From: a virus
Strand: one strand, 5' to 3'
IMG/VR virus record: IMGVR_UViG_3300037861_000117
Span: 1 to 37,268 of that record
DNA: 37,268 nt
The notes below the pieces were generated by a model. That model worked only from the letters and a program-made list of their open reading frames with translations, did no database searches and was not told the origin of the DNA. This document shows positions 1-37,268 of the stretch, piece by piece. The first letter of the stretch is position 1. Every line of letters begins with the position of its first letter. A program made the position numbers and the translations under genes.

Positions 1-162
1 TGCAGGCTTAATCCATACGCTAAAGGTCAGAGATTTGCTGTCCGATACACCTGTCAGGTCAGCACCTCGTGTCAGATAGTCGTTAGTTCCATCGAAGGTA
101 ACAGCATTTGCCGTGTACTTTCCATAAACCGATCCGCTACCTAATGCATTAAGCTCATTCAT
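1..162 (-). CDS. LamG/concanavalin-A-like domain protein, N-terminal part only
   Basis: Only the first 54 codons lie in the window; the gene runs off the left edge. The ATG at 162 overlaps the stop of the upstream gene by 4 nt (ATGA), so it is the next gene of the late operon. The N-terminus contains NAVTFDGTNDYLTRG followed by SLTFSVWIKP. This is the typical first strand pair of LamG / concanavalin A-like jelly-roll domains, which bind carbohydrate in many phage structural and tail proteins. A role as a virion glycan-binding or decoration protein is inference from family and position. Confidence 0.65.
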   Translation of the reverse strand, partial: MNELNALGSGSVYGKYTANAVTFDGTNDYLTRGADLTGVSDSKSLTFSVWIKPA

Positions 163-599
163 ACCGCCGTCCCTGCGCCAGTGCGGTCACCCCATACTGA
201 GATAACAATACGCTCCACGGCTGCTGCTGTGCTGGTGGGAGTAACCGTTATATAGTCGCCCGCTACCACAGAGAGCGCGGATGATGCGTCAGTTGTCTGC
301 TTGCTCGCGGTTGCTGATAATGCTGCCAGCCCGCCGATGTCTGTGGTGTTGATCTTGACGGCCAGTGTTGCCGTGCCGCTTGGCAGGCATTGATAGGCCA
401 CACGCTTCACATCAAACGGAAAACGGGCGTGGAATAGTAAATACTCCGCCTGCGAGTCAACCGGCGAGTTTATTACCAGCGTGCCTTGCAATCGCTGCGT
501 GTTCTCTTCATCGGCGACTAAGACCGCTTTATATTCATCGGCCCATGTGTCGTTTGATCCGCCAGTGTCAGGTATTGGCGCTCCGAATGCATTTGTCAT
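159..599 (-). CDS. Small virion protein of unknown function
   Basis: This 146-residue protein is coupled to its neighbours by ATGA overlaps at both ends, so it belongs to the head/neck block between adaptor and LamG protein. It has no cysteine-rich, membrane or nucleotide-binding motif. The second half is rich in Ala, Thr, Val and Ser with alternating hydrophobic residues (SALSVVAGDYITVTPTST), which suggests a beta-sandwich. Many podoviruses carry a small beta-rich head or tail accessory protein at this place. I do not recognise a named family, and the structural role is inferred from context only. Confidence 0.6.
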   Translation of the reverse strand: MTNAFGAPIPDTGGSNDTWADEYKAVLVADEENTQRLQGTLVINSPVDSQAEYLLFHARFPFDVKRVAYQCLPSGTATLAVKINTTDIGGLAALSATASKQTTDASSALSVVAGDYITVTPTSTAAAVERIVISVWGDRTGAGTAV

Positions 600-1210
600 A
601 CCTGCCCCGTTCCTATGTTAAATGTTTGCTTATCGTCAAGGCGCTTGAGGAAGGCTGTCAGTTCTGTTGCCGGTGCCTCAATGTTGCCCTCGTTAAATTG
701 TGCGTAGAGCAGCTGCGTTGATGCACGCACTACGTCAAATCCGTCATCAAACCAGACGCTTGTATCGTCATCTAGTGTGGGTAATGTTTCATCTTGGCAG
801 AAATAAACCAGCTCGATTGATGCCGCTATGTCGGATAGGCTGTCTGTTTCCAGCGTATCATCAAAGGCAATTGCCAAGCTATACGGCCTGCGTGTTTTGC
901 GGGTAGAGTCAAAGATAGACTCCATGAGTCCTTTGTAATCCAGCAGATCAAAGCCATTCTTCTGCGTATAACGCTTGCCATTATGGACAAGACTGGCAAA
1001 GTCTATCACTGAGAAGTTGGCAGGCAAGCTAACTGAATAACCTGCCTGCGCTAACGTCAACGTATCGCGGCGGCGCAAGAACCAATAGCGTTTCTGCCGT
1101 AAAGTTCTTAAAGATGCGCGGATATACCCATCAATCGCGGTGTTCTGGGAAGTACCCACGATTGTTAGGTTAGCCTTAACCTCATCTCGTACCGTCGCTA
1201 AAGTTGACAT
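596..1210 (-). CDS. Head-to-tail adaptor-like protein (gp4/SU10-adaptor type)
   Basis: This 204-residue protein starts with an alpha-helical stretch (STLATVRDEVKANLTIVG, then AIDGYIRASLRTLRQKRYWF) followed by a beta segment with an LPANF turn. That layout is seen in podoviral and siphoviral adaptor proteins that form a dodecameric ring under the portal. Length and position (downstream of coat, in the neck block) fit. The start at 1210 lies five bases after the preceding stop. The family call is by pattern, not by alignment. An alternative is another head-completion protein of similar helical fold. Confidence 0.6.
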   Translation of the reverse strand: MSTLATVRDEVKANLTIVGTSQNTAIDGYIRASLRTLRQKRYWFLRRRDTLTLAQAGYSVSLPANFSVIDFASLVHNGKRYTQKNGFDLLDYKGLMESIFDSTRKTRRPYSLAIAFDDTLETDSLSDIAASIELVYFCQDETLPTLDDDTSVWFDDGFDVVRASTQLLYAQFNEGNIEAPATELTAFLKRLDDKQTFNIGTGQV

Positions 1211-1215
1211 TCATT

Positions 1216-1647
1216 TTACTTCTCTTGCATGCGTCCGATATATTTCACCCAGAAAGTGCCAGATGAAACCGCTGTTGCACAATTGGCCGTTGGCGTAATA
1301 ACAATGTCGTTATCATCGTCAAAGGTAGTTCCGATCCCTGTGGTACAGATGTAATGTATCTGATCCCCAGCATCGGCGATTACCGTTGCGACTTGAAAAG
1401 CATTGTCATCAGCTTCCGTGCCAAGCTTAAAGCCAAAAGTTTGAGTTGCATTGGAATCGGGATTAGTACCCCAGATTTCAACGTACTCAGTCAATAGCTT
1501 AAGGCCGGGCGGAAAAGCATCGGCAACCGTCAACGTGTCGGCTGTGGTCAGATCTGCTGCCCACGCCACGCTTACTGTTACCTCTGCTCGATCATCCTGC
1601 CGACCAAAGCCGGTAGTGGTTAATACTGATCCAGTATATGCTGTCAT
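1216..1647 (-). CDS. Head decoration-like protein, immediately downstream of the coat gene
   Basis: A 143-residue protein, preceded by a good ribosome site (AAGGAG about 8 nt before the ATG). It is Thr/Ala/Asp-rich with short alternating beta-strand patterns and almost no charged helix. It has two cysteines (in HYICTTG and TANCATA). Genes directly after the major capsid protein often encode small trimeric decoration proteins that cement the capsid, and composition and size fit that. No specific family is recognised; the role is inference from position and composition. Confidence 0.55.
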   Translation of the reverse strand: MTAYTGSVLTTTGFGRQDDRAEVTVSVAWAADLTTADTLTVADAFPPGLKLLTEYVEIWGTNPDSNATQTFGFKLGTEADDNAFQVATVIADAGDQIHYICTTGIGTTFDDDNDIVITPTANCATAVSSGTFWVKYIGRMQEK

Positions 1648-1661
1648 GATAAATTCTCCTT

Positions 1662-2882
1662 CTAGGTTGCACTGTAAAGGTTAAGTACAGCAACGCCAGT
1701 TTCATACTGAGTGCCAGCCTTTGAGCCAGTGCCTTGTAATGTGCAGCGGGTAAGTCCGTATTTCATTTCAAGCTTGAAGTAGTCGAGGTTATTCAACTTC
1801 TCATGCTGGTCATCCAGACGGATATTAAATGCTGCCTGATCGTTAGGAATCTGCGGCAACATCGAACCAACTTTCATATCAACGGCGTTCTTACCGATGA
1901 TAAGGGCGACGCGAGTATTTGCCACGGCAGCATTGCTGCTAACACAGCGAGGCAGCACATGGTCATCCACCACAAGATAATGAAGGTCTGGCGTGAAGAT
2001 AGACTCGTAAACACGATAGTTTCCGATCATCTTGCCGGTTGCCCGTGACTTCTCACTGCCAGCAGCAGAAAGCGCCTGATAGCGCTCAAATGCCAGATTA
2101 GCATAAGAGTTAGACACCGGAGCGTAGTTCATCATCTGGTTCCAGTTAGTACGAGAGATAAGAACTAACGCACGACAACCTGCACTTGAATCAAAGCCAG
2201 TCCATACATTCTGCTCATCCTCAACATTGAAGATGTTCGACTCAATATTCATGAAGTCAACCAGAGTTGCATAGTTTGTGCTGGTGATCGCAGCGGGATT
2301 GGCTGGTGCGCCTGCGTTATTGTTACCGTAAAAGAATTTGCCGGCTTCAATAGCACTTACGCTGTTCAGACCCGTCACACGATTCAGAGTTGAGCCACTG
2401 AAGGCCGTTCCCGATAACTCCACACGACTGATAGACGTTGCAGTATTACCGGCAATCTGATTGAGCAGACTAGCAACAATATTAGAACGTCCCCATTGTG
2501 TCATTATCTCGCGGATACCTTTTTTCAGATCGCGCACCGTAGTTTCAGCACGAATGGCTGTCATGGTGTTTTTCTTGCGTGCCTTATGGGTATAGTTAAC
2601 CGCACCCATAATGAGTTGGCGTTGACCATATACGCTGTCAGCGGCATTGGAATAAGAGTCATCCGATTCGCTTAGGCCGTTACTGTCAACACGGTTGAGA
2701 TTGTAGAAGTTTACGGTATCACCGATGATTTCATCTGCATCAGTGTTAATAGCACCGTAATTCTTCAGGGTAGTTAGTAGCTCGGTATTCTTCAGAATAT
2801 CAATCGTTACTTCCTTCGCCGCATTGACGAGGTTGTAAGTAGTATTACTCTGAGCAATCGAGCCTATGACTGCATTTGTCAT
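1662..2882 (-). CDS. Major capsid (coat) protein
   Basis: A protein of about 406 residues. I chose the ATG at 2882 (MTNAVIGSIAQ) over the one at 2894, because GGAG lies 7 nt upstream and the earlier ATG is itself next to that site. It follows the scaffold gene, as coat genes do. The N-terminal part has GDTVNFYNLNRV followed by QRQLIMGAVNYTHKARK, resembling the E-loop/P-domain region of N4-gp56/P22-class HK97-fold coat proteins. The C-terminal half contains a conserved-looking VALIIGKNAVDMKVGS segment. Assignment rests mainly on size, gene order and these patterns; the exact coat subfamily is uncertain. Confidence 0.8.
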   Translation of the reverse strand: MTNAVIGSIAQSNTTYNLVNAAKEVTIDILKNTELLTTLKNYGAINTDADEIIGDTVNFYNLNRVDSNGLSESDDSYSNAADSVYGQRQLIMGAVNYTHKARKKNTMTAIRAETTVRDLKKGIREIMTQWGRSNIVASLLNQIAGNTATSISRVELSGTAFSGSTLNRVTGLNSVSAIEAGKFFYGNNNAGAPANPAAITSTNYATLVDFMNIESNIFNVEDEQNVWTGFDSSAGCRALVLISRTNWNQMMNYAPVSNSYANLAFERYQALSAAGSEKSRATGKMIGNYRVYESIFTPDLHYLVVDDHVLPRCVSSNAAVANTRVALIIGKNAVDMKVGSMLPQIPNDQAAFNIRLDDQHEKLNNLDYFKLEMKYGLTRCTLQGTGSKAGTQYETGVAVLNLYSAT

Positions 2883-3031
2883 AGCTTTCTCCATAATTGT
2901 GAATGATTAAACTTCTGAGGGAATCAGTCCCACGGCGATCAGTCACGTTTACGGACGGCTCCGATATGCTTTAACGCCTCATAAAAGGCGAGAGTAGAAT
3001 CACGAACTAGAATAACGCACCTAGATGGCGA
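2883..3031 (-). other. Coat gene leader (149 bp untranslated spacer)
   Basis: This is the longest spacer within the head operon, between the scaffold stop and the coat start. It holds a short hairpin (CGCCT/AGGCG arms with a 6-nt loop near 2974-2989) and overlapping small inverted repeats near 2920-2945. No T-run follows the hairpin, so it is not an intrinsic terminator. It may be an RNA processing or stability element that lets coat be made in excess. No convincing -10/-35 pair was seen. Confidence 0.35.
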
Positions 3032-4024
3032 TCACCATTCGCTAGACACTTTTTGCCATGTTTCGTTGACTTGCTGCTGTCGCTTGGTAAGCGGAGCAGT
3101 TTCAACTTCTGGCTTCCCTGCCTTACGCCGAACGGTTTCCCGATTCTTATGATCTATTTTCCCATTTTCTTTGGGTTTAGTCAACTTTTGCTTGCTGCCA
3201 CCGTTGAGTTGCTGCGCGTCATCAAGTATTTGCTTGCCAAAAGATGCAATGAACATCACCGGGTCTTGTGCCTGCCGCGCCTCGTTTAACAGCGCCTTCT
3301 CAGCGTGATTGACCGCCTCGTTGGGTTGCAGGTTAGGATAGCGCCGCATGATAGCGCGTGCCTCATCTCTCACCGCAGCGTTGTAAGCAGTAGTCAGTGC
3401 CGCACCTATCTCTGGATCTTGCTCTTTGTAGTAATCAACCGCTTGCGAGTATTGCTGGCGCACACTATTGACCGCCTGTGCATCCTCTTGCTGCCTGAGC
3501 GTAATGTCGTTCTTATAGGCTCTCAGCGCGGTTTTCTTCTCTGCATCAGTGGTGAACTCATCCAGATCAAACTCCCGATCACCCGCAGCGATTGCGGCCT
3601 GACTCAACTGGTCATCCAGTTCAACTGGTGCTGCATCATCCTTCGGTTTCAGGTAGTCAATGCCCTGCTGTAGATTGTCAAACTTGCGCTCTAATGCATC
3701 AAGCTTATCGTCTTTCTCTTTCAGCTTATTGGTTAGCTCCTGTATGCGACTATTGGCACTCTTGCGCTTTTTAGGCTGTTCCTCGGCTTCGGGTTCTTCC
3801 TCGTCGGGTTCTTCCTGTTCTTCCTCATCGGCTTCATCAGGATCATCATCATCCTCTAAATCTTCCTCCGGCTCATCCGACTGTTCTTCAGATAGTGCTT
3901 CGATGTCCAGATTCTCCAGTGCCGATAAGTCAAACCCGTCATCGTTATCTAATTCCAGTACTAGCTTATCTTCATTCGGATTCTCTGCTACTTCCTCAGT
4001 TTCTATTTTCTCTGCCTGTTCCAT
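3032..4024 (-). CDS. Scaffolding protein
   Basis: A 330-residue, mostly helical protein. Residues about 35-85 are extremely acidic (long Glu/Asp runs such as EEDLEDDDDPDEADEEE). A basic KKRK stretch and a predicted coiled coil follow (NSRIQELTNKLKEKDDKLDAL, about 88-118). The C-terminus is Lys/Arg-rich, as in scaffolds that contact the coat shell through a basic helix. It lies between portal and coat, the standard place, and its start overlaps the portal end by 29 nt. It would act inside the procapsid during assembly and leave before or during packaging. Confidence 0.75.
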   Translation of the reverse strand: MEQAEKIETEEVAENPNEDKLVLELDNDDGFDLSALENLDIEALSEEQSDEPEEDLEDDDDPDEADEEEQEEPDEEEPEAEEQPKKRKSANSRIQELTNKLKEKDDKLDALERKFDNLQQGIDYLKPKDDAAPVELDDQLSQAAIAAGDREFDLDEFTTDAEKKTALRAYKNDITLRQQEDAQAVNSVRQQYSQAVDYYKEQDPEIGAALTTAYNAAVRDEARAIMRRYPNLQPNEAVNHAEKALLNEARQAQDPVMFIASFGKQILDDAQQLNGGSKQKLTKPKENGKIDHKNRETVRRKAGKPEVETAPLTKRQQQVNETWQKVSSEW

Positions 4025-6137
4025 TATTACTCTCCCCAGATTGATTAATTAAACTCATTATAGCATCAAGCTGAGCCTTGCTCACCTCAACACCGGACTT
4101 CTTAACATCGGCTGCGTTCTTCTGCACCTTACTCATCGTTTCCATGATGTCAGCTTCTTCTGACTTGAGTTTAAGCTGTGCTTCCTGCCCTGCCACATCG
4201 CCGCGTGCGCTCTCCAGTTTCGCCTGATTCTCAAGCTGCAATGACTGCGCGTTCATTAACCGCAAATTGGCTTCGCTTTGTTTCGCCGCTTGCTCATCTG
4301 CCGCAGGATTAGGTTTAGGCGTAATGGCTTCTATCAGTTCTTTCTTCTTGTCGAGATAGAGCGGTGCCGCTTCTATCAGCAACGGTGCAGCCTGTGCCAT
4401 TTGTTCCGGTGGCAGCAGCTTCATAATCTCTAATAGTTTCTCGAAGCTTTCCAATTGCTCATCGCGGGTTGCATCGCGCTCAACAAGCTGAATGGTATAG
4501 TTGCGGGCAAGGTCTTTGCGGGATAGCTCAAACACGCCCTCTTCACTGCCCAGTATAAAGTTTAACTCAAGCTTACCCGTAATCCCTTGTGCCATTTCCA
4601 GCATCAGATCGCGCATTATCCACCCGTCACACAACGAACTGCGATCAAAGCCGTTAGCAAGGTGGCTGAGTGTGGCTGTCATTTGCTGCTTAATCTTACC
4701 CATAAGCGCCGATGTCATATCACCAGTGGACAACATGCCAAACAATTCAGGCGGCATACCAAGTGACATCGGCATGAGTTTTAATATCATCTCGGTAGTC
4801 GATAGCATTGCCGCGCCTGCATCGGGCGTGCCCACATTAGAAACATCCATATCAGGCAGCGCAGGGATAACCTGATTGCCGTTCTCCAATGCTTCTTTGA
4901 TAACCGCAATCGTATCAGCCGCGCCCTTCACTGCGACGTTACCACCACTGGATGACCGCTTGGAGTACGTCATCATGTCCGATAGCGTGCTGTTGAGCAT
5001 CTTCTGGTAGTATGCCAGTGGGCGCATTAGACCATAGTGATAGCCGTATGTCCTGTCGTAATACGCAGTCACAAAGCTCATAGCGTGGCATTGCGTGGTG
5101 AAGCTCGGTGATGTTTTGAGCAGCATGCCCTTGGCAAACTCTGCCTTGTAGTAAGCACGCCCCATCCGGCTGCTTGATTCAATCTCTGGCACATCCTGCC
5201 CCGTCATGAACTCGATATTCTTAATCAGTGATTCAAACTTCTTGTAAGAGTCGCTATCAAAGGTGAAATGCGATTGCTTGAAGTCGATTTGTAGTTCTTT
5301 TGCTGCATCGGCAAATACATTAGCCGCTTCCGGGTGTTCTTCTGTCAGCATTATCAGGAAGTCAGGGATAACCAGAAACGGGTTCTCAACATCCCACACC
5401 TTGCGATACTCACGCCAGTAATAAACATACAGGAAGTCAATATCTGACTCATCCTCATATGATTTCCATTCAAACAGCTTATCACCAAAGCTTGATGCAC
5501 ATGCTCGGCCTATGAAGTCCTTATCCTCGCGGCATTTATCCACATACTCATCAAGGTTATCACGGTACATCGGCTCGGCATAACCACACCAGCCTAGCTG
5601 GTCGCTTTGTAGCTTGCCACCCATTGAGCGGTCAAAGAATACCATCTCCTTTTCTTCATACACCGGCTGGCCTGCGATGGCATTGTCGATGGTGAAGTCA
5701 AGATAGGTGACGGTTGCACCCACGCCCTGCACACTGGCGGCAGTGGTTTGCTCGGTCTTTACATCTGGGCGGTGCGTCACTGAGTCGAAATAACGAAAGC
5801 CTTTATTCAGCCCGCTTTCCTCTGCATCTTCACCATCATCAACAGAGTAGGCGACAATGCGCTTCTGATCTCTGAGCAATAAGCCCACCACCGCGTTGAT
5901 GTAGGCAGTCACTACCGGAGCATTGGCCGCTACTTTCTTGGATGGATTGGGTATTTGTCGCTGGTTTAGCTTGCCAGTGTGGCCATTATCCAGCGTATCA
6001 AAGCCTTGCTGCTCGGTTGGATGATGGTCGTAGAACTCCCAGCATATCGCAGATTCACGCCGCCAGTCCTCAGTGCTATCAAAGAACGAGGTAACGCGCT
6101 GCGTAAAATCACTGCAAATGCGTTCGTCCGATTTCAT
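3996..6137 (-). CDS. Portal protein (P22-like)
   Basis: A 713-residue portal, close to the length of P22 gp1 (725). The open frame extends further upstream, but the ATG at 6137 (MKSDERICSDF) overlaps the upstream stop as TAATG and avoids a long overlap. N-terminal features include NPSKKVAANAPVVTAYINAVVG and GLLLRDQKR. In the centre, LGMPPELFGMLSTGDMTSAL and the segment after it fit the wing/clip region of P22-class portals. The C-terminus is a long Gln/Ala/Glu-rich helix resembling the P22 barrel. It forms the dodecameric DNA entry ring that docks the terminase and neck. Confidence 0.85.
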   Translation of the reverse strand: MKSDERICSDFTQRVTSFFDSTEDWRRESAICWEFYDHHPTEQQGFDTLDNGHTGKLNQRQIPNPSKKVAANAPVVTAYINAVVGLLLRDQKRIVAYSVDDGEDAEESGLNKGFRYFDSVTHRPDVKTEQTTAASVQGVGATVTYLDFTIDNAIAGQPVYEEKEMVFFDRSMGGKLQSDQLGWCGYAEPMYRDNLDEYVDKCREDKDFIGRACASSFGDKLFEWKSYEDESDIDFLYVYYWREYRKVWDVENPFLVIPDFLIMLTEEHPEAANVFADAAKELQIDFKQSHFTFDSDSYKKFESLIKNIEFMTGQDVPEIESSSRMGRAYYKAEFAKGMLLKTSPSFTTQCHAMSFVTAYYDRTYGYHYGLMRPLAYYQKMLNSTLSDMMTYSKRSSSGGNVAVKGAADTIAVIKEALENGNQVIPALPDMDVSNVGTPDAGAAMLSTTEMILKLMPMSLGMPPELFGMLSTGDMTSALMGKIKQQMTATLSHLANGFDRSSLCDGWIMRDLMLEMAQGITGKLELNFILGSEEGVFELSRKDLARNYTIQLVERDATRDEQLESFEKLLEIMKLLPPEQMAQAAPLLIEAAPLYLDKKKELIEAITPKPNPAADEQAAKQSEANLRLMNAQSLQLENQAKLESARGDVAGQEAQLKLKSEEADIMETMSKVQKNAADVKKSGVEVSKAQLDAIMSLINQSGESNNGTGRENRN

Positions 6138-6427
6138 TAAGCGACAACCCAGCCTCGGCCTAGATGCGCTTGCATTTGATCTGCCATAATCCATTCACGC
6201 CGGAAGGCATCGCCTTTTTGCTGTAGCACCATGAGTACGCGCTTGCCTGTGTCTGGCTTGGGTTTATGCACGATAGCGGCTTGCTCGTCTAGGTCTGCAG
6301 CTGTGAGCGCGTCTACTGGTGTGTCTAGATCGTCTGATAACTCTGCTTTAAGCTTATCAATATTTTTATTGTGCCAGCTTTTTATGCCAGCTTCCTTGGC
6401 TTCTAGCCTGATTTCTTCATCGCTCAT
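6137..6427 (-). CDS. HeH/LEM-like small protein between terL and portal
   Basis: A 96-residue protein. Residues about 4-30 (EEIRLEAKEAGIKSWHNKN, then IDKLKAEL) match the short helix-extended-helix (HeH/LEM, SAP-like) pattern found in phage proteins and Rho N-termini, which bind DNA or protein. The C-terminal half has VHKPKPDTGKRVLMVL and ends in a Trp/His-containing tail. The gene sits between the large terminase and portal and is coupled to portal by TAATG. A packaging or head-completion role is inferred from that place; the precise function is not known. Confidence 0.55.
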   Translation of the reverse strand: MSDEEIRLEAKEAGIKSWHNKNIDKLKAELSDDLDTPVDALTAADLDEQAAIVHKPKPDTGKRVLMVLQQKGDAFRREWIMADQMQAHLGRGWVVA

Positions 6428-6436
6428 AATTTTCCC

Positions 6437-7660
6437 CTATTGGCTGTAAAGTTTCTTTATCTGCTCGTTCCACATCCCGTAAGATTGCTTGCGCCACCAG
6501 TTAATGAATTGAGACGTAGAGTCTACTATATCATCATGTTGCTTTTTCTGCAATTCTCTATCGAAGCTGAAACGTGTGAGCTGCTTCTTGAACTCATTCA
6601 GCCACTCGGCTTTGTGCGGTACATACACCTTTCCCTGCTCGATCACGTCAGTACAAGCCGATGCGCGAGTGGTCTTATCGCCTATTGGCATGATAGCCAC
6701 TACCGGCAACCGCGTTTCAAGTCGCAACTCCTGAAGCAATGATTGCCCGCTGGCCTTATCCTCAATCAGTATCGTGGCGGGTGGGTATTTTATCGCCACA
6801 TCGTTAATGCGCTTTTTTAGCTCAGGATATTCCATGCGTTCGTTTATCATATCCACAAGGTACGCCTTCTCGCCTTCAATCCTCCACACCGTACAGGCCG
6901 AGGGGTCATTGTGGTCTTGTGCTTTGTAAGCAGTGTCCCAACTATGCACATAATGGCCGTGATCGGGCGGCGTGTCATACTGATTGAACCACGACCATTT
7001 GAACACCTCGCCCATATCGCCCGTGATATAACCACCGTCCCAGATATGCGACCACATCTGCGGGGAGAACAGCCGCCTATCACGCTCCATCTCGCCACGC
7101 AATTCTTCAGGAAAATATGGGTTGTCATTCCAGTTTACCGTAACGCAGACCATCTCATCATCCATATCACTAAACAGTTCTTCCACCGGATCTTCAGGAA
7201 ACTCAGGGTTCCAGCTAAACCATAGCTGTGAGCCAGTACGCATGGTAGGCCGCAGCAGGCGCATTGATCTACTGGATAGCGACTGTGCTTCTTCAACCCA
7301 CGCGATCTTAAAGCCCTCCAGCGACTTGATCGAGTCGGCGGTATGGTCTTGCATACCCTGGAAAATAATGATGCCAGCACCGTTCTTGTGGCGTATCTCG
7401 GCTTGCGTAATGTGGAATAGGTGGCTCACACCCATATCACGTATGCGACTTTCAATCATCCGCTTCGATGACATCCGCAATGATTGCTGGGTTTCACGAA
7501 TACATACTGCTGAAATATCTGGATAGGCCGCGCAAGTTGCCACTAACTCAGTCGCAAAGAACCAACTCTTACCGCTCCCCCTGCCACCTCTTGCGCCTTT
7601 ATAGCGTACAGGTGCGATCAATGGCTCTGCCCATGCAGGCGTGTCAATCGTCAGTTTCAT
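6437..7660 (-). CDS. terL: Terminase large subunit (packaging ATPase and nuclease)
   Basis: A 407-residue protein with an N-terminal ATPase. Walker A is GGRGSGKS (residues 25-32, Lys31) and the Walker B/catalytic carboxylate is IAWVEEA (about 119-125). The C-terminal RNase H-like nuclease shows its acidic residues in SWDTAYK, ILIEDKASG and HDDIVDS. Overall it resembles PBSX-type phage terminases. It overlaps the terS end by 17 nt. It powers DNA translocation through the portal and cuts concatemers; from the family, a headful mechanism is likely but not shown by the sequence. Confidence 0.92.
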   Translation of the reverse strand: MKLTIDTPAWAEPLIAPVRYKGARGGRGSGKSWFFATELVATCAAYPDISAVCIRETQQSLRMSSKRMIESRIRDMGVSHLFHITQAEIRHKNGAGIIIFQGMQDHTADSIKSLEGFKIAWVEEAQSLSSRSMRLLRPTMRTGSQLWFSWNPEFPEDPVEELFSDMDDEMVCVTVNWNDNPYFPEELRGEMERDRRLFSPQMWSHIWDGGYITGDMGEVFKWSWFNQYDTPPDHGHYVHSWDTAYKAQDHNDPSACTVWRIEGEKAYLVDMINERMEYPELKKRINDVAIKYPPATILIEDKASGQSLLQELRLETRLPVVAIMPIGDKTTRASACTDVIEQGKVYVPHKAEWLNEFKKQLTRFSFDRELQKKQHDDIVDSTSQFINWWRKQSYGMWNEQIKKLYSQ

Positions 7661-8177
7661 CGGGTGCTTTGATCACGCGCTCTATGACACTGACAAGCTC
7701 ATGCTGGATTGCGCCGCCGTCTAGCCCTGTAAGTTCCTGCCTGTCCACATACATACCTAGATGACGCGCCACCTTATCAAGCGCACCTACCTTGTCGTAC
7801 AGCTTAAACTTAACCGTTCCACCGTCTTTTGTCTTAGTTTCGCTTACCTCTGACACACACTTAGCAGCATCATCACTAAGATCATCAGAGTTTTTAATTA
7901 CTACAGCGCCATTGTTCCACGTAGCAAAGTCAGTCATTTTACTAAGGCCGAGTGTCGCAAGCTCTTTCAGTACCATGTCGGCAGTTATTTGCGTTCTTTC
8001 TGAGCGTTTTGCCAGCCCAACCCTAATCGCTTCAGCTATTTCAAGTTTCTTCAATAGCTGTTCGCCTATCTGCCCAGCAGTCTTTTCACTGTATCCAGCA
8101 CGTATTGCTGCCTGTGTTGCATTAAGATCAATCAGATATTCTTCTGCAAATCTTTGTTGTTTGGTGTTTATTGCCAT
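7644..8177 (-). CDS. terS: Terminase small subunit
   Basis: A 177-residue protein of the Terminase_2 type. The N-terminal helix-turn-helix (KQQRFAEEYLIDLNATQAAI, then RAGYSEKTAG) is the signature of this family. A middle helical oligomerisation region and a C-terminal segment (DKVGALDKVARHLGMYVDRQ) typical of these proteins follow. It recognises phage DNA and loads TerL. There is no Shine-Dalgarno before the ATG. An extended -10 sits exactly where a transcript would begin at the start codon, so translation may be leaderless from that promoter. Confidence 0.9.
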   Translation of the reverse strand: MAINTKQQRFAEEYLIDLNATQAAIRAGYSEKTAGQIGEQLLKKLEIAEAIRVGLAKRSERTQITADMVLKELATLGLSKMTDFATWNNGAVVIKNSDDLSDDAAKCVSEVSETKTKDGGTVKFKLYDKVGALDKVARHLGMYVDRQELTGLDGGAIQHELVSVIERVIKAPDETDD

Positions 8178-8192
8178 GTGTTAATTATACCA
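8178..8192 (-). promoter_or_regulatory. Extended -10 promoter element for terS, with predicted TSS at the start codon
   Basis: On the minus strand the sequence TGGTATAAT (a TGn-TATAAT extended -10, perfect hexamer at 8184-8189) is followed by six bases (TAACAC) and then the ATG at 8177. With the usual 6-7 nt spacing, transcription would start on the A of the ATG. No good -35 is seen 16-18 bp upstream, which is tolerated by extended -10 promoters. It lies in the spacer after the 59-codon gene. Confidence 0.5.
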
Positions 8193-8204
8193 CAATTCTT
8201 TAAT

Positions 8205-8384
8205 TTAGCCACCATTCAACGTTTCCACCCTTAAAACACCCCATTTCTTAAAGCCGTCATAGCCTTCTGCGTGCCCTATTTTGTATCGCTTTACATGCAT
8301 ATCAGTCTTTTCGTCATAGTATATTTCAATCACCGCAGACACTTCCACCCCGTTCTTTTTCTGGGGTGGGGTGTTGCCAGTCAT
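8205..8384 (-). CDS. Small hypothetical protein (59 aa) upstream of terS
   Basis: A 59-codon frame with ATG at 8384 overlapping the upstream stop as TAATG, and TAA at 8205-8207. The product starts MTGNTPPQKKNGVEVSAV and has a compact beta-like core (EIYYDEKTDMHVKRYKIG). The coupled start, protein-like composition and fit in the operon support it as a real gene. No family is recognised; it may be a small late protein. Confidence 0.55.
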   Translation of the reverse strand: MTGNTPPQKKNGVEVSAVIEIYYDEKTDMHVKRYKIGHAEGYDGFKKWGVLRVETLNGG

Positions 8385-8626
8385 TAGGCTGATATATCCA
8401 CGCTAATGACTCCATGCAACTTTTTCTCCATCTCTCGATACTTCCGCTCAATCTCTGCATGTGAGGTAATTAAATCGTTAATTGTGTCTTCAACCTGCAT
8501 CATCCATTCAGGCGATATGGTGCGCTTAATTTTCGGCCTATCAGGGCTAGGGGAGTTTTTGTTCGTTGCTAAGTTGGGGTACGTCATAGCGCTGATGCTT
8601 GCGCCATTCACCAACTCGCGACTCAT
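8384..8626 (-). CDS. Small protein with C-terminal coiled coil
   Basis: An 80-residue protein starting at the ATG at 8626 (MSRELVNGASIS), which overlaps the stop of the HTH gene by 4 nt (ATGA); a GTG at 8632 is a possible alternative. The N-terminal half is low in structure and rich in Pro, Asn and Lys. The C-terminal half is an amphipathic helix (EWMMQVEDTINDLITSHAEI, then ERKYREMEKKL), probably a coiled coil. No family is recognised. Its place between the HTH protein and terS suggests a packaging accessory or regulator, by context only. Confidence 0.55.
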   Translation of the reverse strand: MSRELVNGASISAMTYPNLATNKNSPSPDRPKIKRTISPEWMMQVEDTINDLITSHAEIERKYREMEKKLHGVISVDISA

Positions 8627-9015
8627 GACCACACCCCATGAGCGTAAGCCGGGCTATAAACCACAACCATATGCCGTAAGGCTTTATCATAATATTCCCT
8701 CAACGGTTCAGCAGTTTCATAAGTGTGAGTACCCCACGGACTAGTTGCTTTCCTAGCTCGCAATCCGAGTGCCGCCACCCGATTCCTGATGGTGCTGGGA
8801 CATCTAAAACCAAAATCAACTGCAATCTCATTACACGACTTACCGCTTTCGATAGCTTTGGTTAGCACTTCATCGGTTAGCAAATCATTCATTCTGCCTT
8901 TGGCATAGCCTTCGCTAACTGCCCATGATCGAATGCTGTTACAGTTTGTGCCTTCCATCCTGGCGACCTGTCCGACTGAAAAACCTTTTTTGAATAGTTC
9001 GTGTCTGCGTTTCAT
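8623..9015 (-). CDS. Tandem helix-turn-helix protein, first gene of the late operon
   Basis: A 130-residue protein with two HTH-like segments. The first is FSVGQVARMEGTNCNSIRSW (about 12-31) and the second is SCNEIAVDFGFRCPSTIRNR (about 60-79). GGGAG lies 8 nt before the ATG. It is the first late gene on the minus strand, just downstream of an intrinsic terminator and an inverted repeat in its leader. It may be a late regulator or a DNA-recognition accessory of the terminase. Both are inferences; the sequence directly shows only the DNA-binding pattern. Confidence 0.65.
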   Translation of the reverse strand: MKRRHELFKKGFSVGQVARMEGTNCNSIRSWAVSEGYAKGRMNDLLTDEVLTKAIESGKSCNEIAVDFGFRCPSTIRNRVAALGLRARKATSPWGTHTYETAEPLREYYDKALRHMVVVYSPAYAHGVWS

Positions 9016-9053
9016 TTTGCGTTCTCCCGTTGTTGTTCTTTACAAGATGGCAC

Positions 9054-9082
9054 AAAAAAAAGACCCCGTCAATAACGAGGTC
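9054..9082 (-). terminator. Intrinsic terminator in the late-operon leader
   Basis: On the minus strand GACCTCG (9082-9076), a 7-nt loop, then CGGGGTC (9068-9062) form a 7-bp stem with one G-U pair, followed by eight T residues (9061-9054). It points away from any upstream gene in the window and lies 39 bp before the first late gene. It could therefore only stop transcripts entering from the 9100-9600 region. This resembles leader terminators that are overridden by antitermination. Confidence 0.65.
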
Positions 9083-9107
9083 GAGTTTGGTATAACTTTG
9101 GTCGAGG

Positions 9108-9179
9108 TTGTCAGCGGCTCGGAACATGACAGACATCGAATCACAACAACCAAGGAATATCTCAACAAGCCGCTGACAA
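9108..9179. repeat. 12-bp perfect inverted repeat with 48-bp spacer
   Basis: TTGTCAGCGGCT at 9108-9119 and AGCCGCTGACAA at 9168-9179 are perfectly inverted. In a minus-strand transcript the arms would close a 48-nt loop just upstream of the leader terminator. It may instead be a paired binding site. No terminator-like T-run follows either arm. Confidence 0.7.
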
Positions 9180-9400
9180 AACCACTATGCTAAAATTATC
9201 GCCGTTACGCAACCGCTAAAACCACCAAAACACCCCTAAATCAATTAAGATCGCTTAACACTTTTAATAAATCGCCTATAACCCGCTGTGACAGTGGTTT
9301 TCCGATTAAAAACATTAAATTTAGTGGTGTGCCCTTAGATATAAAAGAGAAAAGGCGTATGAGTATCCTTATACGATACTAAAGAGATCAAAGACATATA

Positions 9401-9463
9401 TATACCCCCTAAAAACAAATATATTAAATACTTTAATGTACTCTGGAACTAAATATACCCCCT
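9401..9463. repeat. Direct repeats TATACCCCCT, 53 bp apart
   Basis: The decamer TATACCCCCT occurs at 9401-9410 and 9454-9463, each preceded by A/T-rich sequence, with the palindrome ATTAAATACTTTAAT (9423-9437) between them. Such paired GC-rich tags in an AT-rich tract upstream of a primase gene are typical of protein-binding iterons; function is inferred. Confidence 0.5.
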
Positions 9464-9517
9464 GAGAATAAACAAACAAATGCGTTAATTACTTCGTTAA
9501 GATTGAGTAACCCTACA

Positions 9518-9563
9518 GTTAACTAGGTTTAACGTATTAACTAACGAATGTTAACTATGTTTA
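9518..9563 (+). repeat. Direct repeats GTTAACTANGTTTA, 32 bp apart
   Basis: GTTAACTAGGTTTA (9518-9531) and GTTAACTATGTTTA (9550-9563) differ at one base and are spaced about three helical turns. Further GTTAA-type motifs stand at 9484, 9496 and, inverted, around 9529-9543. They end four bases before the early promoter palindrome, so they are good candidates for an activator or replication-initiator site. Confidence 0.55.
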
Positions 9564-9566
9564 TGC

Positions 9567-9596
9567 TTTACAAACTGTAAATAATGGTGGTACTTT
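9567..9596 (+). promoter_or_regulatory. Early promoter 1 with palindromic operator
   Basis: TTTACAAACTGTAAA (9567-9581) is a 6-3-6 palindrome whose left arm works as a -35 (TTTACA). TACTTT at 9591-9596 is the matching -10 with an 18-bp spacer. The primase gene ribosome site AAGGAG follows at 9605-9610. The same palindrome and following A/T stretch recur at 13288 and 19664. Confidence 0.6.
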
Positions 9597-9615
9597 CGTA
9601 TCAAAAGGAGTTCAT

Positions 9616-11877
9616 ATGGTATTAGACATCACGCACCTACAGGAGAAAATAGAGGCAACTTTAACCGAGTTTCGAGGTCGTGAAGCGTGTTCTGATCCTC
9701 GGTCTGAGTTTATAAATCAATTGGTGTCCGATGGATATGAAGCGCCAAAGCAGCTTTATTTAGGCAAAATTGCGCGGATAAATGCGCCGGATGACAAGAA
9801 GAAAAGCGGCTGGTGTTGGTATGAAGAGTTCGATGATAACTACCATGATGGGCATGTAATAGGATATGGCCAGTACGGTAGCTGGAAGGATGAAAGCAAG
9901 ATTACGTGGTCAAGCCGTGGCGACGAATACCTCACTAAAGACCAGAAACACGAAATAAACCAAGCCAGAGAAGCCAGCAAGAAGCAGCGCGAGGCGGAGC
10001 TAGAGATGCGTTATGCAGAGGCAGCTGTGGAGTGTTGGAAGATATATAATAAATCACCAGACGCAACAGATCATGGCTATCTAACACGCAAAAAGATAGA
10101 TGCATGTGGGCTGATTAAGCTGGTAGGTAACCGGCTGGCAATACCCATGATGAACGATAAGAACGAGCTAACCAGCTTGCAGTATATATACCCAGACGGC
10201 AAAAAGCGTTATCATACTGGCGGTAAGATTAAGGGTAGTTACTTCACCATTACCGGCACCACAGAGCGTGTGTATGTAGCAGAGGGGTACGCAACAGCCT
10301 GCTCAATACATATGGCAACAGGTGCCACTGTGGTGGTGTCGTTTACGGTTCACAAGCTACTTGATGCAGTGAACTATGCCAAGTCGATGTACCCGCAAGC
10401 TGAGATTGTCATTGCCGGTGATGATGACCGTGAAAGCACTGTTAATATAGGCAAGCAGAAAGCAAAAGAGATAGCGCAAACCATGGGCTTGATAGCGCGG
10501 TTCCCTGATGGTGGCGGCGATTGGAATGACACACACTGCACGCAAGGACTGGAGGCTGTGACGGATCAGCTTAACTTAGTACACGAAGCGTACCAAGTAG
10601 AGAAAGGGGAGAAAAACCCGCTGCCTGAGTCACTGCAAAACCCGCCTGCTATCATTGGTGATATTGTCAATTACTATAAGCTAACAGATAAGCGCAGTAA
10701 TAATGTGCTGGCGCTACCGTCGGCAATAGCGCTAGCATCTTTAATTGTGGCTAGAAACTTTGATACCAGTAATGAAAACCGTAGTTCGCTGTTTGTGCTG
10801 AATGTAGCCAGAACCGGCGCTGGTAAAGAGCATTGCAGCAGGGTTGTAGAGCGGATTCTTATGGCGTGTGATATGATAGAGTATAATGCAGCCAATGGTT
10901 ACAAGTCAGGAAGCGCGGTGTTTAGTAAGTGTTTAGATATGCCAAGGCATATGGCTGTTATACCGGAGTTTAGTGTGTTTCTGGATTCTATGACTAATAA
11001 GAATGCCAGCAGTCACCAAGCGCAGGCCAAGGGCGTGTTGCTGGAAGTGTCCACTAAGCTGGATGGTGTGCTAACGCCGCCTGCCTATGCCACTAAAGGA
11101 TTAAAGGAAGCTGACAAGAAGATATTTAACGATCATGTGGTAAACCCGGCAGTGACGCTACTGGCTACCACCACGCCGGAAGTGTACGGCATGATTACTA
11201 ATGAAATGATTGTCGATGGCTTTCTTAACCGGTTTATTATTTGCATATCAGATGAGCCAATGAACTATCTGCGGCAAGTGGAAAAGCATGAGGTGCCTGA
11301 ATCTATCGTGTCGTGGGTGAAAGCTATTAACAAGCGGTTAGGCGATAGGGAAGAAATAGCTACGGAACAGCCAAAACTAACTACGCTGGCATTTGCGCCG
11401 CAAGCCAAGGAAGCGTTTAATGCTTATGAAATAGAACTAACAGACCGCATTAACGGTGAGTTGTCAGGGTCAGTGCTGAAAAATATGCTGGTGCGTAGTA
11501 ATGAGCTGGCCATGCGTGTGGCGCTAATTGTGGCACTGGCTAAAAATCCCGATGCTGAGTTTATCTATAAGGAGGATGCTGAATGGGCTGTGGAGTTTAT
11601 CAAATACAATTCAGAGCAAACGCTAAAAACGCTACGCAATAACCTAGCCAATAGCCCGCATGAGAAAAAGCGCATGGAGTGGCTGAAGGCCATAAGAGAG
11701 CGTGGCGCCAAGGGTATAGAGTATCGGGAAATATCCAGAATAAAGCCGTTTAGCGCTGAGAATAAACGAACGTGTAACGAGTTGTTAGTTGAACTGCTTG
11801 AAAGCGATTTGATTACCGAGGCCAGCCGCAAGAGTGGCGGCAAAGGACGGCCTATCAAATATTATTATGCGATTTAA
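9616..11877 (+). CDS. Primase-helicase (TOPRIM + DUF3987-like ATPase)
   Basis: A 753-residue replication protein with AGGAG five bases before the ATG. The TOPRIM domain spans about residues 219-285, with its catalytic Glu in VYVAEGYATA and the acidic triad in VIAGDDD. A DUF3987-type helicase/ATPase follows (about 340-650), with a P-loop-like NVARTGAGKE at 396-405. The C-terminus (about 690-753) resembles a winged-helix tail. No CHC2-type cysteine cluster is visible at the N-terminus, so template recognition differs from DnaG/T7 gp4. It probably primes and unwinds phage DNA. It is the first early gene under promoter 1. Confidence 0.85.
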   Translation: MVLDITHLQEKIEATLTEFRGREACSDPRSEFINQLVSDGYEAPKQLYLGKIARINAPDDKKKSGWCWYEEFDDNYHDGHVIGYGQYGSWKDESKITWSSRGDEYLTKDQKHEINQAREASKKQREAELEMRYAEAAVECWKIYNKSPDATDHGYLTRKKIDACGLIKLVGNRLAIPMMNDKNELTSLQYIYPDGKKRYHTGGKIKGSYFTITGTTERVYVAEGYATACSIHMATGATVVVSFTVHKLLDAVNYAKSMYPQAEIVIAGDDDRESTVNIGKQKAKEIAQTMGLIARFPDGGGDWNDTHCTQGLEAVTDQLNLVHEAYQVEKGEKNPLPESLQNPPAIIGDIVNYYKLTDKRSNNVLALPSAIALASLIVARNFDTSNENRSSLFVLNVARTGAGKEHCSRVVERILMACDMIEYNAANGYKSGSAVFSKCLDMPRHMAVIPEFSVFLDSMTNKNASSHQAQAKGVLLEVSTKLDGVLTPPAYATKGLKEADKKIFNDHVVNPAVTLLATTTPEVYGMITNEMIVDGFLNRFIICISDEPMNYLRQVEKHEVPESIVSWVKAINKRLGDREEIATEQPKLTTLAFAPQAKEAFNAYEIELTDRINGELSGSVLKNMLVRSNELAMRVALIVALAKNPDAEFIYKEDAEWAVEFIKYNSEQTLKTLRNNLANSPHEKKRMEWLKAIRERGAKGIEYREISRIKPFSAENKRTCNELLVELLESDLITEASRKSGGKGRPIKYYYAI

Positions 11878-11894
11878 CTTTAAGGAGAATGATT

Positions 11895-12296
11895 ATGTTT
11901 TACGATGATCCGCTGGCAGCAGCGTATATGGCTAGGGAGTTTGGGGTTAAATTAGACCGCGACACTACCGCCGCGCATAAGAAAGCCGATTATATTAACA
12001 GGCTGCTTGGCTCCGTATGTGGGGGGAATATCGGAAAAGTAAGCCCTGTAATGTACATCCACCCCGACAGCCTGCATATTTTTGAGCCGCAGGTGGGGGA
12101 TTATGTGCAGTTTGGAGAAGACCATTACGGATTATTTAAGAAGCTTAGATCAGACAAATACTATGAGAACTTCGTCGGCGTGAAAATCATCCAGCGCAAC
12201 AACCGCCCATTTTTCTGGCCTGAGAGTGAAGCTAATCCAGCGCAGATAGAAAACGAACTACGCGAGCAAGCGCAAACAGAGGCGGGCAAACAATGA
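11895..12296 (+). CDS. Early hypothetical protein (133 aa)
   Basis: Starts at the ATG at 11895 (MFYDDPLAAAYMAREFGV), because AAGGAG at 11882-11887 is 7 nt upstream; an ATG at 11889 is too close to that site. The first half is helical. The centre has a short beta region (PQVGDYVQFGEDHYGLFKKL), and the C-terminus is a Glu/Gln-rich helix. It lies directly downstream of the primase-helicase and overlaps the next small gene by ATGA. No family is recognised; co-transcription suggests a replication-related or early takeover role. Confidence 0.6.
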   Translation: MFYDDPLAAAYMAREFGVKLDRDTTAAHKKADYINRLLGSVCGGNIGKVSPVMYIHPDSLHIFEPQVGDYVQFGEDHYGLFKKLRSDKYYENFVGVKIIQRNNRPFFWPESEANPAQIENELREQAQTEAGKQ

Positions 12297-12430
12297 CACC
12301 CTACGAAGTAAAGCCAAACCCCAAAAAGCGCGACAAGGCTATGGCTGAGCGCATACGGTTTAAGCAAGAGCAAGAAGTGGCAGAGAAAGAGGCGCTGTTA
12401 AAGAAGTGGAAAGGGGAGGCTGTGGGGTGA
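12293..12430 (+). CDS. Small basic protein (45 aa)
   Basis: A 45-codon frame with ATG at 12293 overlapping the previous stop (ATGA) and its TGA overlapping the GTG of the next gene. The product (MTPYEVKPNPKKRDKAMAER at its start) is highly charged, helical and lysine-rich. Coupling at both ends supports translation. The function is unknown; such proteins often bind nucleic acid or a host protein. Confidence 0.55.
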   Translation: MTPYEVKPNPKKRDKAMAERIRFKQEQEVAEKEALLKKWKGEAVG

Positions 12431-13272
12431 AAAAGCAAGCAAAAGAGATTAACTCCTGTATGGCAACTCAGGAAAACATACAGAGAACAAAAGACTACAC
12501 CACAAAAAACTGCAAAGACTGCAATGATATTTTTTATATTAATAAAAATGGCAGGGCAGATTACTGCTGTATTTGCCGATATAGGAGGAAAGCAGAAAAG
12601 CAGAAAAACAAAATAGCGGAAAAACACACCCCTTTAGCGGGATTTCCAAGAAACCAAACCTTCGCCACTAGAGATGATATGCTGGCCTATATTGCCGGTG
12701 ACGGTGTGTCAAAAATACAGTGCCTAGAGTGCGGGCATTGGTTTGGCTCTTTGGGGGTACATTTATCACATAAGCATATACTAGGCGTGCGTGACTATAA
12801 ACGAAAATATGGAATTCCTTTTACAGGTCATGGCCTCACAGGGCAAAGAAAGAAAAAGGCGAATAGCGATCAAGGCAAGGTGAATTTTGCAGATAAGAGT
12901 ATCGAGGAAATGCAGGAAAACGCCGCGCATATGCGGAAAAGTCACTCTACTAAAGACCGAAATTTAACAGAGTACTACAGTAAAGAAAGGTCACAGAACG
13001 CATTTAAGGGCGGCAATGCCAGTTTCACAAAGACAGAGGAGGGGAAAACCTGCAAACACCCATGCTCTATTTGTGGCGAAGAAATGGAAGTAAGTGTTAT
13101 AGCCGCAATTTCCAACTCATGCAAAATAGCCTGCTCGCCATGCAAAAAGGTGCGGCGCAGAGAGGACGCCAAGAGAAGTCGGGACAAGATGAGAGCAGAG
13201 AGGCCAGAAGAATACGCGGCACACTTAAAAAGAATGAGAGATAACGCTCATAAGTACAGAAGCACAAAATAA
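12427..13272 (+). CDS. Multi-zinc protein with a Ros/MucR-type finger
   Basis: A 281-residue protein read from the GTG at 12427, with GGAGG 7 nt upstream; an ATG at 12406 would lack this site. The centre holds a Ros-type zinc finger: Cys99-X2-Cys102-X9-His112-X4-His117 (CLECGHWFGSLGVHLSHKH), followed by the family-typical DYKRKYGIPF. An N-terminal Cys cluster (NCKDC, then CCIC) and a C-terminal one (CSICGE, then CSPCKK) look like two more zinc ribbons. Ros/MucR proteins are DNA-binding repressors, common in alphaproteobacteria. This is probably an early phage regulator; fusion of the finger between two ribbons is unusual. Confidence 0.7.
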   Translation: MKKQAKEINSCMATQENIQRTKDYTTKNCKDCNDIFYINKNGRADYCCICRYRRKAEKQKNKIAEKHTPLAGFPRNQTFATRDDMLAYIAGDGVSKIQCLECGHWFGSLGVHLSHKHILGVRDYKRKYGIPFTGHGLTGQRKKKANSDQGKVNFADKSIEEMQENAAHMRKSHSTKDRNLTEYYSKERSQNAFKGGNASFTKTEEGKTCKHPCSICGEEMEVSVIAAISNSCKIACSPCKKVRRREDAKRSRDKMRAERPEEYAAHLKRMRDNAHKYRSTK

Positions 13273-13276
13273 CCCC

Positions 13277-13315
13277 TTGACTATCTGTTTACAATCTGTA
13301 AAGTAAGGGTATCAC
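13277..13315 (+). promoter_or_regulatory. Early promoter 2 with palindromic operator
   Basis: TTTACAATCTGTAAA (13288-13302) repeats the promoter 1 palindrome. As a -35, TTTACA pairs with TATCAC (13310-13315) over 16 bp. An alternative is TTGACT (13277-13282) with TAAAGT (13299-13304), which would place the operator between the two boxes. It lies in the only gap between the Ros-type gene and the recombination genes. Confidence 0.55.
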
Positions 13316-13332
13316 AACAAGAGGAGAATGAC

Positions 13333-13746
13333 ATGAACATAGAGCTTAAAATAGCCGTAGATGGAATAAGAAATTCCTATCAACAATTAAACCAAAGCGC
13401 TGAATATGCTGTGGAGGCAATCTATACTGCCCACAGTGAAATAGATAACCTGAAAAGCAAGCTATCTAAGCTACAGGCAATTGTTGACGGGTATAACAAA
13501 GATGATGCTTTACTCGTGGCTAAAACCGAGAAGCGTATTCTTGATGACTTGAATCGAAAGTCTCTCACGCAGCTTAGCAATAATATAAAAACCGCAGATT
13601 TAAGCGACGCGGTCACAAAGGCAGTAAAACATCTTAGTGGTCTTTTGCCAGAGGATCATCCTTTTTATAATAAGCGCGTGAAGAAGTGGGATATTGAGAA
13701 CATAATTCAAGATTTAAGAAACTCCCTCAATAAGGAGCAGTCATAA
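13333..13746 (+). CDS. Coiled-coil early protein upstream of the Sak4-like gene
   Basis: A 137-residue protein with GAGGAG 7 nt before the ATG. It is strongly helical. Residues about 20-50 (EYAVEAIYTAHSEIDNLKSK, then LSKLQAIV) show heptad spacing typical of a coiled coil. A second helical region ends in a basic segment (NKRVKKWDIENIIQDLRNSL). It is coupled to the Sak4-like gene by TAATG, so a partner role in recombination or replication is plausible from context. No family is recognised. Confidence 0.6.
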   Translation: MNIELKIAVDGIRNSYQQLNQSAEYAVEAIYTAHSEIDNLKSKLSKLQAIVDGYNKDDALLVAKTEKRILDDLNRKSLTQLSNNIKTADLSDAVTKAVKHLSGLLPEDHPFYNKRVKKWDIENIIQDLRNSLNKEQS

Positions 13747-14405
13747 TGACAGTCTCCATAAAAAACACCAGCCAAGTCAGCCAGCAAACGGTCAATATGT
13801 TAGTACACGCACCGGCAGGCTATGGCAAAACTACGCTATGCGGAACTACTGGTGAGCCTACGATTATATTAAGCGCAGAGGCGGGGCTGTTAAGCCTGTC
13901 TGGGCAGAATGTGGACTATATAGAAATTACGTGCCTGAAAGATTTGAGGGAAGCGTATGATTTTCTACTAACCGATAAAAAATATAAATGGGTCTGCATG
14001 GATTCAATCAGTGAGCTGGTGTCTATGGCGTTAATTGAGAAAAAGCGCGGTACGAATGATCCACGGCAAGCCTACACGCAAATGCGCGACCATATGCTGA
14101 CGACAATCCGCGAGTTTCGTAACCTGCCTAAAAACACCTACATGACATGCCAGCAAAGCCATGATTCCAATGAGCTGTTAGCACCTATTACCGATGATAG
14201 GGTCATGACACAAAACCTTCCTTATATGTTTGATCTGGTTTTCGCATTGCGGAAAATGGAGCATGAAGGCAAGCTTTACCACGTATTACAAACCGAAGGA
14301 GATGAGACGTATTTAGCCAAGCACCGCATTGCAGGTGCCAATATATTAAAGCAATATGAACCCTGCAACCTACAAGCAATTTACAGCAAAATTACTAACC
14401 AATAG
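13746..14405 (+). CDS. Sak4-like RecA-fold recombinase (AAA_24 NTPase)
   Basis: A 219-residue single-domain P-loop NTPase. Walker A is APAGYGKTT (Lys28, Thr29) and Walker B is WVCMDSISE (Asp86). A following MTCQQSHDSNEL sensor-like strand fits the RecA core without RecA's extra domains. This is the usual size and layout of phage Sak4 single-strand annealing/recombination proteins, which work with a phage SSB; an SSB-like gene follows 700 bp downstream. Start at 13746 overlaps the previous stop (TAATG). It probably promotes strand annealing in replication-linked recombination. Confidence 0.75.
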   Translation: MTVSIKNTSQVSQQTVNMLVHAPAGYGKTTLCGTTGEPTIILSAEAGLLSLSGQNVDYIEITCLKDLREAYDFLLTDKKYKWVCMDSISELVSMALIEKKRGTNDPRQAYTQMRDHMLTTIREFRNLPKNTYMTCQQSHDSNELLAPITDDRVMTQNLPYMFDLVFALRKMEHEGKLYHVLQTEGDETYLAKHRIAGANILKQYEPCNLQAIYSKITNQ

Positions 14406-14415
14406 GAGAATGACG

Positions 14416-14805
14416 ATGAATATAGACGATTTAACACTTGGAGAGGTAAAGCAATTAACAGCTTTTCTAAAACCAGCAGCGCCACTGCCTGCTAGTGATT
14501 TATATAGCCGGTATATTGGTCAATATGTAATCTGCCGCAGTCGAAATGAAGGAATAAATGCTGGTGAGGTTGTCGCCGTTGACAGCACTGGAGTAATTTT
14601 GAAAGACTGCCGCCGCCTATGGTATCACAAGCCGGTTAATAAAAACAAAAGCTGGTACGAGGGCGTGGCGTGTGATGGTGTTCATAAAGACTCTAAGCTT
14701 TCTGCTCCTGTTGAAAAGATTATTGCAGAAGATTATTCACTTACTATCTGCACAGATAAAGCAGCTAAGTCCATCAAAGGGGCTGATACACATGAGCAAG
14801 GTTAG
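14416..14805 (+). CDS. DUF6948-like protein, copy 1
   Basis: A 129-residue protein. AGGAG at 14404-14408 places the start at the ATG at 14416 ([18 protein letters not shown]). It is a paralogue of the gene at 21158: both begin MNIDDLT-x-GE-x-KQL, share a V-x-G-[V/I]-HKDS-x-L-x2-PV segment and a CTDKA-x2-SI ending. The family resemblance is to small phage DUF6948 proteins, whose function is unknown; assignment is by pattern. It overlaps the start of a Gly-X repeat gene by 14 nt, the same arrangement as in copy 2. Confidence 0.7.
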
Positions 14806-15070
14806 TTTAATGATATTTAGTCGTGGCGATGGCGATGGCTCTGGCTCTGGCGATGGCGATGGCGATGGCTTTGGCTCTGGCTTTGGCTTTGGCTTTGGCG
14901 ATGGCGGTGGCTTTGGCGATGGCTTTGGCTTTGGCGATGGCCTTGGCTCTGGCTCTGGCGATGGCTCTGGCGATGGCGCTGGCTCTGGCGATGGCTTTGG
15001 CTTTGGCTCTGGCTTTGGCGGTGGCTTTGGCTTTGGCGATGGCTCTGGCTTTGGCTCTGGCTTTGGCTAA
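14792..15070 (+). CDS. Gly-X dipeptide repeat protein, copy 1
   Basis: A 92-residue frame starting [11 protein letters not shown] at the ATG at 14792, inside the end of the DUF6948-like gene. After residue 11 it is a pure array of Gly followed by Asp, Ser, Phe, Gly, Ala or Leu, about 40 dipeptides, ending with Gly-stop. The frame is chosen because it has an ATG coupled to the upstream gene and because the second copy has the same structure in the same frame. The product should be disordered and both acidic and aromatic. Function unknown; it may act as a spacer or low-complexity condensate-forming protein. Confidence 0.6.
14825..15067 (+). repeat. Hexamer array (GGC NNT)n, 40 units, copy 1
   Basis: 243 bp of 6-bp units in which GGC alternates with GAT, TCT, TTT, GGT, GCT or CTT. 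The second codon always ends in T. Runs of the same unit are short, so the array is a mixed minisatellite rather than a perfect repeat, but slippage or recombination with copy 2 would be easy. Confidence 0.85.
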
Positions 15071-15120
15071 TAGTAGTAAAATTAGATATTTAATGCAAAA
15101 TCAACCAAGGAGAATAAAAA

Positions 15121-15693
15121 ATGGTACTAGCAATTCAACAGAAATTCACGCCAGAAGAATTAGTGATGGGTGGCGGTGATAATTTCTTTGTGTCAGAGGG
15201 ATGGCATGAGACAATGATTACCAGCCTAGAAATGGCTGATGCGTTCACGCAAGGCAAGCCGCAGGATTTATTGATTCACGGCGTTATTACAAGCGGTCAA
15301 TATGCCCACGTTGAGCCAATCATTCGTTTGGGTATTAATGATGACACACCACTACCAAGCGGCAAGTCAACATGGTCTAAGATTGGACATTCAGCACTTA
15401 ACAAGATTGCCCTAGCATGTGGCTTGCCGTCCATTCCCTACGCTGATTTAGAGCAACTGCGTAACAAAAAAATCATGGTTAAATATGTCACGCAAAAGGG
15501 CAAAGAAAAGAAAGACGCATCTGGCTTTGGCACTGGCGAATACTGGGATGATACAAGTGCAGCGCGTGACTATAAGGCGGTTCCTGCGGTAGCCACAGCG
15601 GTAACGCCTGCTCAGGTTGCTGCTCAACCGGCACCTGCTCAGCCTACTGCACCGTTACCAGCGGCTGTGGCATCAGATTCTATTCCATTTTAG
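15121..15693 (+). CDS. Single-stranded DNA-binding-like protein with SSB-type C-tail
   Basis: A 190-residue protein with AAGGAG 8 nt before the ATG. The N-terminal 130 residues look like an OB-fold-type phage SSB, with IIRLGINDDTPLPSGKSTW and a KKIMVKYVTQKGKE strand. A Pro/Ala/Gln-rich linker follows (about 155-183), and the protein ends SDSIPF, close to the D-D-I-P-F tail that bacterial SSBs use to recruit partners. Position after the Sak4-like gene fits the Sak4-SSB pairing known in phages. The OB fold is inferred; the tail is directly visible. Confidence 0.7.
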   Translation: MVLAIQQKFTPEELVMGGGDNFFVSEGWHETMITSLEMADAFTQGKPQDLLIHGVITSGQYAHVEPIIRLGINDDTPLPSGKSTWSKIGHSALNKIALACGLPSIPYADLEQLRNKKIMVKYVTQKGKEKKDASGFGTGEYWDDTSAARDYKAVPAVATAVTPAQVAAQPAPAQPTAPLPAAVASDSIPF

Positions 15694-15701
15694 ATTAACT
15701 A

Positions 15702-15741
15702 GGGGCGGTATAAGTAGGGAAACTTGCCGCCCCGCTTTTTT
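15702..15741 (+). terminator. Intrinsic terminator after the SSB-like gene
   Basis: GGGGCGG (15702-15708) pairs with CCGCCCC (15727-15733), with an inner AAGT/ACTT pairing in the loop, followed by GC and six T residues. It ends just before the exonuclease ribosome site. This strong structure would end or attenuate transcription from promoter 2, giving less of the exonuclease, helicase and HNH than of SSB. Confidence 0.75.
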
Positions 15742-15754
15742 AGGAGAATATGCT

Positions 15755-16435
15755 ATGGTTTGCGAAATCACAATAGATCTAGAGACAATTCCCAGCCAAT
15801 TGCCATGGGTAAAGGAGTATGTGCAAAAAGACGTAAAGCCGCCGGGTAATATCAAGAAAGCTGAATCAATTCAGGCATGGTACGAAACCAAGCAAGGGGC
15901 AGCAGTGCAGGACGCGCTAAACAAATGCAGTCTGGATGGTGCAATGAATCACATTATCTGCATTGGCTTTGCTGTGGATGATGGCGAGCCTAAAACATTC
16001 TATTGCGGTGAAGATCCTGTAAACCGTGAAGCACCTATGATTAAGGCGTTCTATGATTATGTGCAGGAAGAATGTGGCAACTACGCCCATAAATGGATAG
16101 GGCATCACGTTGTGGGGTTTGATCTAAAGATACTACGCCAGCGCTCTATTATACTGGGCATTAAATGGCCACCCATTATGGAGGCAACGTTTCAGGATAA
16201 ATGGGGTGAGCTTGTTTATGACACAATGCTGAAGTGGTCTAACGATAGGCGCGATTTTGTAAGCCTTGAAAAGCTTGCTTTAGCGTTTGGCCTAGAATCA
16301 CCAAAGGAATCTATGAGCGGTTCGCAAGTATATCAATACTGGCAGGCAGACAGGCACCAAGAGATAATGGATTACTGCAAGGGCGATATTGAAACCACCC
16401 GCGCTGTTTATCGGTGTATGACTATGAGTGTTTGA
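15755..16435 (+). CDS. PolB-type 3'-5' exonuclease (DnaQ-like)
   Basis: A 226-residue protein from the ATG at 15755, with AGGAG 9 nt upstream. The three exonuclease motifs of the DEDD superfamily are visible: ExoI ITIDLETIP (Asp8, Glu10), ExoII HHVVGFDLKIL (Asp123) and ExoIII YCKGDIETTRAVY (Asp211, preceded by Tyr). It resembles the stand-alone exonucleases related to family-B polymerases. No polymerase domain follows, so it works as a separate nuclease, perhaps in proofreading or end processing for recombination. It stands after a terminator and before a hairpin. Confidence 0.85.
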   Translation: MVCEITIDLETIPSQLPWVKEYVQKDVKPPGNIKKAESIQAWYETKQGAAVQDALNKCSLDGAMNHIICIGFAVDDGEPKTFYCGEDPVNREAPMIKAFYDYVQEECGNYAHKWIGHHVVGFDLKILRQRSIILGIKWPPIMEATFQDKWGELVYDTMLKWSNDRRDFVSLEKLALAFGLESPKESMSGSQVYQYWQADRHQEIMDYCKGDIETTRAVYRCMTMSV

Positions 16436-16464
16436 TGTATGGAAATGGATGATATATAAATAAG

Positions 16465-16487
16465 GGGTGGTGCGGATAACACCACCC
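16465..16487 (+). terminator. Hairpin after the exonuclease gene; weak terminator
   Basis: GGGTGGTG (16465-16472), a 7-nt loop CGGATAA, and CACCACCC (16480-16487) form a perfect 8-bp stem. Only TCTT follows, so termination would be weak. It may instead protect or process the transcript ahead of the HNH gene. Confidence 0.45.
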
Positions 16488-16516
16488 TCTTAAACATCAA
16501 GCGCATAGGAGTGCGA

Positions 16517-17170
16517 ATGAATATACCCTGCATATATTATGTTGGTGAAATTGTCACCCTCAAACAAGCCAAGAATACAAATAGGAAACGATACTTTACT
16601 GGATCGCCATGTAAGCATAATCATATTTCTGAAAGACAAACAACCAACAGAAGATGTTTAGCTTGTGAAAAAGAAGATATTACTGGATGGAGGGCGAACA
16701 ATAAAGATAAGAGTTGTGAGTACACCAGCTCTTGGAGATCAAGGAATAAAGACTGTGTGCTGACATATTCAAGAGAATACAAGAAAAATAATAAAGATAA
16801 ACTGCAACAGGATGAAAAAGATAGGTGGGTAAAGAATAAATCAGCGCTTCAAGATAAAGCCAAAAAATACAGAGAAGAGAACAAAGAGTTATTCGCCACA
16901 TATGCCCGCAACAGGAGAGCAAAATTAAAAGGACTAGATCCACATACTAAGAATGACATTTTTTCTATACTGGAAAAACAAAAATATAAATGCGCTTATT
17001 GCTCATTAAACCTGAAGAATGCTTGTTATGATATAGACCATATACTGCCATTGGCATTAGGTGGTGGGAACGCTCCAAAAAATCTTCAGGCTACCTGTCC
17101 CCGATGCAATAGAAGAAAAAACAAAATGCACCCAAACGATTTTGCTAGAGAAATGGGATTCCTAATATGA
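16517..17170 (+). CDS. HNH endonuclease (homing-type)
   Basis: A 217-residue protein from the ATG at 16517, with AGGAG 5 nt upstream. The C-terminus is a classic HNH: Cys159-X2-Cys162, DIDH (172-175), then a Gly-rich turn with Asn, and Cys194-X2-Cys197 (ATCPRCNRRKNK). The N-terminus has the CKHNH and CLAC cysteine/histidine cluster common in phage HNH proteins, joined by a Lys/Asn-rich helical linker. It is markedly A-rich compared with its neighbours and sits between two replication genes, which fits a mobile insertion. It may nick or cut DNA of competing phages lacking the gene. Confidence 0.8.
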   Translation: MNIPCIYYVGEIVTLKQAKNTNRKRYFTGSPCKHNHISERQTTNRRCLACEKEDITGWRANNKDKSCEYTSSWRSRNKDCVLTYSREYKKNNKDKLQQDEKDRWVKNKSALQDKAKKYREENKELFATYARNRRAKLKGLDPHTKNDIFSILEKQKYKCAYCSLNLKNACYDIDHILPLALGGGNAPKNLQATCPRCNRRKNKMHPNDFAREMGFLI

Positions 17171-18927
17171 AAAAATCCCCACGCCCCTATCAAGGCGCAG
17201 CATTAACCGCGTTGTGGGATTGGGTATATAACAATGAAGGACACCCAGTAATTTCAGCAGCGGTCAACTCTGGGAAGTCCTACATGATTGCAGAGTTCAT
17301 TTACCAGTGTCATGTTAAATGGCCGCACATGAAAACTGTTATGCTGATTGATGACATGAAACTCTTGCGACAAAACATGGATGAATTGCAGGAAACATAC
17401 CCAGAAGTCAATGCGGGGTTTTACTGTGCGAGTATAGGACAGAAGAGATTACAGAACGATGTAACTATAGCCAGTATTCAGTCAATTCATAGCAAGGCGG
17501 CTCTGCTAGATAGAGCGCCAAATGTTATTCACGTGGATGAATGCCACAAAATCCCGCACAATAAACAAACCCAATACAGGAAATTTATTGATGATTGTTT
17601 GCAGTTAAACCCGAAATGTAAAGTTATCGGATGGTCTGGCAGCAAGTATAGAACTGATAGTGGCCATCTATGTAAAGGTAAAGACGCACTATTTTCCGGT
17701 GTTGCTTATGAAGTATCGGTGAAGTTTATGATTGAGGAGGGGTACAGTGTTCGCCCTGTAATTCCACCTGTAAAAACGCATATGGATGCAAGCAATGTCA
17801 AAATATCCAAAGGTGATTATATCGAGAAGCAATTGCAGGCGGCGGTAGATGTAGATGAAATTACTAAATCTTGTGTCAGTGAAATTATAGAAGTTGGAAC
17901 AGCGCAGAACCGCAAACAATGGATTGTTTATACAGCAGGGATTCAACACTGTGAGCATGTTTATGAGGAATTCAAACGGCGAGGGATTAATGTAGCGCAA
18001 GCCCATAGTAAAATACCAAACCAAGAGAAAATAGTTGAAGACTATAAATCTGGAAAAATACAATGCTTAGTTAATGTGAGCCAATATACTACAGGATTCA
18101 GTCATAACGGCATAGACCTTATGGCATTTATGCGCCCAACTAGATCGCCAGTATTATATGAGCAAATGACAGGCAGAGGGCAGCGCACCAATTATGCAGA
18201 GGGCTATGACTTACAAACTAGGCAGGGCAGACTGGATGCGATTGCTAATAGCGTTAAGCCTAATTTTGCCATTTTAGATTTTGGCGGGGTGATTGCAGAA
18301 TTAGGGCCGATAGATAACATTACAGTAAGAGAGAAGAATTATAGAAATACATTAGATGAAGACAGGGAAGTTGAGCAGCCAAAAATAAAACCATGCCCAA
18401 AATGCGAATCACCCTGTGCGCCAGCACAAAGACACTGCTATGAATGCGGATATGAATTTGTCTTTAATGTAGACGTTAATCCCAATGCTGATAGGCGATC
18501 TGCCGTCATGTCATCAGACATAGAACCAGAAAAGCTGGCTGTTATAGACATGGTGCTATCCAAGCACAGAAAGAAAGTGCCGGAGGGATCGCCGCCAGCA
18601 ACGCCAGTGATGAAAGTAACATACCACACCTACGCAGGCAGGATTAACGAGTGGATATGTTTTGAGCATTACGGATTCCCGCTAGACCAAGCAAAGATAT
18701 GGCATGACTTACATATGCCTTATTTAGCAAAGTGTTATCCACTAGACATTGATATTGCGCTAGAGCAGCACGAAAAAGGCTCTACGCAATACGCTACACC
18801 TGCGTTTATCTGGGCAAAGAAAAGCGGCAAATACTGGAACATGACAGGCGATAAAGATTTTAACAAACCAGAGCCAGAGATGGCACTGTCCGATGAAGAG
18901 TTAGACGAATACACCAACTTGATTTAA
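17167..18927 (+). CDS. SF2 DNA helicase (DEAD/DEAH-like) with zinc ribbon
   Basis: A 586-residue protein starting at an ATGA overlap with the HNH gene. Motif I is VNSGKSY (Lys37) in place of the usual GTGKT. Motif II is DECH (124-127), motif III is GWSGSKYR, and motif VI is QMTGRGQR (333-340). A four-cysteine ribbon (CPKC, then CYECGYEF, about 410-430) follows the helicase core. A C-terminal region of unknown fold (about 460-586) includes VTYHTYAGRINEW, seen in some phage helicases. It likely unwinds or remodels replication and recombination forks. Its 3' end overlaps the VRR-NUC gene on the opposite strand by 27 bp. Confidence 0.82.
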   Translation: MKKSPRPYQGAALTALWDWVYNNEGHPVISAAVNSGKSYMIAEFIYQCHVKWPHMKTVMLIDDMKLLRQNMDELQETYPEVNAGFYCASIGQKRLQNDVTIASIQSIHSKAALLDRAPNVIHVDECHKIPHNKQTQYRKFIDDCLQLNPKCKVIGWSGSKYRTDSGHLCKGKDALFSGVAYEVSVKFMIEEGYSVRPVIPPVKTHMDASNVKISKGDYIEKQLQAAVDVDEITKSCVSEIIEVGTAQNRKQWIVYTAGIQHCEHVYEEFKRRGINVAQAHSKIPNQEKIVEDYKSGKIQCLVNVSQYTTGFSHNGIDLMAFMRPTRSPVLYEQMTGRGQRTNYAEGYDLQTRQGRLDAIANSVKPNFAILDFGGVIAELGPIDNITVREKNYRNTLDEDREVEQPKIKPCPKCESPCAPAQRHCYECGYEFVFNVDVNPNADRRSAVMSSDIEPEKLAVIDMVLSKHRKKVPEGSPPATPVMKVTYHTYAGRINEWICFEHYGFPLDQAKIWHDLHMPYLAKCYPLDIDIALEQHEKGSTQYATPAFIWAKKSGKYWNMTGDKDFNKPEPEMALSDEELDEYTNLI

Positions 18928-19290
18928 TGCTGCCATGAATGATTCTTTATCGTGGACTACAGCATACGGGATATTCTTTCTTTGGCACAGCGCCGCCATA
19001 TCTTTTTGCTGGTCGCTCATTTTGTTAAGCGCCTGATTCATTGTTTTAGCGTGTTTGAGTTCCAGAAATAATACACCACCACACCACGCTATAACCCAAT
19101 CAGGCGCACCAGCTAGGCAACCGATGCGCAGTTTCTTTGCCCATGCCGCTATTCTGTTAACCAGCGCCACAAACTCATTAGGAACGTGAAAGTGAACCGT
19201 GTTAACGGCTCCTATCTCGTTCAATCTATCCAGCCACTTTTTAACGGCTTCAGATAGGTCATCCTCACTTGTAAAAGCTGGTTGAGTCAA
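18901..19290 (-). CDS. VRR-NUC-type nuclease
   Basis: A 129-residue protein with the PD-(D/E)XK core GAPDWVIAWCGG followed by LFLELKHA, as in the VRR-NUC family (a Holliday-junction or flap nuclease fold in phages). The frame begins with TTG at 19290 (read as Met-TQPAFTSEDD), overlapping the XRE gene by 26 nt; no ATG comes before the core, so the start is less certain. It is the last gene of the minus-strand switch cluster and converges on the SF2 helicase, a frequent partner of VRR-NUC proteins. Confidence 0.72.
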   Translation of the reverse strand: MTQPAFTSEDDLSEAVKKWLDRLNEIGAVNTVHFHVPNEFVALVNRIAAWAKKLRIGCLAGAPDWVIAWCGGVLFLELKHAKTMNQALNKMSDQQKDMAALCQRKNIPYAVVHDKESFMAALNQVGVFV

Positions 19291-19447
19291 GGTCTTTGAA
19301 ATAGTTAAAGAGTTTCACCATATTTACTTTGCTAGGGATTCTGTCACCAGATAGCCATAGGCTTAACGTGCCGTTACTCACACCTAAGCCATTGGCTACT
19401 TCATAATCCTTCTTGCCGCTATCTTTTATACATTCTCTTAGATTCAT
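19265..19447 (-). CDS. Small XRE-family DNA-binding protein (Cro/repressor-like)
   Basis: A 60-residue single-domain protein with a lambda-type HTH: YEVANGLGVSNGTLSLWLSG (about 15-34), followed by RIPSKVNMVKLF. No peptidase or oligomerisation domain is present, so it is Cro-sized rather than CI-sized. It overlaps the upstream gene by ATGA. It is the best candidate in the window to bind the TTTRCAnnCTGTAAA palindromes, one of which stands just upstream of its own operon. Binding is inferred from family and position. Confidence 0.75.
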   Translation of the reverse strand: MNLRECIKDSGKKDYEVANGLGVSNGTLSLWLSGDRIPSKVNMVKLFNYFKDLDSTSFYK

Positions 19448-19635
19448 TGGTTCGGCCTCATTAGTTGTTTACCTAGTTCTGCGTGGGGCTTACTGTAATA
19501 ATCGTCACCCTCTACCATAAGCATATAGTTAGCTTTACAGAACAAACCCTCTTGCTCCGCTGATATGTTGCCACGCCCTTCTTTATTAGCTAAGGCATAG
19601 AACTCATCAAAATAGTCTGCTGCTGTCTTTTCCAT
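19444..19635 (-). CDS. Unknown 63-aa protein, first gene of the switch cluster
   Basis: The frame is open upstream, but the ATG at 19635 (MEKTAADYFDEFYALANK) is chosen. It is placed exactly at the predicted transcription start, six bases after TATAAC, and no ribosome site precedes it, which points to a leaderless message like lambda cI from PRM. The protein is small, acidic in its first half, and ends in a Lys/Pro-containing tail. No family is recognised. It overlaps the XRE gene by ATGA. Confidence 0.6.
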   Translation of the reverse strand: MEKTAADYFDEFYALANKEGRGNISAEQEGLFCKANYMLMVEGDDYYSKPHAELGKQLMRPNQ

Positions 19636-19641
19636 AGTATA

Positions 19642-19670
19642 GTTATAACACAGGAATAAAGTATTTGCAA
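19642..19670 (-). promoter_or_regulatory. Divergent promoter for the XRE cluster, apparently leaderless
   Basis: On the minus strand TTGCAA (19670-19665) and TATAAC (19647-19642) are separated by 17 bp. Six bases then lead to the ATG at 19635, so the predicted first base of the RNA is the start codon. The -35 lies inside the operator palindrome shared with the plus-strand promoter. Confidence 0.6.
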
Positions 19671-19692
19671 TCTGTAAATAAGTGTGTACTAT
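19664..19692 (+). promoter_or_regulatory. Early promoter 3 with operator shared by both strands
   Basis: TTTGCAATCTGTAAA (19664-19678) matches the palindromes at 9567 and 13288 with one arm mismatch. For plus-strand transcription TTTGCA is the -35 and TACTAT (19687-19692) the -10 with a 17-bp spacer. A bound repressor would cover the -35 boxes of both divergent promoters. Confidence 0.62.
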
Positions 19693-19720
19693 GGTATTAA
19701 CAACAACGGGAGTAAATGAC

Positions 19721-20014
19721 ATGAGCGCCTTTCAATACTACAGAGACACCTACACCGATGAGGCCGCACAATATCACATAGACAGTGCTATACAGAGAAT
19801 AGACAGTGCAAGGAGAAGTGCGGTTGTAGCTCTCATGGGGCTGGCCGTCATCATTGATAATGAGCTTACGCTGTCTGACGCTGACCGCGACAATGTGGCT
19901 ATAGATTTTGTAGAAGCGCTAGACGCTGTGGATAGCACCATAGCCCTTCATATAGATGGTGAGGCGCTTCGCACTATTACCACCCTAAAGGAAATCAGAA
20001 AGGCAATGAAATGA
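19721..20014 (+). CDS. First gene of the right early operon, unknown (97 aa)
   Basis: Read from the ATG at 19721 (MSAFQYYRDTYTDEAAQYH) with GGGAG 8 nt upstream; the open frame further upstream runs through the promoter and is not used. The product is helical and acidic, with IDSAIQRIDSARRSAVVALM and a C-terminal LRTITTLKEIRKAMK. As the first gene after the divergent operator it has the place of lambda cro, but no HTH is evident. No family is recognised. Confidence 0.6.
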   Translation: MSAFQYYRDTYTDEAAQYHIDSAIQRIDSARRSAVVALMGLAVIIDNELTLSDADRDNVAIDFVEALDAVDSTIALHIDGEALRTITTLKEIRKAMK

Positions 20015-20103
20015 GCATTAAAGAACTAGCAGTAATTCTATTGGAGGTCGCCCTATTGTGTGGGCTGATCTATGGCGTAATTCTTATGGGGCTGGTGATA
20101 TGA
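20011..20103 (+). CDS. 30-aa membrane microprotein
   Basis: ATG at 20011 overlaps the previous stop (ATGA), and its own TGA overlaps the next ATG the same way. The product, MSIKELAVILLEVALLCGLI followed by YGVILMGLVI, is one hydrophobic helix long enough to span a membrane. Double coupling supports translation. It may be an early membrane or host-interaction peptide; the function is unknown. Confidence 0.5.
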   Translation: MSIKELAVILLEVALLCGLIYGVILMGLVI

Positions 20104-20405
20104 CTAGCGAATGGCAATTCAAAAAAGGCCAATCCGGCAACACCAATGGCAGGCCGAAGGGCGCAAAGAACAAACTAACACTAGAGCTTGCTGATATTGC
20201 ACAAGAGTACACTTTGGAGGCTTTAAATGTTTTGGTTGAGGTTATGCGTAATAAAAAAACCACGCCAAAAGTAAGGATAGTGGCCGCTGCTCATATTCTT
20301 GATAGAGGGTGGGGCAAGCCAGTTGCCTTTCTACAGAGAGAAAGCCAAGCAGAGGTTACTCATATTGATGGCGGATACAAGACAATAGAAAATGAGGATG
20401 AGTAA
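20100..20405 (+). CDS. DUF5681-like early protein
   Basis: A 101-residue protein from the ATG at 20100 (ATGA overlap with the microprotein stop). It begins with FKKGQSGNTNGRPKGAKNKL, the hallmark of DUF5681-type phage and mobile-element proteins. A helical segment ends in RIVAAAHILDRGWGKPV, a pattern also seen in that group. Function is unproven; the basic N-terminus suggests nucleic-acid binding. Some relatives lie near packaging or transposition genes, but here it is in the early operon. Confidence 0.65.
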   Translation: MTSEWQFKKGQSGNTNGRPKGAKNKLTLELADIAQEYTLEALNVLVEVMRNKKTTPKVRIVAAAHILDRGWGKPVAFLQRESQAEVTHIDGGYKTIENEDE

Positions 20406-20406
20406 C

Positions 20407-20562
20407 ATGCTAGAAGAAATCCTGCGCCTACAAGTGATGCTCGATGAGTTGCTACCCCATTTACAAGAGGTGCAACGGATCATCATTAACGAAGTGGCAA
20501 AAGAAAACCGCAAGCAACTGCGCATAGTGGCCACCAACCCGCAAACAGGGAGCTACAAATGA
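20407..20562 (+). CDS. Small helical protein (51 aa)
   Basis: ATG at 20407, two nt after the DUF5681-like stop, and TGA overlapping the next ATG. The product, MLEEILRLQVMLDELLPHLQ at its start, has leucine heptads suggesting a short coiled coil, then a basic RKQLRIVATNPQTG tail. No family is recognised. Confidence 0.5.
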   Translation: MLEEILRLQVMLDELLPHLQEVQRIIINEVAKENRKQLRIVATNPQTGSYK

Positions 20563-20687
20563 CCATTGACAGAAAAACAGAATACAAATCAGCTAAGTTC
20601 AATCTTGATCTGCTGATGCCAGAGAAAGAGCTAACAGCCAATCAGGCGCAGATAGTCGAAGTGCGGAAAAGCATAGTGGAGGATTAA
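20559..20687 (+). CDS. Small protein (42 aa)
   Basis: ATG at 20559 overlaps the previous stop (ATGA); TAA at 20685-20687. The product begins MTIDRKTEYKSAKFNLDLLM and ends in an acidic helix. A GGAGG for the next gene lies inside its last codons, so the two are probably coupled. No family is recognised. Confidence 0.48.
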   Translation: MTIDRKTEYKSAKFNLDLLMPEKELTANQAQIVEVRKSIVED

Positions 20688-20691
20688 GAAA

Positions 20692-20853
20692 ATGAGTAAT
20701 ATCCTGAGATTCCCCCCACAGTTCAAGCCCCTGCCAGTGGCAGAGAGTGAACAGATAATTGTGGAATGTACCTATTGTGGCTGTACCGAGTTTAACTTGT
20801 GGCTGGATGGCCTTGGAGATTTAACCAGCGTATGTACGGAGTGTGGGAAATGA
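20692..20853 (+). CDS. Small zinc-ribbon protein (53 aa)
   Basis: ATG at 20692 preceded by GGAGG (20679-20683). The product contains ECTYCGC and, 17-20 residues later, VCTECGK, a four-cysteine zinc ribbon with a short loop between (EFNLWLDGLGDLTS). Such one-domain ribbons in phages usually bind nucleic acid or a host enzyme. It overlaps the following TM gene by ATGA. Confidence 0.6.
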   Translation: MSNILRFPPQFKPLPVAESEQIIVECTYCGCTEFNLWLDGLGDLTSVCTECGK

Positions 20854-21017
20854 ACACACAACACCAAATGACCCTCACCCTCACCCGCACCCTAATCCTC
20901 ATAGCTGTAATTGTAGTGGTGGCTGTAGCAACCCTCAGTAGGAAGCAGCCAGCGTGGATGTGGGGTGATGAGATAAACGTTAACAGCCATGAAGAACAGA
21001 TAAGGATAAACCAATGA
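20850..21017 (+). CDS. Small single-span membrane protein (55 aa)
   Basis: ATG at 20850 overlaps the zinc-ribbon stop (ATGA); the in-frame extension upstream is not needed. The product has an N-terminal polar stretch, a hydrophobic helix (LILIAVIVVVAVATL, about 15-29) and a short polar C-terminus. Topology and role are unknown; early membrane proteins often affect host or superinfection functions. Confidence 0.55.
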   Translation: MNTQHQMTLTLTRTLILIAVIVVVAVATLSRKQPAWMWGDEINVNSHEEQIRINQ

Positions 21018-21021
21018 AGGG

Positions 21022-21138
21022 TTGCCGCCACGCATTGTAGTTCAATATTGGGATAGTGAGAATAAACTACAGGCTTCATATTTTTGTAATTGGGAAGATG
21101 CAGAAAGCTTTGAGGGGGAAATAAATGACACAGAATAA
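21022..21138 (+). CDS. Possible 38-aa protein with TTG start
   Basis: An open frame from TTG at 21022 to TAA at 21136-21138 reading (M)PPRIVVQYWDSENKLQAS and continuing into an aromatic/acidic C-terminus. Composition is protein-like and it fills an otherwise empty 100-bp gap. However the start is TTG and its ribosome site is poor, so this call is tentative. Confidence 0.35.
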   Translation: MPPRIVVQYWDSENKLQASYFCNWEDAESFEGEINDTE

Positions 21139-21157
21139 CACAACCAAGGAGAATAAA

Positions 21158-21529
21158 ATGAATATAGATGATTTAACAATCGGTGAAGCGAAGCAACTTG
21201 CCTCACTGCTTAGCGGAAACACGCCAACAACAGGTATTGGTATAACCTCAGTAATCGGTAAAAAAGCGATAATCAGAACTTATTCGGCTGGGGTATGGTT
21301 TGGGATGGTTAGTGAAAAATCAGGCGACGAGATAATTCTCTCTAACGCTATCCGCATGAATTATTTCAAAACGGTTAGCGGTATCTCCTTATCATCTGTC
21401 GCCGTGAACGGAATCCACAAAGACAGCCGATTGGCCGAACCCGTAGGGTGCGTGTGGCTAAACCCGATAGAAATAATCCCCTGCACTGATAAAGCCATAA
21501 TTTCTATCGAAAGTCATAAACATGAGTAG
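21158..21529 (+). CDS. DUF6948-like protein, copy 2
   Basis: A 123-residue paralogue of the gene at 14416: MNIDDLTIGEAKQLASLL at the N-terminus, VNGIHKDSRLAEPV in the centre and PCTDKAIISI near the end. AAGGAG lies 7 nt before the ATG at 21158. An in-frame ATG at 21125 (MTQNNTTKENK extension) also follows a G-rich site and cannot be excluded. The ribosome-site block CAACCAAGGAGAATAAAA is the same as in front of the SSB-like gene. It overlaps the second Gly-X repeat gene by 8 nt. Function unknown. Confidence 0.7.
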   Translation: MNIDDLTIGEAKQLASLLSGNTPTTGIGITSVIGKKAIIRTYSAGVWFGMVSEKSGDEIILSNAIRMNYFKTVSGISLSSVAVNGIHKDSRLAEPVGCVWLNPIEIIPCTDKAIISIESHKHE

Positions 21530-21791
21530 GCTATATAAATTGGATGGCGATGGTAGTGGCGATGGTAGTGGCTATGGCGCTGGCTCTGGCTATGGCTCTG
21601 GCGATGGTAGTGGCTCTGGCTCTGGCTATGGCTTTGGCTCTGGCGATGGCTATGGCTCTGGCTTTGGCTTTGGCTCTGGCTTTGGCGGTGGCTTTGGCTA
21701 TGGCTTTGGCTCTGGCTTTGGCGATGGCTCTGGCGATGGCGGTGGCGATGGCTCTGGCTTTGGCTATGGCGCTGGCTCTGGCGGTGGCTGA
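21522..21791 (+). CDS. Gly-X dipeptide repeat protein, copy 2
   Basis: An 89-residue frame starting MSRLYKL at the ATG at 21522, inside the end of DUF6948-like copy 2, followed by 41 X-Gly dipeptides with X = Asp, Ser, Tyr, Ala, Phe or Gly. The array is almost the same length as copy 1 (82 against 81 codons) but uses Tyr, which copy 1 lacks, and more GGT AGT units. So the arrays differ in sequence while length and pattern are kept. The alternate frame is also open (Met-Ala-Leu rich) but lacks the coupled start. Confidence 0.6.
   Translation: MSRLYKLDGDGSGDGSGYGAGSGYGSGDGSGSGSGYGFGSGDGYGSGFGFGSGFGGGFGYGFGSGFGDGSGDGGGDGSGFGYGAGSGGG
21543..21788 (+). repeat. Hexamer array (NNT GGY)n, 41 units, copy 2
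   Basis: 246 bp of 6-bp units alternating a T-ending codon (GAT, AGT, TCT, TAT, GCT, TTT, GGT) with GGC or GGT. It is the counterpart of the array at 14825-15067 in the same orientation, 6.7 kb away, and recombination between the two would delete the replication genes between them. Confidence 0.85.
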
Positions 21792-21855
21792 TTTAGCGAC
21801 TTAGCGGAGAGGCAAAATGACACAGCAGAATAAACAGGAAACAACGGAGGTAATT

Positions 21856-22455
21856 ATGCCAAAAATAACGTTCACGCTAGCAGGTATACGCAAGCACTCC
21901 CCTTGCCAAGACGGGTGGAAAACACTCTGCAGCGGCTTAGGTGGGATAAAGGAATATGGCGAGAATACACCAATCACACTACGTCAGTTATATAAACTTA
22001 TCGGGTATGGCGAAACTTTATGGTGCTTACGAGCCACGCCAAAGGACACGCACTACTTATGGCGACACTTCGCAGTAGATTGTGCCAAGCAAGTTGAACA
22101 TCTAATGGATGACGAGAGAAGCAAACGAGTGCTTGTGGTAGCTAGAGGTTTCGCGGACGGAAAAGCCACAGAAGAAGAAAGGGCTGCTGCTAGTGATGCT
22201 GCGGGGGCTGCTGCGAGGGATGCTGCGAGGGCTGCTGCGTGGGCTGTTGCGAGGGCTGCTGCGAGGGCTGCTGCGAGGGATGCTGCGAGGGATGCTGCGT
22301 GGGCTGCTGCGTGGGCTGCTGCGGGGGCTGCTGCGGGGGCTGCTGCGGGAGATGCTCAGATACGTCTATTAGAAATGTACTGTGAGGAAGGTAATCGGCC
22401 AAAGGATAGCGTGGGATTGTTGGCGGGATTTATTAAGGAGGCTATTAATGAATAA
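21856..22455 (+). CDS. Alanine-rich tandem-repeat protein
   Basis: A 199-residue protein from the ATG at 21856 (GGAGG 5 nt upstream); an in-frame ATG at 21817 gives a short polar extension. The N-terminal 95 residues form a normal domain (MPKITFTLAGIRKHSPC, with HYLWRHFAVDCAKQVEHLMD). Then comes a run of 13 four-residue repeats of pattern [Ala/Asp]-Ala-Ala-[Arg/Trp/Gly], and a helical C-terminus (IRLLEMYCEEG). Phage proteins with such Ala-rich helical arrays are known, but no function is established. The repeats should form one long amphipathic helix with Trp and Arg at fixed spacing. Confidence 0.65.
   Translation: MPKITFTLAGIRKHSPCQDGWKTLCSGLGGIKEYGENTPITLRQLYKLIGYGETLWCLRATPKDTHYLWRHFAVDCAKQVEHLMDDERSKRVLVVARGFADGKATEEERAAASDAAGAAARDAARAAAWAVARAAARAAARDAARDAAWAAAWAAAGAAAGAAAGDAQIRLLEMYCEEGNRPKDSVGLLAGFIKEAINE
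22195..22350 (+). repeat. Thirteen 12-bp repeats inside the Ala-rich gene
   Basis: Units follow the pattern G[C/A]TGCTGCG[A/T/G]GG, each coding for four residues, varying at the first codon (Ala/Asp) and last codon (Arg/Trp/Gly). The 12-bp period keeps the frame, so expansion or loss of units would not break the gene. Confidence 0.85.
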
Positions 22456-22906
22456 TAAACAGGAATTAGAGGCGCGGGTTATGAAGTGGGGGCGCGGGTA
22501 TTTATCAGACAGTGAAAGACCCGGAAATCTAAACGATATTGCCCACCTCCTTATGAGTGACCTCCTAGCAGCCATACCAGCCGAGTCTGTGCCGGATGAG
22601 AACGGGCTGTTGCCTTGCCCGTTTTGTGGTGATACGCCCAAACTGTACGAAGATACGGTAGATAGTGTTGGCGGAATAGCTTTTGACGGAGGTCACTATA
22701 TCGGCGCATGCTCACAACCCTGCCGATGCAATATATCTGGATATCTTCCGTCCAAAGAGCAAGCAGTTAAAACTTGGAACACCCGCGCCACACCCACCAA
22801 AGACACGCAGGCGGAGTTGATTGAGGCGGTGACAAACTGCTTAGATATGATTCCGCAAGGCCAGAATAAACGCGACCTAGAACAAGCCCTGAAAGGAGCA
22901 AAATAA
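22448..22906 (+). CDS. Lar-like zinc-ribbon protein (restriction alleviation type)
   Basis: A 152-residue protein from the ATG at 22448 with AAGGAG upstream, overlapping the end of the Ala-rich gene. It carries the Lar-family pattern LLPCPFCGDTPKLYED, a second Cys pair (CSQPCRC) and the terminal KTWNTRA signature. Lar-type proteins can modulate host type I restriction, though many phage members are untested. The N-terminal 50 residues are extra helix compared with minimal Lar. An early anti-restriction role is a reasonable inference. Confidence 0.75.
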   Translation: MNNKQELEARVMKWGRGYLSDSERPGNLNDIAHLLMSDLLAAIPAESVPDENGLLPCPFCGDTPKLYEDTVDSVGGIAFDGGHYIGACSQPCRCNISGYLPSKEQAVKTWNTRATPTKDTQAELIEAVTNCLDMIPQGQNKRDLEQALKGAK

Positions 22907-23220
22907 TGGATGATTTACGGGAAGCTTTTGACGAGTGGTTTGAGAAAGAATGGCCACATACGAATGACTTGTATTATTCAGGTGACACTAGAAGCAGCCA
23001 AGAGAAGCGTTTCGCGAGAATAGGTTTCCAAGCAGGAGCCAAACACGAGCGCGATAAAACGGCTTGGCGGGATATAAAAGAGAAGCAAGCCGCCCTTGAT
23101 GAGCGTGAGGGGGTTTATAAGAGAGCGCTACAGAAAATATATGATGACCCAGAGCTATATGAATGGGAGCGCAGAAATATAGCAGGGGAAGCCCTAAACC
23201 AGCAAAGCGAGGAATCATGA
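22906..23220 (+). CDS. Early phage protein (104 aa)
   Basis: Coupled to the Lar-like gene by TAATG. The product (MDDLREAFDEWFEKEWPHTN at its start) is helical, with FARIGFQAGAKHERDKTAWR and a charged C-terminal helix. Short early phage proteins with an F-x2-W pattern followed by an AW-x-AG-like turn are common near Lar-type genes and are of unknown function. No named domain is recognised. Confidence 0.62.
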   Translation: MDDLREAFDEWFEKEWPHTNDLYYSGDTRSSQEKRFARIGFQAGAKHERDKTAWRDIKEKQAALDEREGVYKRALQKIYDDPELYEWERRNIAGEALNQQSEES

Positions 23221-23414
23221 AAGCGATTGATGGGGAATTATTAGGTGACTGGGGCTTGGGTTATGATGCCGGACAGAAAGCCCTCAAGCAAAGGCTAGAG
23301 TCGCCGGAAATGGTGGAGCGTTTGGCTGAAGCGCTAGAGCCGTTTCTTGGTGGTCACGATAGCGGGGCAGATGCAGCCAAAGCCGCGCTACAGGTTATAT
23401 TGGGGGATATGTGA
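23217..23414 (+). CDS. Small early protein (65 aa)
   Basis: Read from the ATG at 23217 (ATGA overlap with the previous stop). The product, MKAIDGELLGDWGLGYDAGQ at its start, is mostly helical (MVERLAEALEPFLGG) with an Ala-rich C-terminus. Coupled to the next gene by TGATG. No family is recognised. Confidence 0.55.
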   Translation: MKAIDGELLGDWGLGYDAGQKALKQRLESPEMVERLAEALEPFLGGHDSGADAAKAALQVILGDM

Positions 23415-23587
23415 TGCTGGGCAGGCAAACGCACTGCACTTGCAGATGTGGGGGGGAATACATGCCAATGCCCATGGCCTTAATTCAAATGTGTGACAAA
23501 TGCCGACTTAGGATGATTGAGGATAGGATAAAGGAGGTTCAATCTGAACACCACTCATCATCCCCACCCAAACAAATACAGCCATAG
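23414..23587 (+). CDS. Small zinc-ribbon protein, last gene of the early operon
   Basis: A 57-codon frame with ATG at 23414 overlapping the previous TGA. It contains HCTCRCGG and MCDKCRLR, a four-cysteine ribbon, then a basic helix and a Ser/Pro/Gln tail. Its last 49 bp overlap the end of the Rz1-like gene on the opposite strand, so the early and late operons converge here with no spacer or visible terminator. Confidence 0.5.
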   Translation: MLGRQTHCTCRCGGEYMPMPMALIQMCDKCRLRMIEDRIKEVQSEHHSSSPPKQIQP

Positions 23588-23742
23588 ATAGCTTCATTAT
23601 CGCTAGGTAGGCCATGTTCATCAATATACCCTGTGGGGGTATATAGGTCGCAAAAGCTGTCAGTCGCTACGGTCTTCACGCATGCGTTTAAGCTTAGACT
23701 TAATATCACGAGCGCGCTCACGTAAACCAGCCTGTGTTTCAT
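23539..23742 (-). CDS. Rz1: Rz1-like outer-membrane spanin lipoprotein
   Basis: A 67-residue protein read from the ATG at 23742, nested out of frame in the 3' part of the Rz-like gene. It has a basic N-terminus (MKHRL), a hydrophobic signal helix (VYVSALVILSLS) and the lipobox LNAC with the acylated Cys at about residue 20. The mature part is Cys-containing rather than Pro-rich, which is less usual. It should pair with the inner-membrane spanin to fuse the membranes in lysis. The larger frame starting at 23829 has no signal-like start. Confidence 0.72.
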   Translation of the reverse strand: MKHRLVYVSALVILSLSLNACVKTVATDSFCDLYTPTGYIDEHGLPSDNEAIYGCICLGGDDEWCSD

Positions 23743-23854
23743 ACTGCTCATTGGCTTCCTCCGCTCTGCCATGTTTCCTGTTCTGCCAACACACATAGAG
23801 GAAGGCCGCCAGAACACCCAGCAGCACAATCCCCCATATGATTGATAACATCAT
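23660..23854 (-). CDS. Rz: Rz-like inner-membrane spanin
   Basis: A 64-residue protein: an N-terminal membrane helix (MMLSIIWGIVLLGVLAAFLY) followed by a charged, helical periplasmic part (RARDIKSKLKRMRED). It is short for an Rz. The start overlaps the holin stop (TGATG). The Rz1-like gene starts inside it in another frame, the classic embedded arrangement, which supports both calls. It acts in the last step of lysis of a Gram-negative host. Confidence 0.7.
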   Translation of the reverse strand: MMLSIIWGIVLLGVLAAFLYVCWQNRKHGRAEEANEQYETQAGLRERARDIKSKLKRMREDRSD

Positions 23855-24036
23855 CAGGCTGACTTCAGTTTCACAACTGAACGGCCTAGCACATAAGGTG
23901 CGATAACACCGATAACACCTGCAATGGATTCTATCGGCAGTACAATAGCACCCAGAATCCCTGACTGGTTAAGAGCTACGAGTAATGCAGTAACAAGCGT
24001 TACCCAGAACTCTGTTGTTTTCCAACCTTGTTTCAT
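23854..24036 (-). CDS. Holin (two-span)
   Basis: A 60-residue protein with AAGGAG 7 nt before the ATG. It starts MKQGWKTTEFWVTLVTALLV, a motif common in phage holins, and has two hydrophobic segments (about 10-26 and 29-50) joined by a short turn, with a basic C-terminus (RSVVKLKSA). It stands between the endolysin and spanin genes. It probably controls the timing of lysis; no antiholin start is evident. Confidence 0.75.
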   Translation of the reverse strand: MKQGWKTTEFWVTLVTALLVALNQSGILGAIVLPIESIAGVIGVIAPYVLGRSVVKLKSA

Positions 24037-24050
24037 AATTTACTCCTTGG

Positions 24051-24431
24051 TTAATATAAAAACACTACTTGTGGATAGGTCGGGAAGTAATCCCTACGCC
24101 TATCAAGATGTAGAAAGGTCTTGTTAACCCCCACACACCAGCCCAGTTGCAGGGCTAACAAGATAAGCTCTGCCCTGTCTGCGCTGTTCTTCATTCGGAT
24201 GTCGATACCGTATGTTCCTTTAAACTCCCGTTTCGGGTGGTCATATATATGTGAACTCTTGGGATGGCCACCCACGGTTATATTATGTGCCAGTGACCTA
24301 CAGCAGCTATTGACGTACATAGGCCGCGCATAAGCCTCTCTAAGCTCTACTAGCTTATCCTCGAACCCCTCGGCCAGCAAAACGATTCCTGACCCCTTAC
24401 AGGCTAATTCTAGCTTGCTGAAATATTTCAT
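24051..24431 (-). CDS. Endolysin, M15-type D-Ala peptidase
   Basis: A 126-residue enzyme from the ATG at 24431 (ATGA overlap); the frame upstream of it overlaps the previous gene and is not used. The zinc site of the M15_3 peptidase family is visible: NITVGGHPKSSH (His61), GIDIR (Asp77) and FLHLD (His108). It cuts peptide cross-links in peptidoglycan. It has no signal peptide or membrane anchor, so it should need the holin to cross the membrane. It is part of the lysis cassette. Confidence 0.8.
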   Translation of the reverse strand: MKYFSKLELACKGSGIVLLAEGFEDKLVELREAYARPMYVNSCCRSLAHNITVGGHPKSSHIYDHPKREFKGTYGIDIRMKNSADRAELILLALQLGWCVGVNKTFLHLDRRRDYFPTYPQVVFLY

Positions 24432-24619
24432 ACATGCACCAGTGTTAACTGGGCGGGAGCGAACTCCAATATATCTACAGGGCACTCAGTACCAAAGCAG
24501 CTATTGGCTACAGTGGCTACTAGGAACGTAGCGACAAGAGTAAACGCTATCTTACCGCGCCAGCTAGAAGACTCTGCAAATATCCAGTAATACCATTTAT
24601 TTCTAGGTCGTCCGTTCAT
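24428..24619 (-). CDS. Small membrane protein of the lysis region (63 aa)
   Basis: Overlaps both neighbours by ATGA. After a basic, Trp/Tyr-rich N-terminus (NGRPRNKWYYWIF) there is one hydrophobic helix (IAFTLVATFLVATVANS, about 24-40), then a Cys-containing outside-facing segment. It may be a holin partner or antiholin, or another envelope protein; nothing in the sequence decides. Confidence 0.55.
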   Translation of the reverse strand: MNGRPRNKWYYWIFAESSSWRGKIAFTLVATFLVATVANSCFGTECPVDILEFAPAQLTLVHV

Positions 24620-24846
24620 TTATCTACCTTTGTATCCAGTTTGTTCATAACTTCCGTATGGTTACGCTGCATTGTAGTTTCTAACTTATCAAGCGATTCT
24701 TTAACGTCATCTCTAGTGCTGTATTTGCGTATTAGTTCTTCTTTCAGCTTATCATGACGTATCCAGCCCTTGCCTGTCATCAGAAGGAACAAACCGCCTA
24801 TGCCACTGGCTACCCACTGAAAGGCGCTCTGTCCGTCAATTTCCAT
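24616..24846 (-). CDS. Membrane-anchored coiled-coil protein (76 aa, XhlA-like in layout)
   Basis: Starts directly after the fibre gene stop (TAAATG). One hydrophobic N-terminal segment (WVASGIGGLFLLMTG, about 11-25) is followed by a charged helix with heptads (VKESLDKLETTMQRNHTEVM), a layout like phage XhlA/holin-accessory proteins, though in those the helix usually precedes the span. Position at the head of the lysis cassette suggests a lysis-timing role. Confidence 0.55.
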   Translation of the reverse strand: MEIDGQSAFQWVASGIGGLFLLMTGKGWIRHDKLKEELIRKYSTRDDVKESLDKLETTMQRNHTEVMNKLDTKVDK

Positions 24847-27066
24847 TTAGTCATCATCCATGTTAGACCATAGAACCGTTATTGTGCCGGTTACATCTAT
24901 TGTACTACTAGCATCAATAGTGGCTGCTGTTCCCGACCAGTTAAGGTTAAGGTTTAATGCCGTGCCAGTACCATCAAAAGCCCCTGACGATGCAGTGAGT
25001 ATAGTGCCCGCGCCTGTGCCCCCTGATAACGTTATGTTAACATCTGTCCCTATATCGTTCTCAGTAGCGCCTAACACACCGTCAGCCTCGGATGCAATAG
25101 CAGTTGAGCCTAGCCCTATCTCAAACACAGCATCACCCGCACCGCCAGTTAAAGCTGCGCCCTCAACGAAAGCAGTGTAATTTTGCCTGCTTCCTAAAGG
25201 TACAATTGCGCCAGCGGGGAAATCATAGATGTTCAGGGTTCCATAAGAGCCGTTAGCGCCATCATCTGACACAGTCATACGCGCTAAATTCAAGTGAAGT
25301 GACGTTCTCACAACAGCACCCGTGCGAAGCTCCCTTACTGTAACCGAGCCTGATGCTGGCTGAGTTACAGAGCCTAGAGTTGTTAAGCCCGTATCAGAAA
25401 CCATTGGTTCAAAATCATCAATGTTAGCAGGCACAACTAGCGGTTTAAGAACCGGCTGCCCCCATTGTACAGTCACAGCGCCCACAATAGAGCAATCAGC
25501 TTCGGCCATTAAGTAATAGGAAACATCGCTGCCGCCATCCACGAAAACAGGCGGAGTTCTGAGCATTAGCCTGACATCAGCGCCGGGTTGTGGAAATATA
25601 TCTTTAACATCTTCAATACCTACAAACGCGCCATTAGAAATGGTGGCATCAGAAGCCACCGCCGTAACGGTTTTAAAGTATTTGGTGCCCGTAACTTGGG
25701 TAGTACCATTAAGCACTATATCGTTAGTTTGTGCAGCGTCATCCCTGTCGGTGCCAGTGATGGTGAGGGTTGCTGTATCAGCGCCGCCAGAGTCTATAAC
25801 AATGCGTGCAGGGGGTACTATGGTTGCTGCGCCACTAACCACCAGATCACCGTCAAGCGTCAAGCTGTGCGCTCCCGTATCAGATTGTGACGCGCAAATA
25901 GCGTTAGGATCTTCCGCACCGGTGTAGGATGTTGAGAAACATCTGAAGTAACTGTCATCACCCTGCAAGTCACGCACCTGCAAATAAACCGAGCGCAAGA
26001 AGTTTTCAGTCATGCCAGAGGGGATAATGCACTCTACCGTGGTCTCATACCAGCCAGAAGCAAGGCTGGAGATATCAGAAGATGTACGGGTTCTCAATAT
26101 CTCACCATCCACACCGCTGCCGTCACTGGTTATAGCATGGTTAATGAAGTTTCGGGTGTCACCGTTCCAATCAGCCTGAGATACTATAGAAGCTACTGAG
26201 GCGATATTAGAACCGCCCGTTTGCTCTGCCCGCCAGTTATCCGGTAATGTACCTGTTACGCCAGTTGACGTTGTGCCACCTGTTCCAGTGAATTCAGATG
26301 AAACCACATGGTTGCCAAAAGGAATGGTTGATGCATTATAATCTTCCGGCTTGTAAAGCTTAATGCGATCAGTACCCGCCAAACCCCGCCATATGGGATA
26401 GATAGCATTAACAGCCACTGTGTAAGCACCTGTGCTGTTGAGATGCACCCCATCATAACTATAAGACTGTATCAGTGTATTGGTACTGGTTCTCAATTGT
26501 ATGTCGCAATCAACCAGAACAGTTCCTGTGGTTTGGTTAGCGTAGTCCCGTATGTCAGCATTAGCAGCCTGCCGAATAGTCTCCTGCCCTGCTGTAAACC
26601 CACTACTCAGCAGATCATGACGCGGGAATAGCGTAGAGATCCACACTGTCGCATCAATGCCCTGCGCCATTTCAGTCATTTTGCGAACATTAGCAAGGAT
26701 AGTCGCCGCAGACCGGCCAGCCGTTAAGTCATTACCACTAGGGATAATGAAAACAACCGAGGGTTTTTTGTCTATAACATTTCTTTGGAACTGCGCGAGA
26801 TTGTCTTTAGTTTCCTCACTACCCACGCCCACGTTATGCCCCAAAGGAGGCAATGTCTCATCCGCATAATAGGCATCATGCTTGAAGGGATACCCCGTTA
26901 AAGCTTGAAACCAGTTAAAAAACCCACGTTGGTGGAAATAAGTACTATCAGGAGATGCTACACCTATCCCGTTGGCAACAAGGCTGTCGCCGACCACCAC
27001 CAGTTTACCAGACCACTCCCGCCCTATATCGTTTTTGTCGATACCACCATTAAGTTTATAAACCAT
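24847..27066 (-). CDS. Tailspike/fibre with SGNH (GDSL) hydrolase domain
   Basis: A 739-residue protein with AGGAGG 7 nt before the ATG. The SGNH hydrolase blocks are clear: VVVGDSL (Ser28, block I), IPSGNDL (Asn112, block III) and YDGVHLN (Asp205, His208, block V). Residues about 225-739 are beta-rich with many Gly/Thr/Asp repeats, as in receptor-binding spikes. It probably deacetylates host surface polysaccharide during adsorption. The missing N-terminal head-binding extension (the hydrolase starts at residue about 20) is odd and suggests attachment through a separate adapter. It lies just upstream of the lysis genes. Confidence 0.82.
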   Translation of the reverse strand: MVYKLNGGIDKNDIGREWSGKLVVVGDSLVANGIGVASPDSTYFHQRGFFNWFQALTGYPFKHDAYYADETLPPLGHNVGVGSEETKDNLAQFQRNVIDKKPSVVFIIPSGNDLTAGRSAATILANVRKMTEMAQGIDATVWISTLFPRHDLLSSGFTAGQETIRQAANADIRDYANQTTGTVLVDCDIQLRTSTNTLIQSYSYDGVHLNSTGAYTVAVNAIYPIWRGLAGTDRIKLYKPEDYNASTIPFGNHVVSSEFTGTGGTTSTGVTGTLPDNWRAEQTGGSNIASVASIVSQADWNGDTRNFINHAITSDGSGVDGEILRTRTSSDISSLASGWYETTVECIIPSGMTENFLRSVYLQVRDLQGDDSYFRCFSTSYTGAEDPNAICASQSDTGAHSLTLDGDLVVSGAATIVPPARIVIDSGGADTATLTITGTDRDDAAQTNDIVLNGTTQVTGTKYFKTVTAVASDATISNGAFVGIEDVKDIFPQPGADVRLMLRTPPVFVDGGSDVSYYLMAEADCSIVGAVTVQWGQPVLKPLVVPANIDDFEPMVSDTGLTTLGSVTQPASGSVTVRELRTGAVVRTSLHLNLARMTVSDDGANGSYGTLNIYDFPAGAIVPLGSRQNYTAFVEGAALTGGAGDAVFEIGLGSTAIASEADGVLGATENDIGTDVNITLSGGTGAGTILTASSGAFDGTGTALNLNLNWSGTAATIDASSTIDVTGTITVLWSNMDDD

Positions 27067-27076
27067 ATTCGGCCTC

Positions 27077-27373
27077 CTAAGCCGCTACGGCTTCGCTCAA
27101 ATTAATTGTTAAAGTGGGTGATGTTGATCCTGTAAGAACCGGCCTGATCTTATTGCCCGGAACATAACCAAGCGCTCCAGTGGTGCCATTGGCGGTAATA
27201 GATACGCCAGTCACTGCAATCGCGGTAGTTTCATTATCCGGCGTGTATTCAAATGTGACGGTGCCACTCCCGAATGTGCCGAATACATCCGCACTTATTG
27301 GCGCACCGCGATTAAGCACATGCCACGCGCCATTCCCGTTAGCACTGAAAGTCCATTGTTTGAGAAATGACAT
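27077..27373 (-). CDS. Small tail-associated protein (98 aa)
   Basis: AAGGAG precedes the ATG. The product is a beta-rich single domain (LKQWTFSANGNGAWHVLNRG, then VTFEYTPDNETTAIAVTGV) of the type found next to fibre genes in podoviruses. It may be the adapter joining the SGNH spike to the tail, given that the spike lacks an obvious head-binding domain. That link is inference. Confidence 0.55.
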   Translation of the reverse strand: MSFLKQWTFSANGNGAWHVLNRGAPISADVFGTFGSGTVTFEYTPDNETTAIAVTGVSITANGTTGALGYVPGNKIRPVLTGSTSPTLTINLSEAVAA

Positions 27374-27382
27374 AGTAACTCC

Positions 27383-27985
27383 TTACGCGGCGGCTTCGAT
27401 AGCTGCCAGTGTTGCGGCTGTGATGGTATATCCAAGCCAGCTTGTTGCTGTAATGCATTTAACAACCGCTACAGATGCTGCAGGGATTGCCGATTCAGCA
27501 GTTGCGCCAGTGCCGCCGCCGATAGCAATGGTTGCTGGTGCGCTTGATCGTAACTCGTACCCGTTTGCACCCACAATAATGGTGACTGTGCGTCCAACTA
27601 CAGGCGCAGGTAACACAATGATATTATTGGCACCGGCGCTGGTAACGGTGACGGTAAAGTCTTTACCAAGATCAGTCAGCGTGCCAGTTGTAAGCCCGTC
27701 AGAGGTTGCGATTGCTGTGCTGTTGAGGTTTTCACCACCAACCAGCCCAGCCGTTGCCGCATTGCCACTTAGCGACAGTGCAATAACCGTGGTGTTATTA
27801 GGCAACTCAGCCGCACCGCCAAGCGCGTTGTCCTTTATCAGAATGAGATCACCAATTGCGCCGCTGTGGGTGCTGGCAAAGTCACTGAAGTAACCAGCAG
27901 CGGTAACGGTAGCAAGGGTGTCATTTGTGATATACTCAAAGATGCCTGATGTTACCAAGCTGAAATTATTTGTATTATAGGCCAT
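27383..27985 (-). CDS. Beta-rich structural protein (200 aa), first gene after an internal promoter
   Basis: GGGGAAAG precedes the ATG at 27985. The N-terminus (LVTSGIFEYITNDTLATVTA) resembles the start of phage fibre-attachment proteins; the rest is Ala/Thr/Gly-rich with VVGRTVTIIVGANGYELR, a pattern seen in trimeric fibres. It is the first gene downstream of a strong promoter at 28021-28049, so its expression may be set apart from the upstream structural genes. Confidence 0.55.
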   Translation of the reverse strand: MAYNTNNFSLVTSGIFEYITNDTLATVTAAGYFSDFASTHSGAIGDLILIKDNALGGAAELPNNTTVIALSLSGNAATAGLVGGENLNSTAIATSDGLTTGTLTDLGKDFTVTVTSAGANNIIVLPAPVVGRTVTIIVGANGYELRSSAPATIAIGGGTGATAESAIPAASVAVVKCITATSWLGYTITAATLAAIEAAA

Positions 27986-28020
27986 AGTCTTTCCCCATTA
28001 GAGTTTTAAATGTTGTTACA

Positions 28021-28049
28021 ATCATACCATTTTTGTTTTGCTTTAACAA
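28021..28049 (-). promoter_or_regulatory. Promoter for the fibre and lysis genes
   Basis: On the minus strand TTGTTA (28049-28044), a 17-bp spacer ending TGG, and TATGAT (28026-28021) form a sigma-70-type promoter with an extended -10 (TGGTATGAT). The predicted start is about 28014, giving a 29-nt leader to the gene at 27985. It stands in one of the few real gaps of the late operon. Confidence 0.65.
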
Positions 28050-28270
28050 TAAAGCAGTAAAAGCGTGTTGTTGTTGCGTATCATGGTTTCTTTGCGCTCT
28101 CTTGCATACGCGCCGTTGTCTGCTTTTGCCGCCCTTAGTGGCAGCATTACAAGATCATTCTGTATATAATGTGGCGGATATATATCAGCACTTGCCGCTT
28201 CCTCTTCTGCACTGGTGCCAAAATACCTATCTGCAAAATATCTTAAATTAAAATATCTATTTCCAAACAT
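28043..28270 (-). CDS. Small virion protein with FGNRYF-type N-terminus
   Basis: A 75-residue protein coupled by TAATG. It begins MFGNRYFNLRYFADRYFGTS, a repeat of the R-Y-F pattern seen in small virion-associated proteins of many phages; the rest is helical and ends in NNNTLLLLYC. The role of this family is not established. It lies between two tail-type proteins. Confidence 0.55.
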   Translation of the reverse strand: MFGNRYFNLRYFADRYFGTSAEEEAASADIYPPHYIQNDLVMLPLRAAKADNGAYARERKETMIRNNNTLLLLYC

Positions 28271-29070
28271 TAGCTGTCATCCAATGTTACCGCGCTACGA
28301 TTTCCATCTGCATCAACCGTGGCGGTGATTCTATCCTTGCTATCTGCCAGATCGCGGAATACTACAGTTGTCGTTGCCGCGCCTGATACCTTACCAAGCA
28401 ATGCAGCGTTCTGTAGGCGCAATGATTCGGTTAGCGTTACTGTTCCTTCAATGTTGGCCGCCAGTATATCAGAGGCCGCTATGTCGTTAAGCCCTGCAAG
28501 CGTTGCAGGTAGTGTGGTTCCTGTATCCACCAAGACAGCATCAACCACCGTATCTACATCAGCAAGCGCTGAGGCTGTGGCCAGTGAAGCATCGCTAATG
28601 GCTGTGTCACATTCTGCATTGACCTCGGCCTTCATGCCGGTAGACATGCCGCCAAGGTCAGTCAAGCCTGCACCAGCGGTGCCAATCTCTGCGGTATCAA
28701 CTAGCGTTGCAGCTGTATCTACTTTCACTGCTGCCATATCTGCGCTTACACTAGCTCCAGCAGGAGCGCCTAATCGTGCAAAGTTATCACCTGTTTGTGG
28801 GAAGCTAGTAAACACCTGAACCGTGGCAGGGATTGCGCCCGTACCGGTGAAGGTGAACGCTATATGGTCGTAATTGGTTTCTGCCTGTGCTGGTGCGTAA
28901 GTATGCAACCCCCGCCCTTCGCTGGTGCATACACCTGAACCCACTGAGCCTATTGTTTGTGTACCTGCATCACCCGTTACATAAACAGTGGTGGTACCGG
29001 TGAATAACGTGCCATCAGCAGCGGTTATCATTTGCACGCCGATTACTTGGCTTGCTACATTACGCTTCAT
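28270..29070 (-). CDS. Tail fibre-like structural protein (266 aa)
   Basis: The N-terminal about 95 residues look like a beta domain (TTTVYVTGDAGTQTIGSVG). A helical coiled-coil-like part follows (DNFARLGAPAGASVSADMAA) with Ala/Asp repeats, then a C-terminal beta module (VFRDLADSKDRITATVDADG). The DNFARLGAPAGAS segment is a recurrent motif in podoviral and marine phage tail proteins. Probably a trimeric fibre or neck appendage. Coupled to the next gene by TAATG. Confidence 0.6.
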   Translation of the reverse strand: MKRNVASQVIGVQMITAADGTLFTGTTTVYVTGDAGTQTIGSVGSGVCTSEGRGLHTYAPAQAETNYDHIAFTFTGTGAIPATVQVFTSFPQTGDNFARLGAPAGASVSADMAAVKVDTAATLVDTAEIGTAGAGLTDLGGMSTGMKAEVNAECDTAISDASLATASALADVDTVVDAVLVDTGTTLPATLAGLNDIAASDILAANIEGTVTLTESLRLQNAALLGKVSGAATTTVVFRDLADSKDRITATVDADGNRSAVTLDDS

Positions 29071-29658
29071 TTACATAGTTCCTATTAATGTGTTCGAGCT
29101 ATTAGCCCATGCGGCTTGAAAGCTACCACCTGCGACAGTGGTGTAATGAATCCTGCATTTAATATAATTGACAAACGCATCAGGTGTTGTACCCGAACAA
29201 TCAGCCGCCAGCGCAATGCCAAACCCCGATGAGGTTATGTCGGTGTCAGCCCACGTTTCTTCCCAGAGATTGGTTGCGTCTCCTTCGGTGATAGTTTCCA
29301 CAGCATCATCCCACTCCGTAGTATTCATGGTGCTGACATTGGAAGAACTTATCACCCCGCCCTTAATCGCCCGCATACGGTTGGTGCTTATGTTATCAGT
29401 ATTACCGCCTTCTTCCCGCTGATATTCCACTTCTATCCCATCAATCGTGGAACCGGACGGAATATCCCCCGTAGTAAAGCCGAAATTACTACCCTTCAGA
29501 TAGGCCGACTGGTCTCCCGATCCAGTACTAATAGCATAGACAGCTACCGCCGCATCATCTGCCGCGATGTTGGCATGATCTTCCCAATCAGCAGCATTAC
29601 CGCCTGATATGGTTTCGCTGGCCGTGGTGCCGGGGAATTTATAAGAAGTAGTGGCCAT
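29071..29658 (-). CDS. Structural protein with beta-sandwich fold (195 aa)
   Basis: Starts at the TAATG overlap at 29658. The pattern (IPSGSTIDGIEVEYQREEG, then FGIALAADCS and VNYIKCRIHYTT) is typical of a phage virion family in which strands alternate with W-x-D turns; such proteins occur in the tail region of marine and soil phages. No catalytic motif is present. The call as a tail or surface structural protein is by pattern and place. Confidence 0.58.
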   Translation of the reverse strand: MATTSYKFPGTTASETISGGNAADWEDHANIAADDAAVAVYAISTGSGDQSAYLKGSNFGFTTGDIPSGSTIDGIEVEYQREEGGNTDNISTNRMRAIKGGVISSSNVSTMNTTEWDDAVETITEGDATNLWEETWADTDITSSGFGIALAADCSGTTPDAFVNYIKCRIHYTTVAGGSFQAAWANSSNTLIGTM

Positions 29659-30038
29659 TACTTACCAACCCGTAGCTCAATAATCTTGCCTTCATAGTCA
29701 TAACTAGGCTTGCGTGGCATCATCATCACCTCGATCATTCTATTTGCAGTCTCGGTGTTTTTCTTCACAGCCACGGTGTTCTCACGGATTGCCTTGCCGA
29801 TAAAATCTAGCTCTTGCTTATAGTTCGGAACATTAATAACCGGTGCGTTATTTGGCTTGTTTACTAATGCCTGCAATATAGCGACTAACTGCTTGTCATC
29901 TTCTTTGGATTCCTTGCCTAAATACTGCAAGATTGCCGATTCTAATACAGGGTCAAGCGCCAAAGCAAGCGCCTCACCAGATTCACGGCGCTTCTTTAGA
30001 TCGTCAAGAGCTTTGGTTTGCGCGGCGTTCAGTTTCAT
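29658..30038 (-). CDS. Helical virion protein (126 aa) next to the lysozyme-bearing ejection protein
   Basis: Overlaps the ejection protein stop by ATGA. It is Lys/Glu/Ala-rich and largely helical (AAQTKALDDLKKRRESGEAL at the start, then AIRENTVAVKKNTETANRMI near the C-terminus), with a coiled-coil-like ending. No family is recognised. Its place in the middle of the ejection block suggests a structural or chaperone role. Confidence 0.55.
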   Translation of the reverse strand: MKLNAAQTKALDDLKKRRESGEALALALDPVLESAILQYLGKESKEDDKQLVAILQALVNKPNNAPVINVPNYKQELDFIGKAIRENTVAVKKNTETANRMIEVMMMPRKPSYDYEGKIIELRVGK

Positions 30039-32605
30039 AATAGCCCCATGCTTTTGAGATAAGTTTGCTCATATGGCGATAAGTCTTGCGTGGTGCTTTT
30101 CTCATCCAGCAACGCCGTCACTACCTTCTGCGCCCTATCTTTAAATTTCTTACCATATTCAGATGTACGAATAGATTCCACTATAGCATTTTTATTTCCC
30201 TTGCGTAATGCTGCTTTGAGTTTCTTAAACTTTTGCAAATTAGGCAACCCCATTTGATACGACATATCCATTAAAGCCGATTGCTGTGCCGGTGACAGAT
30301 CGTCAAATTCAGGATAGTAGGCTTTTGCATCATTCTGCGCTATCTTGTAGCTGGCTTGGAACAGCTTTAGCGCCTCATCCTGTGACAGCGCCTCTCTACC
30401 TTGCTTAACGGCGGCCATATCCTTATCTAGCCCCGCGTCTCGCCACACCTTAGACGCAATACCGGAGTTGAAGTTAAAGCCATAGCCCACGGTTGGATTG
30501 CCCTCTGTGTCGCGGTATGTGGATAAGCGTATGCCCTCGTTTTGCTGGGTCATGGAAGCGCCGGGGGGGAGTGAGGTTGCGGGTTGCGTGGCTTTGCGTC
30601 GTTCAATCTCTTTGAGTATCATTTCACGATTAATTTTAGGGGTTGGTGCTGGCGGTTTGGCGATCGGCGTTATAGGTAACTTCGCCTTTGTGCCTAACGA
30701 CGATTCCGCCGACAATATAGTTGCGGGGGCTAGCTTCTGCGATACACTAGAAACCTCTGCAATACGGTTTGCAATGGCCTCGTAAGCCGCTGGTGATCCG
30801 GGCTTAGTTGCTACAAGTTTTTTAATAAAGTCATCATTGCCCCTGCCTATAAATAGATTAGCTAGCTCTGCATTGCGCTTTTCAAGTAATTTATTCGATA
30901 CCCAGTTTAGAGAATCAATCGCTTTATCAGTGGCTCTTAATGTGGATGATCCCCTAACATCAGGCAATGGCACAAGCTCATCACGCAGCATTTGATTTGC
31001 CGCCTGATTTGATGCTGTAGGGCTTCCCCCCTTTAATCTTGACGCTTTCTGCAAATCACCAAAGAATCGTTCTTTTGCGGCTATCTGATCCTTTGTCAGC
31101 ATAGCATTGAATCTGGCCTCTTTTGTCACGCTACCCGCTATGCCTTTTGAAGATAGCTTATTAAGCATCTTAGCTGGGCTATAATTAACACCCCGCGCTA
31201 TATCATCTAAATAACTAGCCGCCAGAGACGACCACCCATCAGGATCAATCTTGCCGACAGTGCGCCTAGCATAACGAATCTCTTGCTCTGAAAATTTACT
31301 AAGCTTGTCAGCAGCTTTGCCGTAATCCTTAGCCTTGAGGCTTTCCATCACACCTACAACACTCTCATTAAGCTTGTCAACGCGAGGGCTATTAGATGCA
31401 AAGACCTGATTGGCCTGCTTGAAGGCGGGGGATGCGTCCTCTATAATATTATTAAGCTGCTTTTGCGCGTCTTTTATTAATCTGGCTTTGTTCTTTTCCC
31501 CGCCCCTTAAAGCGGCTTGCTGCGCATCGTATAGTTTAATCTTTGCTACATGATAACCCTCAATACTATCAACACCCTTATTACCCAGTGCTGATTTATA
31601 AACGGGGTCTTTCATGATATTGTTAAGCGCATCATCTATAATAGGATTGACCCTAGCTGCCTGAATAGCGTCATCACCAATGTTATTCTTATAGGCGGCC
31701 TCATAAAATGGCTTAGACAGAGTCCTACGCAACTCAACGGCTTTATCAATGACCTTACCTGCGGCCTTCGATACCTTTTTACCAGCCGCCTGTGGTGCCG
31801 TTACCTTGCCGATCTGCTTAGTGGTGGCCTTTAATGCTGCTGGGATATTCTCCATTTGGCGCTTGGTGGTAAACTCACTAAGTATCTCGCCAGCCTTGCC
31901 GGGATTCTCTCTTAACTGTTTCTCTAGTGTGAGTAGCGTCTTTTGCTCTGTAGATTCTGGCAATGTAAGTCTAACGCCACCGCTCCCCTTGCCGCCAGCG
32001 CCTTTTACTGCAACTACTATCTCATCGTGAGTCATGCCTTTTGATAGTAATTTCTTATAAATGAGCTTCTCGGCACGGCTCATAAGATTATTGTTGATTC
32101 TGCCACCTGCGCTGCCCGTCTGATCCATAGCAAAAGCCCGAATGGTAGGATTGCTGGCTAATTTCTGCACCAGATTGACACCTGTCTGGCCTATCTTCTG
32201 ATAAACAGCAGGCGTTAAAAACGATAGCCCCAGATCAGTGATTAAATCTGAGCCTTGCTCCCATATATCACGGGGCTGATATTCGTTATCTGTGGCCGCA
32301 TCAAAAGCATCTTTAGCTCTCTCCATAAAATAAGGCGCTTCATGCGCGGATTTTGCCCAGTCGGCAATGCCCTCGGCACCCGAATATCTGGCTAATGGCT
32401 CAACAACATTCTGCATTAATGGATCAGTAACAATGCGAGGTGTATCGAGTATTGCTGGTGCAACTGTAGCAGCAGATCTTGCGAATCTAGCCGCGCCTCT
32501 ACTTAAATCATCTATCGTTAAATCTAAGGGTGATGATTCCACGGAGGCGGGTGCGAGCGCTTGGCGGCGATTAATCTCGGCTAATATGGCTTCTCTGCTG
32601 GGCAT
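30035..32605 (-). CDS. Ejection protein with C-terminal T4-type lysozyme domain
   Basis: An 856-residue protein coupled at TAATG. Residues about 1-650 are helical and Ala/Lys-rich, as in internal virion proteins that form the trans-envelope channel. Residues about 685-830 are a GH24 (T4-type) lysozyme: Glu690, Asp699 and Thr705 stand in EGIRL, RDTEG and NPTVGYG with the 9- and 6-residue spacing of T4 lysozyme (11, 20, 26). A REAILAEINRRQA motif at residues 4-16 recurs as REMILKEIERRKA at 660-672, just before the lysozyme. It probably cuts the host wall from the virion during DNA entry. Confidence 0.82.
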   Translation of the reverse strand: MPSREAILAEINRRQALAPASVESSPLDLTIDDLSRGAARFARSAATVAPAILDTPRIVTDPLMQNVVEPLARYSGAEGIADWAKSAHEAPYFMERAKDAFDAATDNEYQPRDIWEQGSDLITDLGLSFLTPAVYQKIGQTGVNLVQKLASNPTIRAFAMDQTGSAGGRINNNLMSRAEKLIYKKLLSKGMTHDEIVVAVKGAGGKGSGGVRLTLPESTEQKTLLTLEKQLRENPGKAGEILSEFTTKRQMENIPAALKATTKQIGKVTAPQAAGKKVSKAAGKVIDKAVELRRTLSKPFYEAAYKNNIGDDAIQAARVNPIIDDALNNIMKDPVYKSALGNKGVDSIEGYHVAKIKLYDAQQAALRGGEKNKARLIKDAQKQLNNIIEDASPAFKQANQVFASNSPRVDKLNESVVGVMESLKAKDYGKAADKLSKFSEQEIRYARRTVGKIDPDGWSSLAASYLDDIARGVNYSPAKMLNKLSSKGIAGSVTKEARFNAMLTKDQIAAKERFFGDLQKASRLKGGSPTASNQAANQMLRDELVPLPDVRGSSTLRATDKAIDSLNWVSNKLLEKRNAELANLFIGRGNDDFIKKLVATKPGSPAAYEAIANRIAEVSSVSQKLAPATILSAESSLGTKAKLPITPIAKPPAPTPKINREMILKEIERRKATQPATSLPPGASMTQQNEGIRLSTYRDTEGNPTVGYGFNFNSGIASKVWRDAGLDKDMAAVKQGREALSQDEALKLFQASYKIAQNDAKAYYPEFDDLSPAQQSALMDMSYQMGLPNLQKFKKLKAALRKGNKNAIVESIRTSEYGKKFKDRAQKVVTALLDEKSTTQDLSPYEQTYLKSMGLL

Positions 32606-33570
32606 TATTGGGCGCTCTCTAGCATGGCATTTAACTCATCAAGGCTGTAACCTGACAAATCTTCTGTGGGATCGGCATCTAGGGGTAAAATCTCTATTGA
32701 TTCGCCTAAAATACCAGCCGCTTTAACCATGCCTTTTTCCGCTTCTTTGCGGCTTTGACGCTTTTGCATAACTGTTTTATCAGAATCACCGGGAATCGGA
32801 AAATACTTCTTATATTCACTAGCCATCTCATCCACACTAATAGCCGCTCCGGATTCTTTGCGAAGGTTAGCGGTTAACCAGTCATCAGCAGCTTGTTTAG
32901 CCGCCTGATACTTAGGAGAAATTAAGTAATTACCCACTAGCGGGACACTCCCTGCGAGAGCTTCTCCGCCTCCACGCAGCTCCTTATCAACATCTTTCGG
33001 AAGATTAGCTCCAGCGGCCACCATTCTTTTCGCGAAAGTGTAAGCATCAGACTGAGCGCTCGTTGGCGATCTACGTTCTTTCTCTAACTGTATGCCCTGC
33101 TTAATTTCCTCCTTAGTAACAAAATCTTCAATCTCTTCACTGCGTTCCATCTCGGCTATCATGGCTTTTCCCATGCCTGCCAGCGCTGGGTTGTCACTTT
33201 CAGCAGCCATATAAGCCTGATCTATTGTCATGTCACCGCCGCCTTGTGCGCCACCACCAAGTAGGGACGCAATAGCGCCTTCCTTGTCGGCTAACCGCTG
33301 CTCTTTCTTCATTTGCAGCATAAACTTTGCGCTCTCTGGTTTGAGCCTAAAAAGCTGCATCACCTCTTGCGGCGTAGGATCGCGATCACCTATCTGGCCT
33401 AATATGGCAGATATTTGTTGATCCACGGCCTGATTCTTCCGCTCAGCAACCAACGGCTGAACATGCTTCTCAACCGCCATAGGGTCATAGCCCATCGCCT
33501 GCAAACGTGAGCGCTGGATATTAGGGTTGCTTTGTAATCCCTCTGCGAATCTCGATAATCCTTCAAACAT
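32605..33570 (-). CDS. Ejection/internal virion protein (321 aa)
   Basis: Helical and charged throughout, with long stretches of Glu/Lys/Gln (about 40-150), Gly-rich turns (LLGGGAQGGGD) and an acidic C-terminus (DPTEDLSGYSLDELNAMLES). It is coupled to the lysozyme-bearing protein and preceded by another large protein, as the ejection trio of P22-like and T7-like phages is. No catalytic motif is seen. Role inferred from position and composition. Confidence 0.65.
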   Translation of the reverse strand: MFEGLSRFAEGLQSNPNIQRSRLQAMGYDPMAVEKHVQPLVAERKNQAVDQQISAILGQIGDRDPTPQEVMQLFRLKPESAKFMLQMKKEQRLADKEGAIASLLGGGAQGGGDMTIDQAYMAAESDNPALAGMGKAMIAEMERSEEIEDFVTKEEIKQGIQLEKERRSPTSAQSDAYTFAKRMVAAGANLPKDVDKELRGGGEALAGSVPLVGNYLISPKYQAAKQAADDWLTANLRKESGAAISVDEMASEYKKYFPIPGDSDKTVMQKRQSRKEAEKGMVKAAGILGESIEILPLDADPTEDLSGYSLDELNAMLESAQ

Positions 33571-33572
33571 AT

Positions 33573-34760
33573 CTAAAACCTTATCTTGCCTAGTTCTTCT
33601 GCTGCACCTGCGACACCCGTTGCAATCTGGCCAAAGCGATCAACGGGCGGTGTGGTGTAGTTTGCCCCCCGCCCGATAACACCCGGCGTTGCTTCTAATG
33701 CCGTTGCAGTCTGTGCGTTGCTAAACCGCGTAGGCTCTGACATATTTGCAAAGGTCTGATCGGCTAGGTTCTGATTATAGCCGCGTATTGCTGTGCCCGC
33801 TAGTCCTTGGTTCTGAATGGCGGATGTTGCCTGATTAAAGCCAGAGTTAGCAATGCTTTGCGCTTGTCCGGCCGCATTGACGAACTGGCCGCCCATACCA
33901 CCCATGATATTTCCGCCTTGCAACTGATTGCCGCGTTGTTTGAATAGCGCTTCTAATGCGGTGTTAAATCCTGCCTGATTGCCTTGGGCTGTAATGTCGC
34001 CTGTGGTTTGTATCTGCTCTCTATCAATATCACCCATACGTTGAGCGCCGTATAAATCACCAAATGACGCATTGCCTCGGTTACTGGATTGTGACCTCAG
34101 CAGATTAGCGCGCATCTCTTGTGCTTGCTCGTTAAGCCGATCAACGCTGCGTTCTGTGACTTGCTCGTTATATGGATTTGAATATTGATCGAACTCGCCT
34201 TGGTCGAAGCCTTGCGTGCCAGAGCGTATCATGCCCGCCGCTTCATCTGAGAATCCACCAAAGCGATCAAGGAATTGCGTGGTACGCGGGTCAATGCCTG
34301 CTTGTCGTAATACCGCAGGGTTGCCACTGCCTAATGATGTAAGTGCTTCCTTCTCAAAGCGGTGCAATGGTTCGGCTGTGGCTGGCACTACGCCCGTCTG
34401 ATCGGTCAATGCTGCGTTATTGCCTGCCTTAGCTTGCTGCACTGCGGCCATATATGCGGCCTTGGCTTGTGGGTTGCTGTCAATAAACGACTGAGCAGTG
34501 CCGCCTGTTGCGTTGCCCTGATAGCCATAGTCATCTAGAATATCTGTGACGCGGGTGGGTGTGAATAGATTGCCATTGCCGCCGCCTCCGCCCTGTGGGG
34601 GTTGAGTGTTGCCGCCAGTGCCATTGAGCGTGCCTAAAATCTGCTGCCCGATTGCTTTGGCGTTAGGATTATTACCCATATTAAGCATAGGATCAGGAGG
34701 CATCCGCCCATTGTTCTGCGCTTGGTACTGTTTTATGTATCCCGGTGCGTAAGATGTCAT
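33573..34760 (-). CDS. Gln/Asn/Gly-rich ejection-type protein (395 aa)
   Basis: Rich in Asn, Gln, Gly and Ala, with a Gly-rich run (QPPQGGGGGNGN, about 55-66) and long low-charge helical tracts (AEPLHRFEKEALTSLGSG, then FDQYSNPYNEQVTERSVDRL). Such Gln/Asn-rich proteins are typical internal ejection proteins that must unfold through the portal. AAGGAT precedes the ATG. Placed between the two other putative ejection proteins. No enzymatic motif recognised. Confidence 0.65.
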   Translation of the reverse strand: MTSYAPGYIKQYQAQNNGRMPPDPMLNMGNNPNAKAIGQQILGTLNGTGGNTQPPQGGGGGNGNLFTPTRVTDILDDYGYQGNATGGTAQSFIDSNPQAKAAYMAAVQQAKAGNNAALTDQTGVVPATAEPLHRFEKEALTSLGSGNPAVLRQAGIDPRTTQFLDRFGGFSDEAAGMIRSGTQGFDQGEFDQYSNPYNEQVTERSVDRLNEQAQEMRANLLRSQSSNRGNASFGDLYGAQRMGDIDREQIQTTGDITAQGNQAGFNTALEALFKQRGNQLQGGNIMGGMGGQFVNAAGQAQSIANSGFNQATSAIQNQGLAGTAIRGYNQNLADQTFANMSEPTRFSNAQTATALEATPGVIGRGANYTTPPVDRFGQIATGVAGAAEELGKIRF

Positions 34761-34763
34761 TGT

Positions 34764-35723
34764 CTATCCTTTTAACCTCTTAACAGCGTTCATTCCGCTA
34801 GTTACATTCTCTAGGCTGCTAACAGCATCTGCTGCTTGCCATGGTAATCCGCCCATGCCAACGCCACCCGTAAATGCCGCCATGCCTATCGCGGGCAATA
34901 TCTTGCCTCCGAATACACTCCCTAGCGTCATGCGTTGCGGCCTAACCGTAACCGGGCGCATACCCGACTCAATGCCTGCATCTGTTTCATTGCGCTCAGC
35001 CATACGCGCCTGCATTTCTTCATCCGTCATTTGCACATGTGGCGAGCTTGCGGTTGATGTCGGGTCGCCTGCCAGCGTGCGCTTGCCTAATAGTCGTAAA
35101 ATAGCATCACGGTCAAACGTACCGGCGCCATAAGGGTTTTCATAATCTTGCGAGGCAGGCTCTAGCATACTTTGGAAATTTCCAGCACCCATTGCCTGAT
35201 TGCCAAACTGCATGTCGCGTTGAGTTTGTTTATTCCACCCCATCTTACCCATATCGGTATTAGCTAGGCGGTTAGCCTCAATCATACCCATCATCATCTC
35301 AGCATCAGCATAGCTTCCATCGGCCTGTTGCTGTGTCTCTATCGTCTGAGGCTGCCCAGCCGCTGATGCTGCATTGCGCTCATCCTCAATCTTTTGCAGG
35401 ATAGATACGGCGTGTGGTGCAAAGGTAGAGTCGGATTGTTCTTCTGTAGTCAGCCTGCGTGTTGGCTTAACGATAGGCTGCGTGTTGCTTTGTAGCCATG
35501 CCCGCATTTTATCCACATCCGCAATACCTTCCTCAAACGGACGGTATGCAAACTGCGGAGTCTGCGCGGCTTTGCGGTCTGCGCTACTGGTGAAGATACC
35601 TGAGAGTGATCCTGCTGCTGCCGCACCGCCCTCAAGCAAATTCCCCGCACCACTGATAAAGTCGTCAACCTGCCAAGGCATATACCCTGTAAGACTGCTT
35701 CCTAATTCTCCTAAAATACTCAT
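34764..35723 (-). CDS. Ejection-type virion protein (319 aa)
   Basis: Starts MSILGELGSSLTGYMPWQVD, with a Gly/Ala-rich hydrophobic N-terminus (GAGNLLEGGAAAAGSLSG) that could insert in a membrane. The middle is polar and helical; the C-terminus has a second Gly-rich stretch (PAIGMAAFTGGVGMGGLP). Membrane-compatible segments at both ends fit a protein ejected into the host envelope. It is four bases upstream of the next protein in the block. Function by context. Confidence 0.6.
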   Translation of the reverse strand: MSILGELGSSLTGYMPWQVDDFISGAGNLLEGGAAAAGSLSGIFTSSADRKAAQTPQFAYRPFEEGIADVDKMRAWLQSNTQPIVKPTRRLTTEEQSDSTFAPHAVSILQKIEDERNAASAAGQPQTIETQQQADGSYADAEMMMGMIEANRLANTDMGKMGWNKQTQRDMQFGNQAMGAGNFQSMLEPASQDYENPYGAGTFDRDAILRLLGKRTLAGDPTSTASSPHVQMTDEEMQARMAERNETDAGIESGMRPVTVRPQRMTLGSVFGGKILPAIGMAAFTGGVGMGGLPWQAADAVSSLENVTSGMNAVKRLKG

Positions 35724-35730
35724 ACCACCC

Positions 35731-36012
35731 TCACGGAAAAATTGCGTCTATAATAATACGCACCCATTGTAGTGTACCACTATTGCTTGTTAATTTATAG
35801 ACGTACTCGTTTGAAAAATCATAAACATAGTCGCCTTTGATGTCGCCATTAATTACATCGGTCTGCGCTGTGGGCACTGTTCGCACTCCTGTACGATCAC
35901 GGCCTTGCACTTTATTGCCCACCAGATGATCTACCACAGCAGCATCATTGCGCCGCTCGGTAATCACCGTGTCAATCGTGGTGCTTGCGCCAAACTGCCT
36001 AAATCCCGTCAT
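35731..36012 (-). CDS. Small neck/tail protein (93 aa)
   Basis: Coupled to the gp10-like gene by ATGA. The N-terminal half (FGASTTIDTVITERRNDAAVV) and the beta-type second half (KGDYVYDFSNEYVYKLTS) make a compact domain with no catalytic motif. Small proteins just after the P22 gp10 homologue often complete the tail hub. No family is recognised. Confidence 0.55.
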   Translation of the reverse strand: MTGFRQFGASTTIDTVITERRNDAAVVDHLVGNKVQGRDRTGVRTVPTAQTDVINGDIKGDYVYDFSNEYVYKLTSNSGTLQWVRIIIDAIFP

Positions 36013-37268
36013 TTGCGCCTCGTTCCACTGCGTTGCACTTCCATCTTTAATCCTGCCAGTGTAAAGTCACTGCTGCCGCTGAACTCTAAAGCAAATAACC
36101 GTCCTGCACCGCGCACCGTCATGAGCGTATCACTGGATGTTAGCGTGTAAGTGCCATAGTTAATATCTTCATCTTGCGGGTGTTCTCTGCCGTAGATTGT
36201 CACAGTCACCGAGTCGGATATAACCATGTCAGGATAAAGCGCGGTCATCTTAAAGCGCATACCTGCATCAAGATAGAAAAATGCAGTCTTTGCGCTCCAT
36301 GCAAAATCAACATCCTGCTGCGTGAATGATGCGTAGATCGTCTCATCGTTAACCGTGTAGAATTTCTGATCGACAACGCCCGGACGCTGGCCGCTGGTGC
36401 GTGATTGAGTGCCAGTAGTAAACGATGCACCATCTGGATTGAATATCACATAGGAGTCAGGATTAGTCTGGCCTGTCGATGGGTAATAATGCCACGCTTG
36501 GTTGTTCTTGTGATCGGCCATCATGAATGAAGTCCACACCGCGTTATGATTCAGCCTGTCGCGGATATACTCGCCATTTTGCCTGTTGATAATGGTTTGA
36601 ACCGCGCCACCGTCACAGAAATAATAGTTGCCGTCTTGCGCGTACCACATAACACCATCGTTAATGCGGCAGAAAGCACCCGGCGCAATGATCGGATAAC
36701 CATCGCCAAGCTCCACTAAATCCCACACGCCGCCAATGAGGCGCAATAGCATAGGCTTAGGTGCAAACACGATAGCCGACTTCTCGCCAAATGGTGCAAC
36801 GGATAGCAGGCGTGTCGAGCGCTGCACCGGAATCACATCACCAAATGCAGTGGTTGATGGTACGGTTGGGAATGTAGCGCCGCCTGTGCTGGGGTCAGTC
36901 AGGCCGATAACGATATCGGTGCCACATAGCGCAACGATCTGATTCGCCACCACTGCAACCCAATTGCAGTTAGTCGGCGCGTTGGGGAATATATTGGAAT
37001 CAAGTGTGGTGGGTGCCGTGTCTTTATCACCATCCCAGATGTAAATGCGCTGCCCGTCACCTGTGGAGTAGTCACCCGGACACATTACGAACTGATTGCC
37101 GAAGTTGTCAAAGCTCCATATGCGCGGATAACTTGGCGTGGTGGTAGATTGTCTGTCCGTTCCCGCGAGTCCCGCACCGGCCAGCCCCGCACCACAGCCT
37201 GATAGGAATGTTTGGTTCTCATCGCCCGCTGCAACGCCTGTGAAGATAGACACAGCCGAGCCGCCACC
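36009..37268 (-). CDS. P22 gp10-like DNA-stabilisation/tail hub protein, 5'-truncated
   Basis: The frame is open to the right edge; the first codons and any N-terminal part are outside the window, so the first methionine-like codon (a GTG) is not taken as the true start. The visible part begins with a Gly/Ala segment (GCGAGLAGAGLAG), then RIWSFDNFGNQFVMCPG and IYIWDGD. That pair recurs in P22 gp10-type packaged-DNA stabilisation proteins, which sit under the adaptor and plug the head. The C-terminal beta-rich part (TVTIYGREHPQDEDINYGTY) fits. At least 420 residues. Confidence 0.8.
   Translation of the reverse strand, partial: GGGSAVSIFTGVAAGDENQTFLSGCGAGLAGAGLAGTDRQSTTTPSYPRIWSFDNFGNQFVMCPGDYSTGDGQRIYIWDGDKDTAPTTLDSNIFPNAPTNCNWVAVVANQIVALCGTDIVIGLTDPSTGGATFPTVPSTTAFGDVIPVQRSTRLLSVAPFGEKSAIVFAPKPMLLRLIGGVWDLVELGDGYPIIAPGAFCRINDGVMWYAQDGNYYFCDGGAVQTIINRQNGEYIRDRLNHNAVWTSFMMADHKNNQAWHYYPSTGQTNPDSYVIFNPDGASFTTGTQSRTSGQRPGVVDQKFYTVNDETIYASFTQQDVDFAWSAKTAFFYLDAGMRFKMTALYPDMVISDSVTVTIYGREHPQDEDINYGTYTLTSSDTLMTVRGAGRLFALEFSGSSDFTLAGLKMEVQRSGTRRK

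Follow-up and report, generated by a model that had tools for sequence, protein, structure and literature searches.

A DUF6948-like gene and a coupled glycine-X repeat gene look like an undescribed two-part system of bacterial viruses

In this work we describe a pair of overlapping phage genes, in which a gene of the DUF6948 family is followed by a gene encoding little more than an array of Gly-X dipeptides. The pair is present twice in the window, i.e. the whole stretch of 37,268 nucleotides analyzed here (IMG/VR virus record IMGVR_UViG_3300037861_000117). Of 87 DUF6948 loci, 85 show this arrangement of the two genes, as compared to no Gly-X array in 886 kb of control sequence, which is far beyond chance. 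It is nearly certain that the DUF6948/Gly-X pair is a genuine module and that the Gly-X gene is coding. The pair occurs in many unrelated bacterial viruses and appears to be a two-part phage system not described before, the function of which is unproven. In the literature we found no paper on DUF6948 and none on phage Gly-X genes, and two papers on Rheinheimera phages hold nothing specific to these genes. The Pfam entry for DUF6948 (PF22253) says no more than that the function of this domain is unknown, and the family does not include the coupled Gly-X gene.

Results and Discussion

Two modules with DUF6948 genes of different subfamilies in the window

The genes and gene parts considered here are the following.

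13746 to 14405, plus strand: Sak4-like ssDNA annealing ATPase, directly upstream of copy 1 (phrog_124, E = 7.9e-41; Pfam AAA_24)
14416 to 14805, plus strand: DUF6948 gene, copy 1; 129 aa, predicted Sm-like small beta-barrel (Pfam PF22253, E = 1.2e-12)
14792 to 15070, plus strand: Gly-X gene 1; 11-residue leader and 81-aa (Gly-X) array
14792 to 14824, plus strand: N-terminal leader of Gly-X gene 1, a proposed docking peptide
15121 to 15693, plus strand: phrog_2300 gene, downstream of copy 1 (phrog_2300, E = 1.3e-5)
21158 to 21529, plus strand: DUF6948 gene, copy 2; 123 aa (Pfam PF22253, E = 6.5e-22; AlphaFold model with pLDDT 90.3)
21522 to 21791, plus strand: Gly-X gene 2; leader MSRLYKLD and 81-aa (Gly-X) array
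21522 to 21545, plus strand: N-terminal leader of Gly-X gene 2, MSRLYKLD

With PF22253 bit scores of 48.3 (copy 1) and 77.9 (copy 2) against a curated gathering cut-off of 27, both proteins are members of the family; copy 1 furthermore matches the family HMM with E = 1e-38. The stop of each DUF6948 gene overlaps the start of its Gly-X gene, by 14 nt in copy 1 (14792-14805) and by 8 nt in copy 2 (21522-21529), so that both the family assignment and the overlaps given in the preliminary description of this DNA are confirmed. An AAGGGG sequence lies about 9 nt 5' of the ATG of Gly-X gene 1. Scans for promoter and terminator consensus sequences gave matches at the level expected from shuffled sequences and were left unused.

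The (GGC NNT)n array reported for both copies is exact in the first, where all 41 glycine codons are GGC, but only nearly so in the second, with 38 GGC and 3 GGT codons. The X residues of the copy 1 array are D, S, F, G, L and A, and tyrosine is indeed restricted to copy 2. The term "duplicated module" holds for the gene order alone: the two DUF6948 proteins share only about 36% identity and their best relatives belong to different subfamilies, which rules out a recent duplication. The closest relatives of copy 1 are L210, L215 and L211 (66%, 62% and 58% identity). The leader of Gly-X gene 1 most resembles those behind L211 (MSKVSNLEFTG) and L210 (MSNIRDLVFKR), and the MSRLYKLD leader of gene 2 resembles the MS[KR]LNKP leader of the clade that holds DUF6948 copy 2.

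The Gly-X gene follows DUF6948 across phages

Linkage of the two genes was assessed from three independent starting points, i.e. the DUF6948 sequence, an extra C-terminal domain fused to some arrays and the DNA pattern of the array. Starting from the DUF6948 sequence alone, a Gly-X array was found just 3' at 85 of 87 testable loci, and no array lay near the DUF6948 loci L179 and L226. The control region of 886 kb, in which no Gly-X array occurred, surrounds terminase genes. A Gly-X gene also follows a divergent DUF6948-like family, at 74 of 75 loci (73 after a check of the residues). The search with the C-terminal domain returned an in-frame Gly-X array in 81 of 83 cases, with DUF6948 upstream in 59 of 60. 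Finally, in the DNA-pattern search 70 Gly-X arrays had DUF6948 upstream; of the mixed arrays without a DUF6948 match, the majority follow a divergent DUF6948-like relative. DUF6948 genes elsewhere without arrays, or arrays with broken frames, had been named at the outset as observations that would speak against the coupling; instead, the array is present at 85 of 87 loci and the frames are intact.

The phages bearing the module infect Proteobacteria, Bacteroidota, Chlorobi and other hosts, and Rheinheimera phages carry a divergent version of it. Genes for RecE-like, Cas4-type exonuclease, Sak4, Erf, Bet, RecT, NinB and SSB proteins are found in the neighbourhood of the module. The phrog_2300 family seen downstream of copy 1 is also matched by three neighbour proteins of DUF6948 in other phages.

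The Gly-X gene is translationally coupled

The start of the Gly-X gene overlaps or touches the DUF6948 stop at 79 of 85 loci, most commonly with an offset of -16 nt, and at 82 of 85 loci the two genes are in different frames. A Shine-Dalgarno-like site precedes 58 of 82 Gly-X starts as compared to 82 of 497 other ATGs inside DUF6948 genes. Together with the linkage at 85 of 87 loci, this bears out the tight coupling of the pair that had been proposed from the window. The leaders are clade-specific (e.g. MSKLNKP, MExxIxxFL and NFEDSQNTY). They correlate with their DUF6948 partners (Mantel r 0.40), which may reflect simple co-inheritance, since the correlation is gone for distant pairs. In sum, the Gly-X gene has the properties of a genuine protein gene whose translation is coupled to that of DUF6948.

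These signals also bear on a very different reading, according to which (GGC NNY)n acts at the level of DNA or RNA, as a recombination or slippage hotspot or a structural element, and the open frame is incidental. The uniformity of the hexamer, with an entropy of only 0.24-0.26 bits at positions 3 and 6 as compared to about 1.0 at positions 4 and 5, and the location in recombination cassettes would fit such an element. It would not account for the Shine-Dalgarno sites, the coupling of stop and start, the conserved leaders, the strict order behind one gene family or the frame kept in 81 of 83 fused cases. Furthermore, the glycine codon and the wobble base vary with the GC content of the phage while the amino acid alphabet is constant. 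We therefore regard this reading as very improbable.

Array composition is kept while sequence and length turn over

Within an array the glycine codon is uniform, but it is GGC, GGT, GGG or GGA depending on the phage, and the wobble base of the X codon tracks GC content (rho 0.57). The alphabet of X, which alternates with Gly, is Asp, Ser, Tyr, Phe or Asn. All 83 analyzed DUF6948-linked arrays contain Asp together with an aromatic residue; K and R make up 1% and I, L, V, A and P combined 1.3% of these arrays. Aromatic residues occupy about 30% of the X positions, and the net charge of the Gly-X proteins is about -6 on average. From one phage to another the codons differ but the set of residues persists, so that selection acts on the composition of the protein, in line with the selection on the product suggested before.

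The length of the array is not conserved. Across the family it ranges from 20 to 132 aa, and in eight Pectobacterium phages the Gly-X coding length varies from 162 to 270 nt, with three of the lengths sitting behind DUF6948 genes that differ by 0-1 nt. In Rheinheimera phages arrays differ by one 6-nt unit. Array length and order thus change even between almost identical phages while the frame is kept. The preserved length inferred earlier from the two arrays of the window has to be abandoned, and their matching 81 aa are a coincidence.

Such whole-unit changes, seen even among phages of one host, are what a neutral microsatellite, i.e. a functionless low-complexity frame made by slippage, would display. 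Slippage drift, however, predicts runs of equal units, whereas the order of X is close to shuffled and pairs of identical neighbours are even slightly rarer than in shuffles (z -3.4). Drift also predicts loss of the alphabet, which is at odds with Asp and an aromatic residue in 83 of 83 arrays, and it does not explain the 85 of 87 linkage. This origin is hardly credible, and neutral slippage and a DNA-only function are both unlikely.

The arrays of Bacteroidota-type phages are joined to the extra C-terminal domain. At 81 of 83 loci with this domain the array lies between leader and domain; L363 shows a clear frame break. The domain is modelled with a pLDDT of 93. It gives no functional clue because the comparison of the model with PDB folds yielded nothing above noise. 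Its arrangement, and the fact that glycine-rich chains make good linkers, could mean that Gly-X is a mere flexible spacer, functional in these fusions and a relic elsewhere. Yet most DUF6948-linked Gly-X genes have their stop no more than a few residues after the array and still keep composition, frame, Shine-Dalgarno site and coupling. Moreover, if the chain were a plain linker, there would be no need for each array to contain Asp as well as an aromatic residue, or for aromatics to fill about 30% of the X positions, which makes this explanation improbable.

A predicted Sm-like fold and a possible function

The AlphaFold model of DUF6948 copy 2 consists of a helix followed by strands at residues 36-41, 46-55, 58-69, 96-101 and 103-108. 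In a Foldseek search against the PDB, the matches listed were Sm/LSm chains or complexes containing them, with modest scores (best E 2e-3; TM-score by query about 0.4-0.5, best by target 0.76). A profile of 90 DUF6948 sequences found no match among PDB chains at E<=10, so that the Sm assignment rests on the predicted fold. The Pfam scan of the DUF6948 proteins of the window likewise gave no LSM or Hfq match, and no Sm1/Sm2 sequence similarity was recognisable. The mean net charge of DUF6948, -0.6, is near zero and not clearly basic as might be expected of a nucleic-acid binder. Overall, DUF6948 is predicted with good confidence to adopt an Sm/LSm-type small beta-barrel fold.

The eukaryotic proteins SmB, SmD1, SmD3 and LSm4 of spliceosome and P-bodies carry Arg-Gly tails in cis. 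The phage pair resembles them in combining a predicted Sm/LSm fold with glycine dipeptide-type low-complexity sequence, but its chain is acidic and aromatic (GD/GY/GS) instead of basic. Bacterial Hfq unites an Sm-type fold with a disordered, acidic and variable C-terminal tail that regulates nucleic-acid binding (PMC5606850, PMC6561178). An acidic, variable low-complexity chain beside a predicted Sm-type fold is also found in the phage module. In contrast to Hfq, the phage chain is encoded by a separate, translationally coupled gene and alternates strictly between Gly and X, with many Tyr/Phe residues, and DUF6948 has no detectable sequence similarity to solved Sm/Hfq chains. The Hfq of Acinetobacter has a long glycine-rich repetitive C-terminus and in this respect is close to the predicted Sm protein with its glycine-rich repetitive partner; it is, however, a single polypeptide from a bacterial housekeeping gene, and no strict Gly-X alternation was reported for it (PMC5663733).

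If DUF6948 acts like the Sm, LSm and Hfq proteins, it may assemble into an oligomer, possibly ring-shaped, with RNA or single-stranded DNA as its ligand. The conserved leader of 8-12 residues would dock the Gly-X protein on this oligomer, and the (Gly-X)n chain would then provide a disordered, acidic and aromatic-rich tail in trans. Such a tail could tune the release or competition of nucleic acids, as the acidic tail of Hfq does, and/or gather the complexes into condensates at the site of phage replication and recombination. We propose that only composition matters to the tail (Gly alternating with Asp, Tyr/Phe and Ser/Asn), so that the array could freely gain, lose or rearrange units of six nucleotides. 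That the Gly-X gene supplies an Sm-like DUF6948 protein with its low-complexity acidic/aromatic tail in trans is the reading we favour among those considered, but it is put forward tentatively. The role in disorder or condensates is an idea, made somewhat more plausible by the predicted Sm-like partner and the constant Asp/aromatic/Ser/Asn composition.

Alternatively, the pair might serve in counter-defence, with DUF6948 as a nucleotide- or ligand-binding, sponge-like small barrel and the hypervariable Gly-X protein serving as decoy or adaptor towards a defence protein of the host, the changes of the array reflecting an arms race. Very fast array turnover beside a constant partner gene would fit, as would the tandem Gly-X genes, of which up to five (L022) and seven (L103) follow a single partner and which recall dosage or diversity amplification; Ser, Tyr and Asp side chains could be targets of modification. 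On the other hand, the neighbours are recombination and replication genes and not an anti-defence island, and the narrow alphabet with near-random order fits composition rather than specific epitopes. PADLOC models matched neither DUF6948 nor Gly-X nor the extra C-terminal domain, which is weak evidence as this library holds defence proteins. Taken together, a role in counter-defence appears unlikely.

Extended to the caudoviruses of many hosts, the tail-in-trans model would imply an undescribed class of two-component Sm-like/low-complexity assemblies, in which an Sm-like protein recruits, by way of a short docking peptide, a pure acidic/aromatic (Gly-X)n chain that condenses the replication/recombination site or controls nucleic-acid exchange, and in which only composition is preserved while the sequence is reshuffled almost freely. 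This broader proposal is the more speculative one. A gene made up almost wholly of a dipeptide repeat and bound nearly without exception to an Sm-like partner, in phages of such varied hosts, would be a rare natural case, in bacterial viruses, of visible selection on the composition and not the sequence of a low-complexity protein. The pairing points to a class of function for DUF6948, and the two genes make up a very small, clonable system for the study of glycine/aromatic/acidic low-complexity chains.

Annotation of Gly-X genes

Comparison of the Gly-X proteins with Pfam, PHROG, NCBIfam and PADLOC returned no meaningful family; matches to TrAA12 and keratin-type entries were rejected as low-complexity matches. 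Read in another frame, the array DNA gives long Ala-Met/Leu frames, and standard annotation can miss or misread Gly-X genes.

The DUF6948/Gly-X module in the window and across phages

Genes encoding DUF6948 (Pfam PF22253), together with downstream genes of alternating Gly-X dipeptides, form a general phage module. The viral record of 37,268 bases carries a replication/recombination cassette and, on the opposite strand, virion genes including those for terminase and portal; it contains two such pairs:

9616-11877, primase
13746-14405, Sak4-like annealing ATPase
14416-14805 (+), DUF6948 gene, copy 1
14792-15070 (+), Gly-X gene 1
15.6-18.9 kb, exonuclease, endonuclease VII/HNH and helicase
21158-21529 (+), DUF6948 gene, copy 2
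21522-21791 (+), Gly-X gene 2
21817-22455, further low-complexity repeat gene

Both DUF6948 genes score above the Pfam curated cut-off, and the 3' end of each overlaps the start of a Gly-X gene, which encodes a short leader followed by 81 residues alternating Gly-X. Glycine is encoded by GGC in 41 of 41 units (copy 1) and 38 of 41 (copy 2), and the X codons are NNT. The preliminary description of these pairs was otherwise accurate, apart from the weight given to equal array length, but they are not a recent duplication: the two DUF6948 copies fall into different subfamilies (nearest relatives at loci L210/L211/L215 and L143/L154/L139, respectively). The repeat gene at 21817-22455 (phrog_18326, AAARDAAR/W-type alanine repeats, 12-nt array at 22180-22347) lies directly 3' of Gly-X gene 2, which places a repeat protein of another type next to the module.

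A scan of IMG/VR and GTDB genomes with the DUF6948 sequence only yielded 93 loci, six of which were left out because the sequence ends too soon past DUF6948. A Gly-X array follows just downstream on the same strand in 85 of the 87 judged loci; the exceptions are L179 and L226. The loci are not fully independent, and the scans favoured sequences near the query. As a control, the same array detector, which demands Gly alternation, found no arrays in 886 kb around terminase genes, that is, in structural rather than early regions. Conversely, a DNA-pattern scan of viral contigs for (GGCNNT)8 recovered 70 Gly-X arrays that lie downstream of a DUF6948 match. Arrays without such a match were mostly monotone stretches, e.g. 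(GS)n; of those that are truly mixed, the majority follow a divergent DUF6948-like protein (RGWVxVG...RxWGTTxGLGELA). Scanning with this divergent family turned up 80 loci, of which 74 have an array, five are too short and one has none; 73 arrays stayed after the residue check. The two families are joined by hhalign (E 9e-5, probability 59%), and BFVD yielded a structure match in line with this link (E 2.7e-4), between DUF6948 and a protein from a Rheinheimera 'barba' phage, a group that carries the divergent family.

Vibrio IKEMa6-1, Iodobacter PhiPLPE, Pectobacterium phages and Chlorobiaceae CV-1-33 are among the named phages that carry the module, and Rheinheimera Barba bears the divergent version. 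DUF6948 with Gly-X genes was also seen on Neisseria genome contigs (L222, L223); the gonococcal records NZ_CP119142 and NZ_CP119140 each contain as many as three DUF6948 sites, the best match having no listed gene. Many metagenomic contigs (among them L139, L146, L149, L165, L166 and L198) stop at the array or shortly before it, probably through assembly breaks, by which the module would be under-represented in databases. In MW202478.1 (L134:1505-2077), where the array lies upstream of DUF6948, the annotated gene fuses an Ala-Met/Leu reading of the array DNA to DUF6948, a frame that is probably wrong.

Translation signals and array composition

The Gly-X start touches or overlaps the DUF6948 stop in 79 of 85 loci, most commonly by 16 nt. 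An SD-like site precedes 58 of 82 Gly-X starts, compared with 82 of 497 ATGs elsewhere in these DUF6948 genes, an odds ratio of 12. Every indirect sign thus suggests that the Gly-X gene is translated.

Selection acts on the composition of the arrays. In the 83 arrays of the DUF6948 set, Ser (33%), Tyr (29%), Asp (21%) and Asn (7%) make up most of X, all 83 contain Asp and an aromatic residue, and Lys/Arg (about 1%), Glu (0.5%) and aliphatics plus Pro (1.3%) are scarce; the divergent family has Tyr 41%, Asp 24%, Asn 23% and Ser 7%. Gly occupies 96% of its positions, a figure itself favoured by the detector, and the zero entropy at hexamer positions 1 and 2 is an artefact of the filter. A DNA-level element is hard to reconcile with the data: the Gly codon is of one kind per array and varies from phage to phage, and the X wobble base tracks genome GC (rho 0.57), so that the DNA sequence is not the thing kept.

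A neutral repeat likewise fits the data poorly. Units follow one another in nearly random order, and in the DUF6948 set equal neighbours are slightly fewer than in shuffles (z -3.4), the opposite of simple unit slippage. Turnover itself is seen among close relatives. The DUF6948 genes of the Pectobacterium phages Ymer, Abuela and Amona are identical and that of Taid differs by one base, yet their Gly-X genes measure 222, 222, 204 and 258 nt, respectively; in Rheinheimera phages that share a host, the arrays differ by just one 6-nt unit and by internal substitutions. The weight that had been placed on the equal array length in the window was therefore not upheld. The Tyr/Phe-Gly-Asp/Ser make-up also fits condensing low-complexity proteins of the sticker-and-spacer kind.

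Predicted fold, leaders and possible mechanism

For a model of DUF6948 copy 2 built with 90 family sequences (pLDDT 90.3), every PDB match listed is an Sm/LSm chain or a complex that includes one (best E 2.1e-3; TM-score by target up to 0.76 at 2.0 A). A predicted Sm-like fold is justified, but the sequence profile found no relative in the PDB; the label is thus limited to the fold and does not extend to membership in the Sm family.

Each partner clade has its own conserved leader (M-S-K-L-N-K-P; M-E-x-x-I-x-x-F-L; N-F-E-D-S-Q-N-T-Y); that of window copy 1 is closest to those of L211 and L210. Leader and DUF6948 similarity correlate overall (Mantel r 0.40, p<=0.0005) and no longer do so in distant pairs (r 0.01), a pattern that could arise from co-inheritance alone.

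Around the observed linkage, coupling, frame maintenance and composition constraint, we propose that DUF6948 may form an oligomer that would bind nucleic acid, with the leader as a putative docking peptide and the Gly-X chain as a tail acting in trans. Hfq offers the closest functional parallel: RNA binding is autoregulated by its C-terminal tail, which is acidic and disordered (PMC5606850, PMC6561178), and in Acinetobacter the protein has a glycine-rich repetitive tail (PMC5663733). The commonest known families among 116 neighbour proteins are RecE-like and Cas4-type exonucleases, Sak4, Erf, Bet and RecT annealing proteins, NinB and SSB, a count that describes the context and is no test of enrichment. 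A counter-defence pair is a rival to the trans-acting tail. The module is undescribed in the sense that a search of the open-access literature turned up nothing on it.

Fusions and related architectures

A second rival reading takes the Gly-X chain as a linker. In Bacteroidota-type phages the array connects the leader with a C-terminal domain that is marked by the motifs AHG-x-T and LTGSC-x-x-GR; 81 of 83 homologues of this domain have an in-frame array, and DUF6948 lies upstream in 59 of 60 loci with enough room. The domain has a confidently predicted fold (pLDDT 93) that matched no known fold in the PDB. It was seen (AHGxT ... HWHHxLTGSCxxGR) downstream of DUF6948 at L025, L026, L043 and L314-L399; one fused homologue, L363, has a frameshift in or near the array region, either because the gene is broken or through a sequencing error.

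Elsewhere, tandem Gly-X genes with shared leaders stand behind one DUF6948-like gene (about seven at L103, five at L022, four at L058). At L099 a different N-terminal partner, DUF7666, is joined in frame to the array, and at L348 a DUF7666-like stretch is fused likewise, with no DUF6948 upstream. One phage (L118) contains, besides a Gly-X gene, two tandem Ser-X dipeptide genes, (S[W/R/G])n, on the reverse strand (5818-6291 of the reverse complement), which suggests a wider class of dipeptide-repeat phage genes.
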